Origin: a virus
Strand: one strand, 5' to 3'
IMG/VR virus record: IMGVR_UViG_3300028025_000093
Location: 1-64,000 of that record
DNA length: 64,000 bases
The notes beneath the pieces are model-generated. The model was not told the DNA's origin. It did not search any database and worked only from the letters and a program-made list of their open reading frames with translations. The translations under genes and the position numbers were made by a program. This document shows, in pieces, positions 1 through 64,000 of the stretch. The stretch's first letter is position 1. Each line of letters starts with the position of its first letter.

Positions 1-2
1 GT

Positions 3-200
3 AACACAAACACTAAAGACAACTCAAAGAACATTTCAATAATGGGAATCATTATTGGTGGTGAAGAACTTCACAATAATCATCATGCTGAACCAGCGAA
101 TCCTAAATTAAGCAGACGTTGGTTTGAGTTTGATATTGGTTGGATGTGGTTTAAGATACTAGAAAAATTAAAATTAGCAAGGGTTAAAAATGACAACTAA
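3..200 (+). CDS. Fatty-acid (acyl-CoA type) desaturase, C-terminal fragment
   Basis: The window opens inside this gene; 65 residues remain. They contain the third histidine box of membrane di-iron desaturases (GEELHNNHHA, here about residues 21-30 of the fragment) followed by the usual RRWFEFDIGW segment and a basic tail. The family introduces a double bond into membrane acyl chains; the first two His boxes and the membrane segments would lie upstream of the window. The stop codon overlaps the next start. Lipid desaturases are known from marine cyanophages, so this is a plausible host-membrane remodelling gene. Confidence 0.85.
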   Translation, partial: NTNTKDNSKNISIMGIIIGGEELHNNHHAEPANPKLSRRWFEFDIGWMWFKILEKLKLARVKNDN

Positions 201-339
201 ACATTTCGAATGCGAGGAATGTGGAGCTAACGGCAAGATACTTTTAAAGGGTACTGATCATCAATTAGAAGATATTGTTTATTGCCCAGTTTGCTCTGCT
301 GACATTTATGAAGAAGAGGACTTAGACTTAGAAGACTAA
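190..339 (+). CDS. Small CxxC-CxxC zinc-ribbon-like protein
   Basis: A 49-residue acidic protein with two CxxC pairs (CEEC near residue 8, CPVC near residue 32), the minimal layout of a zinc ribbon, and an acidic C-terminus. Its ATG lies inside the end of the desaturase gene. No family was recognised; a role as a small zinc-binding adaptor is only an inference from the cysteines. Confidence 0.6.
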   Translation: MTTKHFECEECGANGKILLKGTDHQLEDIVYCPVCSADIYEEEDLDLED

Positions 340-342
340 ATA
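336..342 (+). promoter_or_regulatory. Candidate late promoter CTAAATA
   Basis: CTAAATA, a one-base variant of the core of the T4 late promoter (TATAAATA), lies 26 bases upstream of the GIY-YIG gene and is followed by a small palindrome (GATGTTTACATC). Confidence 0.4.
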
Positions 343-368
343 GATGTTTACATCTATGAATTTTTCTA

Positions 369-794
369 ATGTGGTTATACAATAACGAACAACTTAATGA
401 GTTACCAGAAGATTGCGTTGGATTTGTCTATCTAATAACAAATCTAACAAACGATCGTAAGTATATCGGTAAGAAACTTGCTAAGTTTTCAAGAACCAGT
501 ACCAAAACAGTTACACTTAAAAATGGTACTAAAAAGAAGAAAAAGATTCGCAGTAAAATTGATTCAGACTGGTTAGAATACTACGGATCAAGCATTGAAT
601 TAAATAAAGATATTGAAACTTTAGGCAGAGAAAACTTCTCCAGAGAAATTTTATATTTCTGTAAATCAAAAGCTGAGTGTTCTTACGTTGAAGCAAGAGA
701 ACAGTTTAGCCGTAGAGTTTTAGAATCAACTGAATATTATAATGGACAAATCTCAGTACGAGTACACGGATCACACATCATAGGTAAGGTATGA
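369..794 (+). CDS. GIY-YIG domain endonuclease-like protein
   Basis: 141 residues. The N-terminal GIY-YIG core is visible as GFVYLI near residue 18 and KYIGKK near residue 31, followed by a Lys-rich linker. GIY-YIG nucleases cut DNA with one catalytic Tyr/Arg/Glu set. The length is that of a stand-alone phage nuclease rather than a full homing enzyme with a DNA-binding tail. It overlaps the next gene by four bases. It could be a mobile endonuclease or a phage repair or restriction enzyme; context does not decide. Confidence 0.7.
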   Translation: MWLYNNEQLNELPEDCVGFVYLITNLTNDRKYIGKKLAKFSRTSTKTVTLKNGTKKKKKIRSKIDSDWLEYYGSSIELNKDIETLGRENFSREILYFCKSKAECSYVEAREQFSRRVLESTEYYNGQISVRVHGSHIIGKV

Positions 795-1795
795 CGAAAA
801 TACTTTTTATAACAGCAATAGCATTATCAGCTTGTGCAGCTTATTACTCTGTAATGGGTTTACTGGCTATTTTCGCTGCAGCTGTTATTCCAATTTTTAT
901 TATGGGTACACTACTAGAAGCCGCAAAACTTGTAGTAGCTTCTTGGCTTTATCGTTCTTGGAAAGAAATTCCAATATTGATGAAGTCTTATTTTACTTCA
1001 GCATTAGTTATTTTGATGATACTAACTTCGATGGGTATCTTTGGTTATCTATCGAAAGCCCACTTGGACCAAGCAGTTCCAACAGGGGATGTTGCGTCAA
1101 AGGTATCAATACTTGATGAGAAAATAAAAACAGAAAAAGAAAACATAGATGTTGCAAGAAAACAAATCAAACAACTTGATGAACAAGTTGACCAAACGAT
1201 CGGAAGAAGTGCTGACTCGCAAGGAGTGGAGAGATCTCTACAGATTAGACGAGGACAGCAAAAGGAAAGAGCCACACTTCTTGCTGAAATTGGATCAGCT
1301 CAAACCAGAATCGCCAGATTAAATGAAGAGCGAGCACCAATTGCTGCTGACTTAAGAAAAGTTGAAGCTGAGGTTGGTCCGATTAAGTATATTGCTGCGT
1401 TAATCTACGATGATGCTGCTGGCGAAGATGTACTGGAAAAAGCAGTACGTTGGGTTATTATTATGATTGTGTTGGTATTTGACCCACTGGCTGTTTTATT
1501 ATTGGTGGCAGCAAACTGGCAAATGCGTAAAGATTCTGAGAATTTCGTGAAGTCTGAAGAAGTGCCTACCCCAGAACCACAACCAGAACCACAACAACCA
1601 GAGCCATTGCCAGAAGAAAGTAAGAGTATAATCTCTAACTTCTTTCGTAAGCCTAAAGAAGATACATCAACCCTAGAAGTCTTTGAACACGCCACAACTA
1701 AGAAAGTTATAAACTTAGAAAGTGAAGCTGTGGTGAACGATCAGATTCAAATAGAAATCACGCAAGAAAAACCACCTAGACTACCCCTAAGGTAA
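791..1795 (+). CDS. Membrane protein with coiled coil, T4-type conserved
   Basis: 334 residues. At least three hydrophobic segments lie in the first 90 residues (starting near residues 3, 23 and 65). A long charged coiled coil follows (about residues 105-190), then another hydrophobic segment (about 220-245) and a Pro/Glu-rich tail. The layout resembles membrane proteins carried by exo-T-even phages next to exported proteins. The function is unknown; an inner-membrane scaffold or a superinfection factor would fit. Starts four bases inside the preceding gene and abuts the next in TAATG fashion. Confidence 0.6.
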   Translation: MTKILFITAIALSACAAYYSVMGLLAIFAAAVIPIFIMGTLLEAAKLVVASWLYRSWKEIPILMKSYFTSALVILMILTSMGIFGYLSKAHLDQAVPTGDVASKVSILDEKIKTEKENIDVARKQIKQLDEQVDQTIGRSADSQGVERSLQIRRGQQKERATLLAEIGSAQTRIARLNEERAPIAADLRKVEAEVGPIKYIAALIYDDAAGEDVLEKAVRWVIIMIVLVFDPLAVLLLVAANWQMRKDSENFVKSEEVPTPEPQPEPQQPEPLPEESKSIISNFFRKPKEDTSTLEVFEHATTKKVINLESEAVVNDQIQIEITQEKPPRLPLR

Positions 1796-2337
1796 TGCAA
1801 GTTTTTGATAATATATACAGTGAAGAAGAAACCAAGGATATAGAAAATACGTTTTTATCTATACCTTGGTTTTTGTCATCTGCTGAAAACCACGCCAGTG
1901 TAACTGCAAACGTCAGACAAAAATACTCAGACGCCAACACAATAGAAGGTATTCAATTAACCAACTTTCTATTCATAGATAAACCAAATTCTCCATTTTA
2001 CTCACATGCTGAAAAGATCTTAGAGAAATTCTCCACTAGAACAAGAACATCTATTAGAAAACTAATTAGAATAAAGGCTAATCTACAACTACCCGAACTT
2101 AGAAAAGATACCCAGTATAATACACCACATGTAGACAGCTATTCTCAACATATGGTAGCTATTTACTATGTTAATGACTCGGACGGATCTACGTTCTTTT
2201 TTGATAAAAATATGAAGGTAGTTGAAAAAGTCGAATCTAAACGAGGTAGAATGATAGTATTTCCAGGGAATACCTATCACGCTGGGCAACCTCCCACAAA
2301 AAATGCAAGAATAATTATCAATTTCAACTTCATTTAA
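1795..2337 (+). CDS. 2OG-Fe(II) oxygenase (prolyl-hydroxylase-like)
   Basis: 180 residues with the double-stranded beta-helix signature: an HxD iron motif (PHVDSY, about residue 112), a second His in NTYHAGQ near residue 159 and a co-substrate Arg about 11 residues later (NARIIINFN). These enzymes hydroxylate or otherwise oxidise protein, nucleic acid or small-molecule substrates. It is the first of six oxygenase-like genes in the window. The start is taken at the ATG overlapping the previous stop (TAATG). Confidence 0.8.
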   Translation: MQVFDNIYSEEETKDIENTFLSIPWFLSSAENHASVTANVRQKYSDANTIEGIQLTNFLFIDKPNSPFYSHAEKILEKFSTRTRTSIRKLIRIKANLQLPELRKDTQYNTPHVDSYSQHMVAIYYVNDSDGSTFFFDKNMKVVEKVESKRGRMIVFPGNTYHAGQPPTKNARIIINFNFI

Positions 2338-2339
2338 GC

Positions 2340-2346
2340 CTAAATA
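2340..2346 (+). promoter_or_regulatory. Candidate late promoter CCTAAATAAT
   Basis: CTAAATA in the context GCCTAAATAATTA, just after the oxygenase gene and 49 bases upstream of the exported-protein pair. The extended match CCTAAATAAT is shared with the sites at 58009 and 58458. Confidence 0.5.
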
Positions 2347-2395
2347 ATTATAACGGGACACTTTATATGTCTCGCAATAACAACTAGGAAATAAA

Positions 2396-2869
2396 ATGAT
2401 TAAAAAGATCGCTACAGCGGTGCTTTTTGTCATGACTACATCTATTGCAATGGCACAACCAATTGTAACTGATTCGACAAGTAGATCTACAACAGATTCA
2501 ACTTCAAATAGCACAACAACAGTAAAATCTCCTCCACCAACAGCAGTTGCTCCTGCAGTCACAATTATCAACAGTGATGTTTGCGCAGTTGCCATGTCAG
2601 GTGCAGCTCAAACACAAATTCTTGGTATCTCTTTTGGTGCAACAGTTACAGATAAAAACTGCGAGCGATTAAAGCTAGCACGTTCAGTCTATGATATGGG
2701 CATGAAAGTTGCTGCAGTTTCTATCATGTGTCAAGACGAGCGTGTATTTACAGCAATGTCAAATGCAGGTACACCTTGCCCAGTAGACGGCAAAATCGGT
2801 GAGCAAGCAAAAGCAATCTGGGAAGCTGAACCACAACGTCAACCACAAAAAGTCAAGAGTAAAGACTAA
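2396..2869 (+). CDS. Exported protein of unknown function
   Basis: 157 residues with a clear Sec signal peptide (KK, hydrophobic core, cleavage near AMAQ, residues 18-21). A Ser/Thr-rich linker follows, then a C-terminal domain with three cysteines (near residues 63, 89 and 112) that could form disulfides in the periplasm. It is translationally coupled (TAATG) to the repeat protein that follows; the two probably act together outside the cytoplasm. RBS: AGGAA seven bases upstream. Confidence 0.65.
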   Translation: MIKKIATAVLFVMTTSIAMAQPIVTDSTSRSTTDSTSNSTTTVKSPPPTAVAPAVTIINSDVCAVAMSGAAQTQILGISFGATVTDKNCERLKLARSVYDMGMKVAAVSIMCQDERVFTAMSNAGTPCPVDGKIGEQAKAIWEAEPQRQPQKVKSKD

Positions 2870-4977
2870 TGAAGTTGTTGTGGAGTTTATTGCTTGGTGT
2901 TACACTGAGTGTTTCAGTGGCACACGCACAAATACAAATTCCAGGAACAGACTTCACTTTGTCGCCAGTTAATGGTGGAACAGGTGGTTTAGTATCAGTG
3001 CCAATTCCAGGTGGTTCTGGATTGTCAGTAACAGTTGGTACTGGCTCAGCTGCATTACCACTTCAGGAAATTAAGAATAATCCAAATGCAGTAAATATTA
3101 CAACATGGGATGATTCTTATAATAACGTACCATTGGGTTTTGACTTTCCGTTTTACGGCAGAGTATTCAATAACTCTTGGGCAATGACCAATGGTTTAGT
3201 AACATTTGTAGATCCCAATCAGTCTGGACTTGGTGGTGCTTGCTGTGAAGGTGTAGATTTACGCACAACAAGAGATTCAAGATATAACTATACCATTTAT
3301 GGTATGCATACTGATTTATATTCTTGGAATGGACAAAATCAATATTATCTCCGTGGCACAAACGAGATGACTTATGGTTGGTATGGAATTAGCCAATGCT
3401 GTGGTTCACAAGGTGGTAATAGTTTTGAAATTAAAATTAACTCTTCTGGATTAGTTGATACACGTATTGCTGGCGCAATGATATCTGGCAATAGAGTAAC
3501 ATCTGGTATGGCAGGGGACTTATCAAAAGGTGAATTCTTTCAAGCATATCATGGAAGTGGTATAAACATAGCTCCAGGTAGTTCTAACATTTTTAGCTGG
3601 CAAGCATTGGGTGGAACTGGTGCTGTTGACATGTGTACCATCAATCCACTATCGTCACCATCATGCCCTGGATATCAAGCAGCGTACACAATTCAACAGT
3701 GTACCATAAGTGCGTTGTACGATCCGACATGTCCTGGATATCAATCTGCATATCAAACTCAACAATGTTCTGCTAATCCACTATTTTCTAGTGCATGTCC
3801 TGGATATCAATCCGCATATCTAGAACAGCAGTGCTCATTGAATCCACTGTATTCAACAACCTGTTCTGGATATGCTCAAGCATATGAAAATCAACAGTGT
3901 TCATTAAATTCGTTATATTCTACTAACTGTCCAGGATATGCTGCAGCTTACCTTGATCAACAGTGTAGTATTAATCCTCTGTACTCAACAACTTGTCGTG
4001 GATATGCTGCTGCGTATCACGACCAGCAGTGCTCATTAAATCCATTATACTCGACAACGTGCAGTGGTTACGCTGCAGCTTATAAAGCACAACAGTGTAC
4101 GATAAGTGCATTGTATGCAACAGACTGTCCAGGATATGCGCAAGCATACTTTAGTCAACAATGTTCGTTGGATGGATTATACGATAGAACATGCCCAAAC
4201 TATTCAACTGCTTATGCAACTAAGATGGTGCTTGAACAACAAGGCACAGCATCAATAGTAGCAACTGCAGGTACAGTGGCACGAAACGATCCTGCCAATC
4301 AACCTGTTTCTACAACAACTGCTTCAACCACAGTTGGTTCAGATGGTGCGGTTGCTGTTGGTGTTTCAAAAACAGGTGATAGTAATGTGGATAAAGCAAT
4401 TGCTCCTCCAGCACCATCAGCAAACTCATCAACTGCTCCTGCTGGCGCAGTTCAGTTAGCACCACCTCCACCTCCACCACAACAGATGGCTCAAAACGAA
4501 CCAAAGGGTGGCGGTGATAGACCTGAACCAAGAGATGGTAATAAACAAGAGGATAAAAAAGATGATGCTCCGAAAGGCACTGGAGGCAGTTCTCCGTCAC
4601 AGAATACTAATACTACTCAAGCGTCATCTGATAAACCAGCAGCACCAACTGCTCGACAAGAGATTCAAGCAAAGCGACAAGAAGCTGCGCGAGCCAAAGC
4701 AGTCGAATCTGGAAAACAACTAGCAAATGAAATGGGTAAAGCAGCAGACATGGAATCTCAAAAGCAAGTACAGAATGTAGTTATACAAGCAATGGGATTT
4801 ACTCCAGGATTTGATGCGTATGGCAAAACAGTTATTCCAGATACTGTTGGTTATAAACCATATACAGTTTATAACAATCAAAAGAATATCGACAATCGTG
4901 CCAATTTAAGAATGTGGACTGGTACGGATAAGTTACATAATGATATGGTTGATTCACAATACAATAGGGAGAAGTGA
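2869..4977 (+). CDS. Exported Cys-repeat protein, nine 22-residue repeats
   Basis: 702 residues. A signal peptide ends near VAHAQ (residue 21). An N-terminal beta-rich domain with FPFYGRVFNNSW and TNGLVTF follows; this FxFYG...W...NG pattern is found in secreted adhesin-like modules. Residues about 255-452 hold nine tandem repeats of the form QCSLNPLYSTTCPGYAAAY, each with two cysteines. The C-terminal third is low-complexity (Pro, Gln, Lys) and ends in a charged region. The repeats predict a stack of disulfide-bonded modules in an oxidising compartment. The role is unknown; a virion-exposed or periplasmic adhesive or shielding protein is possible. Confidence 0.65.
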   Translation: MKLLWSLLLGVTLSVSVAHAQIQIPGTDFTLSPVNGGTGGLVSVPIPGGSGLSVTVGTGSAALPLQEIKNNPNAVNITTWDDSYNNVPLGFDFPFYGRVFNNSWAMTNGLVTFVDPNQSGLGGACCEGVDLRTTRDSRYNYTIYGMHTDLYSWNGQNQYYLRGTNEMTYGWYGISQCCGSQGGNSFEIKINSSGLVDTRIAGAMISGNRVTSGMAGDLSKGEFFQAYHGSGINIAPGSSNIFSWQALGGTGAVDMCTINPLSSPSCPGYQAAYTIQQCTISALYDPTCPGYQSAYQTQQCSANPLFSSACPGYQSAYLEQQCSLNPLYSTTCSGYAQAYENQQCSLNSLYSTNCPGYAAAYLDQQCSINPLYSTTCRGYAAAYHDQQCSLNPLYSTTCSGYAAAYKAQQCTISALYATDCPGYAQAYFSQQCSLDGLYDRTCPNYSTAYATKMVLEQQGTASIVATAGTVARNDPANQPVSTTTASTTVGSDGAVAVGVSKTGDSNVDKAIAPPAPSANSSTAPAGAVQLAPPPPPPQQMAQNEPKGGGDRPEPRDGNKQEDKKDDAPKGTGGSSPSQNTNTTQASSDKPAAPTARQEIQAKRQEAARAKAVESGKQLANEMGKAADMESQKQVQNVVIQAMGFTPGFDAYGKTVIPDTVGYKPYTVYNNQKNIDNRANLRMWTGTDKLHNDMVDSQYNREK
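3634..4227 (+). repeat. Nine tandem 66-bp coding repeats
   Basis: In-frame 66-bp units encode the pattern QC-S/T-x-NPLY-xxx-C-P/S-GY-xxAY-xx-Q. The units differ at many third positions, so the array is maintained by protein constraint rather than being a recent DNA duplication. Confidence 0.8.
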
Positions 4978-4978
4978 G

Positions 4979-5140
4979 ATGGCAGTTATTGTTGCTCCGA
5001 TATGTAAAGTTCCCAACTGTAAGAATGATGCGCAAATATCATCTAAACAAGGTGATCAAGTTCGTTATATGCATACATGTTCAAGACACTGGATTGAGTT
5101 AATTCCAACAGAAATACAACTATTATTAAAAGGGATTTAA
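4979..5140 (+). CDS. Small Cys/His-containing protein
   Basis: 53 residues from the ATG preceded by AGGGAGAAG. CKVPNC near residue 9 and HTCSRH near residue 34 could form one Cys/His zinc site. No family recognised. It sits between the repeat protein and a membrane coiled-coil gene. Confidence 0.55.
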   Translation: MAVIVAPICKVPNCKNDAQISSKQGDQVRYMHTCSRHWIELIPTEIQLLLKGI

Positions 5141-5141
5141 G

Positions 5142-5642
5142 ATGGCAGAAGAAATCAAAGACGTCAATAAAAAGATTGACGAAGCAGAAGCAGCAGTAAA
5201 GAAATATGCAAGCAAGGATACAGTTATTAGTATTGGTGGGTATGAATTTACACCTGCAAAACTAATGGTAGCTGCAACATTAGTCTCATCTATCCTTGGT
5301 GGACTTTATGGTACTTTTGAAGTTTATAAAGACTATCAAGGTATGAAGAAAAAGATCGCTGAGTATGTGTCACCAGATTTGGCAGAAGTTTATAAAAAGT
5401 TAGATGTTATTCAAGTAGAGTCTAGCAAAACTGCAGATTATACACGTGATATTAAAAACGATCTTAAGAATGACATCCGTCGTTTAGAAGGTGTTGTTGA
5501 ACAAGTAGAGCGTTCAGCTAAGCAGTCTGCACGTGAAGCAAGCGATTCGCAAAAAGAACAAGAGCGTGAACTACGTCAAGTACGCAAAGAAATTGATAGT
5601 AAGATCCAAAAAGCGTTAGACAATCCGCTAGCGAACAAATAA
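5142..5642 (+). CDS. Single-pass membrane coiled-coil protein
   Basis: 166 residues: a charged N-terminus, one hydrophobic segment (about residues 40-60), then a long heptad-rich charged helix to the C-terminus. Similar membrane coiled-coil proteins occur in exo-T-even phages. Function unknown. This is the last gene before a strong terminator. Confidence 0.6.
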   Translation: MAEEIKDVNKKIDEAEAAVKKYASKDTVISIGGYEFTPAKLMVAATLVSSILGGLYGTFEVYKDYQGMKKKIAEYVSPDLAEVYKKLDVIQVESSKTADYTRDIKNDLKNDIRRLEGVVEQVERSAKQSAREASDSQKEQERELRQVRKEIDSKIQKALDNPLANK

Positions 5643-5653
5643 AACCTTTCTAA

Positions 5654-5667
5654 ATCAATGACTTACG
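5654..5667 (+). repeat. Conserved element ATCAATGACTTACG, copy 1
   Basis: A 14-base element found four times in the window (5654, 33637, 37588, 49147), each time in an intergenic space beside a terminator and just before a sigma70-type promoter. Confidence 0.6.
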
Positions 5668-5671
5668 AAAG

Positions 5672-5693
5672 CCCTACTGCAAGTAGGGTTTTT
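5672..5693 (+). terminator. Rho-independent terminator
   Basis: CCCTAC / GTAGGG six-bp stem with a five-base loop followed by five T. It ends the 0.4-5.6 kb transcription unit. Confidence 0.85.
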
Positions 5694-5704
5694 CAACATT
5701 TCGC

Positions 5705-5733
5705 TTTACTTTTATTTGACTTTAGCGTATAAT
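5705..5733 (+). promoter_or_regulatory. Sigma70-type promoter P1
   Basis: TTTACT, 17 bases, TATAAT. It drives the small early-type genes from 5763. The sequence from the last base of the -10 box (TAACTGTGTTAGGGTTGA) is repeated exactly at 37524. Confidence 0.8.
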
Positions 5734-5762
5734 AACTGTGTTAGGGTTGAAAAGGAGATATT

Positions 5763-5927
5763 ATGTTTAAGGTGACTACCCCTGAAGGTGACGTTGAATA
5801 CTTTGAGACTTTTGCTGAAATCGCTACTTATTTCGGTGACTGCTGTTGGGCTGTCGGTGCTGATGAAGCTGAGATTACTGTGACTATGGTTGATCGTTTA
5901 GATTATGAAAGTGGGTTATGTTTATGA
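5763..5927 (+). CDS. Small hypothetical protein
   Basis: 54 residues, acidic, with an AAGGAG ribosome binding site seven bases upstream. It is the first gene of the P1 transcript and overlaps the next start by four bases. No family recognised. Confidence 0.55.
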   Translation: MFKVTTPEGDVEYFETFAEIATYFGDCCWAVGADEAEITVTMVDRLDYESGLCL

Positions 5928-6076
5928 TACGTTTTATGTTTGGTTTATTGCTTTGTTTTGGTGCTGTTGGTGGTCTTGATACCGACCCAGATGCACCAGT
6001 ATTGGTATTGACTTTGATTGCCATAATTGGCTTGGGGTTGATGCATTCTGGTGTTCACGCTATTGGGAGAAAATAA
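5924..6076 (+). CDS. Small membrane protein
   Basis: 50 residues with two hydrophobic segments (about 3-17 and 26-41) separated by an acidic turn DTDPD. Coupled at both ends by ATGA and TAATG overlaps. Function unknown. Confidence 0.5.
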   Translation: MIRFMFGLLLCFGAVGGLDTDPDAPVLVLTLIAIIGLGLMHSGVHAIGRK

Positions 6077-6288
6077 TGAGTAAGATGGCAGAGTTGGCAT
6101 TGGATATTGAAGAGTTGTTGGCAGAAGGTATGTCACCAAAGTTTATTGCAGTGACACTGAATGTTCCACTTGAAATGATTTATGACACCATCGAACAAAT
6201 TCAGTGTTTGGAATTGGAAAAGCAGTATGAAATGTTGTCGTATGTCGATGAGATGGCAAATGATGACGCACAATATTATGGAGCTTGA
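6076..6288 (+). CDS. Small acidic protein with HTH-like segment
   Basis: 70 residues. The segment GMSPKFIAVTLNVPLEMIYD (about residues 18-37) reads like a helix-turn-helix of the kind that decides whether a domain binds DNA, but the protein is short and acidic. Function unknown. Confidence 0.55.
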   Translation: MSKMAELALDIEELLAEGMSPKFIAVTLNVPLEMIYDTIEQIQCLELEKQYEMLSYVDEMANDDAQYYGA

Positions 6289-6289
6289 T

Positions 6290-6529
6290 ATGATTACTAA
6301 TTACAAAGAAGCACAATTGGCAACTGAACAATATGATAAATCTCATGGATCGTTTTTCGATCGTGGTTCAGCTGATAGCTACTATGGTCGTCCACGTGAT
6401 CCACATCGTGGTGGTGTTGGTGGTATGTCTGGTGAAAGAATCGATGCATGGCGTGAAGCAGACTTGCAAGCGTACCATGCTGGATATGATTATAACGAAC
6501 AATTTGGTGATAAGAAAAGCTGGGATTGA
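6290..6529 (+). CDS. Hypothetical protein, Gly/Arg/Asp-rich
   Basis: 79 residues, starting at the ATG one base after the preceding gene. It holds an SYYGRPRDPHRGG segment and a charged C-terminus. Small phage proteins of this composition are common but I could not assign a family. Confidence 0.5.
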   Translation: MITNYKEAQLATEQYDKSHGSFFDRGSADSYYGRPRDPHRGGVGGMSGERIDAWREADLQAYHAGYDYNEQFGDKKSWD

Positions 6530-6530
6530 T

Positions 6531-7034
6531 ATGGCACAAAGATTTATCGAAAATGTGAGTAAGAGCGATGTGTTTAATGGACACCACTATGATGTTGGTC
6601 CAAACGCAATGCTTATCCGCATTCAGGATCCAGCCACAGAGTTCGGTAAAATCAAGTATCCCTTCAAAGAGGTTTATGAGTTTGAATTCTTAGATGCTGA
6701 GGATGAAGACGGATTTGAAGATGAGTGCAAGATTCAAGATGAGCAAGCTGTAGAGATCGTTCGTTTGCTACAACGTGCCAAAGACAATGCAATGAACGTA
6801 GTGGTTCACTGCCACGCTGGTATCTGTCGTAGTGGTGCTGTGGTTGAAGTTGCAACGATGATGGGGTTTACTCCATCTGATCGTTATCGTCAACCTAATT
6901 TACGAGTCAAGCACAAGATGATGAAAGTCTTGGGTTGGACTTATGATGAAAATGAGAAAACCAGTTCCAGTGGTGGATGGGTTTCAGATGGTGGCATTAT
7001 GTTACCGTTCAGTGGTTACAATGAGGAAAATTGA
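6531..7034 (+). CDS. Protein tyrosine / dual-specificity phosphatase-like
   Basis: 167 residues. The CX5R phosphatase loop is intact: HCHAGICRSG with nucleophile Cys94 and Arg100. An acidic stretch precedes it (about residues 55-71), where the general-acid Asp might lie. Such proteins dephosphorylate phosphoproteins or phosphorylated nucleotides. It could act on host signalling proteins during takeover; the substrate cannot be read from sequence. It lies in a run of closely spaced early-type genes. Confidence 0.8.
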   Translation: MAQRFIENVSKSDVFNGHHYDVGPNAMLIRIQDPATEFGKIKYPFKEVYEFEFLDAEDEDGFEDECKIQDEQAVEIVRLLQRAKDNAMNVVVHCHAGICRSGAVVEVATMMGFTPSDRYRQPNLRVKHKMMKVLGWTYDENEKTSSSGGWVSDGGIMLPFSGYNEEN

Positions 7035-7036
7035 AT

Positions 7037-7387
7037 ATGAGTTTATATAATATGTTGTTTGGTGAGGGTGATTCAACTGATTTTCTTTTGAAGTTGCTTG
7101 ATGCAGAGCGTGATGACTTTGGTCGTTTCCGCTCTACCTATGTGACTGAAGAATACATTGTTGTTCACACTCGTTGTGGTGGTGGTAATCGTGAAGACTA
7201 TTTCCCTGATTGGGTTGAAGATCATCCGTTGTACTCGCATGATGCAGATGACGACTTTGATTGCACTTATGCGGATATCTACTTTAAACATCCAGTTGGA
7301 TATGAAGAAGTTCTAAAGGAAATGGCTGAGGGTACTATCACTCCAGCTGAAAAGTGGAAATTGTTATTTGAATCGTTGGAGAAATAA
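7037..7387 (+). CDS. Conserved phage hypothetical protein
   Basis: 116 residues from ATG 7037; a TTG two codons upstream is also possible, and GAGG at 7023 serves either. Rich in Asp/Tyr/His with CGGGNREDYFPDW in the middle. Function unknown. Confidence 0.55.
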   Translation: MSLYNMLFGEGDSTDFLLKLLDAERDDFGRFRSTYVTEEYIVVHTRCGGGNREDYFPDWVEDHPLYSHDADDDFDCTYADIYFKHPVGYEEVLKEMAEGTITPAEKWKLLFESLEK

Positions 7388-7388
7388 A

Positions 7389-8396
7389 ATGCGTAAATTG
7401 GCTACTATTCGTAAGATTGATGCACTGACACCTATCGAGGGTGCAGATGCGATCGAGTGTGCCACTGTTGGTGGTTGGAAAGTTGTTGCACAGAAAGGTC
7501 TCTACAAAGAAGGAGATCTTGCTGTGTACTTTGAAATCGATTCTTGGATTCCATTTGAGTTGGCACCATTCCTGTGTAAAGGTAAAGAGCCACGTGAGTT
7601 CGAAGGCATCAAAGGTGAGCGTCTGCGCACTATCAAGTTGCGTGGTCAGATCTCTCAAGGTTTGCTGATGCCACTGGCTGAAGCATGCAAGAATATTGAT
7701 TCTGAATTGTTTGAAGGTTTGGATGTTTCGTTTCCACTGAATATTGTTAAGTGGGAGAAACCTATCAATGCTCAGCTTGCTGGCGTTTGCAAAGGCAACT
7801 TCCCTACGCAAATCCCCAAGACTGATCAAGAACGATGCCAGAACTTAAAGAAAGAGATTGCTGCAGCACGTGATTTTGTATTTGAAGTTACTGAAAAACT
7901 TGAAGGTTCTTCAATGACTGTGTACCAGATCAAAGGTGAGTTTGGTGTATGTTCACGTAACATGGATCTAAAAGAAACCGAAGGTAACTCTTTCTGGGCT
8001 ACTGCTCGCAAGGATGGTATTCAAGAAAAGATGATGGTTGTTGATGAGTTCTGGGATTTTGCTATCCAAGGCGAATTGATTGGTCCAGGAATTCAAGGTA
8101 ACATCTACGGTTTGAAAGAACCAGAATTCCGTGTCTTTGATGTGTATAACATTCAAGCAGGTGAGTACTTGAAGCCAGATGCTCGTCGTGCTCTAATCGA
8201 ACGTATGGGGTTAAAGCACACTCCAATACTGGATGATATGTTTGTTTTGAATGATGGAATTGAAGAACTACTAACTCTTGCTGAGGGTAAGTCTAGGATT
8301 GCTGATGTTGAACGTGAAGGTATCGTGTTTAAACAAACCGAAGGTGGAATGTCATTCAAATCTATTTCGAATAAATATTTGCTTGGCGAAAAATAA
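7389..8396 (+). CDS. RNA ligase, Rnl5 / DRB0094 type
   Basis: 335 residues. The N-terminal module starting LATIRKIDALTPIEGADAI is characteristic of the DRB0094 (Rnl5) RNA ligases and precedes the nucleotidyltransferase core. Motif I is EKLEGSS with the adenylated Lys170. Later motifs are visible as WDFAIQGELIGPG (about residue 220) and REGIVFKQ (about residue 312). The family seals nicks with a 3'-OH RNA end using ATP. In phage T4, RNA ligase repairs tRNA cut by host anticodon nucleases; this phage carries 30 tRNAs, so a similar role is plausible. Confidence 0.85.
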   Translation: MRKLATIRKIDALTPIEGADAIECATVGGWKVVAQKGLYKEGDLAVYFEIDSWIPFELAPFLCKGKEPREFEGIKGERLRTIKLRGQISQGLLMPLAEACKNIDSELFEGLDVSFPLNIVKWEKPINAQLAGVCKGNFPTQIPKTDQERCQNLKKEIAAARDFVFEVTEKLEGSSMTVYQIKGEFGVCSRNMDLKETEGNSFWATARKDGIQEKMMVVDEFWDFAIQGELIGPGIQGNIYGLKEPEFRVFDVYNIQAGEYLKPDARRALIERMGLKHTPILDDMFVLNDGIEELLTLAEGKSRIADVEREGIVFKQTEGGMSFKSISNKYLLGEK

Positions 8397-8417
8397 CTTG
8401 CAAAGCAATATTACTAT

Positions 8418-8446
8418 TTTACTTTAAATTAAAAACAATGTATAAT
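8418..8446 (+). promoter_or_regulatory. Sigma70-type promoter P2
   Basis: TTTACT, 17 bases, TATAAT. It lies just after the RNA ligase gene and likely drives the gene set from 8562. The -10 box overlaps the first codons of the possible small gene at 8438. Confidence 0.7.
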
Positions 8447-8578
8447 AAACTTAAACCTAGAGATCCAATAGCAAAGGATCTACGAACTCCCAAATACCGA
8501 ATGCGTGTAGTTGAGAGTAAGGTTAAGTACACACGCAAATCTAAACACACAAAGGACAATTATGGACAATACCTATGA
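8438..8578 (+). CDS. Small very basic protein (uncertain start)
   Basis: 46 residues beginning MYNKLKPRDPIAKDLRTPKY and ending in a Lys/Arg-rich tail; its composition resembles small basic proteins common in T4-type phages. The ATG overlaps the -10 box of promoter P2 and has no clear ribosome binding site, so it could be made only from read-through transcripts, or not at all. Confidence 0.4.
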   Translation: MYNKLKPRDPIAKDLRTPKYRMRVVESKVKYTRKSKHTKDNYGQYL

Positions 8579-8810
8579 AATAGGCAGAGGTGGTGCTCTT
8601 ACTACAATTAAGATCAAAGACCACTCATACGATGTTGTTGAATTTACAATTACCAAGTATCTTGCTGATGAACGTGGTAATGAGATTGTCAACAGCGGAT
8701 ATACCACATTCTTTTCCAATAAAGAATTTGCAGATTTTTTCACACCAATTGTAAATGACTTGAAAGCGAGATTTGATAATGCAAACGATGCAAGCAACCC
8801 AAACACCTGA
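8562..8810 (+). CDS. Hypothetical protein
   Basis: 82 residues from ATG 8562 (AAAGGA seven bases upstream). A mixed alpha/beta composition with no recognisable motif. It overlaps the next gene by about 30 bases. Confidence 0.5.
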   Translation: MDNTYEIGRGGALTTIKIKDHSYDVVEFTITKYLADERGNEIVNSGYTTFFSNKEFADFFTPIVNDLKARFDNANDASNPNT

Positions 8811-9078
8811 ATTTAAAACTTGGCTTAAAGGACTACTAGTCGATGAACATACAAAAGATCTGTGCGTTGTGTTTACCAAGAAAGATGGTTCCGAGCGAGA
8901 ACTTTTCTGCACACTTAATGAAAGTAGAATCCCCTCAGCCAAACTTCCGAAAGTCCAAGAAGAAGGCTCGACTGTTAGAAACTTCAGCGATGAGTCAGCC
9001 AGAGTGTTTGACACAGAAAAGCAAGAGTGGCGATCTTTCCGTTGGGATTCAGTAAAACAAGTAAGGTTTGAACTATGA
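8779..9078 (+). CDS. DUF2693-like SH3-barrel protein
   Basis: 99 residues. The stretch VVFTKKDGSERELFCTLN (about residues 30-47) and the later WRSFRWDSVKQVRF (about 83-96) match the phage DUF2693 pattern of a small beta-barrel. Two in-frame ATGs (8779, 8788) are possible starts. Role unknown; homologues are common in T4-type phages. Confidence 0.65.
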   Translation: MQTMQATQTPEFKTWLKGLLVDEHTKDLCVVFTKKDGSERELFCTLNESRIPSAKLPKVQEEGSTVRNFSDESARVFDTEKQEWRSFRWDSVKQVRFEL

Positions 9079-9266
9079 AATATCTAATTATTTTTGCAAT
9101 TGCACTGGCATTTATTATTTTGATTCCATGTGCCACTATTTGGTCGCTGAACGCATTATTCCCTGCGTTGGCAATTCCATTGACATTTGACACATGGTGT
9201 GCTGCACTAGTTCTTGGTGGAGTTGTTGGTGGTAGTACTGGCTTTTCATTTAGAAAGAAAGATTAA
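9075..9266 (+). CDS. Small membrane protein
   Basis: 63 residues, with a first membrane segment at about residues 3-25 and a second at about 43-57, then a basic C-terminus (FRKKD). Coupled by ATGA to the preceding gene. Function unknown. Confidence 0.55.
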   Translation: MKYLIIFAIALAFIILIPCATIWSLNALFPALAIPLTFDTWCAALVLGGVVGGSTGFSFRKKD

Positions 9267-9268
9267 TT

Positions 9269-9541
9269 ATGAGCATTTCCTCAATTGAAGATCGTAAAAA
9301 GATTTTTGGTGCCATCCGTGAAATTAGTAATTCCATGGTTCGTATTGAAGCAGAACGTGACCTAATCAAAGACATCGTCAAGGATGTTTCTGATAATTAC
9401 CAACTCTCTCGTAAAGTTGTAAATAAGATGGCAAAGGTTTATCATAAACAATCACTATCTCAAACTGTGGCTGAGCATGAAGAGTTTGTAGAAATGTATG
9501 ACGAAGTAACAAGTGCAAATACACCACAAGCTACCAGCTAA
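9269..9541 (+). CDS. dsbA: DsbA-like double-stranded DNA-binding protein
   Basis: 90 residues, helical, with the KMAKVYHKQSL...HEEFVEMYDEV pattern of T4 DsbA (89 residues), a DNA-binding protein associated with late transcription. The length and the placement of the conserved C-terminal helix agree. It overlaps the following hydrolase gene by 29 bases. The assignment rests on pattern and length and has not been tested by alignment. Confidence 0.65.
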   Translation: MSISSIEDRKKIFGAIREISNSMVRIEAERDLIKDIVKDVSDNYQLSRKVVNKMAKVYHKQSLSQTVAEHEEFVEMYDEVTSANTPQATS

Positions 9542-10076
9542 TCCAAAACGCAAACTACTTTACTTCATGGGTCAAACATGGAAGTATAAAACTATGTTTG
9601 CTGAGTTCAGTGATCTACTAATCGACACAGAAATTATTGCTGTTGATTATGATATCACTGATACTCATGAGTCTATATTTAAAGAATCCAAGCAATTAGT
9701 TTCAAAATTTAAACCAGACTATTTGATGGGTTATTGTTATGGTGGATTTGTTTGCATAAATTGTGCTGACCATAATATCAAAGGTATTATTCTTTTGGAT
9801 CCCTCAGCTAAAGTAAAATCTGTAGATCCCACACATGAAGATGTTATTTCAAAGAATACCAATCTATCCAAACCAATACCAAAAACGCCACTAGATAAAG
9901 TTGCTTGTAAAGTTGATATTATTTACACCACTGAAGGTTTAAATGGTAGTGGTATGCAGATACAATATATTAGAAATAAACAAATTCATACTATTGGAGA
10001 TTCGACTCATATGATTATGATTGAGCCGAATAGATATGAGTTGGCAAATAAGATATTGGAGATTATGAATGCTTGA
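9513..10076 (+). CDS. Alpha/beta hydrolase with Cys nucleophile
   Basis: 187 residues from a GTG start that overlaps the end of the previous gene; the next ATG would cut into the first strand. The nucleophile elbow reads GYCYGG (about residue 73), so Cys replaces the usual Ser. An acid is available in LLDPS and the catalytic His in DSTHMI near residue 167. Small for the family, with little or no cap domain. Cys-type alpha/beta hydrolases include dienelactone hydrolases and some thioester enzymes. It is coupled to an aminotransferase gene downstream. Confidence 0.7.
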   Translation: MQIHHKLPANPKRKLLYFMGQTWKYKTMFAEFSDLLIDTEIIAVDYDITDTHESIFKESKQLVSKFKPDYLMGYCYGGFVCINCADHNIKGIILLDPSAKVKSVDPTHEDVISKNTNLSKPIPKTPLDKVACKVDIIYTTEGLNGSGMQIQYIRNKQIHTIGDSTHMIMIEPNRYELANKILEIMNA

Positions 10077-10893
10077 CTACCCAGCTTGGAAAAATGGTAA
10101 GTATTGTAAAGTTAAAGATCTGACAGTATCAGTTCTTGATTTTGGTTTGATTCATTGCGATGCCACATATGATGTGCTTGCAGTGAAGAATGGCGAGATA
10201 CAAAATCTTGACGCACATTTAAGTAGATTCATTAACAGTTCTATGGGGTGGAGAATCCCAATTGAATATTCTGACAATGATATTGAGATTGTTATTCAAA
10301 CGCTAGTGGCGATGGCACCAACCGATGACTTGCTGGTTTGGGTTGGCGTAACACGTGGAACTCCTACATCTGGCAATCCAAGAGATCTAGAGAGTTGTAA
10401 GCCTAATTTGTTTATATACGTTAAACCTTACTATGGGTTTAATAAAGAAAACACGGCAACTGTTTGTCTGGCGAAGCAAAGACGAAACGATTGTATTGAT
10501 CAGACCATGAAGAACTTTGCTTGGAATGACTTTAACCTTGCGCAGTGGGAAGCAATTGATCGTGGTTATGATACTGCCGTATTACTTGATAGACACCATC
10601 ACATAACTGAAGGTCCAGGATTCAATGTTGGATTTATCAGTAAAGACGGATTTGTTTACGCACCAAGATCTAATCGCTTGCAAGGAACATCAATGGAGCT
10701 GGTCAGAAAACTTTGTGAAGAGAATGGTAAACAATTTTTCTATACAGATATTTCCCCACATACTGTTGGTGAAGAAATGGACGCAATGTTTTTAACATCA
10801 ACTGCTGGTAATGTTATTGCAGTGAAGTGTTTTGAAAATAAGTATTTTGACAATAATGAGGTTTTATCTTGGTTACAACAGAAGTTAGTCTAG
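10069..10893 (+). CDS. Class IV (fold-type IV) PLP aminotransferase
   Basis: 274 residues. The PLP lysine is Lys148 in QTMKNFAW, and the phosphate/cofactor loop TEGPGFNVGF lies about 38 residues later, as in branched-chain amino acid, D-amino acid and (R)-amine transaminases and aminodeoxychorismate lyases. The substrate cannot be chosen between these. It overlaps an alpha/beta hydrolase on each side, so the three are probably one pathway step group. Aminotransferases are rare in phages. Confidence 0.85.
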   Translation: MLDYPAWKNGKYCKVKDLTVSVLDFGLIHCDATYDVLAVKNGEIQNLDAHLSRFINSSMGWRIPIEYSDNDIEIVIQTLVAMAPTDDLLVWVGVTRGTPTSGNPRDLESCKPNLFIYVKPYYGFNKENTATVCLAKQRRNDCIDQTMKNFAWNDFNLAQWEAIDRGYDTAVLLDRHHHITEGPGFNVGFISKDGFVYAPRSNRLQGTSMELVRKLCEENGKQFFYTDISPHTVGEEMDAMFLTSTAGNVIAVKCFENKYFDNNEVLSWLQQKLV

Positions 10894-11663
10894 AACAAAA
10901 CAAACATCTATTATTCCTGCTACCTGGACAAAGTTTATCTCCACGTGTTTTCTGGGATTTTAAACTACCAGATGGTTACACGCATATAGATTATTTTGTA
11001 GCAGCAGGGATAGATGTAATCTTATTTGATCCATGTGGTTATGGAGAGAGCACTGACTATTATCAATATGATAGAGTTGGGTATGCAGATCAGATTGAAT
11101 CTGCAGTCAAAGAACTTAAGAAAGAATATGTTTCCAAAACTATATTTGGTTTCTCCACATCAACTGCTCCTGCATTGATTGCTGGTGAAAGATTATTTGA
11201 TAAAGTTATTATTCACAGTCCATCTGTTCGTATGGATAAAAGATATTATGTTGAGTTTGACACTGAATACTTTGAGACTGGTATCGAGAAACTTAAAAAA
11301 GAAAGACTTGAAAAGATTAGTGACAAGTTGATTGGTTTACCAAATAGAATTGACGGATGGGAACAAAAAATTCTTGATGTTATTGGCAGCAGTACTTGGA
11401 AAGTTCCATCTCAACCTGTTTATGACATAAACAATTATTGGGTTGATACTGGACAGCTTGGATTCGATCCTGCAAAGGTTCCACCTATTCTAAGCATTAT
11501 TGGTGAGTATGACTATGAATCTACCACAGGTGGTTATGATACATTTAAGGGACTGTTTCCAGAGTCCAAGGAAGTTATTATTCCCCAGTCTACCCACTTC
11601 TCTATGTGGGAGAACTCATCGGCTCTAACTCGTTTAGAGATGATCCAATGGGTCTTGCAATAA
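10869..11663 (+). CDS. Alpha/beta hydrolase
   Basis: 264 residues from a TTG start; no ATG precedes the core fold. The oxyanion region is LLPGQSLSPRVFW, the nucleophile elbow GFSTST (about residue 94), an acid EYDYES and the catalytic His in QSTHFSM (about residue 246). The FDPCGYGES strand is typical of the fold. Esterase, thioesterase or amidase activity on a small molecule is likely; substrate unknown. Last gene before promoter P3. Confidence 0.75.
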   Translation: MVTTEVSLEQNKHLLFLLPGQSLSPRVFWDFKLPDGYTHIDYFVAAGIDVILFDPCGYGESTDYYQYDRVGYADQIESAVKELKKEYVSKTIFGFSTSTAPALIAGERLFDKVIIHSPSVRMDKRYYVEFDTEYFETGIEKLKKERLEKISDKLIGLPNRIDGWEQKILDVIGSSTWKVPSQPVYDINNYWVDTGQLGFDPAKVPPILSIIGEYDYESTTGGYDTFKGLFPESKEVIIPQSTHFSMWENSSALTRLEMIQWVLQ

Positions 11664-11697
11664 CCCTCAAATCCGTAAGGGAATGATCAAAAATACC

Positions 11698-11726
11698 TTG
11701 CCTTTAATTCAAAGGTAGGGTATAAT
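11698..11726 (+). promoter_or_regulatory. Sigma70-type promoter P3
   Basis: TTGCCT, 17 bases, TATAAT. The expected start lies near 11733, with GGAGG at 11741 before the ATG at 11755. It drives the RNase H transcription unit. Confidence 0.75.
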
Positions 11727-11754
11727 AGTTATATTAAATGGAGGTTATTGACCT

Positions 11755-12891
11755 ATGGCTGTAAATACTGCAAAACGTAAAGCTGCGATTGAGAAAGCAG
11801 ATCGCATTATGAAGGGTGTTGAGGTTCAACTCAATCCTGAAACATATCAACGTGACTTGATGCGTGGTTTGAATTACTACAACGCAAATCACGATGACAA
11901 AGACAAGAAGAAGTGGTTCATCTCTCACTATGCTCAGATTGACAAGAAATTGGCAGTCGAGATGCTAAAGATCGATGACTATCAATTTAGATACGCAGGT
12001 ATTCTTGCACGTCTTCAAGATGGTGGTTCTGTTCTTCAAGAAAAGGAACTGAACTACTACAATGAACGTGTGGAATTCTTGAAGTCTCAAATTGGTGCTC
12101 GTCAAAAATCCCAAGACAAACAAGATAAGAAAGATGCCGATGCTGCCAAAGAAGCACTGCCATCAAATGTAATTTCAATCCAACAACGTATGGAAGATAA
12201 AGCCCATGACTTGGCTGGTGAGATTGAAGGTGCAATTGATGACTTTGTTCTTGCTGGTTGCAAGTCAGAATTTTCAACAAAGAATTATCTGTTGGCAAAT
12301 CAAGTGGCTGGACCGATTGCTAAACGCATTGGAGAGTTGTTTGAAGGTACTGCCGAAGAACTTAGAGAAGCGATTAAAGGCACTGATGAACAATTGGTAG
12401 AAGGTTACTCACACTTAAACAAACGAGAGCTAAAACGATTCTTAGAGTTTGTTGAAACTATTATTGCTGATTGTCAGCAGATGGTTCAAACAGCCAAAGT
12501 AAATCGTGCTCCACGTAAGCGTAAAGAAATCTCTCCTACCAAGCAAGTTGCTCGTATGAAGTTTATGCGTGAGTTTGCTGAACTTGGTTTGAAGTCAGTA
12601 CCACCTACCAATATTATTGGTTCTGCAGAAGTCTGGGTATATAATACCAAGTACCGTAAACTGCAAAAGTATGCTGCAGAAAGTGGTACTATTGCAGTTA
12701 AGGGAACTACCCTAGTTGGTATTAGTTTGAAAGATTCTGTTTCGTTTACACTACGTAAACCTGAAGAATTCTTTAAGGGATTGTCTATGGGTAAGCGTGC
12801 GTTGAGTAATGCAATCAAAGCATTGAAGACAAAGCCAGCTGTACCAAATGGTCGTGTGAATGAAGAATGTATTATCTTGGGAGCATTTTAA
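11755..12891 (+). CDS. T4-type conserved protein upstream of RNase H
   Basis: 378 residues, highly charged, with predicted coiled coil in the middle and no enzyme motif I recognise. It overlaps the rnh start (TAATG), suggesting a partner role in replication or nucleic-acid processing. Proteins of this kind accompany RNase H in exo-T-even phages. Confidence 0.55.
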   Translation: MAVNTAKRKAAIEKADRIMKGVEVQLNPETYQRDLMRGLNYYNANHDDKDKKKWFISHYAQIDKKLAVEMLKIDDYQFRYAGILARLQDGGSVLQEKELNYYNERVEFLKSQIGARQKSQDKQDKKDADAAKEALPSNVISIQQRMEDKAHDLAGEIEGAIDDFVLAGCKSEFSTKNYLLANQVAGPIAKRIGELFEGTAEELREAIKGTDEQLVEGYSHLNKRELKRFLEFVETIIADCQQMVQTAKVNRAPRKRKEISPTKQVARMKFMREFAELGLKSVPPTNIIGSAEVWVYNTKYRKLQKYAAESGTIAVKGTTLVGISLKDSVSFTLRKPEEFFKGLSMGKRALSNAIKALKTKPAVPNGRVNEECIILGAF

Positions 12892-13781
12892 TGATTTTAG
12901 TTGATTATAGCCAAGTCGCCCTCAGCAACATTCTTTCGTTTCAACGTGAGCTAAAGGGTAGTGAATCTGAAGTAAAGAACTTGATCCGTCACGTTACTCT
13001 TTCTACTCTTAAATCGTACAAGAAAAAGTACGGCAAAGAATATGGTGAGATGGTTATCTGTTGCGATGGACGCAAGTACTGGCGTAGAGAAATCTTCCCA
13101 CACTACAAAGCTGGTCGTAAGAAATCTCGTGAAGCCAGTGAACTAAACTGGACACTGATCTTTGATACACTGACTGAGATGCGTGAAGATATTGCCAAGC
13201 ATTTTCCATATAAAGTTATTCACATCGATCGTGCTGAAGCTGATGACGTTATTGCGGTTCTTGCTAAGTGGACTCAAACCAATGCCCTAGTTCAACAAGG
13301 ATTGGTTGAAGACCCACAAAAGGTTCTGATTCTTTCTTCTGATGGTGACTTTATCCAACTGCAAAAGTTTGATAACGTGACGCAATACTCACCTATGCAA
13401 AAGAAACAGATCAAAGCCAATGCTCGTGAACTGTATGAAAAGAAAATCACGCACATCGTTAAAGCTGGTGATGACGGCATTCCAAATATCTTTAGTAAAG
13501 ATGATGTGTTTGTTATTGGTGAACGACAGAAAGTTTGCTCGGCAAAACGTCTTGCTGAGTTTATTGAGAATGGGTATGATGCATGTAAGAATGATGATGA
13601 GCGTCGCAATTGGCATCGTAACGTACAGTTGATTGACTTTGATTACATTCCAGAAGACGTTTCTACGCAGATCATAGATACATATACAAATTACAAAACA
13701 ACTGGCGACAAGATGTCAATTATGCAATATCTCATTGACAATAAGTGCCGTTTACTTTTAGATGAGTTGGAGGACTTTTAA
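12891..13781 (+). CDS. rnh: RNase H / FEN-family 5'-3' exonuclease (T4 Rnh-like)
   Basis: 296 residues, about the size of T4 RNase H (305). The FEN metal-site acidic residues are placed as expected: ILVDYSQ at the N-terminus, ICCDGRKYWRREIFPHYKAGR near residue 58, DRAEADDVIA near 115 and LSSDGDFIQLQ near 150. The enzyme removes RNA primers and short flaps during lagging-strand synthesis. Start chosen at the ATG overlapping the previous stop. Confidence 0.9.
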   Translation: MILVDYSQVALSNILSFQRELKGSESEVKNLIRHVTLSTLKSYKKKYGKEYGEMVICCDGRKYWRREIFPHYKAGRKKSREASELNWTLIFDTLTEMREDIAKHFPYKVIHIDRAEADDVIAVLAKWTQTNALVQQGLVEDPQKVLILSSDGDFIQLQKFDNVTQYSPMQKKQIKANARELYEKKITHIVKAGDDGIPNIFSKDDVFVIGERQKVCSAKRLAEFIENGYDACKNDDERRNWHRNVQLIDFDYIPEDVSTQIIDTYTNYKTTGDKMSIMQYLIDNKCRLLLDELEDF

Positions 13782-14245
13782 TGGCTACAAAATATATTAC
13801 TGAAATCTTAGAAGATATCAATTCGGATCCTACTAAGATTGTTAATTACAAAGACAATGGAGCATTGCGTTTAGTTCTTGAACACGCATTTGATCCCGCA
13901 AAGAAATTTATCTTACCTGACGGAGATCCTCCATATAAAGAAGATGCAGCACCTCAAGGTATGAGTCCTTCTAATCTTCATATGGAAGCCAAGAAGCTAT
14001 ACGTGTTCTGTCGTGCAGATCTAAATCCTTTACGTAGGGAAAGTCTTTTTATTCAATTACTTGAGGGTAGTCACCCAAGTGAAGCCAAGTTGTTGCTAGC
14101 AATTAAAGATCAAAAGCTAACTAAGATGTATCCCAAAGTTACACATAAGTTAGTCAGTGATACTTGGTCTGTTATTCCTGCTCCAGTTGCAAAGGAGAAA
14201 AAGGTAACAAAAAAAGAACAGGCTCCAGTTGGAGCAAGCAGTTAA
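13781..14245 (+). CDS. T4-type conserved protein after RNase H
   Basis: 154 residues, mostly helical, with a Lys-rich tail. The genes before and after are coupled or close. The family pattern (ITEILEDINSDP at the start, FIQLLEGSHPSEA in the middle) recurs in exo-T-even phages; function unknown. Confidence 0.55.
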   Translation: MATKYITEILEDINSDPTKIVNYKDNGALRLVLEHAFDPAKKFILPDGDPPYKEDAAPQGMSPSNLHMEAKKLYVFCRADLNPLRRESLFIQLLEGSHPSEAKLLLAIKDQKLTKMYPKVTHKLVSDTWSVIPAPVAKEKKVTKKEQAPVGASS

Positions 14246-14279
14246 ATAAAACTACTTTATATAATGGAAGGAAATTGAA

Positions 14280-14780
14280 ATGCCAAACTGGTGCGATAAC
14301 TGTGCAACAATTAGTAATCAAGATAAAACAAAGATTGATGAATTGGAAAAAGTCTTAGCGGATAAAGACAACCAACAAGTATTCCAACACTTACGTCCAC
14401 GTCCAGAATCTGAAGAAGAAAACTGGTATGATTGGAATATTAATAACTGGGGTACAAAGTGGGATATTAATCCTCATCATTGGGAACGAGAAGATGATAA
14501 CACTATCATCTTGAACTTTGATTCTGCATGGAGTCCTCCTACTGCTTTGTATGAGTACCTTGACGAAAATGGTTGGGAAGTTAATGCGTATTACCACGAA
14601 GGTGGTATGGGGTTTTGTGGTAAGTTTGAAAATGGTCAAGACGACTGCTATGACTATGATATGAGTGATCGCTCTAGTATTGAAGAAATTCCCGAAGACA
14701 TTGAAAATTATGCTGGGCTTTTAGATTACCACGATGAATGTAAAGCCAATGGGGACTTTGATGAAGCAGAAGTGGGTTGA
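14280..14780 (+). CDS. Api92-like / YubB ferredoxin-like protein
   Basis: 166 residues. The N-terminus MPNWCDNCATI and the aromatic-rich core (W..WNINNWGTKWD and SAWSPPTALYEYLDENGW) match the Api92-like family found on plasmids and phages. The fold is ferredoxin-like without an iron-sulfur site. Biological role unknown. Confidence 0.75.
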   Translation: MPNWCDNCATISNQDKTKIDELEKVLADKDNQQVFQHLRPRPESEEENWYDWNINNWGTKWDINPHHWEREDDNTIILNFDSAWSPPTALYEYLDENGWEVNAYYHEGGMGFCGKFENGQDDCYDYDMSDRSSIEEIPEDIENYAGLLDYHDECKANGDFDEAEVG

Positions 14781-15192
14781 TGCATTTATGGACACAGCTG
14801 AGAGATTCGCTCAGTTGTCCAGTGCTAAAAGATTACAAGTTGGTGCGGTTGTTGTAAAAGATAATCGTATTATCTCAATTGGATATAATGGAATGCCAGC
14901 TGGGTGGACTAATGAATGTGAAGAAGTTATTGAGGTTCACGAAGATGGTGGGGTTATTACCAAAACAAAAGATGAGGTTATTCATGCTGAAGCAAATGCT
15001 ATTATCAAACTTGCACGTGATGGCGAATCAGGCAATGGTGCCAGTTTATTTTGTACTCATGCTCCTTGCGTACAATGTGCTAAACTAATTTATGGCGCAG
15101 GCATAAGTAAGATGTATTATAGAAATACATATAGAGATACTAGTGGTATTGATTTTTTAATTAAATGTAACATTGAAGTGGAGAAAATATGA
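14761..15192 (+). CDS. cd: dCMP deaminase-like cytidine deaminase
   Basis: 143 residues. The zinc site is complete: HAEANA (His75, Glu77) and PCVQCAK (Cys103, Cys106). The length fits phage dCMP deaminases, which make dUMP for thymidylate synthesis. The start is the ATG 20 bases inside the previous gene; longer starts exist but are not needed for the fold. No thymidylate synthase is present in this window. Confidence 0.85.
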   Translation: MKQKWVDAFMDTAERFAQLSSAKRLQVGAVVVKDNRIISIGYNGMPAGWTNECEEVIEVHEDGGVITKTKDEVIHAEANAIIKLARDGESGNGASLFCTHAPCVQCAKLIYGAGISKMYYRNTYRDTSGIDFLIKCNIEVEKI

Positions 15193-15785
15193 AAACAGTT
15201 GGAGATAAATTACAACCATTCGTGGTTACTGGGGTTAAGCCAGGACAGCCTAAAGATGCTTTCTTTGAAATTAATGAGAAATCATTTGCAGGTAAGTGGA
15301 AAGTTATTGTGTACTATCCAAAGGACTTTACATTCGTGTGTCCTACAGAGATCGTAGCGTATGATAAGTTGTTCCAAGACTTTGAAGATCGTGATGCAGT
15401 TCTATTGACAGGTAGCACAGACAATGAGTTCTGTAAAGTGGCTTGGCAAAATGCACATGCTGACCTAAAGAAAATCAAACACATTCAGTTTGCCGATACA
15501 GTGCGTCGTGGTTTTCAAACTGGTACACACGCAGATAAACTAGGTGAAGATTGCGACTATCGTTGGAATGAAGGTTTGATTGATCAATTGGGTTGTTTCT
15601 ATGAACCTGCTGGCGCAGCATTACGTGCCACATTTATTGTTGATCCAGATAACGTAATTCAGCACGTTACAGTAAACAATCTTAATGTTGGTCGTTCACC
15701 TGAAGAAACATTACGTGTTCTTGATTCTCTACAAACTGGAGAGTTGTGTGCGTGTAATCGTACTGTTGGTGGGGAGACTCTCTAA
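15189..15785 (+). CDS. ahpC: Peroxiredoxin AhpC
   Basis: 198 residues. The peroxidatic Cys51 is in FTFVCPTE. The C-terminal GELCACN offers Cys187 and Cys189 for resolution, the arrangement used when AhpD is the reductant. The reaction reduces H2O2 and organic hydroperoxides. It is followed at once (TAATG) by ahpD, which makes the pair self-consistent. Both are full length, with no sign of decay. Peroxiredoxins in phages are unusual and suggest protection of the infected cell from oxidative damage. Confidence 0.92.
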   Translation: MKTVGDKLQPFVVTGVKPGQPKDAFFEINEKSFAGKWKVIVYYPKDFTFVCPTEIVAYDKLFQDFEDRDAVLLTGSTDNEFCKVAWQNAHADLKKIKHIQFADTVRRGFQTGTHADKLGEDCDYRWNEGLIDQLGCFYEPAGAALRATFIVDPDNVIQHVTVNNLNVGRSPEETLRVLDSLQTGELCACNRTVGGETL

Positions 15786-16291
15786 TGTCATTCAGCGACA
15801 CTATCAAAAGTGCGTTGCCAGAATACGCAAAGGACACCAAGTTAAATCTTGACGCAGTCCTTTTGCGCAGTACACTAGATGCTGATGTTGCCATGGGTTG
15901 TGCCGTGGCTGCATTGGCTGCAACTGGCAATGGTAAAGTATTAAGCATTCTATTGGCAGATGGTCCAGTACACGCAGAGTCAGCAATGACTGCTGCTAGT
16001 ATTATGGCACAAAACAATGTATGGTATCCATATGTTGAAATGGCTGATGATGCTTCACTAAAAGGTTTACCTGCACAACTACGTATGAATGCTATTGCTA
16101 GCCATGGCGGAACTACCAAGTCAAACTTTGAAGCATTCAGTTTAGCCGCAAGTATTGTTGGTAAATGTCACTTCTGTGTCAAGGCACATTATGAAACATT
16201 AAAGCAAGAAGGTTACACAGTAGAGAATCTACGTGACATTGGTCGCATTGCCAGTGTTATGAACTCAGTTGCTAAAGTATTAAATAGTTAA
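15785..16291 (+). CDS. ahpD: Alkyl hydroperoxidase AhpD
   Basis: 168 residues. The active site of the family is complete: Glu116, Cys128, Cys131 (CHFC) and His135. AhpD uses the CxxC dithiol to re-reduce AhpC in bacteria that lack AhpF, and has weak peroxidase activity itself. Start and stop are both shared with neighbours (TAATG on each side), so ahpC and ahpD are one translational unit. Confidence 0.92.
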   Translation: MSFSDTIKSALPEYAKDTKLNLDAVLLRSTLDADVAMGCAVAALAATGNGKVLSILLADGPVHAESAMTAASIMAQNNVWYPYVEMADDASLKGLPAQLRMNAIASHGGTTKSNFEAFSLAASIVGKCHFCVKAHYETLKQEGYTVENLRDIGRIASVMNSVAKVLNS

Positions 16292-17451
16292 TGATCAACA
16301 AAAACTTAGGTTATTATGTTTGCGCAGGCATTGAATTTTCTTCTAAAGTCGATGCTTGCCTTTATGGTAAAACTGTAAATAAACCAGTTGAGTGGGTTTT
16401 CCATAATAACGAGTTTTCTAGATTTCCTTGGAGTATTGAACCCCAAGAAACTCTTGATCAATTGTATGATAAGCGAGCCAGAGAACTCAGAGAGAAGTAT
16501 GATTATATCATCTTGAGTTTCTCTGGTGGCTCAGACACAAATAATATTCTTGAGAGTTTCATTCGTCAAGGATTGCATATTGATGAAGTAGTAACTAACC
16601 ATATTACTTCAGCAACAAAATCAACTACAGTCTTAGATCCAACTGTTAAAGATAGTTGGAACTTTGCTGCCGAACACGATCTTCAAGCTGTACCAAGATT
16701 AAAATACATTAGAGAAAAATGTCCAAGAACTAAGATAACAGTTCTCGATGTAAGCCAAGTAGTTCTCAATTCAATGAATGTATTTGATGATGTTGATTGG
16801 GTTCTTCATCGTAATGATCACCTATCTATTGGTCAATTGTTTAGATACAATTACTTTCACTTTGGAGAAATGAAGAAGCAGTTCGATAAGAACTTAAAGA
16901 TTGGATTGATAGTTGGTCTTGATAAACCAAAGTTAGTTATCAAAGGCGATAACAACTTCTATATTTACTTTCCAGACTCAGTTGTAAATATTACAACTAT
17001 CAATGATTTCAATAAAGATTACACAAATCTAACCACTGAGTTATTTTATTGGGGTGTAGAAACTCTACCACTTTTAGCCAAGCAAGCACACACAGTGAAG
17101 AATTGGTTAGAAACAAATCCAAAGTTTCAACAGTACTGGAAGTCTAGTACGTTTGCCACAGTAAGAACTCATCAAGAACAGTTGTTACGTTCGCTAATTT
17201 ATACTACTTGGAATGACGATTGGTTTCAAGTAAACAAGTCTACCAGTTGGTTTAATACTGAATTTGATACTTGGTTTAAAACAAATCCAAATATGCAAAA
17301 TGAGTTGACCATGTGGAAGCGTGGAATTGATTATTTGTCTGAACAACTACCAGAATATATAAGTTATGATTCACAAGGTAGACCTGATGCGTTGAAACAA
17401 TTTAAGCATGAGTATCTAATTGGGCGAATGAAACGAAACTTCTTAATATGA
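16291..17451 (+). CDS. PP-loop ATP pyrophosphatase-like enzyme
   Basis: 386 residues. The PP-loop is SFSGGSDTNN (about residues 76-85), which binds ATP for adenylation in the N-type ATPases (asparagine synthase C-domain, QueC, TilS, NAD synthetase). No zinc-binding Cys cluster of QueC type is visible. The C-terminal half is aromatic-rich and unlike any family I recognise. It overlaps an ATP-grasp gene by four bases. The pair could activate a carboxylate and form an amide. Homologue at 27767 shares the loop. Confidence 0.7.
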   Translation: MINKNLGYYVCAGIEFSSKVDACLYGKTVNKPVEWVFHNNEFSRFPWSIEPQETLDQLYDKRARELREKYDYIILSFSGGSDTNNILESFIRQGLHIDEVVTNHITSATKSTTVLDPTVKDSWNFAAEHDLQAVPRLKYIREKCPRTKITVLDVSQVVLNSMNVFDDVDWVLHRNDHLSIGQLFRYNYFHFGEMKKQFDKNLKIGLIVGLDKPKLVIKGDNNFYIYFPDSVVNITTINDFNKDYTNLTTELFYWGVETLPLLAKQAHTVKNWLETNPKFQQYWKSSTFATVRTHQEQLLRSLIYTTWNDDWFQVNKSTSWFNTEFDTWFKTNPNMQNELTMWKRGIDYLSEQLPEYISYDSQGRPDALKQFKHEYLIGRMKRNFLI

Positions 17452-18596
17452 ATATTGCATTACTTTCCCCATCATCTAGTTATCAACATCTTGCCAAAAA
17501 ATTTATTGAGCAGGGGAATAGTGTAGAATTCTTTTTAGAACAACCAGTTAAATTAACCAAGATACCGCAATTCTTTATGGCTTCTGGAATGCCACCATGT
17601 AGAAGTAGAGATATGCATAACTTGATGGTGAACAATAGAATTCCATATTTCTTTGTTAATAATGAGTGCACTTACTATGAGAATGATAAGTTTCTTACCA
17701 AGAAAATGTTTAAGGAACTTGGCATACCAACTGCCGATGGAATATTAGTTTCTGGTGCTGAATTAAAACAAAACTTTAACACATACGTAACACCATTTGT
17801 TATAAAGATAAACTATTCTTATCTTTATGGTAGACAGACAGTTGTAGTTACTGAACACAATAAACAAGAAGTTTATACATCGTTGAGTTCTGAGGGGTTA
17901 TATAATATTAGAGATGATGCCAGTATTGTTATTGAAGAGTACGTGGAACTTCAAAGAGAATATTCATATCACGCATTGTTCAATTCAAACAACTGGCAGT
18001 TTTTTGGTGCTGCCAGAGATTACAAAAAACTTGAAGATGGCGATACAGGGTATAACTCTGTTAGTTGTGGTGCATACTCAACGCAGGATGTTGATCCAAT
18101 AGTTCACGAGTATGCCGATAAAATCTATAATTATTTTAAAGGTATACCAATACGATATCGTGGGTTTATCTTTCTTGGGGTTGGCGTGAGAAAAGATGGT
18201 GTGCCAATTATACTTGAAATTAACACTAGGGCTGGCGATCCCGAATTACAAGTTATGATTGAATGTATTGATAATAATTTAGCCAGTTTGTTTGCACAGG
18301 CAAGTAGCAACTACCGCATACCAGAAATTAAATTTAATGGTAAGCAAGCTGTTACAGTTTCTCTACTGAATAGTAACTATGATTGGACTGTTCGTGCCTA
18401 TGAATTACCAAACCTAACTAATGTCCCAGATAATATTACTTACAGCTTAGACTACCCCAGTGACTATCTTAAACATGGAGTGTTGACTTCAGTTGCAGAT
18501 ACTAGACAAAGTGCAAGTAAACAAATCTATAATTATCTCAATACCCAAAGCGTTGGGCAATATCGTTATCGAAGTGACATTGGAATATTAGAATGA
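17448..18596 (+). CDS. ATP-grasp ligase, PurD-like C-terminal motif
   Basis: 382 residues. The ATP-grasp core is visible: TPFVIKINYSYLYGR (about residue 113) with the ATP-binding Lys, IVIEEYVE (about 161), and the metal-binding ILEINTRAGDPELQ (about 259), which closely resembles the LEFNxRxGDPE motif of glycinamide ribonucleotide synthetase (PurD). The N-terminal domain differs from PurD. ATP-grasp enzymes join a carboxylate to an amine or thiol via acyl-phosphate. Coupled to the PP-loop gene and to an alpha/beta hydrolase. Confidence 0.8.
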   Translation: MNIALLSPSSSYQHLAKKFIEQGNSVEFFLEQPVKLTKIPQFFMASGMPPCRSRDMHNLMVNNRIPYFFVNNECTYYENDKFLTKKMFKELGIPTADGILVSGAELKQNFNTYVTPFVIKINYSYLYGRQTVVVTEHNKQEVYTSLSSEGLYNIRDDASIVIEEYVELQREYSYHALFNSNNWQFFGAARDYKKLEDGDTGYNSVSCGAYSTQDVDPIVHEYADKIYNYFKGIPIRYRGFIFLGVGVRKDGVPIILEINTRAGDPELQVMIECIDNNLASLFAQASSNYRIPEIKFNGKQAVTVSLLNSNYDWTVRAYELPNLTNVPDNITYSLDYPSDYLKHGVLTSVADTRQSASKQIYNYLNTQSVGQYRYRSDIGILE

Positions 18597-19531
18597 TTAT
18601 AAAAACTGATAGTATATTTAAGTTTAGAGGATTTGACATTTTTGTTCGAAACAAAAAGACTGCTTACTCTAAAACTAAAATATTGTATTGTATGGGTTCA
18701 ACGTATCACACAGACGCATATTTTGATATGCCGATAAATGGGTTTAGTGCCATGGATCATTTAGCAAGATCAGGATTTGATGTGTATTGTTATGATATGT
18801 TAGGGTTGGGTCAAAGTGCCAGACCAAAAGAAGAAGATCCTGAAGTTGCAGGATTTGGAACTTTAGATGGAGTTGAACTCATTGAACAAATTTATGATTA
18901 CATATCACAAGATGGAATTGAACCTCATGTAATTGGATATAGTTGGGGAACTATTGGCACTATGGTGCTGGCAAGTCGTAGGAAGATTCCTTCACTAACT
19001 TTACTTGGTGCTAGATATCCAACAGAATCTAGCTTGGCTAGGAAATTGTCAGAAGAACAAATTGCTAGTATTTACCCATATAGTACTTTGCCTGGTTTTT
19101 ATAGAGTTGCTGATTGTAATGAAATTGAAAATGAATGGCTTGGTTCATACTCTCAAGAGCAGCGTGATAAAATAATAAACTCAAAAGTAGTTGATGAGTT
19201 TTTTAAACAAATGCTAAAAACTGAGGTCAATGATGATATACGCAATTCTGGTAAATTTAAAACACCAATTTTTCCAAAAAATGATATAAAGAATTTTATA
19301 TTTGGTAAACTAAAATTCGTAGATGCCAAAGATATAAAATGTCCGTGTCAAGTTATATGTGCGCCAGATGAAATGAAACAATCACAAGAAATATACTCTA
19401 AGTTGGTAACGGATAAAGATTATACGCTTATACCAAACAGTACCCACTGGGGACTCATAGAAAATAATAGATCTATGATGTTAAACAAAATAACCAATTT
19501 TATAAAAACCATAAAACATGACAACACTTAA
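18593..19531 (+). CDS. Alpha/beta hydrolase
   Basis: 312 residues. The HG-type region is YCMGSTYHTD, the strand YDMLGLGQS is typical, the nucleophile elbow is GYSWGT (about residue 120) and the catalytic His lies in NSTHWGL (about residue 286). The insertion between strands 6 and 7 is lid-like. It overlaps the genes on both sides by four and fourteen bases. Third hydrolase of the block; substrate unknown. Confidence 0.8.
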   Translation: MIIKTDSIFKFRGFDIFVRNKKTAYSKTKILYCMGSTYHTDAYFDMPINGFSAMDHLARSGFDVYCYDMLGLGQSARPKEEDPEVAGFGTLDGVELIEQIYDYISQDGIEPHVIGYSWGTIGTMVLASRRKIPSLTLLGARYPTESSLARKLSEEQIASIYPYSTLPGFYRVADCNEIENEWLGSYSQEQRDKIINSKVVDEFFKQMLKTEVNDDIRNSGKFKTPIFPKNDIKNFIFGKLKFVDAKDIKCPCQVICAPDEMKQSQEIYSKLVTDKDYTLIPNSTHWGLIENNRSMMLNKITNFIKTIKHDNT

Positions 19532-20084
19532 ACATGAGTGGTGGGCAACCCCAGTTTGGGAAATTGAAACTGGGTTTGACTCAACCTTTAATAATGAGTT
19601 GTTGGTAGAAATTGAGAATTGCAAACCACCAACAAATCCGTATATGTTTAACATATGGGATTATAGTACACCAAAAATAACTACGCTAAAAGAAAAGATA
19701 CTTTCTGCAGCAAAAGAAAATGTGTCACCTTATTTTGATCAGTTTTATAAGTTCAATCCTGTACTTTCTCGTGGTTGGGTTAATCGTCAGCATCCAGGAA
19801 AATCTCTTGCACTACATGATCATGGTGGTGTTTTATTGGCATGCACGTATTACATAAAAACAACAAATGATTGTGGCGATCTGCTGATGGTAGATCCACG
19901 TGGTGGTGTTAATTGGGATTTAGCTAGAGAAGGTAATGTGCTGGGAATTAAATACAAACGCATAAAACCAACTGAAGGTAAGCTAGTGATGTTCCCTGCA
20001 TTTTTACTACATATGGTAGAACTTAACAAAAGCACTAGCACTAGGATTAGTTTGGCTACCAACATTTATTCAAATGGCTCCTAA
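19518..20084 (+). CDS. 2OG-Fe(II) oxygenase-like, HxH type
   Basis: 188 residues. LHDHGGVL (about residue 98) supplies the first iron ligands, DLLMVDPRGGVNW is a family signature shared with the gene at 28663, and FLLHMVEL plus STRISLATN give the distal His and the co-substrate Arg. This resembles the putative 2OG-Fe(II) oxygenases common in T4-type phages (TIGR02466-like). Substrate unknown. It ends the metabolic block before iscU. Confidence 0.75.
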   Translation: MTTLKHEWWATPVWEIETGFDSTFNNELLVEIENCKPPTNPYMFNIWDYSTPKITTLKEKILSAAKENVSPYFDQFYKFNPVLSRGWVNRQHPGKSLALHDHGGVLLACTYYIKTTNDCGDLLMVDPRGGVNWDLAREGNVLGIKYKRIKPTEGKLVMFPAFLLHMVELNKSTSTRISLATNIYSNGS

Positions 20085-20087
20085 ATA
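20081..20087 (+). promoter_or_regulatory. Candidate late promoter CCTAAATAG
   Basis: CTAAATA overlaps the preceding stop codon and ends five bases before the iscU ATG, the same spacing as at 58009 on the other strand. The transcript would begin at or next to the start codon. Confidence 0.5.
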
Positions 20088-20092
20088 GAGTT

Positions 20093-20482
20093 ATGGCATA
20101 CTCAGATAAAGTAATAGATCACTACGAAAACCCACGCAATGTGGGTTCTTTCTCTAAAGAAGAGGAAGGTGTAGGAACAGGAATGGTTGGTGCACCAGCT
20201 TGTGGTGACGTAATGAAACTACAGATTAAGGTAGATGCAGATGGTATTATTAGAGATGCTCGTTTCAAGACATATGGATGCGGTTCAGCAATCGCCAGTT
20301 CGTCTCTGGTTACAGAGTTGGTTAAGGGTATGCACATTGATGCTGCTACTAACATATCTAACTCTGAGATCGCAGAAGAACTAGCCTTACCTCCAGTTAA
20401 GATTCACTGCTCAATTTTAGCAGAAGATGCAATCAAGGCAGCAGTTGCAGATTATAAAGCAAAGAATGATAACACTAACTGA
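20093..20482 (+). CDS. iscU: Iron-sulfur scaffold IscU
   Basis: 129 residues, same length as bacterial IscU (about 128). All cluster ligands are at their standard positions: Cys37 with Asp39 (PACGD), Cys63 (YGCGSAIAS), His105 and Cys106 (HCSILAEDAI). The IscS/HscA recognition motif LPPVK is present (about residues 99-103). It assembles [2Fe-2S] clusters on a scaffold using sulfur from IscS, which must come from the host. Two A-type carriers follow directly. Confidence 0.93.
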   Translation: MAYSDKVIDHYENPRNVGSFSKEEEGVGTGMVGAPACGDVMKLQIKVDADGIIRDARFKTYGCGSAIASSSLVTELVKGMHIDAATNISNSEIAEELALPPVKIHCSILAEDAIKAAVADYKAKNDNTN

Positions 20483-20786
20483 GGTTGCTGCATCAAAGAT
20501 TACATCTCATCTAACCAAACGAAAAACTGGAATTGGTATTAGGTTAGGTGTTAGAACAACAGGTTGTTCTGGCTTGGCTTATATTTTAGAATTTGCAGAT
20601 AAGTTAGAAGACACAGATGTTGTGTATGAAGATCGTGGTATCAAATTGATTGTCGATCCAAAAAGTTTAGTTTATCTAACTGGAATGATAGTTGATTATA
20701 CACGAAATGGTCTGAATGAAGGATTTGAATTCAGCAACCCAAATGAACGTGACCGATGTGGTTGCGGAGAAAGTTTCAGGATATGA
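20466..20786 (+). CDS. iscA: A-type Fe-S carrier (IscA-like)
   Basis: 106 residues. The three cluster cysteines are present: Cys in GCSGLAY (about residue 36) and CGCGESF at the C-terminus. A-type carriers pass clusters from the scaffold to apo-enzymes. The start is an ATG 17 bases inside iscU, and it ends overlapping the next carrier by four bases. Confidence 0.9.
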   Translation: MITLTEVAASKITSHLTKRKTGIGIRLGVRTTGCSGLAYILEFADKLEDTDVVYEDRGIKLIVDPKSLVYLTGMIVDYTRNGLNEGFEFSNPNERDRCGCGESFRI

Positions 20787-21085
20787 TAACGATCACAGAA
20801 AACGCTACAGCTAAAATCGCAGACTTGTTGGCTGAACACCAAGAGTCTCATTTACGCATCTCAGTGAGGGGTGGTGGTTGCTCTGGTTTCTCGTATGCGT
20901 TTGAATTTGGCGACAAAGAAGAAGATGACTTTGAACTTGGTACAGTTCTTGTCGATGCCATGAGTATGCAGTACTTGCAAGGTGGTACTGTTGACTACAC
21001 TGATGAACTTATGGGTGCTTCATTCAAAGTTTCCAATCCAAATGCAACTAGCACTTGTGGGTGTGGCTCTAGCTTTGCAGCATAA
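20783..21085 (+). CDS. Second A-type Fe-S carrier (IscA/ErpA-like)
   Basis: 100 residues, with GCSGFSY (about residue 33) and STCGCGSSF at the C-terminus, so all three ligand cysteines are kept. It differs clearly from the first carrier in the middle, so it is not a recent duplicate. Together with iscU it forms a three-gene Fe-S unit; it might serve phage or host Fe-S enzymes late in infection. Confidence 0.88.
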   Translation: MITITENATAKIADLLAEHQESHLRISVRGGGCSGFSYAFEFGDKEEDDFELGTVLVDAMSMQYLQGGTVDYTDELMGASFKVSNPNATSTCGCGSSFAA

Positions 21086-21098
21086 AAGTCAAAAATAC

Positions 21099-21127
21099 TT
21101 TACTAAAACTACATACTGACGTATAAT
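21099..21127 (+). promoter_or_regulatory. Sigma70-type promoter P4
   Basis: TTTACT, 17 bases, TATAAT. A short hairpin (AATAACC...GGTTATT, 21151-21176) follows, so it may make a short RNA or feed the tRNA array. Confidence 0.7.
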
Positions 21128-21188
21128 TAAGCTAAATAGTAAGTGAACCAAATAACCCTGCGTGTTGCAAGGTTATTAAATTTAGTGC

Positions 21189-21217
21189 TTTACTTTAAAT
21201 CAAAATAGGCGTATAAT
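21189..21217 (+). promoter_or_regulatory. Sigma70-type promoter P5 (leaderless)
   Basis: TTTACT, 17 bases, TATAAT, then TCTTAC and ATG. The start codon falls on the expected +1. Confidence 0.8.
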
Positions 21218-21223
21218 TCTTAC

Positions 21224-21343
21224 ATGAACTCGAAAATGATATCCTTAGGCAATAAGCATCTACCACTTAATAGTGGTTGGGTATGCTCACGTCCACAGTA
21301 TACATTTGCGATTGAGTCAGACAGTGAGGGTTTTGTAAAGTAA
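21224..21343 (+). CDS. 39-residue leaderless minigene
   Basis: An ATG exactly six bases after TATAAT opens a 39-residue frame (starting MNSKMISLGN) that closes 24 bases before a strong terminator. Promoter, frame and terminator make a self-contained unit. There is no room for a ribosome binding site. No family recognised. Support comes from the same promoter-ATG spacing at six other places. Confidence 0.6.
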   Translation: MNSKMISLGNKHLPLNSGWVCSRPQYTFAIESDSEGFVK

Positions 21344-21367
21344 AGTTATTTACCTTATTTTCCAAAA

Positions 21368-21399
21368 CCCTCTGAGATGAAAGTCCAGAGGGTTTTTTT
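21368..21399 (+). terminator. Rho-independent terminator
   Basis: CCCTCTG / CAGAGGG seven-bp stem with eleven-base loop followed by seven T, between the minigene and the tRNA array. Confidence 0.85.
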
Positions 21400-21420
21400 G
21401 TTTTAGGGCATCGTCCCAAT

Positions 21421-21437
21421 TGTTCTTTAAAAATTTG
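21421..21437 (+). promoter_or_regulatory. BoxA-like antitermination element
   Basis: TGTTCTTTAAAAATTTG, 13 bases before the first tRNA, resembles the rRNA-operon BoxA (core TCTTTAA) that loads Nus factors. It would help RNA polymerase read through the long untranslated tRNA array. Position after a terminator is odd. Confidence 0.4.
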
Positions 21438-21449
21438 CGTACCAAATGT

Positions 21450-21523
21450 TCCCGAGTAGTGTAGTGGTAACACACCAGACTTTGACTCTGTTATTGTAAG
21501 TTCGATTCTTACCTCGGGTGCCA
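21450..21523 (+). tRNA. tRNA-Gln(TTG)
   Basis: U1 start with CCCGAG / CTCGGG acceptor pairs, anticodon loop CTTTGAC, TTCGATT T-loop and encoded GCCA end. First gene of the array. It abuts non-coding segment A without spacing. Confidence 0.9.
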
Positions 21524-21596
21524 TAGAGAAGCACATCATTAGCGTGTGGGAGGATGACCGATGCCCACTATGCGTGGTCCAGGTGTGCTTCTCTAT
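21524..21596 (+). ncRNA. Structured RNA segment A (73 nt) between two tRNAs
   Basis: It fills the exact gap between the CCA of tRNA-Gln and the first base of tRNA-Lys. The ends form a perfect 12-bp helix (TAGAGAAGCACA with TGTGCTTCTCTA). Inside, GCGTGTGGG pairs with CCCACTATGC (nine pairs, one bulge), and the loop GACC can pair with downstream GGTC as a pseudoknot. It has no tRNA anticodon or T arm. tRNA 5' and 3' processing would release it as a discrete RNA. Function unknown; T4 has two stable RNAs of unknown function in its tRNA cluster. Confidence 0.6.
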
Positions 21597-21670
21597 GGGA
21601 GTATAACTTAGTGGTAAAGTAACTGGCTTTTAACCAGTAAACCAGAGTTCAATTCTCTGTGCTCCTACCA
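21597..21670 (+). tRNA. tRNA-Lys(TTT)
   Basis: Acceptor GGGAGTA / TGCTCCT, anticodon loop CTTTTAA between ACTGG and CCAGT, encoded ACCA. Confidence 0.93.
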
Positions 21671-21682
21671 GTTTTCTTTGGT

Positions 21683-21756
21683 GTGACTATAGTGTAATGG
21701 TAGCACCCCACACTGTGACTGTGTTAGTATGGGTTCAAATCCCATTAGTCACCCCA
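21683..21756 (+). tRNA. tRNA-His(GTG)
   Basis: Acceptor GTGACTA / TAGTCAC, anticodon loop CTGTGAC, encoded CCCA. The base before position 1 is T, so the G-1 needed for His charging is not encoded and would have to be added. Confidence 0.9.
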
Positions 21757-21767
21757 AAGAGAATTGC

Positions 21768-21843
21768 GCAACTTTAGCTGATGTGGTCATAGCGGTGGTC
21801 TGAAGAGCCATTGAAATAGGTTCGATTCCTATAGGTTGCACCA
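21768..21843 (+). tRNA. tRNA-Phe(GAA)
   Basis: Acceptor GCAACTT / AGGTTGC, anticodon loop CTGAAGA, T-loop TTCGATT, encoded ACCA. Confidence 0.92.
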
Positions 21844-21848
21844 AATAT

Positions 21849-21922
21849 ACCTAGGTAGCTCAATGGTAGAGCAATCGGCTGATAACCGATAGACAGAAGT
21901 TCAATTCTTCTTCTAGGTACCA
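21849..21922 (+). tRNA. tRNA-Ile(GAT)
   Basis: Acceptor ACCTAGG / TCTAGGT, anticodon loop CTGATAA between ATCGG and CCGAT, encoded ACCA. Confidence 0.93.
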
Positions 21923-21928
21923 AGTTTC

Positions 21929-22003
21929 GCCCTTGTATCCTTAATGGTAGAGGTTCGCTCTTGTAAGGCGAGTGATGCGGTTCGATTCCGTACTGGGGCA
22001 CCA
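21929..22003 (+). tRNA. tRNA-Thr(TGT), first copy
   Basis: Acceptor GCCCTTG / CTGGGGC with one mismatch, anticodon loop CTTGTAA, encoded ACCA. A second tRNA with the same anticodon lies at 25016. Confidence 0.9.
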
Positions 22004-22010
22004 AGTTTTT

Positions 22011-22084
22011 CAGGGAATAGGATAGTGGTAGTCGACGAGTCTTGGATACTCGAGGTGGGAGTTCGATTCTCCCTTCCCTGACCA
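22011..22084 (+). tRNA. tRNA-Pro(TGG)
   Basis: Acceptor CAGGGAA / TTCCCTG, anticodon loop CTTGGAT between CGAGT and ACTCG, encoded ACCA. Confidence 0.93.
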
Positions 22085-22090
22085 CGTTTT

Positions 22091-22165
22091 GGGGGCAGTA
22101 GTGGGCTACGGGTAACCCTTGCAAGGTTTCTGTCTAGAAGGGTTCGATTCCCTCGGCTTCCACCA
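22091..22165 (+). tRNA. tRNA-Ala(TGC)-like with miniature D-arm
   Basis: Acceptor GGGGGCA / GGCTTCC (six pairs), anticodon loop CTTGCAA, T-loop TTCGATT, encoded ACCA. The D-arm is only GTAG-TGGG-CTAC (four-base loop), and the variable loop is eight bases, so the overall length stays 75. A canonical tRNA-Ala(TGC) exists at 25558. This one could be decayed, or altered to escape a nuclease or modification enzyme. Confidence 0.6.
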
Positions 22166-22173
22166 AATTTTAC

Positions 22174-22248
22174 ACTGCGTTCGACTTCAGGTGAGGTCAT
22201 CACCCTTTCAAGGTGACTAGATGGGATCGTTACCCATACGCAGTACCA
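22174..22248 (+). tRNA. tRNA-Glu(TTC) with atypical T-loop
   Basis: Acceptor ACTGCGT / ACGCAGT, anticodon loop CTTTCAA between TCACC and GGTGA, encoded ACCA. The T-loop is ATCGTTA instead of TTCGAxx, which swaps the U54-A58 pair to A54-U58. A canonical tRNA-Glu(TTC) lies at 23809. Confidence 0.8.
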
Positions 22249-22253
22249 GTTAT

Positions 22254-22328
22254 GCAGGATTAATTCAGTGGTAGAATGTTTCGTTGCCAACGAAAATGTC
22301 ATCGGTTCAAATCCGATATCCTGCTCCA
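22254..22328 (+). tRNA. tRNA-Gly(GCC)
   Basis: Acceptor GCAGGAT / ATCCTGC, anticodon loop TTGCCAA between TTTCG and CGAAA, encoded TCCA. Confidence 0.93.
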
Positions 22329-22336
22329 GTTAGTAT

Positions 22337-22410
22337 GCCTCGTTAGTTTAATGGTAGAACTCTGCTTTTACACAGCAGTCACGGCAGTTCGATTCTGTCA
22401 CGAGGTACCA
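22337..22410 (+). tRNA. tRNA-Val(TAC)
   Basis: Acceptor GCCTCGT / ACGAGGT, anticodon loop TTTACAC between CTGCT and AGCAG, encoded ACCA. Confidence 0.92.
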
Positions 22411-22416
22411 AGTTAT

Positions 22417-22492
22417 GCCCGATTGGTGAAATGGATGATCATACTGTGCTACGAACGCAGAGGTAGAGGTTCAATTCCTCTATTGGGTACCA
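22417..22492 (+). tRNA. tRNA-Arg(ACG)
   Basis: Acceptor GCCCGAT / ATTGGGT, anticodon loop CTACGAA, encoded ACCA. A34 would need TadA deamination to inosine to read all CGU/CGC/CGA codons. Confidence 0.92.
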
Positions 22493-22498
22493 AGTTAT

Positions 22499-22592
22499 GG
22501 AGAGTAATGCAGCGGGGATGGTCCTGCGACTGGCCTTGAAAACCAGGTTCTGCTTAATCGCGGATGGGGTTCGACTCCTCTGCTCTCCGCCA
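22499..22592 (+). tRNA. tRNA-Ser(TGA)
   Basis: A class II tRNA with a long variable arm. Acceptor GGAGAGT / GCTCTCC, anticodon loop CTTGAAA between CTGGC and ACCAG, encoded GCCA. Confidence 0.93.
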
Positions 22593-22628
22593 ATAACCCT
22601 GTAATTGTAAGGGGATTACAAATATCCC

Positions 22629-22657
22629 TTTACTTTTATAGATGATTGATGTATAAT
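22629..22657 (+). promoter_or_regulatory. Sigma70-type promoter P6
   Basis: TTTACT, 17 bases, TATAAT, in front of the metallophosphoesterase gene inside the tRNA array. AAAGGAG lies between it and the ATG. Confidence 0.75.
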
Positions 22658-22687
22658 AGTGTCTTGATGTTATGAAAGGAGTTGTAT

Positions 22688-23251
22688 ATGCCAAGTGTAT
22701 TTTTAGTAAGCGATACGCACTTTGGTCACGCTGGCGTATGCAGGTTCACGCATGGTGACACTGATGTGAAGATTCGCCCATGGACTGATCCAGATGAGAT
22801 GGATGAAGCAATGGTAAAGATGTGGAACGAAACTGTAAAGCCAACTGATAAAGTTTATCATCTTGGTGACGTAGTTATCAATCGTAAAGCATTGGGAATC
22901 ATGCGTAGGTTAAATGGTGATAAAGTTTTGATTCGTGGTAACCATGACATCTTTCGAGATGATGAGTACCGTGAACATTTTCGTGAGTTACGTGCATACC
23001 ACGTAATGAACGGGATGATCTTAAGCCACATACCGATTCATGAAGAAAGTTTAGGTAGGTTTGGTACTAACATTCATGGGCACTTACACACAAATCGTGT
23101 AATGAAAAATGGTGTTGTTGATCCACGCTACCACTGCGTCTGCGTTGAACAAACAGACTTCAGACCCATCTTGTTTGAAGACGTGATTCAAAGAATCAAA
23201 GACGAAGGTGGTAGCGTGGGTTTCAAGAATGGTAATGGACCTACTATGTAA
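22688..23251 (+). CDS. Calcineurin-like metallophosphoesterase
   Basis: 187 residues with the complete metal-site series: SDTHFGH (residue 8), LGDVV (about 61), RGNHD (about 83), LSHIP (about 114) and HGHLH (about 132). Small single-domain phosphoesterases of this type hydrolyse phosphodiesters or cyclic nucleotides, or act as 5' nucleotidases. Phages use some as nucleases or signalling erasers. It is the only larger gene in the first half of the tRNA array and has its own promoter. Confidence 0.88.
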   Translation: MPSVFLVSDTHFGHAGVCRFTHGDTDVKIRPWTDPDEMDEAMVKMWNETVKPTDKVYHLGDVVINRKALGIMRRLNGDKVLIRGNHDIFRDDEYREHFRELRAYHVMNGMILSHIPIHEESLGRFGTNIHGHLHTNRVMKNGVVDPRYHCVCVEQTDFRPILFEDVIQRIKDEGGSVGFKNGNGPTM

Positions 23252-23321
23252 TTCGTTGCAACTGATCTCAGGGAGTCGTCGTTAGCCTGAGTGAGAATGA
23301 CAAAAATCGTGGCCAAATTTT

Positions 23322-23411
23322 GGAGAGTGGGCAGGATGGTAATGCAGCAGATTGCTAATCTGTAGACTACAGTAATGTGGTCACAGGGTTCGACTCCCTG
23401 ACTCTCCGCCA
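23322..23411 (+). tRNA. tRNA-Ser(GCT)
   Basis: A class II tRNA. Acceptor GGAGAGT / ACTCTCC, anticodon loop TTGCTAA, long variable arm, encoded GCCA. The 70 bases before it hold only a CTCAGG / CCTGAG hairpin (23268-23292). Confidence 0.93.
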
Positions 23412-23420
23412 GTGTTAGTT

Positions 23421-23504
23421 GCGAGTGTGGTGGAATGGTATACACGACGGACTTAAAATCCGTCGCCTTAGGGATTGAGAGTTCGAGTCTCTCCACTCGC
23501 ACCA
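23421..23504 (+). tRNA. tRNA-Leu(TAA)
   Basis: A class II tRNA. Acceptor GCGAGTG / CACTCGC, anticodon loop CTTAAAA, encoded ACCA. Confidence 0.93.
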
Positions 23505-23510
23505 GTTTTT

Positions 23511-23585
23511 GCGGCGATCGTATAACGGATAATACAGTAGGCTTCTACCCTACGAATGAGGGTTCGATTCCTTCTTGCCGCACCA
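23511..23585 (+). tRNA. tRNA-Arg(TCT)
   Basis: Acceptor GCGGCGA / TTGCCGC, anticodon loop CTTCTAC between GTAGG and CCTAC, encoded ACCA. It reads AGA/AGG, codons often rare in the host but common in AT-rich phages. Confidence 0.93.
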
Positions 23586-23591
23586 GTTGTT

Positions 23592-23666
23592 GGGCTGATA
23601 GCTTAATGGTAAAGCGTTCGACTCATAATCGATTGAGTGAGAGTTCAATTCTCTCTCAGCCCACCA
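23592..23666 (+). tRNA. tRNA-Met(CAT), or Ile2
   Basis: Acceptor GGGCTGA / TCAGCCC, anticodon loop CTCATAA, encoded ACCA. Whether C34 is lysidinylated (tRNA-Ile2) cannot be read by eye. It lacks the three G-C pairs of initiator tRNA in the anticodon stem. Confidence 0.88.
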
Positions 23667-23673
23667 AGTTTGT

Positions 23674-23751
23674 GTACGAGTGGCAGAGTGGTCAATTGCA
23701 ACGGATTGCAAATCCGTAAAGTCGTGAGTTCAAATCTCACCTCGTACTCCA
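23674..23751 (+). tRNA. tRNA-Cys(GCA)
   Basis: Acceptor GTACGAG / CTCGTAC, anticodon loop TTGCAAA between ACGGA and TCCGT, encoded TCCA. Confidence 0.92.
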
Positions 23752-23760
23752 AAATAATGC

Positions 23761-23789
23761 TTTACTTTAATTCATTTTTAAAGTATAAT
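23761..23789 (+). promoter_or_regulatory. Sigma70-type promoter P7, internal to the tRNA array
   Basis: TTTACT, 17 bases, TATAAT. Expected start near 23796, 13 bases before tRNA-Glu. It drives the second half of the array. Confidence 0.8.
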
Positions 23790-23808
23790 TGTTTTTATAG
23801 TTAGTTAT

Positions 23809-23883
23809 ACTCTGTTCGTCTATCGGTTAGGACAGCGGGTTTTCAGTCCGCTAAGAGGGGTTCGACTCCCCTACAGAGTACCA
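23809..23883 (+). tRNA. tRNA-Glu(TTC), canonical copy
   Basis: Acceptor ACTCTGT / ACAGAGT, anticodon loop TTTTCAG, T-loop TTCGACT, encoded ACCA. Confidence 0.93.
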
Positions 23884-24028
23884 TTAGTTTAGTGTTATCG
23901 AGGTATCGTTACAGGACGCTGTAACTATGCGGGTCCAACTGTGCGAGGAACGGATCCTAATATAACTGCTAGTCGCTCGCCAGAGGAAGCACCTTTGTTG
24001 GCAAATAGGCAAGATAACACTAAACTAA
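23884..24028 (+). ncRNA. Structured RNA segment B (145 nt)
   Basis: It begins at the base after the tRNA-Glu CCA. The ends pair perfectly for 16 bp (TTAGTTTAGTGTTATC with its complement at 24013-24028). Inside are the hairpin GTTACAG-GACG-CTGTAAC and a second arm CGCCAGAGG...CCTTTGTTGGC. No open frame of note crosses it. It ends six bases before tRNA-Tyr, so tRNA processing would leave a stable, closed RNA. The size is close to T4 stable RNA species 1 (about 140 nt), but no sequence relation was seen. Confidence 0.65.
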
Positions 24029-24034
24029 TGTAAT

Positions 24035-24118
24035 GGAGGTGATGTTCCAATGGTGGGACAGGAGACTGTAAATCTCTGGCCTTACGGCAGGTAGGTTCGA
24101 TCCCTACCACCTCCACCA
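24035..24118 (+). tRNA. tRNA-Tyr(GTA)
   Basis: A class II tRNA. Acceptor GGAGGTG / CACCTCC, anticodon loop CTGTAAA, encoded ACCA. Confidence 0.93.
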
Positions 24119-24126
24119 AGTTTTTA

Positions 24127-24201
24127 GGCTCGTTCGTATAATGGTCATTACGTCGGATTGTCTATCCGATCACGGGAGTTCGATTCTCCCACGAGTCGCC
24201 A
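24127..24201 (+). tRNA. tRNA-Asp(GTC)
   Basis: Acceptor GGCTCGT / ACGAGTC, anticodon loop TTGTCTA between TCGGA and TCCGA, encoded GCCA. Confidence 0.93.
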
Positions 24202-24218
24202 GATAATGAAAGGTAAGT

Positions 24219-24578
24219 ATGTATTGGGGTTATCACTTAATGCTTGATTGTTCTGAATGTGATGTTGATTCGATCAAAGATAAGCAAAACATTTATAACT
24301 TTGTCAAGACATTGGTGAAGGAAATTGATATGGTTGCTCATGGTGAGCCGATTATTGAATTTCTTTGTCCTGGAGATCCTGATAAAGAAGGATATAGTTT
24401 GATGCAGTTGATTACTACATCATCTATCACTGGACATTTTATTGACCACGATAGACATATATACCTAGATGTTTTTAGTTGTAAAGAGTTTGATCCGAGT
24501 GTGGTCAAACGTGTAGTAGAAAAGTTTTTTGGTTCTCGTAAGATGCGAATGAATTTTATTACGAGAAATGCAGGTTGA
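24219..24578 (+). CDS. S-adenosylmethionine decarboxylase-like protein (SpeD-like)
   Basis: 119 residues. The core LMQLITTSSITGHFIDHDRHIYLDVFSCKEF (about residues 62-92) has the layout of SpeD: a TxS segment that could supply the pyruvoyl serine, a His in the position of the catalytic HISIHT stretch, then the DVFSC strand with the Cys. SpeD makes decarboxylated AdoMet for spermidine synthesis. No spermidine synthase is present in the window. The divergence from bacterial SpeD makes the exact reaction uncertain. It sits inside the tRNA array. Confidence 0.65.
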   Translation: MYWGYHLMLDCSECDVDSIKDKQNIYNFVKTLVKEIDMVAHGEPIIEFLCPGDPDKEGYSLMQLITTSSITGHFIDHDRHIYLDVFSCKEFDPSVVKRVVEKFFGSRKMRMNFITRNAG

Positions 24579-24653
24579 TGCGGGAAGTTCAAGTTGAACC
24601 GAATGGTCTCATAAGCCATGTCGAGGGTGGAGCGTTACCATCTCCCGCTACCA
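24579..24653 (+). tRNA. tRNA-Met(CAT)-like, aberrant D-arm and T-loop
   Basis: It starts on the base after the SpeD-like stop codon. Acceptor (T)GCGGGA / TCCCGC(T) leaves a 1-72 mismatch as in initiator tRNA. Anticodon loop CTCATAA, encoded ACCA. The D-arm TTCA-AGT-TGAA lacks the conserved GG, and the T-loop is AGCGTTA, with the A54-U58 swap also seen in tRNA-Glu at 22174. It could be a divergent initiator, an Ile2 tRNA or a non-translating tRNA-like RNA. Confidence 0.55.
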
Positions 24654-24660
24654 GAAAAAA

Positions 24661-24832
24661 GTCCCGCAATGGCTATGACAGATAATCCCTATTCTGTTAT
24701 CCACACTTCTGCGAGGTAGGTGAAAGACCTATCGTAAAAATAGAGTAATGAGTTGCGCCATTACCTACGGATATCAAGCATGAGGATCGTCGTCCAATAT
24801 CAGCTAAGACACAATGTTATCTGTTTAGGGAC
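24661..24832 (+). ncRNA. Structured RNA segment C (about 172 nt)
   Basis: The ends pair as GTCCC/GGGAC and ACAGATAA/TTATCTGT around an internal loop. Arms inside: GGTAGGT-GAAA-GACCTATC with a GAAA tetraloop, GTAATG...CATTAC with an eight-base loop, and GATAT...GGA-TCGTCG-TCC-A-ATATC. Stop codons interrupt all forward frames and no protein was recognised. The borders are inferred from pairing alone. Confidence 0.5.
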
Positions 24833-24839
24833 AGAGAGC

Positions 24840-25011
24840 ATTGTTGAACGTGAATGCAAAAGAAAAGGCAATCCCAACTGTTAGGGAAGAACATCGCTAC
24901 GTTTAGCTATCCAAGATCTGGAGATGATTACTGATGCCAAAGGTAATCTTAATGCCCAAATGTAGTGAGCCCATGGTCGGCTCTTAAAATTGTAACAGTA
25001 CGTTCAACAAT
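24840..25011 (+). ncRNA. Structured RNA segment D (about 172 nt)
   Basis: Closed by a perfect 12-bp helix (ATTGTTGAACGT with ACGTTCAACAAT at 25000-25011). Inside are GAGCC...GGCTC, GATTAC...GTAATC, TCCA-AGATC-TGGA and CCC...GGG hairpins. It ends four bases before tRNA-Thr and has the same span as segment C, with which it is in tandem. No sequence match to RNase P RNA, 6S RNA or a group I intron core was seen. Confidence 0.55.
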
Positions 25012-25015
25012 GTTT

Positions 25016-25089
25016 GCTCTATTAGTATATTGGTATTATTCCTGTTTTGTAGTCAGGTGAAGGTAGTTCGATTCTATCATGGAGCACCA
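25016..25089 (+). tRNA. tRNA-Thr(TGT), second copy
   Basis: Acceptor GCTCTAT / ATGGAGC, anticodon loop TTTGTAG with a mismatched closing pair, T-loop TTCGATT, encoded ACCA. Confidence 0.85.
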
Positions 25090-25090
25090 A

Positions 25091-25165
25091 GGTAATGTAG
25101 CACAGCGGTAGTGCAACTCCTTCATACGGAGTAGGTCGTTAGTTCGAATCTAACCATTACCACCA
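25091..25165 (+). tRNA. tRNA-Met(CAT), or Ile2, second copy
   Basis: Acceptor GGTAATG / CATTACC, anticodon loop TTCATAC between ACTCC and GGAGT, encoded ACCA. With the gene at 23592 it may form the elongator-Met and Ile2 pair. Confidence 0.88.
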
Positions 25166-25182
25166 AGCATAAGTAGTAGTGA

Positions 25183-25266
25183 GCGCAAGTGGTGGAATGG
25201 TATACACGCTGGTCTTAGAAGCCAGTGCCGAAGGGATTGAGAGTTCGAGTCTCTCCTTGCGCACCA
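25183..25266 (+). tRNA. tRNA-Leu(TAG)
   Basis: A class II tRNA. Acceptor GCGCAAG / CTTGCGC, anticodon loop CTTAGAA between CTGGT and GCCAG, encoded ACCA. Confidence 0.93.
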
Positions 25267-25293
25267 AATAACAATAACTGAAAGAGGTTAATC

Positions 25294-25470
25294 ATGGCAA
25301 CAAAAGGTGGTAATCAAAAAACTCGTAAAGCAGATCCAATGCGTACCAAAACAGGTAAAGAACGTCTTGGTCCATTAAATGTGGCACAGTTGACTGCGTT
25401 GAAAGAAAGAACTTCTCAGAAGAAAACCATTGCCAAGATTCAAAAAGAAATAGATCGTAAGTCAAAGTAA
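25294..25470 (+). CDS. Small basic protein within the tRNA array
   Basis: 58 residues, Lys/Arg-rich, starting MATKGGNQKTRKADPMRTKT, with an AAAGAGG ribosome binding site. The C-terminal half is a predicted charged helix. It may bind nucleic acid. No family recognised; its placement between tRNA genes means it shares their transcript. Confidence 0.6.
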   Translation: MATKGGNQKTRKADPMRTKTGKERLGPLNVAQLTALKERTSQKKTIAKIQKEIDRKSK

Positions 25471-25477
25471 AGAATAT

Positions 25478-25552
25478 TCCAAAGTAGCACAGCGGTAGTG
25501 CAGCAGACTGTTAATCTGTTGGTCGATGGTTCGATCCCATCCTTTGGAGCCA
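25478..25552 (+). tRNA. tRNA-Asn(GTT)
   Basis: Acceptor TCCAAAG / CTTTGGA, anticodon loop CTGTTAA, encoded GCCA. Confidence 0.93.
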
Positions 25553-25557
25553 GTATT

Positions 25558-25632
25558 GGGGGATTAGTGATAATGGGAGCACATGTGCTTTGCAAGCATG
25601 AAGTGGGAGTTCGATCCTCCCATCCTCCACCA
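25558..25632 (+). tRNA. tRNA-Ala(TGC), canonical copy
   Basis: Acceptor GGGGGAT / ATCCTCC, anticodon loop TTTGCAA, T-loop TTCGATC, encoded ACCA. Confidence 0.93.
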
Positions 25633-25641
25633 GTTTAGTTT

Positions 25642-25717
25642 GCCCCAGTAGCTCATTTGGTAGAGCAACTGATTAGTAATCAGTAGGTGGGCGGTTCGAA
25701 TCCGTCCTGGGGCACCA
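25642..25717 (+). tRNA. tRNA-Thr(AGT)
   Basis: Acceptor GCCCCAG / CTGGGGC, anticodon loop TTAGTAA between ACTGA and TCAGT, encoded ACCA. AGT anticodons are uncommon in bacteria, where A34 is usually limited to tRNA-Arg(ACG). Confidence 0.9.
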
Positions 25718-25721
25718 ATAT

Positions 25722-25795
25722 ATCTCGATGGTGTAATGGCAGCATAAGTGTCTCCAAAACACTTGGTTGGGGTTCGAGTCCCTATCGGGATGCCA
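25722..25795 (+). tRNA. tRNA-Trp(CCA)
   Basis: Acceptor ATCTCGA / TCGGGAT, anticodon loop CTCCAAA between AGTGT and ACACT, encoded GCCA. Confidence 0.93.
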
Positions 25796-25797
25796 AT

Positions 25798-25871
25798 GCA
25801 GGTAAGCTAAAGGTTAGACGCCAGCCTTCCAAGCTGCGCTGAGTGGGGTTCGACTCCCCCTACCTGCTCCA
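25798..25871 (+). tRNA. tRNA-Gly(TCC)
   Basis: Acceptor GCAGGTA / TACCTGC, anticodon loop CTTCCAA, encoded TCCA. Last tRNA of the array. Confidence 0.93.
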
Positions 25872-25891
25872 ATTTTTTAATGGAGTGTATT

Positions 25892-26374
25892 ATGAAACGT
25901 ATCGACATCGATGAAGTAAAACAATTCATCGAGGCACAGAGTCCCAGCACTAAGATCTATATCGGTGGTGACTCTGAACGATTCCTTAGCGGAAAAGATT
26001 GGTACGCAGATTACACACTCGCCATTGTTGTTCACATCAATGGTAATAATGGATGTAAAATCTTTGGCGAAGTTCAGCGTGAGCGTGACTACGACCAAAG
26101 AAGAGATCGTCCACGTATGAGACTGATGAATGAAGTGTATAAGATTGCAGAGTTATACATCAGATTGCAAGATGTTCTTGAAGATAGAGAAGTTGAAGTA
26201 CACCTAGATATTAACCCAAACGAGATGTACGGTTCATCATGCGTGATCAACGAAGCTGTTGGATATATTCGTGGTATGTGTAACGTCATTCCAATGGTTA
26301 AGCCAAATGCGTTTGCTGCTAGCTACTGCGCAGATCGGATGAAGCAGATTATGTCTGACCGTAAGGCAGCATAA
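25892..26374 (+). CDS. RNase H-fold protein, YkuK/DUF458-like
   Basis: 160 residues from the ATG after GGAG; an in-frame ATG four codons upstream lacks a binding site. IYIGGDSE (about residue 22) gives the first acidic strand, VEVHLDINPNEMYGSS (about 107) the second acidic strand, and a conserved VKPNAFAAS with DRM ends the domain. This is the RNase H-like layout of YkuK. Nuclease activity is possible but unproven in the family. It directly follows the tRNA array. Confidence 0.7.
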   Translation: MKRIDIDEVKQFIEAQSPSTKIYIGGDSERFLSGKDWYADYTLAIVVHINGNNGCKIFGEVQRERDYDQRRDRPRMRLMNEVYKIAELYIRLQDVLEDREVEVHLDINPNEMYGSSCVINEAVGYIRGMCNVIPMVKPNAFAASYCADRMKQIMSDRKAA

Positions 26375-26377
26375 ATA
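26371..26377 (+). promoter_or_regulatory. Candidate late promoter CATAAATAC
   Basis: ATAAATA overlapping the stop of the previous gene and 25 bases before the oxygenase ATG; the same octamer CATAAATA precedes the gene at 44087. Confidence 0.4.
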
Positions 26378-26402
26378 CATTTATCAAACATGTGAGGATA
26401 TT

Positions 26403-27146
26403 ATGGAAGCACAATTTAAGTACGAGATTCACGATGGTGTCATTGAAAAATCCCATCAAGAAGAAGTTTGGAAATATATCCGTGGACTTGAACATTATGC
26501 CATGATGAAAGATGCCAACTATCCAAAAGTTGGCACTGTTGTAACTTATTTCCCAGAAGAAAACAAAAAAGAATACTACAACAAAGAGTTAGGTTCTTGG
26601 AATAGCCAGTTTATGCATAGAGTTGCATTTGGCAATTCTGAGAATGAATTGGAATTTAGACACAGACCAATTGCTAAACTTTGGAAAGAAATTAATAAGC
26701 ATCTTGGTAACAGATTTACCATTGATGGTGATAAAGAAGGATGTTGGTCTAAAAGTAATCCAAACTTTTTACAACGTGTTTATGTCAACGTTCAAGGTAA
26801 TGAAGAGATAAAAAGATCGCATGGTGTTCATCGTGACACTATCGATATGAACGAAACTAAAAACTACACATTGCTCTATATTGCAAATCCAGTTTGGCAC
26901 CCAACTTGGTTTGGTGAAAATATATTCTACAGCAATGAAGATCCTACTGGCGATCACCAGCAATTCCAAAAAGGATGGGGACAATCTCGTGGATTCTCAG
27001 TTGGTTATCCATACGCAACAATCCCAACAGTTCCAGGTCGCATCATTCTATATGATGGTAGAACACTACACACCACCAGACCAGTGGCTGAGTGGGCAGA
27101 AGTTTTTAGATACTCCTTAGCGTTTAGGGTTAGACTAAAGGATTAA
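26403..27146 (+). CDS. 2OG-Fe(II) oxygenase-like protein
   Basis: 247 residues. The iron motif is GVHRDTID (HxD, about residue 140), with the distal His in RTLHTTRPV (about 223) and the Arg in FRYSLAFRV. The long insertion between the two (WHPTWFGENIFY) is rich in aromatics. GRIILYDGRTLH is typical of phage and secondary-metabolite oxygenases. Substrate unknown. First of a second run of oxygenase genes. Confidence 0.78.
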   Translation: MEAQFKYEIHDGVIEKSHQEEVWKYIRGLEHYAMMKDANYPKVGTVVTYFPEENKKEYYNKELGSWNSQFMHRVAFGNSENELEFRHRPIAKLWKEINKHLGNRFTIDGDKEGCWSKSNPNFLQRVYVNVQGNEEIKRSHGVHRDTIDMNETKNYTLLYIANPVWHPTWFGENIFYSNEDPTGDHQQFQKGWGQSRGFSVGYPYATIPTVPGRIILYDGRTLHTTRPVAEWAEVFRYSLAFRVRLKD

Positions 27147-27147
27147 T

Positions 27148-27762
27148 ATGTTTACTCTTGTAGAAGATTGCAGTCCATATTATATAAAGTTTACTTATCC
27201 AGGTTCGGAAAAGGTAATTGATTTATGCAACAAATTACTGGAAACTTATAAATTTGATCATGACAGATTTTTAACATTTGATGAAGAAACTGGTAAAAAA
27301 GTATTAGAAGAAACTAAGTTACTTCCATACTTTGATTTAATGTCGCATCGTGTTTCGATATTTTATACTGATAGACCATATAAATCTCCTGTGCATAAAG
27401 ATGGAACAGATCATAGAATTAGTATTAACTTTGCAGTTAAAGTTCTTGATAATAAATGCACAACAACTTGGTATCCAGATAGTATCGCTGAAGGGTACTC
27501 ACCAGACTTAGCAGAAAAATATGCAAAAGCCAAACATAAATATCTAGGCATCAATTCTAGAGAGTTTGATGATTTTGATGAAGATAAACACAAACCAATT
27601 GCAAGTATGGTTGCTAAGCAAGGTGAGGTTATATTATTCAATACTGATATTTACCATCGCTGGGCGAATTTGTCACCCAATCATCGTGCCATGCTAACAT
27701 TAAGAGTTAAGAATCCTGGCGATTTTTATTTTGAAGATGCCAAGAAAGTATTATTTGGATAA
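27148..27762 (+). CDS. 2OG-Fe(II) oxygenase-like protein
   Basis: 204 residues, with VHKDGTDHRISINFAV (HxD, about residue 77) and GEVILFNTDIYHRWAN (distal His about 169) followed by HRAMLTLRV. It is close in plan to the preceding gene but diverged in sequence. Coupled to the PP-loop gene downstream. Confidence 0.75.
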   Translation: MFTLVEDCSPYYIKFTYPGSEKVIDLCNKLLETYKFDHDRFLTFDEETGKKVLEETKLLPYFDLMSHRVSIFYTDRPYKSPVHKDGTDHRISINFAVKVLDNKCTTTWYPDSIAEGYSPDLAEKYAKAKHKYLGINSREFDDFDEDKHKPIASMVAKQGEVILFNTDIYHRWANLSPNHRAMLTLRVKNPGDFYFEDAKKVLFG

Positions 27763-27766
27763 CAAT

Positions 27767-28666
27767 ATGAATTTTTGTTATGGTAGTGATGGTTGGATAC
27801 ATTATGATTATAGCATAGTCAATCAACGTGCAACATTCTCAGTTGCACTAAAACCCACATCAACAGCCAAAGACGATATAAGTTTTGCTCAATCAGCAGA
27901 TGATGTTGCAAAAGAATTGCATCAAACATACGGCAAAATATTCGTAGCAATGAGCGGAGGAATAGACTCTGAGTATGTTGCAAATACATTCCTACGAAAC
28001 AACATCCCAATCCAACCAATCATATTCAAAGCAGAAGATCTAAATGAGTTAGATGTTTGGTGGGCGATTGAGTGGTGTAAAACAAATAAAATAGAGCCAG
28101 TAATAATTAAACAAACAATCAAACAGTTCTGTGATGGATTGATTAAACAGTCACACAAATTTGGAGTCAGATGGTTTCCAGGTGTATATGGCATAAATCA
28201 GTGTGCCGAGCACGCAAAGAAAAATGGTGGTGTATTGATCACAGGCTCAGGTAATTATACTCATTACCCAGATCTCGTTTTATCGCAGATGAAGAAAACC
28301 AGTGAAGATGTTTATAAGTATGATGACTACCGAATTGTTGAAGACGGATACTATTTTCACTTACCGTTTTTAGTTAGCAATCAACTTAACCCAGAGATGC
28401 CATTTAGTTTTTATGATTGGAATCCACAGATAGTTTATAGTTATATAAAAGAATACGATTTAAATTTTAATAGTGCTGAGAACAAAGCCAGAATAATGGG
28501 TTGCGATAGAAGACCAAAGAACGTAGGATACCCAGAATACTTTTGGAGAACTGAGCCACTACTTCAAGAAGAAAATCGCAAGAGAAGATTTATTTCCAAA
28601 CCACAAACTGAAGTTGATTATCTTGGAACTAGAGAACACCTAATGAATTTACTTAGAGGAATATGA
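27767..28666 (+). CDS. PP-loop ATP pyrophosphatase-like enzyme
   Basis: 299 residues. The PP-loop AMSGGIDSEY (about residues 61-70) is the SGGxDS motif of N-type ATP pyrophosphatases. A cysteine-containing substrate region follows (EWCKTN, INQCAEH). It is shorter than the related gene at 16291 and shares only the loop region clearly. The family adenylates a substrate to prepare amide, thiolation or ring-nitrogen chemistry. It is flanked by oxygenases on both sides. Confidence 0.75.
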   Translation: MNFCYGSDGWIHYDYSIVNQRATFSVALKPTSTAKDDISFAQSADDVAKELHQTYGKIFVAMSGGIDSEYVANTFLRNNIPIQPIIFKAEDLNELDVWWAIEWCKTNKIEPVIIKQTIKQFCDGLIKQSHKFGVRWFPGVYGINQCAEHAKKNGGVLITGSGNYTHYPDLVLSQMKKTSEDVYKYDDYRIVEDGYYFHLPFLVSNQLNPEMPFSFYDWNPQIVYSYIKEYDLNFNSAENKARIMGCDRRPKNVGYPEYFWRTEPLLQEENRKRRFISKPQTEVDYLGTREHLMNLLRGI

Positions 28667-29358
28667 TGGAATCGATGGAACAAAAACCAATTACCTATGT
28701 AAAGCACAATGATGAGGTTGTTGACGAGGTTCATAATCTCTGGCAAACTCCAGTAATTACTGCCAGACCATTCACTGAAGACTTTATCTGTCAACTTGAA
28801 AAAGATGTAAAGTATTTGTTAAAACCTGGAGCACCTGCTACACTTAACAAAACTAATATCTGGGAATTGCCAGACCTACCTGATAGTTTTAGAGAAGTAG
28901 AGAAAAAGTTTATTGAGCTAACTGACAAGTACTATCGCCCACTAACAGAAATGCCTTTGCCACCATTGTACTGTTCAAAGGGTTATTTCCGTGACATTAA
29001 ACAAAACAGTGTTTATCGTATTTCACCACACAAGCATGCCCAGACATTGGGTGTTGGTATAATCTATCTTACTGTACCAAAACGTAACGCTGGTAATCTA
29101 GTCTTATTGGACCCACGTGGTGGTGTTATGTGGCACAATCAGTTTACGCCATTTAAACGTATTGCTGTTGAACGTGGTTTGATGGTTATTCATCCTGGAT
29201 ACTTAGTGCATTTCGTTGAGCCAACTGACTATGATAATGCTAGATATGATTACAGAAATGCGTTAGTTTCTAACATTCACTGGAAACACGCTGACTTTAT
29301 CAAAGAACTTGAGAAGAATGAAGAATCCGTATTCAAAATGGGGAGCATAGAGGTATGA
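28663..29358 (+). CDS. 2OG-Fe(II) oxygenase-like, HxH type
   Basis: 231 residues (a second ATG lies one codon downstream). SPHKHAQTLGVGIIYL (about residue 121), NLVLLDPRGGVMW and GYLVHFVEP with RNALVSNIHW give the iron and co-substrate positions. The same signature as the gene at 19518, so the two metabolic blocks carry paralogues. Overlaps the methyltransferase gene by four bases. Confidence 0.75.
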   Translation: MMESMEQKPITYVKHNDEVVDEVHNLWQTPVITARPFTEDFICQLEKDVKYLLKPGAPATLNKTNIWELPDLPDSFREVEKKFIELTDKYYRPLTEMPLPPLYCSKGYFRDIKQNSVYRISPHKHAQTLGVGIIYLTVPKRNAGNLVLLDPRGGVMWHNQFTPFKRIAVERGLMVIHPGYLVHFVEPTDYDNARYDYRNALVSNIHWKHADFIKELEKNEESVFKMGSIEV

Positions 29359-30779
29359 TGTTTTTTGAAAAATATAATGATTTTATGGATGTTGATCCAA
29401 GAAAAGACAGAGCATTGACACAAGTTAATGCAGAGTCTATGACCAAGAGGTGTGAAGTTACTATACCAAAATGGTTAGTAGAAGGTAAAACTATTTTAGA
29501 TTTAGGATGTTGTTATGGTGCTTACGGACAGTGGGCACTTATGCATGGAGCAAAACATTATACAGGCGTAGAACTACAAAAGAAGTTTGTTAATCCTGGA
29601 AGAGATTTGTTAAATAAGTATCACGACGAATCTAAATTCTCAATGATTGAACAAGATGCAGCAGAATTCCTTGAACAAAATAATCAGAAGTATGACATAA
29701 TTATTGCAGCTGGAGTTATCCATGGATATACTGATGTAATACATTTCTTAAAACTTATTTCCGAACATGCCAATGAGTATGTTCTTATAGAATCAATTGA
29801 GTTGCCTGAGCCACACTATCCAAGAATTGAATTTAAACCATATAGAATGGTAATCCCTAAAATTAATGATAGTGGTCTGTATAGATATTCTGAAGGTATG
29901 ACTCCTATTGCTGGGTTTAAAGCAGTAACACTAATTCTAAATGAATATGGTTTTGAAAACGATGGTGGTAGAATTAAACCAGAAAAGATAAACACGTGTC
30001 AAGACATATACAATAGTGCTATTGATGACGCAAAAACAAATTCAGATCCAACTAGAATTACAGCAAATAGATTTATATCTAGATATGTAAAATCTTCTGA
30101 AACTAAAAAGGTTTCGTTACAACACAAGACAGAAAAGAATAATGGAAACTTCTTACCGAAGCCTTGGAAGTTTGATGATGATGTAGCTAAAAGATTCCAG
30201 CGAGAAGCAAGAACTAATATACCAGATTACGATAGAGTTATTGGTATGTGTTTAGCATTAGCAAACAAAAAATTTGATAAAACCTGTTCAGTAATTGATG
30301 TTGGTTCTGCTCTTGGATATACAATTGATGTTTTCACTAAAGACGGATTTAAAACTGTATCTGGAGTAGATAACTCTAAAGAGATGATTAACCACTGTCC
30401 TTACAAAAATTTTATTACATTATCAGATAAGTTACCAAAAGGTAACTATGATTTAGTATTGGCTAATTGGACATTGCACTTTGTCAATGAACGTAAGCAA
30501 TATATCCAAGATGTTTACGATTCTCTATCTGCCAATGGCACGTTTATCCTGTCAGAAAAAACCACACAGAGCGATGATGTTAAAGAACTGTATTATGACT
30601 TCAAACGCAACAATGGTATTACTGATGAATACATATATGAAAAGGAAGAGAAGCTAAAGGGATATATGAATCTAATGCCTGTTGAATGGTATTTACAAAC
30701 CCTTGGTGATATTGGTTTCAAGTCAATACAAATTATTAATAGTAGACTTGGGTTTGTTACGTTTTATTGTAATAAATAA
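29355..30779 (+). CDS. Tandem SAM-dependent methyltransferase (two domains)
   Basis: 474 residues. Two Rossmann-type SAM sites are visible: ILDLGCCYGAYG near residue 47 with an acidic GVELQ strand end, and VIDVGSALGYT near residue 311 with GVDNSKEM. A basic linker joins them. Each domain ends with its own NPPF-less motif IV region, so both are small-molecule or protein methyltransferases rather than base methylases. Two catalytic domains in one phage protein suggest sequential methylation. It is coupled to genes on both sides. Confidence 0.78.
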   Translation: MMFFEKYNDFMDVDPRKDRALTQVNAESMTKRCEVTIPKWLVEGKTILDLGCCYGAYGQWALMHGAKHYTGVELQKKFVNPGRDLLNKYHDESKFSMIEQDAAEFLEQNNQKYDIIIAAGVIHGYTDVIHFLKLISEHANEYVLIESIELPEPHYPRIEFKPYRMVIPKINDSGLYRYSEGMTPIAGFKAVTLILNEYGFENDGGRIKPEKINTCQDIYNSAIDDAKTNSDPTRITANRFISRYVKSSETKKVSLQHKTEKNNGNFLPKPWKFDDDVAKRFQREARTNIPDYDRVIGMCLALANKKFDKTCSVIDVGSALGYTIDVFTKDGFKTVSGVDNSKEMINHCPYKNFITLSDKLPKGNYDLVLANWTLHFVNERKQYIQDVYDSLSANGTFILSEKTTQSDDVKELYYDFKRNNGITDEYIYEKEEKLKGYMNLMPVEWYLQTLGDIGFKSIQIINSRLGFVTFYCNK

Positions 30780-31288
30780 TGCAAGATCTTTTTCACTGTT
30801 TTGAAAACTATCCCAGCTTGAGTTCATCAATTATTCAAGAAGGTAGTACTTCTACATTCAGTGAACATTATTATCCACACGTATATAAAGCTGACTGCTC
30901 ATTTGGTAGTTGTAATTTTGTAAATTTACTAAAACAAAACTTAGGTGACGTAACTGCTCTATGGATACAAAACCCACCAAATACATTATACGATTGGCAT
31001 ATTGATAGGGAAATTCGTCAGTGTTCTATTAACTTTGAGATTAAAGAAAACCACAATGCCATGGCACTATTTCGTGAACCAATAGGTAAGGGTAAAGACA
31101 TAATCTATTACAATATACATAAGGTTAAATACGCAATTGGTAAACCAACAGTATTGAATGTCAAAAGCCCACACTGCGTAATAAACCACTCCAACGAATC
31201 CAGAGTTATATTAAGTTTGTGTGTTCACAAATCGTCATATAAAGAAACTGTGGATTATATGAAAACCTTAAACATAAGTGAATACTAA
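30779..31288 (+). CDS. Cupin / 2OG-Fe(II) dioxygenase-like protein
   Basis: 169 residues. DWHIDREIRQCSINFEI (HxD, about residue 77) and SPHCVINHSNESRVILSLCV (distal His about 136) match the small aspartyl-hydroxylase-like cupins of T4-type phages. Substrate unknown; it is the last oxygenase-like gene of the block and overlaps the tandem methyltransferase stop (TAATG). Confidence 0.7.
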   Translation: MQDLFHCFENYPSLSSSIIQEGSTSTFSEHYYPHVYKADCSFGSCNFVNLLKQNLGDVTALWIQNPPNTLYDWHIDREIRQCSINFEIKENHNAMALFREPIGKGKDIIYYNIHKVKYAIGKPTVLNVKSPHCVINHSNESRVILSLCVHKSSYKETVDYMKTLNISEY

Positions 31289-31549
31289 ATGTGGTTCAAT
31301 AATCATCTAAAAGAAGCTGCACTTTACTCCAGAACTAAAACTGGCGTAAAGTTCTATTTCACTCATATGCTCTGGGCAATACACTTGGCTGGTTTACTAT
31401 TTGTTTGGTCATTACTTATGATAGTGCACGCTATTGTACCGCAGCTGGTAGGATTTACAATACTTGAGAATATAGTTAATTTACTCAAGCAAATGAAACT
31501 GCAACATCCCGATGACCCTTTACTAAAAAAGATAAACTTTGATGCATAG
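31289..31549 (+). CDS. Small membrane protein, DUF6356-like
   Basis: 86 residues. An N-terminal amphipathic stretch, a membrane segment at about 28-53 with conserved His residues (FTHMLWAIH and IVHAIVP), then a short helical tail. This matches the small phage and bacterial DUF6356 pattern. Function unknown. Confidence 0.55.
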   Translation: MWFNNHLKEAALYSRTKTGVKFYFTHMLWAIHLAGLLFVWSLLMIVHAIVPQLVGFTILENIVNLLKQMKLQHPDDPLLKKINFDA

Positions 31550-32243
31550 ATATGAGATAATTCGAGCTGGTTTGCCAATCACTGCGGCAACAACCACAAC
31601 AGAGTTTATGGATATTGTAGATACTCTAAAGACAAATCCAAAGTGGATTGCCGTGACAACCAGCAATGACGAAAAGAACGCACCAGCAGGATATAAAATC
31701 CTACGTGAACATAATATATCCCCAGTAGAATTTTCAGTATGGGAAAGTAATAGAGATCCCGCAACAGCAACTGTATCACTACTAACTCAATTACATAAAC
31801 TGCACTCAGAAACCTTATTTGAGTGTGCCGTATTATTAACTCCAGGTAGCCCTTACATAGATGATGCAATAAGTAAAGTATTGCTATCAGCGTACAACGA
31901 CATAAGGGTAATTGATACCAAAGGTGCACCACAAATTGCCAGCGACATTATTACAGAACTAACTGGTCTAGATACTGAAGTCCGCAATTACCACGATGAT
32001 TTTGTGTTGATGTTAAATCCAACCATAGATAGATCTCGGGTGAACATTTTTAGTTGTTTACAAAGGCTATATAATGTAGATCTACGTAAGGTAGTTACTA
32101 CCCTTCAACCCACCAGAGTAATAGCAGTAACCATTGGCACAGAAATAATTACAAAGCAGTACACGTATGACGAGATCCTAGAATGTAGTGACGAACTATC
32201 CAATAGCGATACTACTTACACATTTGGGTTTATATTTGATTGA
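31542..32243 (+). CDS. Hypothetical protein, alpha/beta
   Basis: 233 residues starting at the ATG overlapping the preceding stop. Alternating hydrophobic strands and helices suggest two Rossmann-like halves; LLTPGSPYIDDAI is the only motif-like segment. No confident family. It closes the second metabolic block. Confidence 0.5.
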   Translation: MHRYEIIRAGLPITAATTTTEFMDIVDTLKTNPKWIAVTTSNDEKNAPAGYKILREHNISPVEFSVWESNRDPATATVSLLTQLHKLHSETLFECAVLLTPGSPYIDDAISKVLLSAYNDIRVIDTKGAPQIASDIITELTGLDTEVRNYHDDFVLMLNPTIDRSRVNIFSCLQRLYNVDLRKVVTTLQPTRVIAVTIGTEIITKQYTYDEILECSDELSNSDTTYTFGFIFD

Positions 32244-32253
32244 GGAGAAATGT

Positions 32254-32448
32254 ATGACAGAACCACTATCGTTTAAAGAACAATGGGAAGCAAAAAAGCT
32301 ACTCAAGAAGTCAAAGAAGAAAGCACGCAATAATGCCATGAAGGAACACGGCATGACTAAAAGCGAAGCTACCTCGGCAGTTAAAAAAGCTGTAGGTCGC
32401 ATTGCTTCAAATAAACCAACAACTCGTTCAGCTGGTCGAGGAAGATAA
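32254..32448 (+). CDS. Small basic protein
   Basis: 64 residues with a GAGGAG binding site. Lys/Arg-rich helix (AKKLLKKSKKKARNNAMKEHG, split by one Asn pair), then an Arg/Gly tail. Likely nucleic-acid binding by charge; no family recognised. Coupled by TAATG to the binding-protein gene. Confidence 0.55.
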   Translation: MTEPLSFKEQWEAKKLLKKSKKKARNNAMKEHGMTKSEATSAVKKAVGRIASNKPTTRSAGRGR

Positions 32449-33329
32449 TGCGTTTATTTGTTATGATGGCATCACTGATGCTAAGTACGGTAGTTGCAGC
32501 CCAAGAAACTGTGCGTATCTATAGTCCATACTCGGCAACGCATTCTGGTACGCCAGCAATGTATCGCATCTTGGAAACTGCCAACAAATCTCAAAACATC
32601 TATAACTTTATACTTGAGTTCAAACCAGGTGGTAATCAGATAATTGCGTTAAAAGCAATGGATGAAAACTCTCTGGCCATTATTGCACCAGCATTCGTTG
32701 AGAACGTTGCTGCAGGTAAAGTTATTGAGTCAGATTACATTCCAATCCATACTATCGGTGATGCTTGCTGGACTGTAATTACCAATGGACCAATCAATGC
32801 CAACAAAGAACTAACAGTTGGTGGTGTAGGTTTTGGTAATGCAGCACATCTAACAGCCCTAGCACTTGGAGAGAAATACAAGTTCTCAGTTCGTTACATT
32901 GTGTTTAAGTCCAACAACGACGCACTTGTAAATATGGCTGGTAATAATGGAATCTTTATGGTGATTGATCGTTACGAAGCGTATGAGTCAATGAAAACCA
33001 AGAATCCAAATCTACAAGCATTCGCTGCATCTTGTCCAGTTAGACTACCAATGGCACCAAAGGTCAAGACGCTAAAGGAAATTGGTATTGATGCGCCATA
33101 CGTATTTAATATTACAGTTGCTCACAAGTCAATGAATTCAACAAAGCGTAAAGCCATTGGCATCATTCTAAACGATGCTCAAGAAAAGGTTGGAGCAGAT
33201 GAAATCTTCAAGATCTCAGGTATGAAGATACCGCAGGAAAGTGCTCAGGAATTCTATACTAAGTCTATTACAAAGGTGCAAACTTTGCAAGCCAAGTATC
33301 GTAAAGAAATAGAACAAGCCAGCAAATGA
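32448..33329 (+). CDS. Periplasmic substrate-binding protein, Bug/TctC family-like
   Basis: 293 residues with a Sec signal peptide cleaved near VVAAQ (residue 19). The first mature strand and loop RIYSPYSATHSGTPAMYRILE and the FKPGGNQIIA segment are those of tripartite tricarboxylate receptors (Bug proteins), which bind carboxylates with two water-bridged loops. These genes are heavily expanded in Burkholderiales. No TctA/TctB membrane partner is encoded here, so it would serve the host transporter or sense a ligand. Confidence 0.75.
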   Translation: MRLFVMMASLMLSTVVAAQETVRIYSPYSATHSGTPAMYRILETANKSQNIYNFILEFKPGGNQIIALKAMDENSLAIIAPAFVENVAAGKVIESDYIPIHTIGDACWTVITNGPINANKELTVGGVGFGNAAHLTALALGEKYKFSVRYIVFKSNNDALVNMAGNNGIFMVIDRYEAYESMKTKNPNLQAFAASCPVRLPMAPKVKTLKEIGIDAPYVFNITVAHKSMNSTKRKAIGIILNDAQEKVGADEIFKISGMKIPQESAQEFYTKSITKVQTLQAKYRKEIEQASK

Positions 33330-33448
33330 GATGTTGTAATGATAACTGTCGTCAGGGAAGGGATTGTCCCGTGCGACTACATAACGAAAGATTCTTAAAC
33401 TTATGTTTATGGATCAAATCAAAATTTAATTTTAGGAGAAAAGTATGA
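33326..33448 (+). CDS. Small Cys-rich protein
   Basis: 40 residues beginning MRCCNDNCRQGRDCP, with four cysteines in the first 14 residues and a hydrophobic LNLCLWI segment. Start overlaps the previous stop (ATGA) and the stop overlaps the next start. The CNxNCxQGRxCP pattern resembles small proteins seen in proteobacteria and their phages. Confidence 0.6.
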   Translation: MRCCNDNCRQGRDCPVRLHNERFLNLCLWIKSKFNFRRKV

Positions 33449-33627
33449 GCATAGAAAACCCACAATTTAACGAAGGTGACAAGGTTACCATCAAAGGAAT
33501 CCCAGCAACGGTAAAAACCCAAGTACTAACGTACAATGATAGTGGTGCTGCTTGGGGACAAGTTTATGCCCTAGATGCCAATGGTGGTCTAATCATCGCC
33601 AATCCAGAGGACTGCGTGGCTCAATAA
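33445..33627 (+). CDS. Small hypothetical protein
   Basis: 60 residues with an AGGAG site. Predicted all-beta, with DKVTIKGIPATVK and alternating hydrophobic residues as in small SH3-like barrels. Function unknown. Confidence 0.5.
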   Translation: MSIENPQFNEGDKVTIKGIPATVKTQVLTYNDSGAAWGQVYALDANGGLIIANPEDCVAQ

Positions 33628-33636
33628 TCCTTGTAT

Positions 33637-33649
33637 ATCAATGACTTAC
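33637..33649 (+). repeat. Conserved element ATCAATGACTTAC, copy 2
   Basis: Same element as at 5654, again followed by a terminator (33656) and a promoter (33689). Confidence 0.6.
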
Positions 33650-33655
33650 CCATAA

Positions 33656-33678
33656 CCCTACTCTAAGTAGGGTTTTTT
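33656..33678 (+). terminator. Rho-independent terminator
   Basis: CCCTACT / AGTAGGG seven-bp stem, three-base loop, six T. Confidence 0.85.
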
Positions 33679-33688
33679 CATAAATCGC

Positions 33689-33717
33689 TTTACTTTAATT
33701 GCGAATAGTGGTATAAT
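33689..33717 (+). promoter_or_regulatory. Sigma70-type promoter P8 (leaderless)
   Basis: TTTACT, 17 bases, TATAAT, AGTCTT, ATG. Confidence 0.85.
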
Positions 33718-33723
33718 AGTCTT

Positions 33724-33747
33724 ATGATGAATAGAAAAGGAAATTGA
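33724..33747 (+). CDS. Leaderless leader peptide MMNRKGN
   Basis: The ATG at the expected +1 opens a seven-codon frame ending two bases before the next ATG. The frame contains AAAAGGA, the binding site of the following gene, so ribosomes finishing the peptide could re-initiate. Confidence 0.4.
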   Translation: MMNRKGN

Positions 33748-33749
33748 TA

Positions 33750-33941
33750 ATGGCTTATAATCGTGTAAAACATATTAAAGAAATGGCTGCATCTGTTGCT
33801 GAAATGAATGGCATTAGTATTGAGGACTTCGATGCCGAGGATATTGCTTATATTGGTGATGAAACTCAATGTTGCTATGCAGACGTTGCTGAGATTCTAA
33901 ATCTCCCACTACCCAAGTCACTTGGACCTGTATCTGTTTAA
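33750..33941 (+). CDS. Small acidic protein
   Basis: 63 residues. The ATG follows AAGGAAATTGATA. Helical, Asp/Glu-rich, with two adjacent cysteines (QCCYAD). Function unknown; first gene of a run of short overlapping genes reaching 37.1 kb. Confidence 0.5.
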   Translation: MAYNRVKHIKEMAASVAEMNGISIEDFDAEDIAYIGDETQCCYADVAEILNLPLPKSLGPVSV

Positions 33942-33943
33942 TA

Positions 33944-34165
33944 ATGTTAGATCTGAATAAATTCTTGGAGTGGGTAGCCACAATCGTTACGTTGGGTGCT
34001 GCTGGGGCAACTGCCCTTTCGTACGACCCACTAAATATCTATCTCTTTAATCTTGGTTCCATCCTGTGGTTAGTCTGGGCAGTACGAATCAAGAAACCCT
34101 CGCTAATAGTGGTCAACGTTGGATTGCTGTTGGTTTATTTTTACGGAGTACTAGTGAGATTATAA
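33944..34165 (+). CDS. Small three-helix membrane protein
   Basis: 73 residues with three hydrophobic segments (about 9-25, 32-47 and 53-71) and RIKK in the cytoplasmic loop. Its size is that of small transporter-like or semi-SWEET-like proteins but no signature was found. TAATG overlap with the Acb1-like gene. Confidence 0.5.
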   Translation: MLDLNKFLEWVATIVTLGAAGATALSYDPLNIYLFNLGSILWLVWAVRIKKPSLIVVNVGLLLVYFYGVLVRL

Positions 34166-34671
34166 TGGAATTAGCAACACTGAAACAATACGCAAAGCAC
34201 AAGGATGGTACATACGTATCCTTAAATCTATCCCAAGCATCAAAGGAATTGCTGGATAATTTCGTTGAGATGAATCTCGGTCTTACCGAACGAGTTGATT
34301 CAAACACTTATCATATTACAGTGATTTACTCTCGTACACCTGTTCCAACAGCTGAAAACTTGTTGCATATGAATAACCCACTGCCAGTTGAAGCTCAAGT
34401 AAGTGGTTATGAAGTATTTCCAACCAAGAACGATGGCAAGTGTTTGGTTATGCGATTGGATTGTCCTTACGCAACTAGGTTAAATACCGAGCTAACCAAG
34501 CAAGGTGCCACATCCGACTATGATCGATACAAACCACATCTAACCATTGCGTATGACATGGCTCAAGAAGTAGATATCAACGATCTGCCACTGCCACGTT
34601 TTACCTTGGAGTTTGACAAGCTAAACGTAGATGCTCTTGATCCTCAATTTACACCCGAGAACAAAACATGA
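34165..34671 (+). CDS. 2H phosphoesterase, anti-CBASS Acb1-like
   Basis: 168 residues. Both catalytic HxT motifs are present: YHITVIY (His50, Thr52) and KPHLTIAY (His125, Thr127), separated by 75 residues, with GTYVSLNLS at the N-terminus and GYEVFPTKNDGKCLVMRL between them. This order and spacing match T4 Acb1 (gp57B), which hydrolyses the cyclic nucleotides made by CBASS defence. Other 2H enzymes (RNA 2',3'-cyclic phosphodiesterases) share the motifs, so the function needs assay. Confidence 0.75.
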   Translation: MELATLKQYAKHKDGTYVSLNLSQASKELLDNFVEMNLGLTERVDSNTYHITVIYSRTPVPTAENLLHMNNPLPVEAQVSGYEVFPTKNDGKCLVMRLDCPYATRLNTELTKQGATSDYDRYKPHLTIAYDMAQEVDINDLPLPRFTLEFDKLNVDALDPQFTPENKT

Positions 34672-34793
34672 AAACCCTACAAGAACGAGAAACTGCAGCA
34701 TTCCTGGCCATGGTTGAAGCCATGAAAGCACTGGAATTGCAACTGGCCATTGCTCAACAACGCATCCGTGAATTGGAAGCTAATATCAAGTGA
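34668..34793 (+). CDS. 41-residue coiled-coil protein
   Basis: A single predicted amphipathic helix (MEAMKALELQLAIAQQRI). Overlaps both neighbours by four bases. Function unknown. Confidence 0.5.
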   Translation: MKTLQERETAAFLAMVEAMKALELQLAIAQQRIRELEANIK

Positions 34794-35086
34794 TAACTGA
34801 TCCCCTATTCGAAAGCTACGATTACGCTATCGGTGGTAAGATGGTTGTGGGACGAGCCACACTAACTGAAGACTACCGTATGATGATCGAAGATGGAGAT
34901 CAAGTAGCCACGCTAAGGTTAAAGACAGAACTGATTCATCAGATGGCAACTTACATGCTGGAGAATAATCTGGTTGAATTTACCCACTATGATAATCCCA
35001 TAGACTATTCAAAATCCGTGGCAGTGCGGGCATATCTCGCTCCCAATGATCAAGTACGAATACTAAGACTGGCAAAGTTAATATGA
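34790..35086 (+). CDS. Small hypothetical protein
   Basis: 98 residues from a GTG start (GTGA overlap). Mixed alpha/beta with no motif recognised. Overlaps the next gene by four bases. Confidence 0.5.
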   Translation: MITDPLFESYDYAIGGKMVVGRATLTEDYRMMIEDGDQVATLRLKTELIHQMATYMLENNLVEFTHYDNPIDYSKSVAVRAYLAPNDQVRILRLAKLI

Positions 35087-35283
35087 ACACCTTACACTTA
35101 CATCGCGAAGATTTAACCGCAATATTGGAATTCTTTAACAAGTATCCCGATCAAGAGTACATTACCATTACCGCTGACTCATCAAGTGGCATTGGCAGTA
35201 TTATTAAAGCATCAATCAAAGCACCCATCAATGGTGACTTTGTTACTATTACTAAAGATATTGTGGACGAATCATCATGGTAA
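35083..35283 (+). CDS. Small hypothetical protein
   Basis: 66 residues. YITITADSSSGIG and VTITKDIVDE suggest a short beta-rich domain. Many T4-type phages carry similar 60-70-residue proteins. Function unknown. Confidence 0.5.
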   Translation: MNTLHLHREDLTAILEFFNKYPDQEYITITADSSSGIGSIIKASIKAPINGDFVTITKDIVDESSW

Positions 35284-35699
35284 TGGATATCCTACGCAAG
35301 GAATGGTACAGGCTCAATGCCATCTCAACTAAAGGAATGAGCCCACGAGATATCGGATACAACGTAGGCATGAAAGCAGGCATTCTTAAGGCAATGAATC
35401 TAATTAACGTAATGGCTGGTGCCGAACAGCAAGGCGATGACGACAAGGAATATCAAATCTCCACACAGGAAAAGTACGAGGAATTTGTCTTAAAACGCAA
35501 CTATCACTACAGCAATACCTCTAGTCCTATTGACTTTCCCAGATGTTGGTGCCATACTTGCAGACCAATAAAACTGGATGATATGCGTATGATTCTATGC
35601 CCTGACTGCGGTAATAAACGATGTCCCAGAGCCAATCACCACGATAATGAATGTACCAACTCCAACGATCCAGGACAAAAAGGCAGTGCTTACCAATGA
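35283..35699 (+). CDS. Zinc-binding hypothetical protein
   Basis: 138 residues from the TAATG start (an ATG two codons earlier is possible). The C-terminal half has CWCHTC, CPDCGNKRC and HHDNEC, a likely multi-zinc ribbon. Helical N-terminus. Nucleic-acid or protein adaptor by analogy only. Confidence 0.6.
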   Translation: MDILRKEWYRLNAISTKGMSPRDIGYNVGMKAGILKAMNLINVMAGAEQQGDDDKEYQISTQEKYEEFVLKRNYHYSNTSSPIDFPRCWCHTCRPIKLDDMRMILCPDCGNKRCPRANHHDNECTNSNDPGQKGSAYQ

Positions 35700-35890
35700 A
35701 AATTACCAGACCAATGCCAGTGGCAGGAACAAGACGTACACGTAAGGTATATGCCCTATTACCAAAGTTCTTTGTTCACGGATCCCTCAATGAACCACTA
35801 AGAACCCTAGTATGGTTTGACTACTATCTTGTTGATGAAACGTATGAGTATGGCGAGTGGAATTACCGAGGACGCAGACTAGATGAGTAA
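35696..35890 (+). CDS. Small basic protein
   Basis: 64 residues. TRRTRKVYALLPKFF then an aromatic C-terminal half (WFDYYLVDETYEYGEWNY). Function unknown. Confidence 0.5.
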   Translation: MKITRPMPVAGTRRTRKVYALLPKFFVHGSLNEPLRTLVWFDYYLVDETYEYGEWNYRGRRLDE

Positions 35891-36167
35891 GAAACTGGTT
35901 ATAGCTGGAACCACACATCAAGCCAGAGATTGGATTATCCAGGATTTGGAACGTCGTGAGCGTGCAGGAGAAACTACCCTTTCCCTTTCAGAATACACTA
36001 TCGTTCATAGAGCAGACCAGCTACGAGGTCTACGTAATCCCGATGGTGTGTTCATTGGCACTTGGCGAGAGCGTAGAGATCTGGTAGAGATCGTTGATGG
36101 GCTTGCAATAATTATGACCGAACCAACCAAGTACGACATTATTCGACAACTGCAAAGAAATCTATGA
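35883..36167 (+). CDS. Hypothetical protein
   Basis: 94 residues. The first strand LVIAGTTHQA resembles a nucleotide-binding beta-alpha start and the protein lies immediately before a SLOG-fold gene, so a related Rossmann-type fold is possible. Not recognised. Confidence 0.45.
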   Translation: MSKKLVIAGTTHQARDWIIQDLERRERAGETTLSLSEYTIVHRADQLRGLRNPDGVFIGTWRERRDLVEIVDGLAIIMTEPTKYDIIRQLQRNL

Positions 36168-36505
36168 AAGTAATTATCGCTGGTGGTCGCACAATAACTG
36201 ACTACTCTCTGATACTCTCTGCTCTGGCGGAAAGCCAATTTATTCCAACAGAAATCGTCTCTGGTATGGCTCCAGGAGTGGATACTCTGGCAATCCAATA
36301 CGCCACAGAAAACAATCTTCCACTAAAGGAATTCTGGGCTGACTGGAATCAATACAAACGTGCTGCAGGTCCGATAAGAAACAGACAAATGGCTGAGTAT
36401 GCCGATGCCCTAATCGCAATCTGGGATGGTGAATCACGTGGAACCAAGAATATGATTGAAGAAGCCACCAAGAGAAACTTACAAGTCTATGTTAAACGAA
36501 TCTAA
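36164..36505 (+). CDS. SLOG-fold protein (DUF2493/YspA-like)
   Basis: 113 residues. Signature segments: VIIAGGRTITDY at the N-terminus, VSGMAPGVDTLA (about 33-44), GPIRNRQMAEYADALIAIWDGESRGT (about 69-94, split here by function). SLOG domains bind nucleotides and nucleotide-derived ligands. In phages such proteins could act as sensors or decoys for nucleotide-signalling defences; its nearness to the Acb1-like gene is suggestive only. Confidence 0.75.
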   Translation: MKVIIAGGRTITDYSLILSALAESQFIPTEIVSGMAPGVDTLAIQYATENNLPLKEFWADWNQYKRAAGPIRNRQMAEYADALIAIWDGESRGTKNMIEEATKRNLQVYVKRI

Positions 36506-36555
36506 AGCCGAAAAAGCTCTATCTATTATTATTCTCCAAGCGAAGCGGAGTTGAC

Positions 36556-36828
36556 TTGATACACCTTTACATTCTATCTGCAATACTTGAAATCGCTGGC
36601 TGTTACTATATGGTCAAGCAGAATTACTGGTTATCCATTCCTCTACTCATTGCATTTGGTTATAGTTTAACGCTACAACCCTATGAGCCAGCCAAGTCAT
36701 ACCTAATCTATGGTGGAATCTATATACTAACCTGTCTTGGTTTAGCCATGATTACAGGGCTGGAACTAACAACAAAAGACTGGATTGGAATCGCTCTAAT
36801 ACTCATTGGTGTAGGAATAATGTTATGA
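36556..36828 (+). CDS. YnfA/UPF0060-like membrane protein
   Basis: 90 residues from TTG. Four hydrophobic segments; ILEIAGCYYM at the start and YLIYGGIYILTC in the third helix are the YnfA signatures, related to small multidrug-resistance transporters. Slightly shorter than bacterial YnfA (108). Confidence 0.7.
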   Translation: MIHLYILSAILEIAGCYYMVKQNYWLSIPLLIAFGYSLTLQPYEPAKSYLIYGGIYILTCLGLAMITGLELTTKDWIGIALILIGVGIML

Positions 36829-36968
36829 CTGACGAAGAAGTACTTGAATACTATAAGAAACTGGAAGAATACTACGGAGAAAAGCTGGTCAATCCAGAGC
36901 ATTATCCCTATCAGTTCCGTAATCAGCTGAGGTTATATAGATACTATAAGAGTCAACAGCATGATTAA
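36825..36968 (+). CDS. Small Tyr-rich protein
   Basis: 47 residues, with repeated YYKKLEEYYG- and LYRYYK-type segments. Coupled at both ends. Function unknown. Confidence 0.5.
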   Translation: MTDEEVLEYYKKLEEYYGEKLVNPEHYPYQFRNQLRLYRYYKSQQHD

Positions 36969-37119
36969 ACTACTGCAGCATTACCTATCCTTGCAACGCA
37001 TAGAGCATAGATTCAATGATCACATCTCTGGTAAGGAAGTCTGGTTATATAGAGATAGTGCAGGAGAATATTGGTTAAAGGACAGTCGCTGGTCGTTCTT
37101 TCGTGTACCCCATAAATAG
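36961..37119 (+). CDS. Small basic protein
   Basis: 52 residues overlapping the previous gene by eight bases. Trp/Arg-rich C-terminus (SRWSFFRVPHK). Function unknown. Confidence 0.45.
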   Translation: MIKLLQHYLSLQRIEHRFNDHISGKEVWLYRDSAGEYWLKDSRWSFFRVPHK

Positions 37120-37179
37120 GTATCATCGCAGACGCTGAAAAACAAGGTTTGTCTTTATACGCTCATCTTTACTAACATA

Positions 37180-37476
37180 ATGCCGCAAAAACGCCAACGA
37201 AAATATCCAGAAAAGCAGTGCCCCACGTGCTCTAAGACATTCGCCAAACAAGGCAAGTACTGTAGTAGAGCATGCGGTAACTCACGTGTATTTACCACTA
37301 CTGCCAAAGCGCAGATGAGCAATAAGATACGCCAGAAGATTAATGATGATCCTGAGTACAAGGATAAAATCACCTCGCATATACACCCTGATATACCCAT
37401 TCCTCCCCAGCAGGAATCACCTCTTGGTCTTAACCAATTCATCGCTGGTGGTGACCTATGGACTGAGATAGACTAG
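37180..37476 (+). CDS. Zinc-finger protein, HNH-associated type
   Basis: 98 residues. CPTCSKTFAKQGKYCSRAC (about residues 14-32) is a four-Cys zinc finger with the YCSRxC pattern found at the N-terminus of phage HNH proteins; no HNH core follows. It may be a remnant of a homing nuclease or a stand-alone finger. Confidence 0.6.
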   Translation: MPQKRQRKYPEKQCPTCSKTFAKQGKYCSRACGNSRVFTTTAKAQMSNKIRQKINDDPEYKDKITSHIHPDIPIPPQQESPLGLNQFIAGGDLWTEID

Positions 37477-37495
37477 ATTTGCAAGAAAAATAAAC

Positions 37496-37524
37496 TTGCC
37501 TTTTACTTGCCGAACAGGTAAACT
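37496..37524 (+). promoter_or_regulatory. Sigma70-type promoter P9
   Basis: TTGCCT, 17 bases, TAAACT. The 18 bases from the last base of the -10 box are identical to those after P1 (TAACTGTGTTAGGGTTGA). Confidence 0.6.
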
Positions 37525-37530
37525 AACTGT

Positions 37531-37585
37531 GTTAGGGTTGATCGGTAGTAATCCCTACTGATTCTGAGGGTAATTAAACCCTTTT
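37531..37585 (+). ncRNA. Candidate small RNA of about 55 nt
   Basis: Between promoter P9 and the next promoter there is no gene. The transcript would form ATCGGTAG-TAATCC-CTACTGAT (eight pairs), then AGGGT-AATTAA-ACCCT with TTTT, a weak intrinsic terminator. Confidence 0.5.
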
Positions 37586-37587
37586 AA

Positions 37588-37601
37588 ATCAATGACTTAC
37601 G
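37588..37601 (+). repeat. Conserved element ATCAATGACTTACG, copy 3
   Basis: Same element as at 5654; 17 bases before the -35 box of promoter P10. Confidence 0.6.
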
Positions 37602-37618
37602 TGCTCTCAAGAAATCGC

Positions 37619-37647
37619 TTTACGTTTATTCAATAAACCCGTATAAT
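37619..37647 (+). promoter_or_regulatory. Sigma70-type promoter P10 (leaderless)
   Basis: TTTACG, 17 bases, TATAAT, TCTCTT, ATG. Confidence 0.85.
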
Positions 37648-37653
37648 TCTCTT

Positions 37654-38580
37654 ATGATGAATAAAAACGTGAAAGAAAACTCTGTGAAATCCAATATCTC
37701 TTTTGACTCTGCTTCTGGTAAGTTTGTCGGTACTGTAAACGGTAAAGTTGTGGTTCGTTCTAAGTACGAATCGGCTGTCCAGATGCGTATCTCGGAGTTG
37801 TCTGGTTCTATCGCTATCGCTCAAACTGCTCTCGATACCAAGAACGAAAAGTACGGTATTAATGAGCGATTTGGTTTCGTGGAAAAGCTGGTAACTATGG
37901 TTGCCACTGGTGTTCAACCCTCTGCCGTGATCACTGGTGAAGGTGGTTTGGGCAAGACTTATACTGTTACCAAGACACTTGAAGCCAATGGTCTCAAGGA
38001 TATCTCTGATCTTGCAGACTTTCAAGTTGGTTCTGTAATTAACACTCGCAAGTGCTTTACTTTCGTTAAGGGGTATAGCACTGCAAAGGGTCTGTATCGC
38101 ACACTCTTTGAGAATCAGAAAAGCACCATTGTTTTTGATGACTGTGACGCTGTGTTGAAAGATCCAGTTGCACTTAACATTCTTAAGTCGGCTCTTGACT
38201 CATATGGTAAGCGTATTATTAGCTGGAATGCTGATATGCGTGATGATGATCTCCCACGTAGCTTTAACTTTGAAGGACGGGTCATCTTTATTAGCAACAT
38301 GCCTCAGGACAAGATTGATCAAGCGATTCGTTCACGTTCGATGATGATTGATCTCTCCATGAGTCTGACTCAAAAGATTGATCGTATGGAACACATCGCC
38401 TTATCTGAAGAGTTCCTGCCTGAGTATGACAAAGAGATCAAGTCCGATGCTCTTAGCTTGATTCGTGAGATTAAAGATGACTGCAAAGAAATCTCTCTAC
38501 GCACACTTATCTCTGTAGCCAAGGTTCGTGCCAGCAATAAAGACTGGAAAGATCTGGCTACTTATATGTTGACTGCTTAA
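37654..38580 (+). CDS. AAA+ ATPase
   Basis: 308 residues. Walker A GEGGLGKT (95-102), Walker B TIVFDDCD (158-165), a sensor-1 Asn in VIFISNMP (about 211) and a QAIRSRSM arginine-finger-like segment (about 224). This is the compact AAA+ type found alone in many phages. The gene has no ribosome binding site; its ATGATG lies on the expected transcription start. Role unknown; DNA metabolism or a remodelling activity is likely. Confidence 0.82.
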   Translation: MMNKNVKENSVKSNISFDSASGKFVGTVNGKVVVRSKYESAVQMRISELSGSIAIAQTALDTKNEKYGINERFGFVEKLVTMVATGVQPSAVITGEGGLGKTYTVTKTLEANGLKDISDLADFQVGSVINTRKCFTFVKGYSTAKGLYRTLFENQKSTIVFDDCDAVLKDPVALNILKSALDSYGKRIISWNADMRDDDLPRSFNFEGRVIFISNMPQDKIDQAIRSRSMMIDLSMSLTQKIDRMEHIALSEEFLPEYDKEIKSDALSLIREIKDDCKEISLRTLISVAKVRASNKDWKDLATYMLTA

Positions 38581-38650
38581 TGTTCAAGTCTGGATGGAGG
38601 GGTATCCTAGGGCAGACTATAATTAACCCTAAACAGCAGCAGTCTATTTT

Positions 38651-38682
38651 TGCTTGTTACAGACTATAAAGAAAAACAAGCA
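38651..38682 (+). promoter_or_regulatory. Inverted repeat upstream of a small gene
   Basis: TGCTTGTT and AACAAGCA, eight perfect pairs around 16 bases, ends 18 bases before ATG 38701. Could be an operator or an mRNA hairpin. Confidence 0.35.
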
Positions 38683-38700
38683 CTAATTTAAAGGATGTAT

Positions 38701-38913
38701 ATGACTATCACTGGGTTAACAAAACGACAAGTATTCCTACTAGACAAGATGTGGAGTATTAAGGGTATAGAGGAGTATGAAGAGTGGAAGTCTGGGTTGA
38801 ACGAACAGACTATGAACACAGTAGATAGCCTAGAGCAATTGGTGATGTGGGCAGAACTAGATGACATTACAGATGTATCAGATGCTGTGCGTGTACTAGG
38901 GGGTATCGTATAG
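38701..38913 (+). CDS. Small acidic protein
   Basis: 70 residues. ATG 38701 is chosen because AAAGGA is well spaced to it; an ATG two codons upstream overlaps the site. Helical, with LTKRQVFLLDKMW at the N-terminus. Function unknown. Confidence 0.5.
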   Translation: MTITGLTKRQVFLLDKMWSIKGIEEYEEWKSGLNEQTMNTVDSLEQLVMWAELDDITDVSDAVRVLGGIV

Positions 38914-39085
38914 GGGGTCAGGTTTAAAACACTGACTTAAATTCACGGGTCCCCTTTCGTGGTTTATTGGGGTATGGTATTATCCCCATCATATAATATC
39001 ATCCCTAAGAAAACCTTAATGACTCGTATTTCGTTTCTCGGCTAAAAATCGCCCGTATATTTTTTTGTGAAAAAGGTTGCTAAGA
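38914..39085 (+). other. Gene-free stretch with hairpins
   Basis: 172 bases without a coding signal. It holds GTCAG...CTGAC and GGGG...CCCC hairpins, a TATAAT at 38992 without a good -35 box, and a T-run at 39060. Possible weak promoter or terminator region. Confidence 0.35.
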
Positions 39086-39145
39086 ATGTCTCTGTTGTTT
39101 ATTGCAATTGTTATCGGTTTGTTTCTTAGATATGTTAGGATGTAA
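39086..39145 (+). CDS. 19-residue membrane microprotein
   Basis: MSLLFIAIVIGLFLRYVRM is a single hydrophobic helix ending in basic residues. It lies two bases before the next gene. Small single-helix proteins of this kind occur in phages, but expression is unproven. Confidence 0.35.
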   Translation: MSLLFIAIVIGLFLRYVRM

Positions 39146-39147
39146 TT

Positions 39148-39276
39148 ATGGCCAATGTAAAACAAGGTAATTTAACCAAGAGTCCTCAGTGGTGGCGACA
39201 CCTACGAGATTGGAAGCGTATTTTCTGGAAGAGCGAGCGTAAGGCTCAGAAGCGAGAGATTAAAAATGAGTCTTGA
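39148..39276 (+). CDS. Small basic protein (Trp/Arg/Lys-rich)
   Basis: 42 residues. SPQWWRHLRDWKRIFWKSER is a strongly basic amphipathic segment seen in small proteins of T4-type phages. Overlaps the next gene by eleven bases. Confidence 0.55.
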   Translation: MANVKQGNLTKSPQWWRHLRDWKRIFWKSERKAQKREIKNES

Positions 39277-39613
39277 TGTTTCACTGATAATTACTAAGCC
39301 TACTGAGGTTTACTCCGCTAATATTACTCACAATCTTGGCGAGATGGCTGAGGCTGTTAAGCTAAGTGATGGTAATACTCTCTACAATATCCTTTGGAGA
39401 CCTGATGAGTGTATTCCTCCCTACACTAAGGCTAGTGAGATCTCTGAGTTGCTTGATGAAGGATTGAATATCTTACTCTCAGATCCTGACAAGTACAAGC
39501 AATATAATCCCGAGAATGGCTGGGGTTCTTATGATGGTTTGGTTAGTTTTGTTTATCGTTATCGTAACGCTACTTGGGATAATCCTGATAGTACGTTGCA
39601 AATTTCACGCTAG
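39266..39613 (+). CDS. Conserved phage hypothetical protein
   Basis: 115 residues. MSLDVSLIITKPTEVYSANITHNLGEMAEA is a widely spread phage N-terminus (split here by one Tyr); ENGWGSYDGLVSFV lies near the C-terminus. The start overlaps the preceding gene. Function unknown. Confidence 0.65.
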   Translation: MSLDVSLIITKPTEVYSANITHNLGEMAEAVKLSDGNTLYNILWRPDECIPPYTKASEISELLDEGLNILLSDPDKYKQYNPENGWGSYDGLVSFVYRYRNATWDNPDSTLQISR

Positions 39614-39621
39614 GAGTTGTT

Positions 39622-39888
39622 ATGATAGAATCTCCCTTTCACGCCACTGGTGGTTTACGCATACCCTATGAGGTAGCTGATGGTATTACTGTAACAGTAT
39701 TGCAAGATCAGTTGGCTTATCTGTTACGAGAACAACGTTGGTTTGAAACTCCAGCAGCAGATCGCTTCGCTCTGGAGGAAGAGTATGGATATAAGATGTG
39801 GGTGCATCCTGAGGATTATGCCAAGAATCGGGATGAACTAATTCCCGCTCTTAGGTTGATTATAGAATATTTTGGAGGTGTGGTATGA
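39622..39888 (+). CDS. Small hypothetical protein
   Basis: 88 residues with AGGAG before the ATG. A mixed fold, ending overlapped by the next ATG. Function unknown. Confidence 0.5.
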   Translation: MIESPFHATGGLRIPYEVADGITVTVLQDQLAYLLREQRWFETPAADRFALEEEYGYKMWVHPEDYAKNRDELIPALRLIIEYFGGVV

Positions 39889-39974
39889 TTATTGCTCTTT
39901 ATCTGTTGGGATTGTTTTTGCTTGCTGCACTTGTTGGAGTACTTCTCAATAAGTTGGTGCGTTCTTTGTTTTGA
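39885..39974 (+). CDS. 29-residue membrane microprotein
   Basis: A single hydrophobic helix (IALYLLGLFLLAALVGVLL) with a basic end. Coupled by ATGA. Its last codons overlap the -35 box of the next promoter. Confidence 0.45.
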   Translation: MIIALYLLGLFLLAALVGVLLNKLVRSLF

Positions 39975-39999
39975 CTTTAATGAGTAGTTGGAGTATAAT
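39971..39999 (+). promoter_or_regulatory. Sigma70-type promoter P11 (leaderless)
   Basis: TTGACT, 17 bases, TATAAT, TAGGGT, ATG. Confidence 0.8.
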
Positions 40000-40005
40000 T
40001 AGGGT

Positions 40006-40095
40006 ATGGACAATAGAATTCTTTATTGGATTATGCGTGGGATTGAGATGATAACTTGCATACATATTATTGCAGGAATTTGGAGACACTGGTGA
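40006..40095 (+). CDS. 29-residue leaderless small protein
   Basis: ATG at the expected +1, then MDNRILYWIMRGIEMITCIH and a hydrophobic end. Its stop overlaps the GTG start of the next gene, so it may also serve as a translational leader. Confidence 0.45.
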   Translation: MDNRILYWIMRGIEMITCIHIIAGIWRHW

Positions 40096-40340
40096 GTACA
40101 CTTAAAGAACAATTTGAGAAACGAGATGCGCACAAGCCTGCACCAAAGTGGGTATACGGAGATCGTGTAAGTGGTCGGATAGGTAAGATTCCTGTTGTGG
40201 GTCAGGTTATCCGTGAAAACTACGTTGAACCAGAAATGGTTCTGTGTCATCTGGATCTACCAATAAAGATAGAAGAAGAGTATCGTTATGTTGTATACGT
40301 CCCTGCCAAGGGTATGAAGCGATTGAAGGAAATTGTATGA
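40092..40340 (+). CDS. Small hypothetical protein (GTG start)
   Basis: 82 residues from GTG with a four-base GTGA overlap. Predicted beta-rich (GDRVSGRIGKIPVVGQVI), like a small SH3 barrel. Translation probably depends on the upstream leaderless frame. Confidence 0.5.
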   Translation: MSTLKEQFEKRDAHKPAPKWVYGDRVSGRIGKIPVVGQVIRENYVEPEMVLCHLDLPIKIEEEYRYVVYVPAKGMKRLKEIV

Positions 40341-40756
40341 CCGATGAAGAACGTGCGATTCGTCGTGATCTTTGGAAAGCCCAGTACGATGCTGATGTAG
40401 CTTCTACTAAATTACAAGTGTGCAAACTTCTTGAGGAAGATTTGTTAGATGACGATGGTTACCCAACAGATGCTGCACTAAAGATTGTTGAGATTTGGCA
40501 CTGGAGCGATCCCAAGGGTTGGTTTGAGTTCATTAACTCAATCTGGCATCTACGTTCTTGGGGATGGTCTGAGGGTGAAGAACAGCACGACTGGGACAAG
40601 GATGAGCAAGTTTATCGTTATAACATCTCCACTGCTGGTTGGAGTGGTAACGAAAGTATTATCAGTGCCATGCAAAGTAATGATGTGATGTGGCACACTA
40701 CTTGGGTTCAATCTCGTAGAGGTGGACACTATATTTTTGAAGGTAAGGAATTCTAA
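40337..40756 (+). CDS. Conserved phage hypothetical protein
   Basis: 139 residues, Trp- and Asp-rich (IWHWSDPKGWFEF, SIWHLRSWGW). Overlaps both neighbours by ATGA or TAATG. Function unknown. Confidence 0.55.
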   Translation: MTDEERAIRRDLWKAQYDADVASTKLQVCKLLEEDLLDDDGYPTDAALKIVEIWHWSDPKGWFEFINSIWHLRSWGWSEGEEQHDWDKDEQVYRYNISTAGWSGNESIISAMQSNDVMWHTTWVQSRRGGHYIFEGKEF

Positions 40757-41634
40757 TGAAAATCGCACTATGTTCTGACGTCCATCTTGAGTTTGGAATG
40801 ACAGATAAAATTAAAAACCCAGGAGGAGTAGATGTTCTCATTCTTAGTGGTGACATTCTTGTTGTTCGCGATCTTATGGATTATGATCCATATGGGATTG
40901 TGGACTTTGGCAAGTCTACTCGTTATCATGAGTTTTTTGCTGATTGCGTTCGTGAGTTTCCTCATGTTGTATATGTTGCTGGTAATCATGAGCACTATCA
41001 TGGTGATTTTAAGTACACTATTTCTGATCTAAAGAAACGTCTTGCGTATCTTAAAAATGTTCACGTCTTGGATAAAGAAACCTTTGAACTAGATGATGTG
41101 ATGTTTGTTGGTGGAACTCTATGGACTGATATGAACAAAGAAGATCCAATGACTCTTCATGCCATCTCTCGTATGATGAACGACTTCCGCTGCGTGGAAA
41201 ATAGTAATCGAGTTGTCAACTACAAAACCTTTGATGACAACGAGAATCCTGATAAGCCAACTTTCCGTACTCGCCCTGCAAGATTCTGTCCCGAGGATGC
41301 CGTTGAAGACCACAAGAAAATGTTGGACTATATCCGCATCGTTTATGAGGATATGCCACCTTGGAAGCAAATGGTAGTTGTTGGGCATCATACTCCATCA
41401 CACTTCTCTTGCCATCCCAAGTATAAAGATGATCAATTGATGAATGGTGGGTATCATAGCGATCTATCTGAGTTTATCCTTGATCGTCCAGGAATTAAAC
41501 TTTGGACTCATGGTCATACTCATGAGGTGTTTGATTACACCATTGGTGATACTCGTGTTGTTTGCAATCCACGTGGTTATATCGGATATGAAACACTTGC
41601 GGATAACTTTGAATTGAAAGTAATTGAACTATGA
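40756..41634 (+). CDS. Calcineurin-like metallophosphoesterase
   Basis: 292 residues with the full metal-site series: CSDVHLE (residue 8), LSGDIL (about 33), AGNHEHYH (about 77), VGHHTPSH (about 206) and THGHTHE (about 251). A larger relative of the gene at 22688. Candidate substrates include nucleotides, phosphodiesters or dinucleoside polyphosphates. It lies in a TAATG/ATGA-coupled run. Confidence 0.88.
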   Translation: MKIALCSDVHLEFGMTDKIKNPGGVDVLILSGDILVVRDLMDYDPYGIVDFGKSTRYHEFFADCVREFPHVVYVAGNHEHYHGDFKYTISDLKKRLAYLKNVHVLDKETFELDDVMFVGGTLWTDMNKEDPMTLHAISRMMNDFRCVENSNRVVNYKTFDDNENPDKPTFRTRPARFCPEDAVEDHKKMLDYIRIVYEDMPPWKQMVVVGHHTPSHFSCHPKYKDDQLMNGGYHSDLSEFILDRPGIKLWTHGHTHEVFDYTIGDTRVVCNPRGYIGYETLADNFELKVIEL

Positions 41635-41828
41635 GTAAAACAAATTGGGTAATTGAAGTACAAGAGGATCCCGAAACTGGAGATAAGATTCTGGAATTCC
41701 CAGACGATCTTATGAGTAGTGCAGGATGGAAAGAGGGAGATGTCCTTGAGTGGATTGATAATAAAGATGGTAGTTGGTTACTAAGGAAAAAAGATGATAA
41801 CACAGAACAAGATGCAACAAGCAGTTGA
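41631..41828 (+). CDS. AbrB/MazE-like small protein
   Basis: 65 residues. EFPDDLMSSAGWKEGDVLEW (about 23-42) is the swapped-hairpin AbrB pattern, but the protein is acidic, so DNA binding is uncertain. Confidence 0.6.
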   Translation: MSKTNWVIEVQEDPETGDKILEFPDDLMSSAGWKEGDVLEWIDNKDGSWLLRKKDDNTEQDATSS

Positions 41829-41973
41829 GGACATTCAAAACAAAATCTGTCCGAACGAGATGGAAGAAGCAGTGGTATTTTTGTTCACGGAAATCACTAA
41901 ACTGAAACACGAGAATGAAAATCTAAAAGAAACTATTAAACAATTGAACTGGTCACTACAGGAGCACGACTAA
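41812..41973 (+). CDS. Small coiled-coil protein
   Basis: 53 residues, with a C-terminal heptad helix (EITKLKHENENLKETIKQLN). Overlaps both neighbours. Function unknown. Confidence 0.5.
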   Translation: MQQAVEDIQNKICPNEMEEAVVFLFTEITKLKHENENLKETIKQLNWSLQEHD

Positions 41974-42266
41974 TGCCAAAATTTACTTTTATTTGCGAAG
42001 ATGATCCAATGCCTTTTAGCGAAAGCATTGTGACAAAACGAACTGTTGAGTTTGATGCCGTACACATCAATGATGTTGTATCAGAATTTGAATTATTTCT
42101 ACGTGGTGCTGGATTTAATCCTCACGGCACGTTGGATTTTATTCCAGATGATGAATATTACGGTGAAGGTCCAGAGTGGAACACTGAAGAGTTCTATACC
42201 CCACAACCAGAAGATGTTCCTTCAACAAAATCTTCATACTATTTTGATACGGAGCGAAACAAATGA
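41973..42266 (+). CDS. Hypothetical protein
   Basis: 97 residues, acidic; MPKFTFICEDD opening and a conserved FLRGAGF helix (about 42-48) are typical of a T4-type phage family of unknown function. TAATG start. Confidence 0.55.
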   Translation: MPKFTFICEDDPMPFSESIVTKRTVEFDAVHINDVVSEFELFLRGAGFNPHGTLDFIPDDEYYGEGPEWNTEEFYTPQPEDVPSTKSSYYFDTERNK

Positions 42267-42637
42267 GCAAAGTTTTCACTGATGTTGCAGTTTTCCTGAA
42301 GGCATGTGGTCAAGATTATCCAGTTACGCCAAGTCCACAGAATGAATTGTCAAAATTGTACTTAAAACTCATCCACGAAGAGTATAATGAGTTCAAAGAA
42401 GCACTGGTAGATGACGATGATGCTGAACAACTTGATGCTTGCTTTGATATGATGTGGGTTATCATTGGATATATGAAATCTCGTGGTTGGGATTGTGAAA
42501 ATTCGTGGGATGAAGGTGCCATGAGCAATCTTGCAAAGATTGATGATGCCACTGGCAAGGTAATTCGTCGTGAAGACGGTAAAATCCTCAAACCAGAGGG
42601 TTGGAAGCCACCTAATTTTGCTAAATTCGTGAAATGA
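42263..42637 (+). CDS. MazG-like nucleotide pyrophosphohydrolase
   Basis: 124 residues. LIHEEYNEFKEAL (about 35-47) gives the EExxE metal site, and EQLDACFDMMWVIIGY (about 54-69) the second ExxD pair of the all-alpha NTP-PPase fold. MazG-like phage enzymes hydrolyse (d)NTPs or alarmone precursors. The ATG overlaps the previous stop. Confidence 0.78.
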   Translation: MSKVFTDVAVFLKACGQDYPVTPSPQNELSKLYLKLIHEEYNEFKEALVDDDDAEQLDACFDMMWVIIGYMKSRGWDCENSWDEGAMSNLAKIDDATGKVIRREDGKILKPEGWKPPNFAKFVK

Positions 42638-42638
42638 C

Positions 42639-42667
42639 TTGACCTTAATTCAATTTTGGGGTATAAT
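42639..42667 (+). promoter_or_regulatory. Sigma70-type promoter P12 (leaderless)
   Basis: TTGACC, 17 bases, TATAAT, TATATT, ATG. Confidence 0.85.
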
Positions 42668-42673
42668 TATATT

Positions 42674-43180
42674 ATGATTACACTATACTTAGACATGGAT
42701 GGCGTGCTTTGCAACTTTGACAAGGCATATCGGGTATATGACCCACAAAAAGAAGACCGAAAGAAATTTCGATCCGCTGTTTTAGAATATTGCATCTTTG
42801 AAGACCTTGAATTTATGCCTGATACTCAAGAACTGCTTAATTATGTGAGCAAACTTGATGACATTACCATTCAAATTCTTACTTCAATGGGTACTTTCGA
42901 TGCTCAGCAAGGTATGGCAGCGAAAATTCAAAAACAAAAGTGGTTAGACAAGTGGAATATTCCTTACAAAGCAAATTTTGTGCGTTGCAAGGAAGAAAAG
43001 GCTCAATACGCAACTGAAAATACTATTTTGGTAGATGATTCAATTGGTTGCATCACTCCATTTAATGCTAAAGGTGGTCACGGTATACTTCATACTCGAT
43101 CTTCTGACTCAATACAACAAATTCACAATGTGATTCGTGGAATTAAAGGGTTGAATGCCCTACGAGGTGCTTATGCTTGA
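42674..43180 (+). CDS. HAD-family 5'(3')-deoxyribonucleotidase-like
   Basis: 168 residues. Motif I LDMDGVLCNF (6-15) is right at the N-terminus, motif II is LTSMG (about 74), and motif IV is ILVDDS (about 121). These enzymes dephosphorylate deoxynucleoside monophosphates or process other phosphate esters. A longer frame upstream would lie inside the promoter; the ATG at the expected +1 gives a perfect family start, so this is the clearest leaderless gene in the window. Confidence 0.85.
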   Translation: MITLYLDMDGVLCNFDKAYRVYDPQKEDRKKFRSAVLEYCIFEDLEFMPDTQELLNYVSKLDDITIQILTSMGTFDAQQGMAAKIQKQKWLDKWNIPYKANFVRCKEEKAQYATENTILVDDSIGCITPFNAKGGHGILHTRSSDSIQQIHNVIRGIKGLNALRGAYA

Positions 43181-43457
43181 TATTTTTGAACCAACTTTAA
43201 GATGGATACGTGATGACTGGAATAGTAATAAGTTTCGCTTTATTATTGAGTTGCTGGCTTGGGCTATTAGTATTGGTTGTGCGATCGCCATGGCACTCAC
43301 TGTTCCAACTCCACCATTACTTATTCTGTATCCTGTCTGGATTACTGGTTGTGCTATGTATGCTTGGGCTGCTTATACTAGGAAATCGGTTGGGATGCTT
43401 GCTAACTACCTATTGCTTGTAACTATTGATATTATTGGTTTGGTTCGAATGCTATGA
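43173..43457 (+). CDS. Small membrane protein
   Basis: 94 residues from the ATG after GAGG. Two to three hydrophobic segments (about 24-42, 46-64 and 72-92). Similar in size to small phage membrane proteins; function unknown. Confidence 0.55.
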   Translation: MLDIFEPTLRWIRDDWNSNKFRFIIELLAWAISIGCAIAMALTVPTPPLLILYPVWITGCAMYAWAAYTRKSVGMLANYLLLVTIDIIGLVRML

Positions 43458-44065
43458 ATATATTTTATCTTCACGAAGATACTAAAGAATGCGCAAAGCA
43501 ACATCTTGATAAGCATGTTGTTAAGATGATTCTAGAATACGCACAACTTTTATCTACTGCTCATCGTCTTCTTGATGGATATGAGTATGTAGGAAAGTCT
43601 ATTTCTGGTCGCAAAGCCATGCGATGGAAATTAGATGATGCTCGTGAAGATAATTTGTATATGGCTTCACATATGAACCATCCATCTGGTATCTGGTGTC
43701 GTCAGTCATTAGATAATTATTGGTGGCTGTATAATCTTTGGCGAGATCTAATGAAAGAGTATACATTTCGTTATGGAAACCATCATGTTGCTGAAAGATT
43801 AATTCCATTTCTTTCCAATCCACCAACAAATATTCCAGTTGATATTGCTAAACCAATGCCTCAGTGTATGCCTGAACCATATAAAGTTCCTGGAGATTCC
43901 ATTCGAGCATATCACAATTATTATATCGGAGATAAACAAAGATTTGCTGTTTGGACGAATCGTGAAATTCCAGAATGGTATGTAAAAGCGTACCTAGAAC
44001 AAAATTATAAACCTGTTTACGTCGCAGAGCAAAATAAAGTTCGATTCAAGATGATTCCAGCATAA
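43454..44065 (+). CDS. Conserved phage protein (MNIFYLHxD...DKHVVKM type)
   Basis: 203 residues. Opens MNIFYLHEDTKECAKQHLDK, then HVVKMILEYAQLLSTAHR, with WCRQSLDNYWWLY near residue 81. This conserved His/Asp-rich pattern recurs in phages and bacteria and is sometimes linked to pyrimidine-dimer glycosylase-like families, but I see no proof of that activity. Confidence 0.6.
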   Translation: MNIFYLHEDTKECAKQHLDKHVVKMILEYAQLLSTAHRLLDGYEYVGKSISGRKAMRWKLDDAREDNLYMASHMNHPSGIWCRQSLDNYWWLYNLWRDLMKEYTFRYGNHHVAERLIPFLSNPPTNIPVDIAKPMPQCMPEPYKVPGDSIRAYHNYYIGDKQRFAVWTNREIPEWYVKAYLEQNYKPVYVAEQNKVRFKMIPA

Positions 44066-44069
44066 ATAC
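44063..44069 (+). promoter_or_regulatory. Candidate late promoter CATAAATAC
   Basis: ATAAATA overlapping the preceding stop and 17 bases upstream of the FmdB-like gene. Same octamer as at 26371. Confidence 0.4.
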
Positions 44070-44086
44070 TAATGTAAGGAGTTATA

Positions 44087-44329
44087 ATGCCAACATACGA
44101 ATTTAGAAACAAAGAAACAGGTGATGTGACTGAACATATTATGCGCATTTCTGAAAGGGATCAATTCATTTTAGACAATCCACATTTAGAACAAACTATT
44201 ACCATAGCTCCAGCTTTTGCAGGAGATCACATTAATCTCAAACGAGACACAGGCTTTAAAGAAGTATTGCAAAAAATCAATGAGCGTAATCCGCACAATG
44301 ATTTAAGTAAAACTTCTTCACAATTATAA
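44087..44329 (+). CDS. FmdB-like small protein without zinc ligands
   Basis: 80 residues. MPTYEFRNKETGDVTE is the FmdB/CxxC-ribbon N-terminus, but the four cysteines are missing, as in T4-type phage homologues. AAGGAG seven bases upstream. Function unknown. Confidence 0.6.
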   Translation: MPTYEFRNKETGDVTEHIMRISERDQFILDNPHLEQTITIAPAFAGDHINLKRDTGFKEVLQKINERNPHNDLSKTSSQL

Positions 44330-44340
44330 TAAAGGTAACC

Positions 44341-45111
44341 ATGGCTCGAGTACCAGCAAAATCCAGACAACCAGATAATGTTCAAAGTGAAACTACCCCA
44401 AGAAAATCAGCAGCAACAGGATCCCATCTTAAATTACGTTTAGATGATTTAAAAACTTTTGATCCACTGACAGACAATCAAAGAATATTCTTTGAAGCGT
44501 ATAAACGTGGTGACTACTTTGTAGCATTGCACGGAGTGGCAGGTACTGGTAAAACATTTATTGCTCTATATAAAGCAATTGAAGAAGTGATGGATAAATC
44601 AAATCCATTCAATAAAATTATTGTGGTACGTTCAGCAGTACAATCTCGCGAGATTGGTCATCTTCCAGGTGACGTGAACGAAAAGATGGAAATCTTCCAA
44701 CAACCTTATCGTCAAATTTGCGAAACTCTTTTTGGTCGCAAAGATGCGTGGGATCGTTTAGAAGAACAGCATCATATTGAGTTTATTTCTACATCATTCA
44801 TTCGTGGTATGTCATTCGATGACGCAATTATTATTGTTGATGAGATGCAGAACTTAACCTTTGAAGAGATTGACACAGTTATGACTCGTGTTGGTTATCG
44901 TTCAAAGATTATCTGGTGTGGCGATTATCGTCAGACCGACTTGAATAAAAAGAAAAACGACATGTCTGGAATCTTGAAATTCTTTGACATTGCTATGCAT
45001 ATGAGTTCATTCACTAAGGTTGAATTCACTCCCGACGATATTGTTCGTTCTTCTCTTGTTAAAGAATATATTTTAGCCAAACTTAAAATAGAAGATCAGG
45101 AAACAAAATGA
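44341..45111 (+). CDS. phoH: PhoH-like ATPase
   Basis: 256 residues. Walker A GVAGTGKT (65-72), PhoH-specific VRSAVQSREIGHLPGD (about 96-111), Walker B IIIVDEMQN (163-171) and GDYRQTDL (about 198). PhoH proteins are RNA helicase/nuclease-like ATPases and are among the most widespread phage auxiliary genes. Coupled by ATGA to the endolysin gene. Confidence 0.92.
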   Translation: MARVPAKSRQPDNVQSETTPRKSAATGSHLKLRLDDLKTFDPLTDNQRIFFEAYKRGDYFVALHGVAGTGKTFIALYKAIEEVMDKSNPFNKIIVVRSAVQSREIGHLPGDVNEKMEIFQQPYRQICETLFGRKDAWDRLEEQHHIEFISTSFIRGMSFDDAIIIVDEMQNLTFEEIDTVMTRVGYRSKIIWCGDYRQTDLNKKKNDMSGILKFFDIAMHMSSFTKVEFTPDDIVRSSLVKEYILAKLKIEDQETK

Positions 45112-45728
45112 TTACAGCAGAACAATTTAAAAAGTTATTCCCAAGAGCACAAGACCATCAGGGATGGGCTGACTCTATGAATGCAGTTTTCCCAACATAT
45201 GACATTAATACTCCACATCGTGTTGCAGCATTCCTTGCTCAATGTGGTCATGAGTCTGGTGGTTGGACTACCTTTGAAGAAAACCTAAACTACTCTGCAA
45301 AGGGTTTAAATGGTATCTTTAAAAAGTATTTCCCTACACTTGAATCAGCTCAACCATATGAACGCAAACCAGAAATGATTGCCAATAAGGTTTATGGTGG
45401 TCGTATGGGTAATGGTCCAGAATCATCTGGCGATGGTTGGAAGTATCGTGGACGTGGTCCAATTCAACTTACTGGTAAATCAAACTATATGGCATTTGCC
45501 AAAGAAATGTTTGATGACTGGGAAAATCTATTCAACAATCCAGATTGGGTTACTGCAGATCGTGACTTTGCTCTTATGTCTGCAATTTGGTTCTGGAATA
45601 AAAATGGTTTGAATCGTTACGCAGATCAGGGCGATATTAAAACTATGACTCGTATTATCAATGGTGGTTACATTGGTCTTGAAGATCGTATTCACCACTA
45701 CGAGGAAGCAATTCACTTACTTACATAA
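45108..45728 (+). CDS. Endolysin, glycoside hydrolase family 19
   Basis: 206 residues, a single GH19 domain. The catalytic Glu is in QCGHESGGW (about residue 48). GGRMGNG (about 93), WKYRGRGPIQLTGKSNY (about 106-122) and WFWNKNGLN (about 165) are the family core. It cleaves peptidoglycan glycan strands for lysis. No signal peptide, so it needs the holin; a holin-like gene lies at 55619. Confidence 0.9.
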   Translation: MITAEQFKKLFPRAQDHQGWADSMNAVFPTYDINTPHRVAAFLAQCGHESGGWTTFEENLNYSAKGLNGIFKKYFPTLESAQPYERKPEMIANKVYGGRMGNGPESSGDGWKYRGRGPIQLTGKSNYMAFAKEMFDDWENLFNNPDWVTADRDFALMSAIWFWNKNGLNRYADQGDIKTMTRIINGGYIGLEDRIHHYEEAIHLLT

Positions 45729-46381
45729 TGAAAACATTTATACATCATGATCTACCCAAACTTGTACGTGACACCAAACCCAATGGTACCAGAGTCTACA
45801 AGACACCATCGGGTTCAGCCTATCCAAGCGTCACCACAGTTACAGGCTTACACTCAGCAAAAGGAATCGCAGAGTGGCGGAAGCGAGTTGGCGAAGCAGA
45901 AGCCAACCGCATCTCCGCAAAAGCCAGTTCAAGGGGAACACGGATTCACCAGTACTGTGAAGACTACCTACGAGGAAACATATTCGAAGCAGATATGTTT
46001 GACCTCCAAATGTTTAACTCAATCAAACCCTTGCTCGACCAAGTTGACAACATTCACTGTTTGGAAGATGCGTTATATTCTGACCACTTACAAGTCGCTG
46101 GAACAGTGGACTGCATCGCAGAGTTCCAAGGTAAACTTAGTGTCATAGATTTTAAAACATCTAGCAAGCCAAAAGATCGTGATGATATTCACAATTACTT
46201 TATGCAGACTGCAGCTTATGCTGTTGCATTTGAAGAACTGACAGGTATCCCTATTGGCAGACTTGTAATCATTATGGCAGTAGACAATGATGATCCTCGT
46301 TGGTTTATTGAAAAGCGAGACAATTGGATTGGTGGATTTAAAAAGCTAAGATTGGATTACAAAAATAAATTTGCTTTATAA
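45728..46381 (+). CDS. PD-(D/E)XK exonuclease, MGME1/RecB-like
   Basis: 217 residues. The nuclease core GTVDCIAEFQGKLSVIDFKTSSK (about 118-140, split by Gly) has the Asp and ExK residues; the N-terminal YPSVTTVTG and RGTRIHQYCEDYL are typical of the phage MGME1-like family. Likely processes single-stranded or recombining DNA. The first 400 bases are more C-rich than neighbours. Its 3' end contains the tmRNA promoter. Confidence 0.8.
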   Translation: MKTFIHHDLPKLVRDTKPNGTRVYKTPSGSAYPSVTTVTGLHSAKGIAEWRKRVGEAEANRISAKASSRGTRIHQYCEDYLRGNIFEADMFDLQMFNSIKPLLDQVDNIHCLEDALYSDHLQVAGTVDCIAEFQGKLSVIDFKTSSKPKDRDDIHNYFMQTAAYAVAFEELTGIPIGRLVIIMAVDNDDPRWFIEKRDNWIGGFKKLRLDYKNKFAL

Positions 46382-46399
46382 ACATATATAAAGTATAAT
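46371..46399 (+). promoter_or_regulatory. Sigma70-type promoter P13 for tmRNA
   Basis: TTGCTT, 17 bases, TATAAT, overlapping the end of the nuclease gene. Expected start near 46406, at the 5' edge of the acceptor piece. Confidence 0.7.
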
Positions 46400-46404
46400 T
46401 AAGG

Positions 46405-46730
46405 TTATTGCTGTATGAAGCAAAGAGAAAAGTGTTCTGGACGAGGGTTCGATTCCCTCCACCTCCACCAAAAGTATATTGACAAACCAGATTAAGTTCA
46501 GGTAGCAAACACGAAAGTGGCAATATACTTCTGATGGGGGTGACTAGGTTTCGACAGGGCAACAAGTAAACAAGTGGACAGCACGGGAATGTGAAACCCG
46601 TAGGATTGGGGAAACTCGGTCGAAGAAGCAAAAAACGTAAATGCAAACGACGCACAGTTCGCTTTAGCAGCCTAAACACTGCTTAGGGTTTCGATAGGTT
46701 TCCTCGTAACAGAATAACCTATCACTAATT
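46405..46730 (+). ncRNA. ssrA: Circularly permuted (two-piece) tmRNA
   Basis: The acceptor piece comes first: T-arm GAGGG-TTCGATT-CCCTC, acceptor strand CACCTCC and ACCA ending at 46470. A 65-base spacer follows, closed by AAGTATATTG / CAATATACTT. The coding piece starts at 46536 with GGGGGTG, which pairs with CACCTCC over seven pairs, and the tRNA-like GACTAGGTTTCGACAGGG. ACAGC at 46578 pairs with GCTGT at 46410 as the long-range helix. The tag frame 46643-46675 encodes ANDAQFALAA and stop. It rescues stalled ribosomes and tags the product for proteolysis. Two-piece tmRNAs are known from alphaproteobacteria, cyanobacteria and some betaproteobacteria. Confidence 0.93.
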
Positions 46731-46740
46731 TAAGGATATT

Positions 46741-47019
46741 ATGCAAATTACACCATTGAAAAATAAAGTTCTTGTTGCTGAAAACAAGACAGAACATAAA
46801 AGTGAATCAGGTATTATTTTGGATGGAGTGAATTCAGTTGCCGTGTCAAAGACAGCTACTGTGTTGGCTATTGGTCCAGATGTAGTTGATGTTGTAGTTG
46901 GAGATGTTGTTTATCTAGAATGGCCAAAGGGTCAGATTGTTAAGATAGGTGATGCTCAACGTGTTATCATTGAAGATAAATATATTGTAGCAGTTTTAGA
47001 AAAGGATACTACTAAATGA
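46741..47019 (+). CDS. 31: GroES-like co-chaperonin (gp31-like)
   Basis: 92 residues, GroES size. ITPLKNKVLVAE at the N-terminus, SGIILDGVN as a shortened mobile loop, then GPDVVDVVVGDVVYLEW and VAVLEK at the end. T4 gp31 replaces GroES so that GroEL can fold the major capsid protein. It follows the tmRNA by about ten bases and overlaps the next gene by four. Confidence 0.85.
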   Translation: MQITPLKNKVLVAENKTEHKSESGIILDGVNSVAVSKTATVLAIGPDVVDVVVGDVVYLEWPKGQIVKIGDAQRVIIEDKYIVAVLEKDTTK

Positions 47020-47222
47020 AGAAATTTTTAATTGCACTAAACTTAGTCATCTGGTCATTCGTTGGATTTCAAGTTAGTTCATATGCAGCTGAACCAGCAA
47101 AGAAAGATGTTCCAGCAGTACAGAATGATAATTGCGTGAAGAAAGACAAGAATGGTAAGTGTCCTGCACTACCAAATTCACCAAAGCCTACTCCTAAGAA
47201 AAAAGTAGAAGATAAGAAGTAA
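47016..47222 (+). CDS. Small exported Lys-rich protein
   Basis: 68 residues. Signal peptide cleaved near SYAAE (residue 25); mature part Pro/Lys-rich with a CVKKDKNGKC segment, possibly one disulfide. Function unknown. Confidence 0.6.
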   Translation: MKKFLIALNLVIWSFVGFQVSSYAAEPAKKDVPAVQNDNCVKKDKNGKCPALPNSPKPTPKKKVEDKK

Positions 47223-47224
47223 GC

Positions 47225-47231
47225 TAAATAG
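47225..47231 (+). promoter_or_regulatory. Candidate late promoter GCTAAATAG
   Basis: CTAAATA followed by GTATACAC, 68 bases upstream of the conserved gene at 47300. Confidence 0.4.
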
Positions 47232-47299
47232 TATACACGAGGGTTGAGAGAACCCTTTAAAACTCTCATTTTACACACAACACAGAAAGGTATTACAAT

Positions 47300-47572
47300 A
47301 TGAGTAACATGACTCCGTTCGAGATTCGCCTAGAACTTTTAAAAATGGCGAAAGACATGCTTAACGATGAGTACTACGGTAAGCGTGAACAAATTAGCAA
47401 CGACTGGCATGTAAAGGTCGATTCTGCTAAACTCAATGGTGGAGTGATTCCTGAACATCCAGGATTCCCTTCTTATCCATCCGAAGCCGATATCATTGCA
47501 AAGGCAACTGCCCTAAATGGTTTTGTTTCAAACATCCCTCTAGATACAAAGACTAGCAAAAAGTCCACCTGA
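47300..47572 (+). CDS. Conserved T4-type protein
   Basis: 90 residues. MTPFEIRLELLKMAKDML, then a charged helix and PGFPSYPSEADIIAKA near residue 54. Recurs in exo-T-even phages; function unknown, possibly structural. AAAGG upstream. Confidence 0.6.
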   Translation: MSNMTPFEIRLELLKMAKDMLNDEYYGKREQISNDWHVKVDSAKLNGGVIPEHPGFPSYPSEADIIAKATALNGFVSNIPLDTKTSKKST

Positions 47573-47581
47573 TAAGGGGTT

Positions 47582-47601
47582 GGGGTGCATTCGTGCACCC
47601 C
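47582..47601 (+). terminator. UUCG-capped hairpin between genes
   Basis: GGGGTGCA-TTCG-TGCACCCC, eight perfect pairs with a UUCG tetraloop, but followed by TCTTACT rather than a T-run. It is more likely an RNA-stabilising or processing hairpin than an efficient terminator. Confidence 0.6.
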
Positions 47602-47623
47602 TCTTACTAACAAGGAGATAACT

Positions 47624-48127
47624 ATGCGAGTATATACAAAAATACTCTTATCGATTGCGTTAATTATATCAATTACTGCGATTGCTGTAAAGCAAAATAA
47701 TGATGGTGATTTAAAAATCGCTTATACAGAACTAACTAAAGACGCTAAGAAACAAATTGATTGTCTTGCTGAAAACATTTATTATGAAGCAGGATGGGAA
47801 CCACCTAGTGGTCAACTTGCAGTTGCTCTGGTTACTTTAAACCGAGTCAACGATCCAAGATTTCCCAAAGACATTTGTAATGTTGTAAAACAAAAGACAC
47901 AAGGTATGTGTCAGTTCTCTTGGTTTTGTGAACCACTTAAACCAAAGAACCAATATGTTTACCGTAAGAATTTAGAAGTAGCGTTATACGCATACGCTAA
48001 TTATGAACGTATACAGGACTTGACTCAAGGTGCTATATACTATCACGCTGATTACGTGAACCCTCGTTGGAAGTTGGAAAAGACTACTACAATTGGTAGA
48101 CATATATTTTATAAGGATTACAAATAA
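47624..48127 (+). CDS. Cell-wall hydrolase, SleB-like
   Basis: 167 residues. An N-terminal hydrophobic segment (about 5-22) may be a signal or signal-arrest anchor. LAENIYYEAGWEPPSGQLAVALVTLNR (about 47-73) carries the catalytic Glu of the SleB/CwlJ hydrolase_2 family, and MCQFSW and a terminal Tyr-rich repeat follow. A lytic transglycosylase acting from the periplasmic side. A third peptidoglycan enzyme in the window. Confidence 0.82.
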   Translation: MRVYTKILLSIALIISITAIAVKQNNDGDLKIAYTELTKDAKKQIDCLAENIYYEAGWEPPSGQLAVALVTLNRVNDPRFPKDICNVVKQKTQGMCQFSWFCEPLKPKNQYVYRKNLEVALYAYANYERIQDLTQGAIYYHADYVNPRWKLEKTTTIGRHIFYKDYK

Positions 48128-48684
48128 TGATGCAAAAACTGAATCTGCAGCTAAAGGATGAGCAATCTGCACATTCATTCTTTTTATTGATGGAAGATAT
48201 TTCATTATCTACCTGCAAACAAGCCATCGAATGGATCCTAGAAGCAAACTTTTCCGAAGAACGACCAGACATGTTAAATCTGTTGGTGTGTTCTCCAGGT
48301 GGTGATTTAAATGCTGCGTTTGCGTTAGTTGACACCATGCGTGGTTCAGCTATTCCAGTTCGCACAATCGGCTTGGGTCAAATTGCATCGGCAGGATTGT
48401 TAATTTTTATCAGTGGCGAAAAGGGTCAACGTATCCTTACCCCAAATACTTCAATTCTATCACATCAATATTCTTGGGGTGCGTTTGGTAAAGAGCATGA
48501 GTTGTTTGCCACTATTAAAGAGTTTGACTTAACCACAAAGCGTATGATTGCTCACTATAAAAAATGCAGTGGTCTTACAGAACAAAAAATTCGTGAAGTG
48601 CTACTTCCACCACAAGACGTTTGGTTGTCTGCCATGGAAGCTAAAAAATTAGGATTATGCGACGATGTTAAAGATCTTAAGTAA
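48127..48684 (+). CDS. ClpP-like serine protease
   Basis: 185 residues. The catalytic Ser88 is in GQIASAGL, the His113 in ILSHQYSWG, and the PGGD segment (57-60) precedes them as in ClpP; the third residue is probably Asp near EAKKLGLCDD. Divergent from host ClpP in the N-terminal loops. It might act on prohead proteins or with a host ClpX; T4-type phages with ClpP-like proteins are known. Confidence 0.8.
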   Translation: MMQKLNLQLKDEQSAHSFFLLMEDISLSTCKQAIEWILEANFSEERPDMLNLLVCSPGGDLNAAFALVDTMRGSAIPVRTIGLGQIASAGLLIFISGEKGQRILTPNTSILSHQYSWGAFGKEHELFATIKEFDLTTKRMIAHYKKCSGLTEQKIREVLLPPQDVWLSAMEAKKLGLCDDVKDLK

Positions 48685-48853
48685 TTATATTCGTTACTCT
48701 GGTATTTGGGTTACCTTTGGATTAAACCCACTTCACTGGAGTTTTAAATTTGAATTCATGCATCCTGACGAGTTAAATCCAAAGATGCGTGGAATCTACT
48801 TTGTACTGGCATTTGTGTCAGTACGTATTGTTATTGATGATGGTTCTTGGTAA
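48665..48853 (+). CDS. Small hypothetical protein
   Basis: 62 residues starting 20 bases inside the previous gene. Aromatic-rich with one hydrophobic stretch (YFVLAFVSVRIV). Function unknown. Confidence 0.45.
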   Translation: MLKILSNYIRYSGIWVTFGLNPLHWSFKFEFMHPDELNPKMRGIYFVLAFVSVRIVIDDGSW

Positions 48854-48863
48854 GGAGAATAGT

Positions 48864-49103
48864 ATGGAACGTAAAGATATTATTGCATTTATTTTTGGCG
48901 CAGTTTTAGTTGCCATGACTGCTATTATTTGTATGACATATTACAGTCTGCAAAGAGATTCAGCAATGAAGTCAAATATTGAATCAGCAATTGTAAAGGG
49001 AATTGACCCTATTGCAGTTCGTTGTGCTTATGGATCAAGCGATACTCTATGCATCGTTTACGCATCTACCCACAACAAAGAGATTCCCAACTCTAAGAAG
49101 TAA
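48864..49103 (+). CDS. Small membrane protein
   Basis: 79 residues with AAGGAG before the ATG. One membrane helix (about 6-27), then a periplasmic or cytoplasmic tail with two cysteines (VRCAYGSSDTLC). Last gene before a strong terminator. Confidence 0.55.
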   Translation: MERKDIIAFIFGAVLVAMTAIICMTYYSLQRDSAMKSNIESAIVKGIDPIAVRCAYGSSDTLCIVYASTHNKEIPNSKK

Positions 49104-49107
49104 TCCC

Positions 49108-49136
49108 AATAACCCTCAGTTCTTGAGGGTTATTTT
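49108..49136 (+). terminator. Rho-independent terminator
   Basis: AATAACCCTCA / TGAGGGTTATT, eleven perfect pairs, five-base loop, short T-run. Confidence 0.85.
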
Positions 49137-49146
49137 CCCCTTTAAA

Positions 49147-49160
49147 ATCAATGACTTACG
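49147..49160 (+). repeat. Conserved element ATCAATGACTTACG, copy 4
   Basis: Same element as at 5654; seven bases before the -35 box of promoter P14. Confidence 0.6.
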
Positions 49161-49167
49161 TGAGGGG

Positions 49168-49196
49168 TTTACTTTAATTCAATTTCAGCGTATAAT
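49168..49196 (+). promoter_or_regulatory. Sigma70-type promoter P14 (leaderless)
   Basis: TTTACT, 17 bases, TATAAT, TATATT, ATGATG. Confidence 0.85.
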
Positions 49197-49202
49197 TATA
49201 TT

Positions 49203-49229
49203 ATGATGATTGAAAAGGAGTTGTTATGA
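49203..49229 (+). CDS. Leaderless leader peptide MMIEKELL
   Basis: An eight-codon frame starting at the expected +1 and ending in a TTATGA overlap with the next gene. It contains AAAAGGAG, the downstream ribosome binding site. Confidence 0.45.
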   Translation: MMIEKELL

Positions 49230-49435
49230 AATATCGTGTTATTGTGAATGGTGTATCTTTTTATACCACTGGTGCTGCAATTAAACGTGGCGTTGGCGAT
49301 TCTGTTAGCGTCAATACTGTAGTTCGCCAGCTGTTTGAAAACTTGTTTAACGCAGTTGGCATTGCTTCAACAATGACAGTGTATGATAACAAGATGAACC
49401 GAGTTAAGTACGACGTTCAAATATCCAAAGTTTAA
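49226..49435 (+). CDS. Small hypothetical protein
   Basis: 69 residues with AAGGAG upstream, inside the leader peptide frame. Beta-rich opening MKYRVIVNGVSFY, then a helix. Function unknown. Confidence 0.5.
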   Translation: MKYRVIVNGVSFYTTGAAIKRGVGDSVSVNTVVRQLFENLFNAVGIASTMTVYDNKMNRVKYDVQISKV

Positions 49436-49436
49436 C

Positions 49437-49465
49437 TTTACTTTAATTCAGTAATCAGGTATAAT
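49437..49465 (+). promoter_or_regulatory. Sigma70-type promoter P15 (leaderless)
   Basis: TTTACT, 17 bases, TATAAT, TATATT, ATGATG. Only one base after the preceding stop codon. Confidence 0.85.
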
Positions 49466-49471
49466 TATATT

Positions 49472-49813
49472 ATGATGATTTTTACCACACCACATCGTTC
49501 CAAAAAACGCAAGCCTACGGCAAAGCAACGGGAGTTGTCTAATTCTTGGAACGATCTGTTAAAGAAGTACCCCACAAAGACTGTTGTGAGACCAAAGCAA
49601 CAACTCAGTGACGTGTACTCGCTTGGAAAACCTGCTTGTCGTGAGACACCTAAGATTCCAAGTCTTCCCTTCAGTGGTGGTGCATGCACCAAAAAAGATT
49701 CACCAGTGTATACAGGTACCAAGATCAAAGGTATCGGTACAATGCACAAGTCGAATGCAGTTCCTATATTTTCTGATGAAGAAGCAGTGGCTATTGCCAC
49801 TATGCGGAGATAA
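49472..49813 (+). CDS. Conserved T4-type protein, leaderless
   Basis: 113 residues, basic. HRSKKRKPTAKQRELSNSWN near the N-terminus, YSLGKPACRETPKIPSLPF in the middle and TMHKSNAVPIFSDEEA at the end match a family common in exo-T-even phages. Function unknown. No ribosome binding site; the ATGATG is at the expected transcription start. Confidence 0.65.
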   Translation: MMIFTTPHRSKKRKPTAKQRELSNSWNDLLKKYPTKTVVRPKQQLSDVYSLGKPACRETPKIPSLPFSGGACTKKDSPVYTGTKIKGIGTMHKSNAVPIFSDEEAVAIATMRR

Positions 49814-49814
49814 T

Positions 49815-50048
49815 ATGAATAAAAAGGTTTTGATGAAGATTCGCTTGAAGCAAGATGGTACTTGGGAACATGTCTATCAAGATGGTTCTGTAGATGATGA
49901 GTTTTATCAATTGAATGTTGTAGAACTTGCCAAGATGCAACGTGCCAAATATTTTGAGCAATCCCAAGATTATGTTGAACAAGCTGTTGAGATTTCTGGT
50001 TACAAAGATGCTATTCAAGTTATCGATCATATAAGGAAATTGAAATGA
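49815..50048 (+). CDS. Small hypothetical protein
   Basis: 77 residues with GGAG upstream, helical and charged. Overlaps the next gene by four bases. Function unknown. Confidence 0.5.
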   Translation: MNKKVLMKIRLKQDGTWEHVYQDGSVDDEFYQLNVVELAKMQRAKYFEQSQDYVEQAVEISGYKDAIQVIDHIRKLK

Positions 50049-50233
50049 GCGAGTTCTGCGTAAAGTGTGCTGAAAAAGAAGCACAGATGGAAATTGTATT
50101 AAAGAAATACTATGATGAAATTGAAATCCTCAAGAAACGTATTGAGAAGTTGGAAAATGAAAATGAAGCACTAATTTTAGATGTGGCATTTTATGGTGGT
50201 AATATGATCAACTTGTCTTGTGATAACAAATAG
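50045..50233 (+). CDS. Small coiled-coil protein with CxxC
   Basis: 62 residues. CVKCAEKE at the N-terminus and a leucine-heptad helix (about 15-45). Function unknown. Confidence 0.5.
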   Translation: MSEFCVKCAEKEAQMEIVLKKYYDEIEILKKRIEKLENENEALILDVAFYGGNMINLSCDNK

Positions 50234-50244
50234 GAATTTATATA

Positions 50245-50505
50245 ATGAACGCAGCATATCAACAACTTGTAACAGCCAGTGCAAATAATGATAGACAAAC
50301 TCTTAATGATATCTACATTTCTTTGCTAAATCAAAAAATGAAGTTGGATAAATTCTTTAGTATGTTTCTTGATAAACTTGGCGACAAAATGGATCCCGAT
50401 GAAACTGATACTCCAGTCTGGAAATTATATCGTGAAAAGACTAAAGAGTATTCTGAGTTGGATAAAACAATTAAAATTGCCAACTATTACTTGAAGAAGA
50501 GCTAA
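50245..50505 (+). CDS. Small helical protein
   Basis: 86 residues, all helical, charged. It precedes the late-transcription and replication genes in the same direction. Function unknown. Confidence 0.5.
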   Translation: MNAAYQQLVTASANNDRQTLNDIYISLLNQKMKLDKFFSMFLDKLGDKMDPDETDTPVWKLYREKTKEYSELDKTIKIANYYLKKS

Positions 50506-50506
50506 T

Positions 50507-50722
50507 ATGTTTAGAACATCGAATGAATTTTCTTTACACATTGAGCAGATAGTTAAGGAAAAGCGTATGTCTCATATGGACGCTGTGCTTGAATATTGTA
50601 AAGAAAACTTTCTTGAACCACAGGATATTGCTAAATTGGTAAACAAATCTTTGAAAGAAAAGATTGCCATTAATATGCAAGATTCAAACCTAATGCCGAA
50701 AACAGCAAAACTTGATATTTAA
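50507..50722 (+). CDS. 33: Late-transcription coactivator gp33-like
   Basis: 71 residues. HIEQIVKEKRMSHMDAVLEY then CKENFLEPQDIAKLVNKSL and LMPKTAKLDI match the compact gp33 of exo-T-even phages; T4 gp33 is longer (112). gp33 links the sliding clamp to RNA polymerase at late promoters. Its presence supports the CTAAATA sites listed here as late promoters. Assigned by pattern. Confidence 0.72.
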   Translation: MFRTSNEFSLHIEQIVKEKRMSHMDAVLEYCKENFLEPQDIAKLVNKSLKEKIAINMQDSNLMPKTAKLDI

Positions 50723-50735
50723 CTGAGAGAAACTT

Positions 50736-51350
50736 GTGGACGGATTTAAAGCCTACAAATATTATATTGCAATTAAGCTGCACTTTACAAAAGATAACTT
50801 TGATGTTTTTAAAAATCGTGGTAACGTAAAAGGTACTCGTGATGCTTTCAATGCTCGTAATGATCGTTATATGTTTGAGAAACTTGCACGTAAGTACCCA
50901 GTTGATAAAGATTTAATTCAGTACTACGTTGCAAACTTTGCTTATGGTAATGATGCTGCAATCTATTCTTTTGAAGAAGCTGAAACTAATCTATTAGAAT
51001 GGAATCGAAGAAAGCAAAGTATTACAAAAATCTTTGCAGATGATTGTAATAAGATTCTTATGGATGCTTGCAAAAGTAAATACAAAGAAGAATCAATATT
51101 TAACTTGACGAATAAAGGATATTCAAGTATACTTAAATTATTCCTTGGCAATCAGATCTCTTTAGAAAGCCTAAGAATAATTGATGACTTGCATCCAGTG
51201 ATTGATTCTTGGAAAGAAAATTCATCTATGGTTTTGTTATGGGAAAATGAAATTCGCAGGATTGAAAAGTCCAAGGGTTTTGTTAAGTATGATAGTGAGA
51301 AAGTAGCAAAAGTTTTTAATAACTTTATTCAGGAAATTAAAGAGTTATAA
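50736..51350 (+). CDS. 59: Helicase loader gp59-like
   Basis: 204 residues from GTG (T4 gp59 has 217). Opening DGFKAYKYYIAIKLHFTKDN followed by DVFKNRG, RNDRYMFEKLARKY, then a helical C-terminal half, matches T4 gp59, which loads the gp41 helicase onto gp32-coated forks. It lies two genes before gp32, as in T4. Confidence 0.8.
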   Translation: MDGFKAYKYYIAIKLHFTKDNFDVFKNRGNVKGTRDAFNARNDRYMFEKLARKYPVDKDLIQYYVANFAYGNDAAIYSFEEAETNLLEWNRRKQSITKIFADDCNKILMDACKSKYKEESIFNLTNKGYSSILKLFLGNQISLESLRIIDDLHPVIDSWKENSSMVLLWENEIRRIEKSKGFVKYDSEKVAKVFNNFIQEIKEL

Positions 51351-51351
51351 G

Positions 51352-51573
51352 ATGGGCAAGACATACCTTAAGAATCAAAAATCTTATGAAGAGCAATCCA
51401 GTGGTCGTTCTGGAAAGCATGCTAATCATACCAGTGGTAAAAAAACTGGTGGTATGAAAACGCTAAATAGTTATGTTGAAGAAGATTATGAAGATCCGTT
51501 CCAAGATGATTTTGGAATTGAAGATAGTATTTCGATTCAACATACAAAAGACGATACAACAAATACACCGTAA
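51352..51573 (+). CDS. Small acidic-tailed protein
   Basis: 73 residues. A basic Gly/Ser-rich N-terminal half and a strongly acidic C-terminal half (EEDYEDPFQDDFGIED). Located between gp59 and gp32. Function unknown. Confidence 0.5.
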   Translation: MGKTYLKNQKSYEEQSSGRSGKHANHTSGKKTGGMKTLNSYVEEDYEDPFQDDFGIEDSISIQHTKDDTTNTP

Positions 51574-51594
51574 TATTAATATAAAGGAAATACG

Positions 51595-52515
51595 ATGGAC
51601 ATTCAAACACTCCGCAAAATGCGCAACTCTGACTTTGGTGCTATCTCTAGCGCATTCGACAAAGTCGCAAACCCATCCTCAGAAAAGAAAAGTTATGCTG
51701 ATGATCGCTTCTGGAAACTAGAAGGTGACAAAGCAGGTAACGGCACAGCCACAATTCGTTTTCTACCACGTGTAGAAGGTGATGAGTTGCCTTGGGTACG
51801 TATCTTTTCTCATGGCTTCCAAGGACCAACTGGTAAGTGGTACATTGAGAACTCACTAACTACTCTTGGTGAGAATGACCCTGTTGGTGAACTCAACACT
51901 CAACTGTGGAACTCTGGTTCTGATGCTAACAAGAAAATTGCTCAGGCTCAAAAGCGTAAGCTAAGTTTCATTGCTAACATTATGGTTGTTAGTGATCCAA
52001 AGCATCCAGAGAATGAAGGTAAAGTATTCTTGTTTAAGTTCGGCAAGAAAATCTTTGATAAGATTATGGACAAAGCACGTCCAACCTTTGAAGATGAGAA
52101 GCCAGTAAATGTGTTTGACTTCTGGGAAGGTGCCAACTTCAAACTGCGTATGCGTAAGAAGGATGGTTACATTAACTATGATGAGTCAGCATTTAGTGAC
52201 CCAGCTGCTCTAGCCAATGGAGATGAAGAAGATATCCTACGTATTGCAAACCAGCAACACAAGTTGGCTGAGTTTACCGATCGTAAGAACTTTAAATCTT
52301 ACGATGAACTCAAGAAGAAACTTCAAGAAGTTCTTTCTGGTGATGCATTCGCAAGCAAGTCTGCTGCGGAAATTGCTGAAGAGGAAGATCGCCCAGTTCG
52401 TACCGCACCTGAACCACGTTCAGTACCAGCACCTGCTGCAAAGACATCGTCAGTTGATGACGACAATGATGATGACGTAATGTCATACTTTGAGAAGATT
52501 GCTAAGGAAGACTAA
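51595..52515 (+). CDS. 32: Single-stranded DNA-binding protein gp32
   Basis: 306 residues (T4 gp32 has 301). The OB-fold core is seen in FWKLEGDKAGNGTATIRFLP and FKFGKKIFDKIM, FDFWEGANFKLRM. The C-terminus is acidic (DDDNDDDVMSYFEK) as needed to recruit partners. The T4 zinc-finger cysteines are absent: the matching stretch reads ENSLTTLGENDPVGELN, as in cyanophage gp32. It coats ssDNA in replication and recombination and may control its own mRNA. Confidence 0.93.
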   Translation: MDIQTLRKMRNSDFGAISSAFDKVANPSSEKKSYADDRFWKLEGDKAGNGTATIRFLPRVEGDELPWVRIFSHGFQGPTGKWYIENSLTTLGENDPVGELNTQLWNSGSDANKKIAQAQKRKLSFIANIMVVSDPKHPENEGKVFLFKFGKKIFDKIMDKARPTFEDEKPVNVFDFWEGANFKLRMRKKDGYINYDESAFSDPAALANGDEEDILRIANQQHKLAEFTDRKNFKSYDELKKKLQEVLSGDAFASKSAAEIAEEEDRPVRTAPEPRSVPAPAAKTSSVDDDNDDDVMSYFEKIAKED

Positions 52516-52537
52516 ACAAATCCCATGCATGTACTAA

Positions 52538-52561
52538 GGGCAGCTTCGGCTGCCCTTTTTT
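52538..52561 (+). terminator. Rho-independent terminator with UUCG loop
   Basis: GGGCAGC-TTCG-GCTGCCC with six T. It separates the plus-strand replication genes from the convergent minus-strand tail genes. Confidence 0.92.
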
Positions 52562-52562
52562 G

Positions 52563-54293
52563 TTATGCGAATCTGGTACGAACGTATCGGTTCATAGTCT
52601 GTTCTTGATTGCGAACAGGCAACTGAATAACTTGTCTAGTGTTAGATATGTTTGTGGTTGGTGCATTAACTGCTGTATTGTTACCACCAGAACCACCACC
52701 AGCTGCAGTTCTAGCACTATCGTTTGCTGCAGATTGAGAAGAAACTGCATTGGCTGAACCCATGGCTAATCCCATTGCCGCAATTTTCTCAGTTGGTAAA
52801 GCAGCAATTGCTTTTATTTTGTCAGCATCTATTGAAGAGAATGCCTTTAAGCCGTTACCTAATTTCTCTACACCGATACCAGCTTTTTCAATATTAGCTC
52901 CACTTTCACCAAGAGCAATAATTTGATCAACTGGAGATTTCTGTCCAGAAACTTTTGACAGTAAGCCACCAACCAAGTTACCTACACCAGCAACGGCATT
53001 TGCTGCACCAAACGTAGCCATACCAGCAGATACTGCTATTAAACCAGCACCTACTTGAATTAGATTCATACCATCAACAGCAGCCAATCTTTCAATGGCT
53101 TCAGTGATTGAATTAACAATTGCTACAACTCCTTCAGCAATACCAGAGATAATCTTTTCAGCAGCATTACCGAATGCTTCAATTCCAGGTGCAGCCATTT
53201 CAAGTGCTTTACCAATACCCATAACTGCTAAAGTAACAGCACCAAGACCAATTAGCGTAGCTGGGTTGGCCATAGCAGCCAGTCCCCTAGCCAGTCCAAA
53301 CAATAATGATTGAATACCTTTACCAGCACCTTTGCCCAGAGCAGACAAACCACCACCTAGTGAAGCAAGTCCCAATCCAATACCACCCAAGATTCCACCA
53401 CCTCCACTAGCTTCAGGTGAAGCACCTTTAGCTTTATCACCACCCATTAATGCCGTATTCTTTTCGATCTTTTCAAGAAGTGCACTTTGTGCTTCATCTC
53501 TACGAGCAGATTCCATTTCTTCTTCAGAAACATTGACTGCATCGTTTTGTTCTTTATTTGTAAGTGGAGTTCCAGCCGATTCTGCTTTACCAACTAAACT
53601 TGCACGGATATCTGTTTTAGCAAATGCGTCAGATAGAGTTTCACGTTTTGATATAAGACGTTTACCTTCTGGAGTTGCAGATAATTGTTTCTCTGTTAAA
53701 CCAGTTTCAGATTTTAATTTTTCAATCTGGCTTTCATTGGTTTTAATTTCTTTGGCAGTAGTATTTCTTGCAGCAAAATCTTGACGTAAATCTTTATCAG
53801 ATTTTTCACTTCCAAGTTTACGCTGTTGGTCAACGAACTGTCTTTCAGCAATTTTCTTATTTAAGAAACCACCAACGTTGACTGCCTTAAGTACAGTTGT
53901 TCCTGTTGCTCTTAATGAACCAAACTTATCGCCCAACCCTCTACTCATATTACGGAATTTATCACCTAAACTATCAAATGTCTTGACAGTTTTAGCAATA
54001 TTACCAATAGCCTCAATCATTTCATCACGAGCAACTTGGGCTGCTTTAATATCTTCAAGAGATTCTGCCATACCCTTTGATACTTTTAAAGTTTCTTTTT
54101 GAACTTTAAGCATCTCTTCATTTTCTATCGAAGAAGTTTTATCGGAAGGTTTTAATCCTGCGAGTTGTTCTTCTCTATTTTGTTCCATAATAGTTTGCAT
54201 GGAACGCAATGAAGACAAAGATTCTCGTTGAGCTTCTAGTAGTGATTTAAAATCACTAGACTGAACGTGTACCATTATCGGTGGTTTGGCCAT
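52563..54293 (-). CDS. 29: Tail tape-measure protein (gp29-like)
   Basis: 576 residues, close to T4 gp29 (590). An N-terminal charged helical region with coiled coils (about 1-300) is followed by a Gly/Ala-rich hydrophobic region (about 295-470) and a Ser/Asn-rich tail, the usual tape-measure plan. It directly follows the gp26 frameshift pair, the classical chaperone-tape measure order. It sets tail length and may leave the tube on injection. Confidence 0.78.
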   Translation of the reverse strand: MAKPPIMVHVQSSDFKSLLEAQRESLSSLRSMQTIMEQNREEQLAGLKPSDKTSSIENEEMLKVQKETLKVSKGMAESLEDIKAAQVARDEMIEAIGNIAKTVKTFDSLGDKFRNMSRGLGDKFGSLRATGTTVLKAVNVGGFLNKKIAERQFVDQQRKLGSEKSDKDLRQDFAARNTTAKEIKTNESQIEKLKSETGLTEKQLSATPEGKRLISKRETLSDAFAKTDIRASLVGKAESAGTPLTNKEQNDAVNVSEEEMESARRDEAQSALLEKIEKNTALMGGDKAKGASPEASGGGGILGGIGLGLASLGGGLSALGKGAGKGIQSLLFGLARGLAAMANPATLIGLGAVTLAVMGIGKALEMAAPGIEAFGNAAEKIISGIAEGVVAIVNSITEAIERLAAVDGMNLIQVGAGLIAVSAGMATFGAANAVAGVGNLVGGLLSKVSGQKSPVDQIIALGESGANIEKAGIGVEKLGNGLKAFSSIDADKIKAIAALPTEKIAAMGLAMGSANAVSSQSAANDSARTAAGGGSGGNNTAVNAPTTNISNTRQVIQLPVRNQEQTMNRYVRTRFA

Positions 54294-54304
54294 CTTAGTT
54301 TACC

Positions 54305-54448
54305 TTACTTTCTTTGTGCATCTAATCGTTGTTTTTCTTCTTCTAGATATTTAACTAGCATAGCAACGTAAATCTCTCGCTCAAACGGTATCATACTTTC
54401 AAGTTCATTCAGCGAGTATTTGTGGTACTGCATCAAAGCAAAATTCAT
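54305..54448 (-). CDS. Frameshift extension of the tail chaperone (gp26-T)
   Basis: 47 residues read from its own ATG, or 64 codons when entered from gp26 by a -1 shift on the T8 run at 54489-54496. The frame is open from the slip site through LINLCHDTLYNYYKMNFALM, with no stop, to AQRK. A helical peptide with FEREIYVAMLVKYLEEE. It ends 11 bases before the tape-measure start. Confidence 0.7.
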   Translation of the reverse strand: MNFALMQYHKYSLNELESMIPFEREIYVAMLVKYLEEEKQRLDAQRK

Positions 54449-54486
54449 TTTGTAATAATTATACAAAGTGTCATGACAAAGGTTTA

Positions 54487-55200
54487 TTAAAAAAAACTTT
54501 GAAGACCCTCCAGGGTCTTCTTATGATGCTTTTTACATACAGGACAATCATACTCAACATCTTGTTTCAATCTTGGCATAGTCTCAAAGAACTTTTGTAC
54601 TTTGGCAAACTGCTCAGATGTTAAGTTGTTGATAAAATCTAATAGTTCTTGCTGAGTCTGTTCCTTAGCATAAAACAACTCATCACCCTGATAGATGTAA
54701 TCAATGCACTTGGCAATTATCACAAACAAGTCATCAAGGTTTTCTGTATCTAAAACTTGTAACTGATTCAATACTTGTAGAGTAGGGTACTTCATAACAA
54801 CACCTACATCTCCGAATAGCGAAATATTAGCTTGGTGATCTGGAGACTTTTCTACAGCAATTTTTGTAATGTCAAAAGAGATTTGAACTCTGGCTTTTTC
54901 ATCATCACAAGTATCACATGGAAAAATTAAATCAATAGTTTCCCCAACCGATTTAGCACGTAGTTGAGTGAAGATGTATTCTAGATCAAATGTAGCTAGA
55001 TCATCTGGATTAATGTCCTCAACCACGCAAGACTTAACAACATCTTTAAGAGTGTTGACCATAACAATAGGATCTTCACTCTGTTGAGCAATCATCAATG
55101 CCTTTTCTTCACGAACTAGAAATGGTCTATATTTAATTTCTTTTCCACTAGACGGAATGGTCAACGTATACGTTGGGGTATTACTCATTGGTAAAGCCAT
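54487..55200 (-). CDS. 26: Baseplate/tail assembly chaperone gp26-like
   Basis: 237 residues. KEIKYRPFLVREEKALMIA at the N-terminus and a zinc-ribbon-like end (FPCDTCDDEKA near 114 and YDCPVCKKHHKK near 221) match the T4-type gp26 family. The last codons are AGT TTT TTT TAA, so the stop lies in a T8 slippery run. A minority of ribosomes would shift -1 and add about 64 residues, as in many tailed-phage tail chaperones. Start chosen at the ATG after AAAGGAG. Confidence 0.75.
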   Translation of the reverse strand: MALPMSNTPTYTLTIPSSGKEIKYRPFLVREEKALMIAQQSEDPIVMVNTLKDVVKSCVVEDINPDDLATFDLEYIFTQLRAKSVGETIDLIFPCDTCDDEKARVQISFDITKIAVEKSPDHQANISLFGDVGVVMKYPTLQVLNQLQVLDTENLDDLFVIIAKCIDYIYQGDELFYAKEQTQQELLDFINNLTSEQFAKVQKFFETMPRLKQDVEYDCPVCKKHHKKTLEGLQSFF

Positions 55201-55202
55201 AG

Positions 55203-55619
55203 TCAATCTCCTTTAGTCATATTCTTTATAAGTTTATTCAATTCAGCAGTGCTACCTACAAAGATAGCATTATTGGTTACGTTTTTAGATGAATCTTTTG
55301 GACCATCTAATTTAGATTTCTGTTGGTGCAAATCTAATAACTGTTGGTTTATATCCGCCAACTGTTTTACTAAATTACCTACAACTTCAAATGCACGTGG
55401 GTGCTCAGATTGCTTGGCTACCTCAAGTGCATGCATTAGTGCTTCTTGTCCTTGTGATAGTAGATCGTGTAAATTACCACGTGCTTTGTCAAAGTCATTT
55501 TCAATTTTATCTGATGGCTTTTGAATTAGTTCTCCAGTAGCAGCATCAATAATCTCAACTTCAGTTTTAGTTACCGTTGGGGTATCAAAAACTTCAGATA
55601 ATTTATCATCAAGTTTCAT
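55203..55619 (-). CDS. Small terminase-like protein (gp16-like)
   Basis: 138 residues. Opening LDDKLSEVFDT, the helical DFDKARGNLHDLLSQGQEAL and SEHPRAFEVVGNLVKQLADIN, and AIFVGSTAELNKLI at the end match the small terminase subunit of exo-T-even phages. It would recognise concatemeric DNA for packaging. The position beside gp26 is unlike T4, where gp16 precedes gp17. Confidence 0.7.
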   Translation of the reverse strand: MKLDDKLSEVFDTPTVTKTEVEIIDAATGELIQKPSDKIENDFDKARGNLHDLLSQGQEALMHALEVAKQSEHPRAFEVVGNLVKQLADINQQLLDLHQQKSKLDGPKDSSKNVTNNAIFVGSTAELNKLIKNMTKGD

Positions 55620-55948
55620 TAGTCATTCCTAGTATTACGAACAGGTGGATCTTCCAAATTAGTATTTATGGGTTTAGTAATAGGTGTTGCAGGAATAACT
55701 CCAGCTATCTTTTCTTGACCACGTGACCACGCAGCAATCCCTAAAATAGCACCCATTGCCATATGAAATAAACCAGCACCTTTAAGTGTTAGTGGATCCC
55801 ATTGACTGGTTACTGTACCGTTAGCCAATGCTTGTAGGATTGACCAAGCCATTGGATAAATGGCAAAGTCTAGAATACAAATGACCATGTACGTCCAACC
55901 CATGGCTGGACGCCATTTTTTATTCACCCAAGATTCTTGTTCTGTCAT
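55619..55948 (-). CDS. Holin-like three-helix membrane protein
   Basis: 109 residues. WVNKKWRPAMGWTYMVIC at the N-terminus, two to three hydrophobic segments (about 18-40, 63-77) and KGAGLFHMAMGAILGIAAW match the 3TM holin family. It would release the GH19 endolysin. The C-terminus PVRNTRND is shared with the next gene upstream on this strand. Confidence 0.7.
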   Translation of the reverse strand: MTEQESWVNKKWRPAMGWTYMVICILDFAIYPMAWSILQALANGTVTSQWDPLTLKGAGLFHMAMGAILGIAAWSRGQEKIAGVIPATPITKPINTNLEDPPVRNTRND

Positions 55949-56388
55949 TAATCGTTACGAGTGTTTCTAGCCACTGGATCTCCAGGCTCTAGATAACTGC
56001 TAGACATTCCCATTGGCATTTGTGGCATTCCAGGCATAGAGGGCATTGATGGGCGAGGAGGCATTCCACCAGCTGGAGGTGTTGGTGAAGATGGTGGGCG
56101 AGTCCAACCAGCATTAGCAGCTTTAAGTGCTTCAGCTTGAGCAGCTTTATCATTACCAGCAAGCATAATACCAGACAGTGTACCTGTTAGGAATGTTGCG
56201 ATAGGAATAATCAATTCAAAAAACTTTGAATCAATTGGTGAGATGGCATTAAGTGGCTGTGTTACAAAGATGATAGAATATAAAACTACAAACACAATTC
56301 CAGTCAACGTTAAGGCTAGACAGATTCCAATAAAGAATCTCAGACGAGCCATCAGCTGATCTTCGGTATACATAAATTGATCGTTCAT
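55948..56388 (-). CDS. Membrane protein with Pro/Met-rich tail
   Basis: 146 residues. Two membrane segments (about 15-37 and 56-79), then a long PPSSPTPPAGGMPPRPSMPS tail ending PVARNTRND. The start is the ATG overlapping the previous stop. Probably part of the lysis module, but unproven. Confidence 0.6.
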   Translation of the reverse strand: MNDQFMYTEDQLMARLRFFIGICLALTLTGIVFVVLYSIIFVTQPLNAISPIDSKFFELIIPIATFLTGTLSGIMLAGNDKAAQAEALKAANAGWTRPPSSPTPPAGGMPPRPSMPSMPGMPQMPMGMSSSYLEPGDPVARNTRND

Positions 56389-56645
56389 TTGCAAGATACT
56401 CCTGATGTTGGGGTTGATTGTTTAGGTTGTTCTGTGACTGGACCAAGTCTAGGATCACGTTGACCTTTAAAAATATGTTCTGGGCAAGATCTTGTTATAT
56501 CACACAATGGCAGTTTACAAATATCTTTATCCCAGTTGGCTGGATCTTGGCATGGATATCTGTAACGATCTCCACCAAAGAATGCTAAAACTAATGGCAA
56601 TACTAATAGTATGGCCAAATACTTAAATAGTTTTTTATCGTTCAT
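56385..56645 (-). CDS. Small membrane-anchored Cys-containing protein
   Basis: 86 residues. One N-terminal membrane helix (about 8-24), then a segment with five cysteines (YPCQDPANWDKDICKLPLC and ITRSCPEHIFKG) outside the membrane. A pattern seen near gp26 in exo-T-even phages. A spanin-like or lysis-regulator role is conceivable. Confidence 0.6.
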   Translation of the reverse strand: MNDKKLFKYLAILLVLPLVLAFFGGDRYRYPCQDPANWDKDICKLPLCDITRSCPEHIFKGQRDPRLGPVTEQPKQSTPTSGVSCK

Positions 56646-56647
56646 TT

Positions 56648-57403
56648 TTATCTTCCAGAAAATACAGAAGTAACACCAGTAGTTATACCTTGAGTTTCCC
56701 CAGTATTAACTTGCTGTTGAAATCCGTTAAAGTCGTTTGTATATTCAGTTGGAACGCTCTGTGCTTGACTCATGCCTGGAATTGGTTGTCCATTAATAGT
56801 AGGCATTTGAAAGAATCTTGAGAACTGAGATTCTTTAGCTTCTTTTGGCGTACTGTACGCAGTTGAACGCCAGTACTTGTAATTCATACTAACTTGTAGT
56901 TTCATTACTTCTTTTGTTTCATACCCAAGAGATATTGGGCTAATACTTTTCGGATAGCATTCAGACAGTTTAACTGAGTAGCGTTTTCTATCTTTTAAAT
57001 CTTCAACTTCAATATCCAAGTCTGTAATATAGTTTTCATAATACTCAAATGTTCTTGTGTATGGATTTTGAATAGAATCTATCCAACGATCAAAGAATAG
57101 TTTAACTTCCATATTGTTATCAACATAGAAAGTCATACTGATGTTATCAAATGTTTTCTCAGAAGGTACTTCACGTATCTCACCGTATTGTCTAATTTGA
57201 TTGGTTATTAAGTTTTGTCCAGGAAGTGAAATCTCTGAACAAAACAACAATAACTTTCTCATATTAGCAACAGATCCTACTGATTTTGGTGGGGTCATCA
57301 TTACTGCGTATCTTGACGAACGCATTAACCCTTCAGTTTTAATCGTTGATATAAAATTTCTTAAGCCAGAATTCTTTTGTGCTGGCGGATTGAAAATAGC
57401 CAT
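56648..57403 (-). CDS. 54: Baseplate-tail tube protein (gp54-like)
   Basis: 251 residues with the tail-tube fold pattern: SEISLPGQNLITN (about 54), ISMTFYVDNNMEVKLFFDRW (about 87) and MKLQVSMNYKYWRS (about 166). T4 gp54 starts tube polymerisation on the baseplate. gp19-like tube protein is the alternative, but the neighbourhood (gp48, gp53, gp27, gp5) favours gp54. Confidence 0.68.
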   Translation of the reverse strand: MAIFNPPAQKNSGLRNFISTIKTEGLMRSSRYAVMMTPPKSVGSVANMRKLLLFCSEISLPGQNLITNQIRQYGEIREVPSEKTFDNISMTFYVDNNMEVKLFFDRWIDSIQNPYTRTFEYYENYITDLDIEVEDLKDRKRYSVKLSECYPKSISPISLGYETKEVMKLQVSMNYKYWRSTAYSTPKEAKESQFSRFFQMPTINGQPIPGMSQAQSVPTEYTNDFNGFQQQVNTGETQGITTGVTSVFSGR

Positions 57404-58003
57404 TTAACCCATCTTCCTTTTTGAATCTGTCCAAACTTGTTGAGTAGTTGCGCCAACAAACCTTTCGACTGGCAATAACATAGCAGTTGCCCAGTCGTAT
57501 GAAGGAACTTCTCTAAATGCGGATCTAACATGACCATCTAAATAATGTTTGACGCAAGGGATAGCTCCATTAAATCTTGATACTCCATCAATTAGTGCCC
57601 AAGAATACTTAATTCTAGTGGCTTCATTTAGCTTATTATTGCTGGCGTACTGCATAAGTTTATCCAACAATCTAATACGTAATTGGTAGGGCAAATAGTG
57701 CATATTTAACCCAAGGAATCCGCCTTGCACCTTTCTAAACGGAAATACCAAGGGAAATCTATCGTAGTAAGGTAATTCGTTTTTAAGTTTAGGGTCGTAT
57801 AAAAACATATACAGCTTACCTGGCATAATGGTCATCTTCAGCTGCTGCGGATTACCCTTTAACACTTTAGGTGGTGTTATTGATTGCTTAGACATAAGCA
57901 ATGCTTGTTGACTGAACCAAGCACGAGACTTCTTGACTGCGTCGTCAAGGTTATACTTGTTTCGTTCGAATACGTCTTGGAGTGTAGGTGATTGTGTAGC
58001 CAT
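57404..58003 (-). CDS. Conserved T4-type virion-associated protein
   Basis: 199 residues. MTIMPGKLYMFLYDPKLKNELPYYDRFPLVF (about 57-87, split by Lys) then GGFLGLNMHYLPYQLRIRLL and VKHYLDGHVRSAFREVPS. It recurs in exo-T-even phages next to gp4 and gp54. Function not known to me. CTAAATA lies five bases before the ATG. Confidence 0.6.
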   Translation of the reverse strand: MATQSPTLQDVFERNKYNLDDAVKKSRAWFSQQALLMSKQSITPPKVLKGNPQQLKMTIMPGKLYMFLYDPKLKNELPYYDRFPLVFPFRKVQGGFLGLNMHYLPYQLRIRLLDKLMQYASNNKLNEATRIKYSWALIDGVSRFNGAIPCVKHYLDGHVRSAFREVPSYDWATAMLLPVERFVGATTQQVWTDSKRKMG

Positions 58004-58008
58004 ACTAT

Positions 58009-58015
58009 TATTTAG
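58009..58015 (-). promoter_or_regulatory. Candidate late promoter CCTAAATAATAGT
   Basis: On the minus strand CTAAATA is followed by ATAGT and the ATG at 58003. The same CCTAAATAATAGT sequence occurs on the plus strand at 58458. Confidence 0.6.
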
Positions 58016-58016
58016 G

Positions 58017-58454
58017 TTACTTTAAGCCAAGTTCATGCTCAGTTATGATCTTAAATTCCCAATTACGATCCTTAGCGTATTCCGTGGCAGCTTTCCACTT
58101 AGCTTGATTCTTAATAAAGGTCATAGACTCGGTTAAATACCTTTGAGTTTGACGACCTGGATATACTGGAGGTTGGGTTTGGCTAAAGGGTTTTACTTCT
58201 ACTAGGTAAGTCTTTAATAAGCCATCTTTTTGTTTGACTTGTATCTGAAAGTCCACAAAATAGCGATGGATTCTGTCGTCAGTTGGGCATCTATACGGAA
58301 CAACTGTTTCCTCAGATAACCATTTAACCACGGCAGGGTTTTTATCACACCAAGAAGCGAATCTGGTCTCCCAAGACGAACGCATAATTATGTTCGTTGG
58401 ATCTCCAGTATACTTTTGTGGAAACAGTGGTTTGAATAATCTTTTGTGGTACAT
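58017..58454 (-). CDS. 4: Head completion protein gp4-like
   Basis: 145 residues, near T4 gp4 (150). YTGDPTNIIMRSSWETRFASWCD (about 16-38, split by Ser), WLSEETVVPYRCPTDDRIHRYFVDF and TYLVEVKPFSQTQPP carry the conserved acidic/EVK residues of this endonuclease-like fold. It finishes the packaged head before tail joining. Confidence 0.85.
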   Translation of the reverse strand: MYHKRLFKPLFPQKYTGDPTNIIMRSSWETRFASWCDKNPAVVKWLSEETVVPYRCPTDDRIHRYFVDFQIQVKQKDGLLKTYLVEVKPFSQTQPPVYPGRQTQRYLTESMTFIKNQAKWKAATEYAKDRNWEFKIITEHELGLK

Positions 58455-58457
58455 CGC

Positions 58458-58464
58458 CTAAATA
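58458..58464 (+). promoter_or_regulatory. Candidate late promoter CCTAAATAATAGT (plus strand)
   Basis: CTAAATA in the 42-base divergent gap, 32 bases upstream of gp48. Confidence 0.6.
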
Positions 58465-58481
58465 ATAGTAGTAATTGCTAA

Positions 58482-58488
58482 TATTTAG
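58482..58488 (-). promoter_or_regulatory. Candidate late promoter CCTAAATATTAG (minus strand)
   Basis: CTAAATA reading toward gp4, 27 bases upstream of its ATG. It faces the plus-strand site at 58458, so both divergent structural operons have one. Confidence 0.55.
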
Positions 58489-58496
58489 GGTGCCCA

Positions 58497-59639
58497 ATGC
58501 CAAACGCAGATAGAACAGCAGCAGAACAGGCTTTACAAGAAAGACTGAAAACCTCAACAAAATCATTCCAAGGTGGACCTCTGGAAAGAACTACTTTTGC
58601 TGATGGTAAATACGACATTAAAAACCACTCATATCCATCCAATTTGATGAGTTATGAATATGGTGGTAACTACGTTATTTTTTATATTAACGTGGCAGTC
58701 GAGTCAAAGCTATTCAACGATAAAACCATACAAACCGTAGCTGACGTTCCACCACGTCTACGCAGTAATGGTTTAATTGCTCAGAATGAACGACTATTTG
58801 GCAATGGTAGTGCTGGTGTAGATAAAGTAAAATTTGTTGGATTAAATGCAGCTGGACAAGTTATTGAAGGTGCAGTTGGTGGTGGTTTGCTAGCAGGTAA
58901 GGGTGGTGCTGTTGCTGGTGCAGCTTTAAATGCCGCACCTGCAGCTATTGGTATTGGTGCTGCAGCAACTCAAGCTGCATCTATTACTCGTGCTCAGAAA
59001 AGACTAAAAACTGCAATCGCCTTACATGTACCAAACCAATTAAATATTCGATACGGTGTAAGCTACTCTGAAGAAGATACGTTTGCATATCAAGCAGCTG
59101 CTGGTGGTGCTGAGGCTATTTCTAAATTTCTAGGTAAGGGTGGTAAAGCCAGTGAATTGGGCAATGATGCCGCAGCTATGGTTGGTGCCATGGGATTGAA
59201 GAGCGATAAGCAAGGTGCTGCTGCTTCAGCAGCCATGGGTCTTGCGGCAAATCCAAAGAAAGAACAACTATTCAAAAGCGTAGACTTTAGAACTTTCCAA
59301 TTTGATTATCAATTCTTCCCAAGAGATATTGGTGAAGCTGAAAACGTATTGCGTATTATTGAGCAATTCAAGTATCATATGCATCCAGAGTTTAAAGACA
59401 CAAACCAGTTTTTATACATCTACCCATCTGAGTTTGATATTGCGTATTATCAAGATGGTAAAGAAAACAAAAATCTACATCGTCACACTTCGTGCGTTCT
59501 TACAGAGATGAGTATTAATTACACACCTAACGGACAGTTCAATTCTTTCGCCAATGGTATGCCTACTCAAATTAACGTAGTGTTAAACTTTAAAGAACTT
59601 TCTACTCTTACCAAAGATCTTATTAAGGAAGGTTTATAA
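58497..59639 (+). CDS. 48: Baseplate tail-tube cap gp48-like
   Basis: 380 residues (T4 gp48 has 364). An Ala/Gly-rich hydrophobic middle (about 120-175) interrupts the tube-like fold; the C-terminal part VDFRTFQFDYQFFPRD and HTSCVLTEMSINYTPNGQ, with INVVLNFKEL at the end, is the conserved tube-cap module. It completes the baseplate before tube assembly. TAATG coupling to gp53. Confidence 0.8.
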   Translation: MPNADRTAAEQALQERLKTSTKSFQGGPLERTTFADGKYDIKNHSYPSNLMSYEYGGNYVIFYINVAVESKLFNDKTIQTVADVPPRLRSNGLIAQNERLFGNGSAGVDKVKFVGLNAAGQVIEGAVGGGLLAGKGGAVAGAALNAAPAAIGIGAAATQAASITRAQKRLKTAIALHVPNQLNIRYGVSYSEEDTFAYQAAAGGAEAISKFLGKGGKASELGNDAAAMVGAMGLKSDKQGAAASAAMGLAANPKKEQLFKSVDFRTFQFDYQFFPRDIGEAENVLRIIEQFKYHMHPEFKDTNQFLYIYPSEFDIAYYQDGKENKNLHRHTSCVLTEMSINYTPNGQFNSFANGMPTQINVVLNFKELSTLTKDLIKEGL

Positions 59640-60133
59640 TGTACTTTCAAGATTTCCCAAATTTCCTTTATGATTTTGAGTTTACTAAAAATAAACGTGA
59701 TGCACTTGTAATAACTGACATTACTCGCAACATTCGTTTCCGTAGAGATGTATTGGCAAACATTACAGTATACGATGAGTATGATGTTATGGATGGTGAA
59801 ACACCAGAGATAGTTGCCGAGAAAATTTACGGTAATGCTGAGTACCACTGGATTGTTATGTTAGTCAATGAACGCTTTGATTATAGAAAAGACTGGGTAT
59901 TATCAATACCAAGACTAGAAGAATTCATCGCAGCCAAATATGGCGCACAATCAGATGCTATTCATCACTATGAGGATAGTAAAGGTAATATTGTTCATGC
60001 AACAGCATCAGGTGCAGTTTCAGTTTCAAATCGCCAGTACGAAGAATATGAAAACGAAAAGAAACGCAGAATTAAAATAGTTTCTCCTGCACTAATTGAT
60101 ACTGTTTTAAATAACTTTAAAGACTTATTATAA
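59639..60133 (+). CDS. 53: Baseplate wedge gp53-like
   Basis: 164 residues (T4 gp53 has 196). MYFQDFPNFLYDF at the N-terminus and AEKIYGNAEYHWIVMLVNERFDYRKDW (about 60-86, LysM-like wedge core) with KIVSPALIDTVLNNF at the end match gp53. It joins wedges to the hub. Coupled to gp27 by TAATG. Confidence 0.85.
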   Translation: MYFQDFPNFLYDFEFTKNKRDALVITDITRNIRFRRDVLANITVYDEYDVMDGETPEIVAEKIYGNAEYHWIVMLVNERFDYRKDWVLSIPRLEEFIAAKYGAQSDAIHHYEDSKGNIVHATASGAVSVSNRQYEEYENEKKRRIKIVSPALIDTVLNNFKDLL

Positions 60134-61413
60134 TGCAACCTTCAAGTGTATTAAGATTTGCTGGTGACGTAACAATAAACAAAGTTCTTGTTATTACACC
60201 AAGCGGATTTTATCAAGATATTGCCAACCAAGTTAAAGGTATTCAAATCTTTGAAGATTTGTTATCGCCATTTATCACAGGTTCAATAGTAGTAAAAGAT
60301 TCCTTAGATTTAATGAACCTATTCCCATTCGTTGGTGAAGAATTCTTAGAGTTAGATGTAACAACACCTACTCTAAAAGAAGGTAATATAAAAGGTAAAT
60401 TTTATATTTACAAAATGACTGATCGTGAACTAATTGGGGATAAAGCAGTTGCGTACCAATTACACTTTACCTCACAAGAGTCATTATTAGATTTAAACAA
60501 ATCAATTAGTAAATCATTCTCTGGTAAAGTCTCTGATATTGCCACCAAGTTTTTAATGGATAAAACTATTGGATTGCAATCTACTAAAAATAATATTGTA
60601 GAGCAAACTTCCAATGAAACCAAGTATGTATCAAACTTTTGGTCACCTGTTAAAAACTTAGTTTATCTAACAGAACAAGCACTTAATAAAAGTGGTTCGC
60701 CAACATACGTATTCTTTGAGAATCGTGACGGATATAATTTCGTTTCACTTGAATCATTATACAAGAAACCTGTTAAACACAGTTTCATTAAAGACAACTA
60801 CACCAGAGATGCACGTGGAACTACAGGATCTGTTAAGAATGTTCAAGAAGATTATAAACGTATAACTGACTTAAAAATTCCAGTGGGTATCGATTACATT
60901 GATAGAATTCAAAGTGGTGTGTATGCTTCCAGAATGTATTCATATGATCTAGCCACAAAGAAAGTTGAAAGTAAAAACTTTAGCGCAGTGGAAAAATTTA
61001 ATCAAAGAAGCCACTTAAATGAGTTTCCAGCTTATTCTAAAAAAGTTATCTCACGTTATGGTGCTAAACTATTTAATGAGTTAAAGTATTACAATAACTT
61101 TAGTAACTTTGGAGATGCTACTCCAACCAAGAGCATTCAAGAACGCATTTCTTTAATGAAGCAATCTGAATCTACTAAAATTGAAATTACAGTTCCAGGT
61201 CGTTGTGACTATACTGTTGGACAAAAAGTAGATATTAAACTATACAAAGCACAACCTACTAGTAAGAATGATAATAAAACCTTGGATAATATGTTCTCAG
61301 GCAACTATATTATTTCTGCTATAAATCATATGATAACAAGAGAAATGCACGAGTGTTCTATGGAACTAATAAAAGATTCTCTATTAGTAAATCTTGATGG
61401 GAAAACCAAATAA
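60133..61413 (+). CDS. 27: Baseplate hub gp27-like
   Basis: 426 residues (T4 gp27 has 391). The N-terminal tube-like barrel is seen in IQIFEDLLSPFITGSIVVKD (about 36-55), repeated pseudo-symmetrically in the hub, and VPGRCDYTVGQKVDI with YIISAINHMITREMHECSMEL closes the fold. It forms the trimeric hub that holds the gp5 spike. TAATG with gp5. Confidence 0.78.
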   Translation: MQPSSVLRFAGDVTINKVLVITPSGFYQDIANQVKGIQIFEDLLSPFITGSIVVKDSLDLMNLFPFVGEEFLELDVTTPTLKEGNIKGKFYIYKMTDRELIGDKAVAYQLHFTSQESLLDLNKSISKSFSGKVSDIATKFLMDKTIGLQSTKNNIVEQTSNETKYVSNFWSPVKNLVYLTEQALNKSGSPTYVFFENRDGYNFVSLESLYKKPVKHSFIKDNYTRDARGTTGSVKNVQEDYKRITDLKIPVGIDYIDRIQSGVYASRMYSYDLATKKVESKNFSAVEKFNQRSHLNEFPAYSKKVISRYGAKLFNELKYYNNFSNFGDATPTKSIQERISLMKQSESTKIEITVPGRCDYTVGQKVDIKLYKAQPTSKNDNKTLDNMFSGNYIISAINHMITREMHECSMELIKDSLLVNLDGKTK

Positions 61414-64000
61414 TGAATTTATTCACAGGCGTAGTTGAAAACAGACAAGACCCATTAAAGTTAGGTCGTTGTCAAGTTAGAATTGTTGGTATTCATACCG
61501 ATGATAAAACACTTTTACCAACAGCAGACTTACCTTGGGCGTATCCCGTTCAACCAGTAACTTCTGCGGCAATTAGTGGTATTGGTAATTCACCAGTTGG
61601 TCCAGTTCCAGGAACTTGGGTTGTTGTTATGTTCCGCGATGAAGATCAACAGATGCCTATTATTATGGGTACTATTGGTGGCATTCCGCAGACTAAGTCT
61701 GGTGCAAGAGCACTTGATGACTCAAATGATTCTATTCTACCAACAGATGGTGGATATCTAACTTCCAGCGATGGAACAGTTGTAACAGATGGATCTGGTA
61801 ATCCAATTACAACTGGTACTAACCAAGCAAATAATTCTGCGCCAACCACACCAACTCCTGCTGCAGTTCCAGTAGCTAAGAGTGGTGACACAATAACTAA
61901 ATTAACACCACCACCAAAGTCAGGTGCTACGAATAAAGCAACTGATGGTATTAAAGCATTGATTGCAGCTTGCGATAAAGTTGGATTAACTACAAAGTAT
62001 GCTAAAGCTGCTTTGTTGGGTATTGCTGGTGGAGAATCTAAATGGGTTCCACAATTAGAAGCGTACAACTACAATCCAGTTAGATTAAAACAAATCTTTT
62101 CCACAGCAACACCTGAAGTGGTTGAACGATATTCGTTTGCCTCTAAAAAGGGTATGTCCAGAGAAGAATTCTTTCAATTCTTTTATGGACCAGATTTCCG
62201 TGGTAAAAACTTCTTGGGGAATAAAACCAACCAAGATGGTGGTAAGTATTTTGGACGTGGCTTTATTCAATTAACTGGTCGTGGCAACTATGAACGCTAC
62301 AATAAACTGGCCAATCAAAAGTTTGGATTGAATTTAGATATTGCTAATAATCCTGATTCACTGGATCAAGACTTAGAAACTTCTGCCTTAATTGCTGCAA
62401 TTTATATTACCGACCGAGTTAAAGGTTGGGAAAAGTTAATGTATGAGCCAGGATTCTTTCAAGCTGCTAAGAATGCCGTTGGTGTAAACTCTCCAGATAT
62501 TGCCCTAGTTAAACAACAGTACTATGAATATTTCTTGGATGGTTCAAACGATCCAGTTTCCACAAATAAAAATGCAACTGCTACTGAGCCAAACTTAACA
62601 CCTGAAGAAATAGCGAAAGCATCACCAGAAAAACAAGAAGCGTATAAAGAAGATCGTTCAGGAAACTCTGCTCAGTATGGATTTACAGATCCTAGTGGCA
62701 AGTATCCACTGCGTGACCATATGAACGAATCAGATACTAATCGTCTGGCACGTGGTATTATTGACGGAACTTGTTTTAAGTTTAAAGATGCTGTTCGCAA
62801 ACAAGATATTCCAATCACTGGTGGGAAAACTTGGTCACAACCACTATCAGCTTACAACACAGTTTATCCATATAACAAAGTTATGGAAACTGAGTCTGGT
62901 CACATTATGGAGTTCGATGATTCTCCTGATGGTGAGCGTATACACTTATATCACCGTAAGGGTACATTCTTAGAGATTGATCCAAATGGTTCACAAACAA
63001 ACTTTATCGTTGGCGATGGTTATCAAATCGTACTACGCAACAATAACATTTATATTGTTGGTACAGCAAATTTAACTGTTGGTGGAAATATCAATATTCT
63101 TTGCCAAGGCGACGCTAAGATTGAAGTTGAAGGTCGCAGTAATATCGCACTAAAAGGTGATGCTGAGTTGGGAGTTGCTGGAAACTTAGATATGACTGTT
63201 GGTGGAGATTATAAACTTAAAGTTGATGGTGACTATAATATAGAAACAACCAACCTAACAACAAAGACTTCTGGTTATCAGATTCACGATTCTGCTGCAG
63301 ACTGGTCAGTTAAATCTGCGGGTAATGTTGCAGTTAATGCTGGTGGAAACTTTAATGCTGACTACGCAGAAATGCAATTTGCCAATGGTCAAGCAGAAGT
63401 TGAAGACGCACCTACTACTGGTTTAACTGCTCCAGAATTGATTAATGCTGTTATTGCAGATTTTAAAAATATGGAACCACCAGAAAGATCGTTTGAAGAT
63501 ATTGCTAAGTTTGAAACTCCTGATGAGTGGGTAACTCCAGAAGGACAACTAGAGAAAGAAAAGCAATACGATACTCCTTCATACAAAGCACCAGAAAATA
63601 AAAATGGTGATGCTCAAGAAGCAGCAGTACCTCCACCAAATAAAGTTGAGGGTAAGAAAATCGATACTGCACCATTCTACAATACCACTGACTTCCCACC
63701 ATCATACAAGTTGTCAAAGAACTTTACTGTTGGACATTTAATAGAACCATCTGTTATCCTACGTGATGCAACTATTATGGGTAAACTGTTCAGTAAGCAA
63801 GATATTATTGCAAACTTGGCAGCACTTGCAACAAATGTGGGTGAACCAATATATGATTTATATGGTCCAACCAGTGGTAAATTTGCGGCAATGTCTTCAA
63901 AGGGATTGTGGTGCATCAATTCTGGATTACGTAATGGTACAAATAATTCTGAGCATAATATGGGTAGAGCCATGGATCTTAGATTTAATCCAAAACGATC
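61413..64000 (+). CDS. 5: Cell-puncturing spike gp5-like with GH19 and M15-like domains (partial)
   Basis: At least 862 residues; the frame is open to the window end. Order: N-terminal OB domain (about 1-100, LFTGVVENRQDPLKLGRCQV); a GH19 glycosidase from about 169 to 378, with catalytic Glu in GIAGGESKW (about 206) and FGRGFIQLTGRGNY (about 280); the gp5 beta-helix (about 493-650, ESGHIMEFDDSPDGERIHLY then repeated VGG/VDG strands); and a C-terminal segment with GLRNGTNNSEHNMGRAMDLR (about 840-858), the SxHxxGxAxD zinc site of M15 peptidases. T4 gp5 has one lysozyme domain of a different family. Confidence 0.85.
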   Translation, partial: MNLFTGVVENRQDPLKLGRCQVRIVGIHTDDKTLLPTADLPWAYPVQPVTSAAISGIGNSPVGPVPGTWVVVMFRDEDQQMPIIMGTIGGIPQTKSGARALDDSNDSILPTDGGYLTSSDGTVVTDGSGNPITTGTNQANNSAPTTPTPAAVPVAKSGDTITKLTPPPKSGATNKATDGIKALIAACDKVGLTTKYAKAALLGIAGGESKWVPQLEAYNYNPVRLKQIFSTATPEVVERYSFASKKGMSREEFFQFFYGPDFRGKNFLGNKTNQDGGKYFGRGFIQLTGRGNYERYNKLANQKFGLNLDIANNPDSLDQDLETSALIAAIYITDRVKGWEKLMYEPGFFQAAKNAVGVNSPDIALVKQQYYEYFLDGSNDPVSTNKNATATEPNLTPEEIAKASPEKQEAYKEDRSGNSAQYGFTDPSGKYPLRDHMNESDTNRLARGIIDGTCFKFKDAVRKQDIPITGGKTWSQPLSAYNTVYPYNKVMETESGHIMEFDDSPDGERIHLYHRKGTFLEIDPNGSQTNFIVGDGYQIVLRNNNIYIVGTANLTVGGNINILCQGDAKIEVEGRSNIALKGDAELGVAGNLDMTVGGDYKLKVDGDYNIETTNLTTKTSGYQIHDSAADWSVKSAGNVAVNAGGNFNADYAEMQFANGQAEVEDAPTTGLTAPELINAVIADFKNMEPPERSFEDIAKFETPDEWVTPEGQLEKEKQYDTPSYKAPENKNGDAQEAAVPPPNKVEGKKIDTAPFYNTTDFPPSYKLSKNFTVGHLIEPSVILRDATIMGKLFSKQDIIANLAALATNVGEPIYDLYGPTSGKFAAMSSKGLWCINSGLRNGTNNSEHNMGRAMDLRFNPKR

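Follow-up and report, generated by a model that had tools for sequence, protein, structure and literature searches.

On the minus strand of the window, by which the whole analysed stretch of 64,000 bases is meant (positions 1-64,000 of IMGVR_UViG_3300028025_000093, itself a record of 161,882 bases that is possibly incomplete), lies a gene for a homologue of gp26, the putative short tail assembly chaperone (TAC-N; 54490-55200, 237 aa), which matches PF12322 (E 3.4e-63) and PHROG 150 (E 2.2e-70), begins with an ATG at 55200 (an in-frame TTG is also present at 55206) and stops at 54489-54487. The 3' end of this gene reads CTG GAG GGT CTT CAA AGT TTT TTT TAA, and contains a run of eight T (54496-54489), a slippery heptamer T_TTT_TTT (54490-54496; AGT TTT TTT in the gp26 frame) that is directly followed by the TAA, and, slightly upstream, an internal Shine-Dalgarno (SD)-like element GGAGGG (54507-54512), written into the codons CTG GAG GGT of the stretch encoding LEGLQSFF. 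A -1 slip on T_TTT_TTT yields ...F-F-LINLCHDTLYNYYKMNFALMQYHKYSLNELESMIPFEREIYVAMLVKYLEEEKQRLDAQRK, i.e., an extension (54305-54490) of 61 codons after the slip, or 64 when the two Phe codons and the stop at 54307-54305 are counted, which together with gp26 would make a product of 298 aa (TAC-NC). This -1 frame opens 31 nt ahead of the gp26 stop and is, therefore, uninterrupted up to the ATG at its codon 15, while 11 nt after its own stop comes the ATG (54293) of an ORF for a presumed tape measure protein (52563-54293, 576 aa). Direct reading of the letters thus agrees with a preliminary description of this DNA, according to which gp26 ends AGT TTT TTT TAA within eight T and a -1 slip leads into a 64-codon frame stopping 11 nt before the downstream ORF, and all of the coordinates given there hold.

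What the -1 frame encodes is recognizable from a match to the gp51 family, PHROG 634 (“baseplate hub assembly catalyst”; E 4.5e-26). A second match (E 6e-8) covers positions 228-279 of the 282 in PHROG 150 (“baseplate hub”), at the C-terminus of that profile, indicating that some members of the gp26 family already bear the extension in one chain. When the -1 frame was used as a tblastn query, 609 phage records were retrieved at E <= 0.1, and the best alignments of the extension begin at its residue 1 or 2, upstream of the ATG. Both PF12322 and PHROG 634 are matched just once in the (possibly incomplete) record.

Loci encoding gp26 were sampled from viral contigs with five queries and supplemented with 20 annotated phage regions, 221 being those with a readable gp26 3' end, from which 94 dereplicated representatives (<90% nucleotide identity) were taken. 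It was among such relatives that the preliminary description had proposed to look for an interrupted -1 frame or a missing slippery run; none of the 215 complete cases has an interruption in the -1 frame (54-68 codons long), and 219 of the 221 loci have the T_TTT_TTN heptamer in frame among the final gp26 codons, an arrangement which, together with the PHROG 634 match, places the -1 open frame far beyond chance. The two exceptions are the Ackermannviridae phage Det7, a Salmonella phage, and the similar Vibrio phage K357, where another slip site near CTTTTCAAG or ATTTTCATT may serve instead; both phages have an open -1 frame, with a match to PHROG 9633 and a weak one to PHROG 634.

The stop codon after the heptamer varies among the 94 representatives (TAA in 41, TAG in 36 and TGA in 17), so the conserved thing is the slip site rather than one stop codon. 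The first Phe codon is TTT in all 94, the codon preceding it is always NNT (AGT, TCT, GAT, AAT, GCT), and no synonymous change disrupts the heptamer in any representative, whereas elsewhere in the same genes Phe is encoded by TTT 591 and by TTC 338 times (TTC 36%), and Asp/Asn/Ser by NNT 2458 and by NNC 815 times (NNC 25%). The naive p for the invariance of the heptamer codons is ~7e-31, a figure that treats the sequences as independent and exceeds the true significance, since the representatives are phylogenetically related. In-frame T_TTT_TT occurs elsewhere in gp26 four times in 18,706 codons, and one of the 79 other FF pairs has the NNT TTT TTY form.

The absence of a stop from the -1 frame upstream of the downstream ATG, to which the preliminary description had drawn attention, was borne out, and the codons lying there turn out to be selected as -1-frame codons. 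For extension codons 3-14, located after the gp26 stop and before Met15, the pN/pS of window-type sequences is 0.33 in the -1 frame vs. 1.31 and 1.17 in the other two frames, the respective values for the cyanophage arrangement being 0.43 vs. 1.17 and 0.95. The position of the first ATG in the extension varies from codon 2 to codon 33 (codon 15, inside the conserved domain, is the commonest in the window arrangement), and an SD word before any ATG, GTG or TTG in codons 1-22 was seen in 0 of the 27 representatives of the window's clade. Selection in the -1 frame ahead of any ATG, combined with starts that are neither fixed nor preceded by an SD, is predicted by a frameshift and not by a separate gene.

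As to the possible stimulators, GAG GGN is present in all 27 window-clade representatives, with GAGG always exactly 10 nt upstream of the heptamer, and the Glu codon at this site is GAG in 27/27 vs. 26% GAG elsewhere. The duplex with the anti-SD in the window amounts to -9.8 kcal/mol vs. about -5.5 expected for synonymous codons, and no start codon is found at SD distance after the GGAGGG element. A 3' stimulatory stem, sought by folding energy, is absent from the window's clade (mean z -0.07), whereas in the cyanophage arrangement, where GAG is less uniform than in the window's clade, the folding energy 3' of the slip site is low (mean z -2.4, with 57% below -2). RNAalifold found no consensus hairpin in 46 cyanophage-type sequences, their low energies having no covariation backing, and the cyanophage hairpins, for want of a common stem, stay a lead. 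Around the SD-like element of the window there is also a strong hairpin, GAAGACCCUGGAGGGUCUUC, with a perfect inverted repeat, GAAGACCC-TGGA-GGGTCTTC (54501-54520, minus strand), which is stable in the fold of the window and would sequester the SD if formed. A phage-encoded S21, a possible frameshift helper, was looked for in the record and is absent from it.

We consider it highly probable that the locus encodes a tail assembly chaperone in two forms via programmed -1 ribosomal frameshifting, as the preliminary description had read the end of gp26, a reading now supported by the homology, conservation and selection analyses. Most ribosomes would terminate at the gp26 stop and release the short form (gp26, TAC-N, 237 aa), while a minority would pause with the anti-Shine-Dalgarno of the host 16S rRNA paired to GGAGGG and the stop codon ahead, move back by one base with two tRNA-Phe on U_UUU_UUU, and read 61 more codons to give the long form (gp26-gp51, TAC-NC, 298 aa). 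The mixture of TAC-N and TAC-NC would probably coat the tape measure protein and recruit tail tube subunits, as lambda G/GT does. That slippage occurs, how frequent it is and that the SD takes part in it, we infer from the sequences; a chaperone function of the gp26/gp51 products is suggested by homology and position, and a long form bridging tape measure and tube by the analogy with lambda.

Separate translation of gp26 and gp51, the latter from its own start codon or by termination-reinitiation, is what the annotations of S-PM2, P-SSM2, S-RSM4, HTVC008M, Mosig, phiM7, Milchi and others imply, and in 18 of the 46 cyanophage-type representatives reinitiation is possible at an ATG (codon 3) that follows the gp26 stop closely; with a start position that is not conserved, starts that lack a preceding SD in the window's clade, and selection in the -1 frame on the codons ahead of the first ATG, however, we deem it improbable that there are two separate proteins, which would also leave the invariant heptamer and the SD 10 nt before it unexplained. 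The gp51 frame could likewise be entered if RNA polymerase slipped on T8 and added one U, and the eight T seen in the window and in 40 of the 94 representatives are of a length at which such slippage is conceivable, but 51 of the 94, L062 from inside the window's clade among them, carry only six T (T_TTT_TTC), and RNA polymerase needs neither the conserved codon register of the ribosomal heptamer nor the fixed-spacing SD of the window's clade, making transcriptional slippage a very improbable source of the long form. As 64 open codons are not rare by themselves in AT-rich DNA, the -1 frame might even be open by chance, or be a degenerate remnant, and not be translated at all; this is contradicted by the PHROG 634 match, by a pN/pS of 0.25-0.33 for the extension in the -1 frame only, and by conservation in 215/215 complete loci, leaving it a practically negligible chance.

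Programmed frameshifting at the end of gp26 also has to be seen against the T4-type phages in which the same two products seem to be obtained differently. Both gp26 (208 aa) and gp51 (249 aa) of phage T6 match PF12322 over its full length, T6 gp26 being the PF12322 part alone and T6 gp51 having PF12322 on residues 1-201 and PHROG 634 on residues 147-246 of its 249; the ~48 extra residues of T6 gp51 align with PHROG 634, also the domain that the window's -1 frame encodes. T6 gp51 is thus an in-frame paralogue of gp26 plus extension, and T4-type phages of this kind get the same two products by gene duplication; the two paralogous T6 genes, gp51 being a continuous fusion, lie on opposite strands (as they do in the Tulanevirus and Biquartavirus phages examined), whereas the window has one gene and a predicted -1 frameshift. 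One gp26 gene with the slip site is found in Schizotequatrovirus XZ1, Ceceduovirus CC2, the rhizobial phages phiM7 and RL2RES, Pseudomonas phage Milchi, pelagiphage HTVC008M and the cyanophages. We take gp26 and gp51 to be the gene names behind the identification of T4-like chaperones in 2022, which is consistent with the homology seen here.

That identification is credited to Vladimirov, Gautam and Davidson 2022 (Virology 566:9-15) in the citing passages of PMC10885494 (PRFect) and PMC12846349 (phage Adele), and the remark of the preliminary description that it was aware of no such account for T4-type phages is, accordingly, outdated. As these passages relay Vladimirov et al. 2022, some T4-like phages dispense with frameshifting and carry two genes, a short one and a long fusion (PMC10885494), and poly-T slippery sequences are known in the TAC-N genes of T4-like phages (PMC12846349); the T4-type chaperones so described resemble those of the window in comprising gp26 alone and gp26 with a C-terminal extension, from the same protein families. 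The frameshift in T4-type phages has, then, very likely been recognised since 2022, and no direct description of a gp26/gp51 frameshift in cyanophages was found in the literature searched. Slightly better than even, in our judgement, are the chances of a wider scenario, in which sister T4-type clades share the slip site and employ different stimulators (the strictly spaced SD for the clade of the window, 3' stem-loops for many cyanophages), and in which Straboviridae such as T6 dropped frameshifting when duplication gave them gene 26 and an in-frame gene 51, while other Straboviridae, XZ1 and CC2, keep the slip site. If true, one could trace how gene duplication replaced recoding. The locus also allows comparisons that bear on why some T4-type phages swapped frameshifting for two genes, and on whether an internal Shine-Dalgarno element alone can set the chaperone ratio.

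The tail assembly chaperone frameshift of long-tailed phages (the lambda G/GT type) was reportedly described by Xu, Hendrix and Duda in 2004, and the window shares with it a short protein and a -1 long form, the first frame carrying the slip site at its 3' end and the (here presumed) tape measure gene following immediately, but differs in that the short form belongs to the gp26 family (PF12322) and the extension to the gp51 family (PHROG 634). With Escherichia coli dnaX, whose internal SD is spaced at roughly 10 nt, it has in common a slippery heptamer with an internal Shine-Dalgarno shortly upstream (GAGG spacing of 10 in 27/27 here), although the heptamer is A_AAA_AAG there and U_UUU_UUU here, where a stop codon follows at once and the window's clade lacks a 3' stem-loop. 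Use of the internal SD in the dnaX frameshift is documented (PMC5600365). A poly-T (GTTTTT) slip site with a -1 frame that is uninterrupted in all genomes and routinely annotated as a separate hypothetical gene has been described for Vandenendeviridae/Andersonviridae (PMC12846349), phage families other than the window's.

As modelled by AlphaFold (pLDDT 86), the window's gp26 strongly matches models of T4-type baseplate hub proteins, and its highest-probability PDB match is the HK97 tail assembly chaperone 2ob9, a non-significant one (probability 0.69, E 0.64, TM 0.47 by target). Sequence searches of the PDB returned no match for gp26, for the extension or for the presumed tape measure, nor did a Pfam scan of the locus match other tail chaperone families. 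The 576-aa ORF is presumed to be the tape measure on the grounds of its position and composition, and in HTVC008M the gene downstream of gp26/gp51 is annotated as “putative tail tape measure”. The protein has no family match in Pfam or PHROG, and tblastn against 50,697 phage records gave one weak match (Microcystis phage Mel-JY01, 22% coverage), so poorly is it matched though its neighbours are well conserved.

Current annotations name the gp26 and gp51 proteins baseplate hub parts, and all of the frameshift-type records inspected annotate gp51 either as a separate gene or not at all, which means that a common group of aquatic phages is in need of corrected annotation: the “gp51, baseplate hub assembly catalyst” of cyanophages, pelagiphages and this aquatic phage is very probably the frameshifted tail end of the gp26 chaperone and not a separate enzyme. 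The kind of frameshift is already known, and what is added here are a test of the slip site across lineages, the evidence of selection ahead of the ATG, the fixed-spacing SD in the window's clade and a gp51 that very probably does not stand alone, the fresher points being the difference in stimulators between clades and how widespread the two-gene annotation is.

Elsewhere in the window (all on the plus strand), an array of 27 tRNA genes (21450-25795) includes a tRNA-Phe(GAA) at 21768-21843, which decodes the slip-site codons. A phage-encoded permuted tmRNA at 46357-46766 (Rfam tmRNA_permuted 126 bits, beta_tmRNA 109 bits; ARAGORN tag ANDAQFALAA) is of a type that points to a betaproteobacterial host or to a gene acquired from one; it is adjoined by a GroES-type co-chaperonin (46741-47019; PF00166, E 3.1e-12) and has a ClpP-type protease nearby (48127-48684; PF00574, E 5.4e-28), tmRNA tagging, ClpP and a co-chaperonin in one phage segment making a suggestive set. 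An ORF of 702 aa at 2869-4977 has several imperfect repeats of the QQCSLNPLYSTTCPGYAAAY type and no Pfam match, and by eye, 15189-16291 and 20093-21085 hold peroxiredoxin-like and AhpD-type ORFs, as well as an ORF resembling IscU, after which come two that resemble IscA/HesB.
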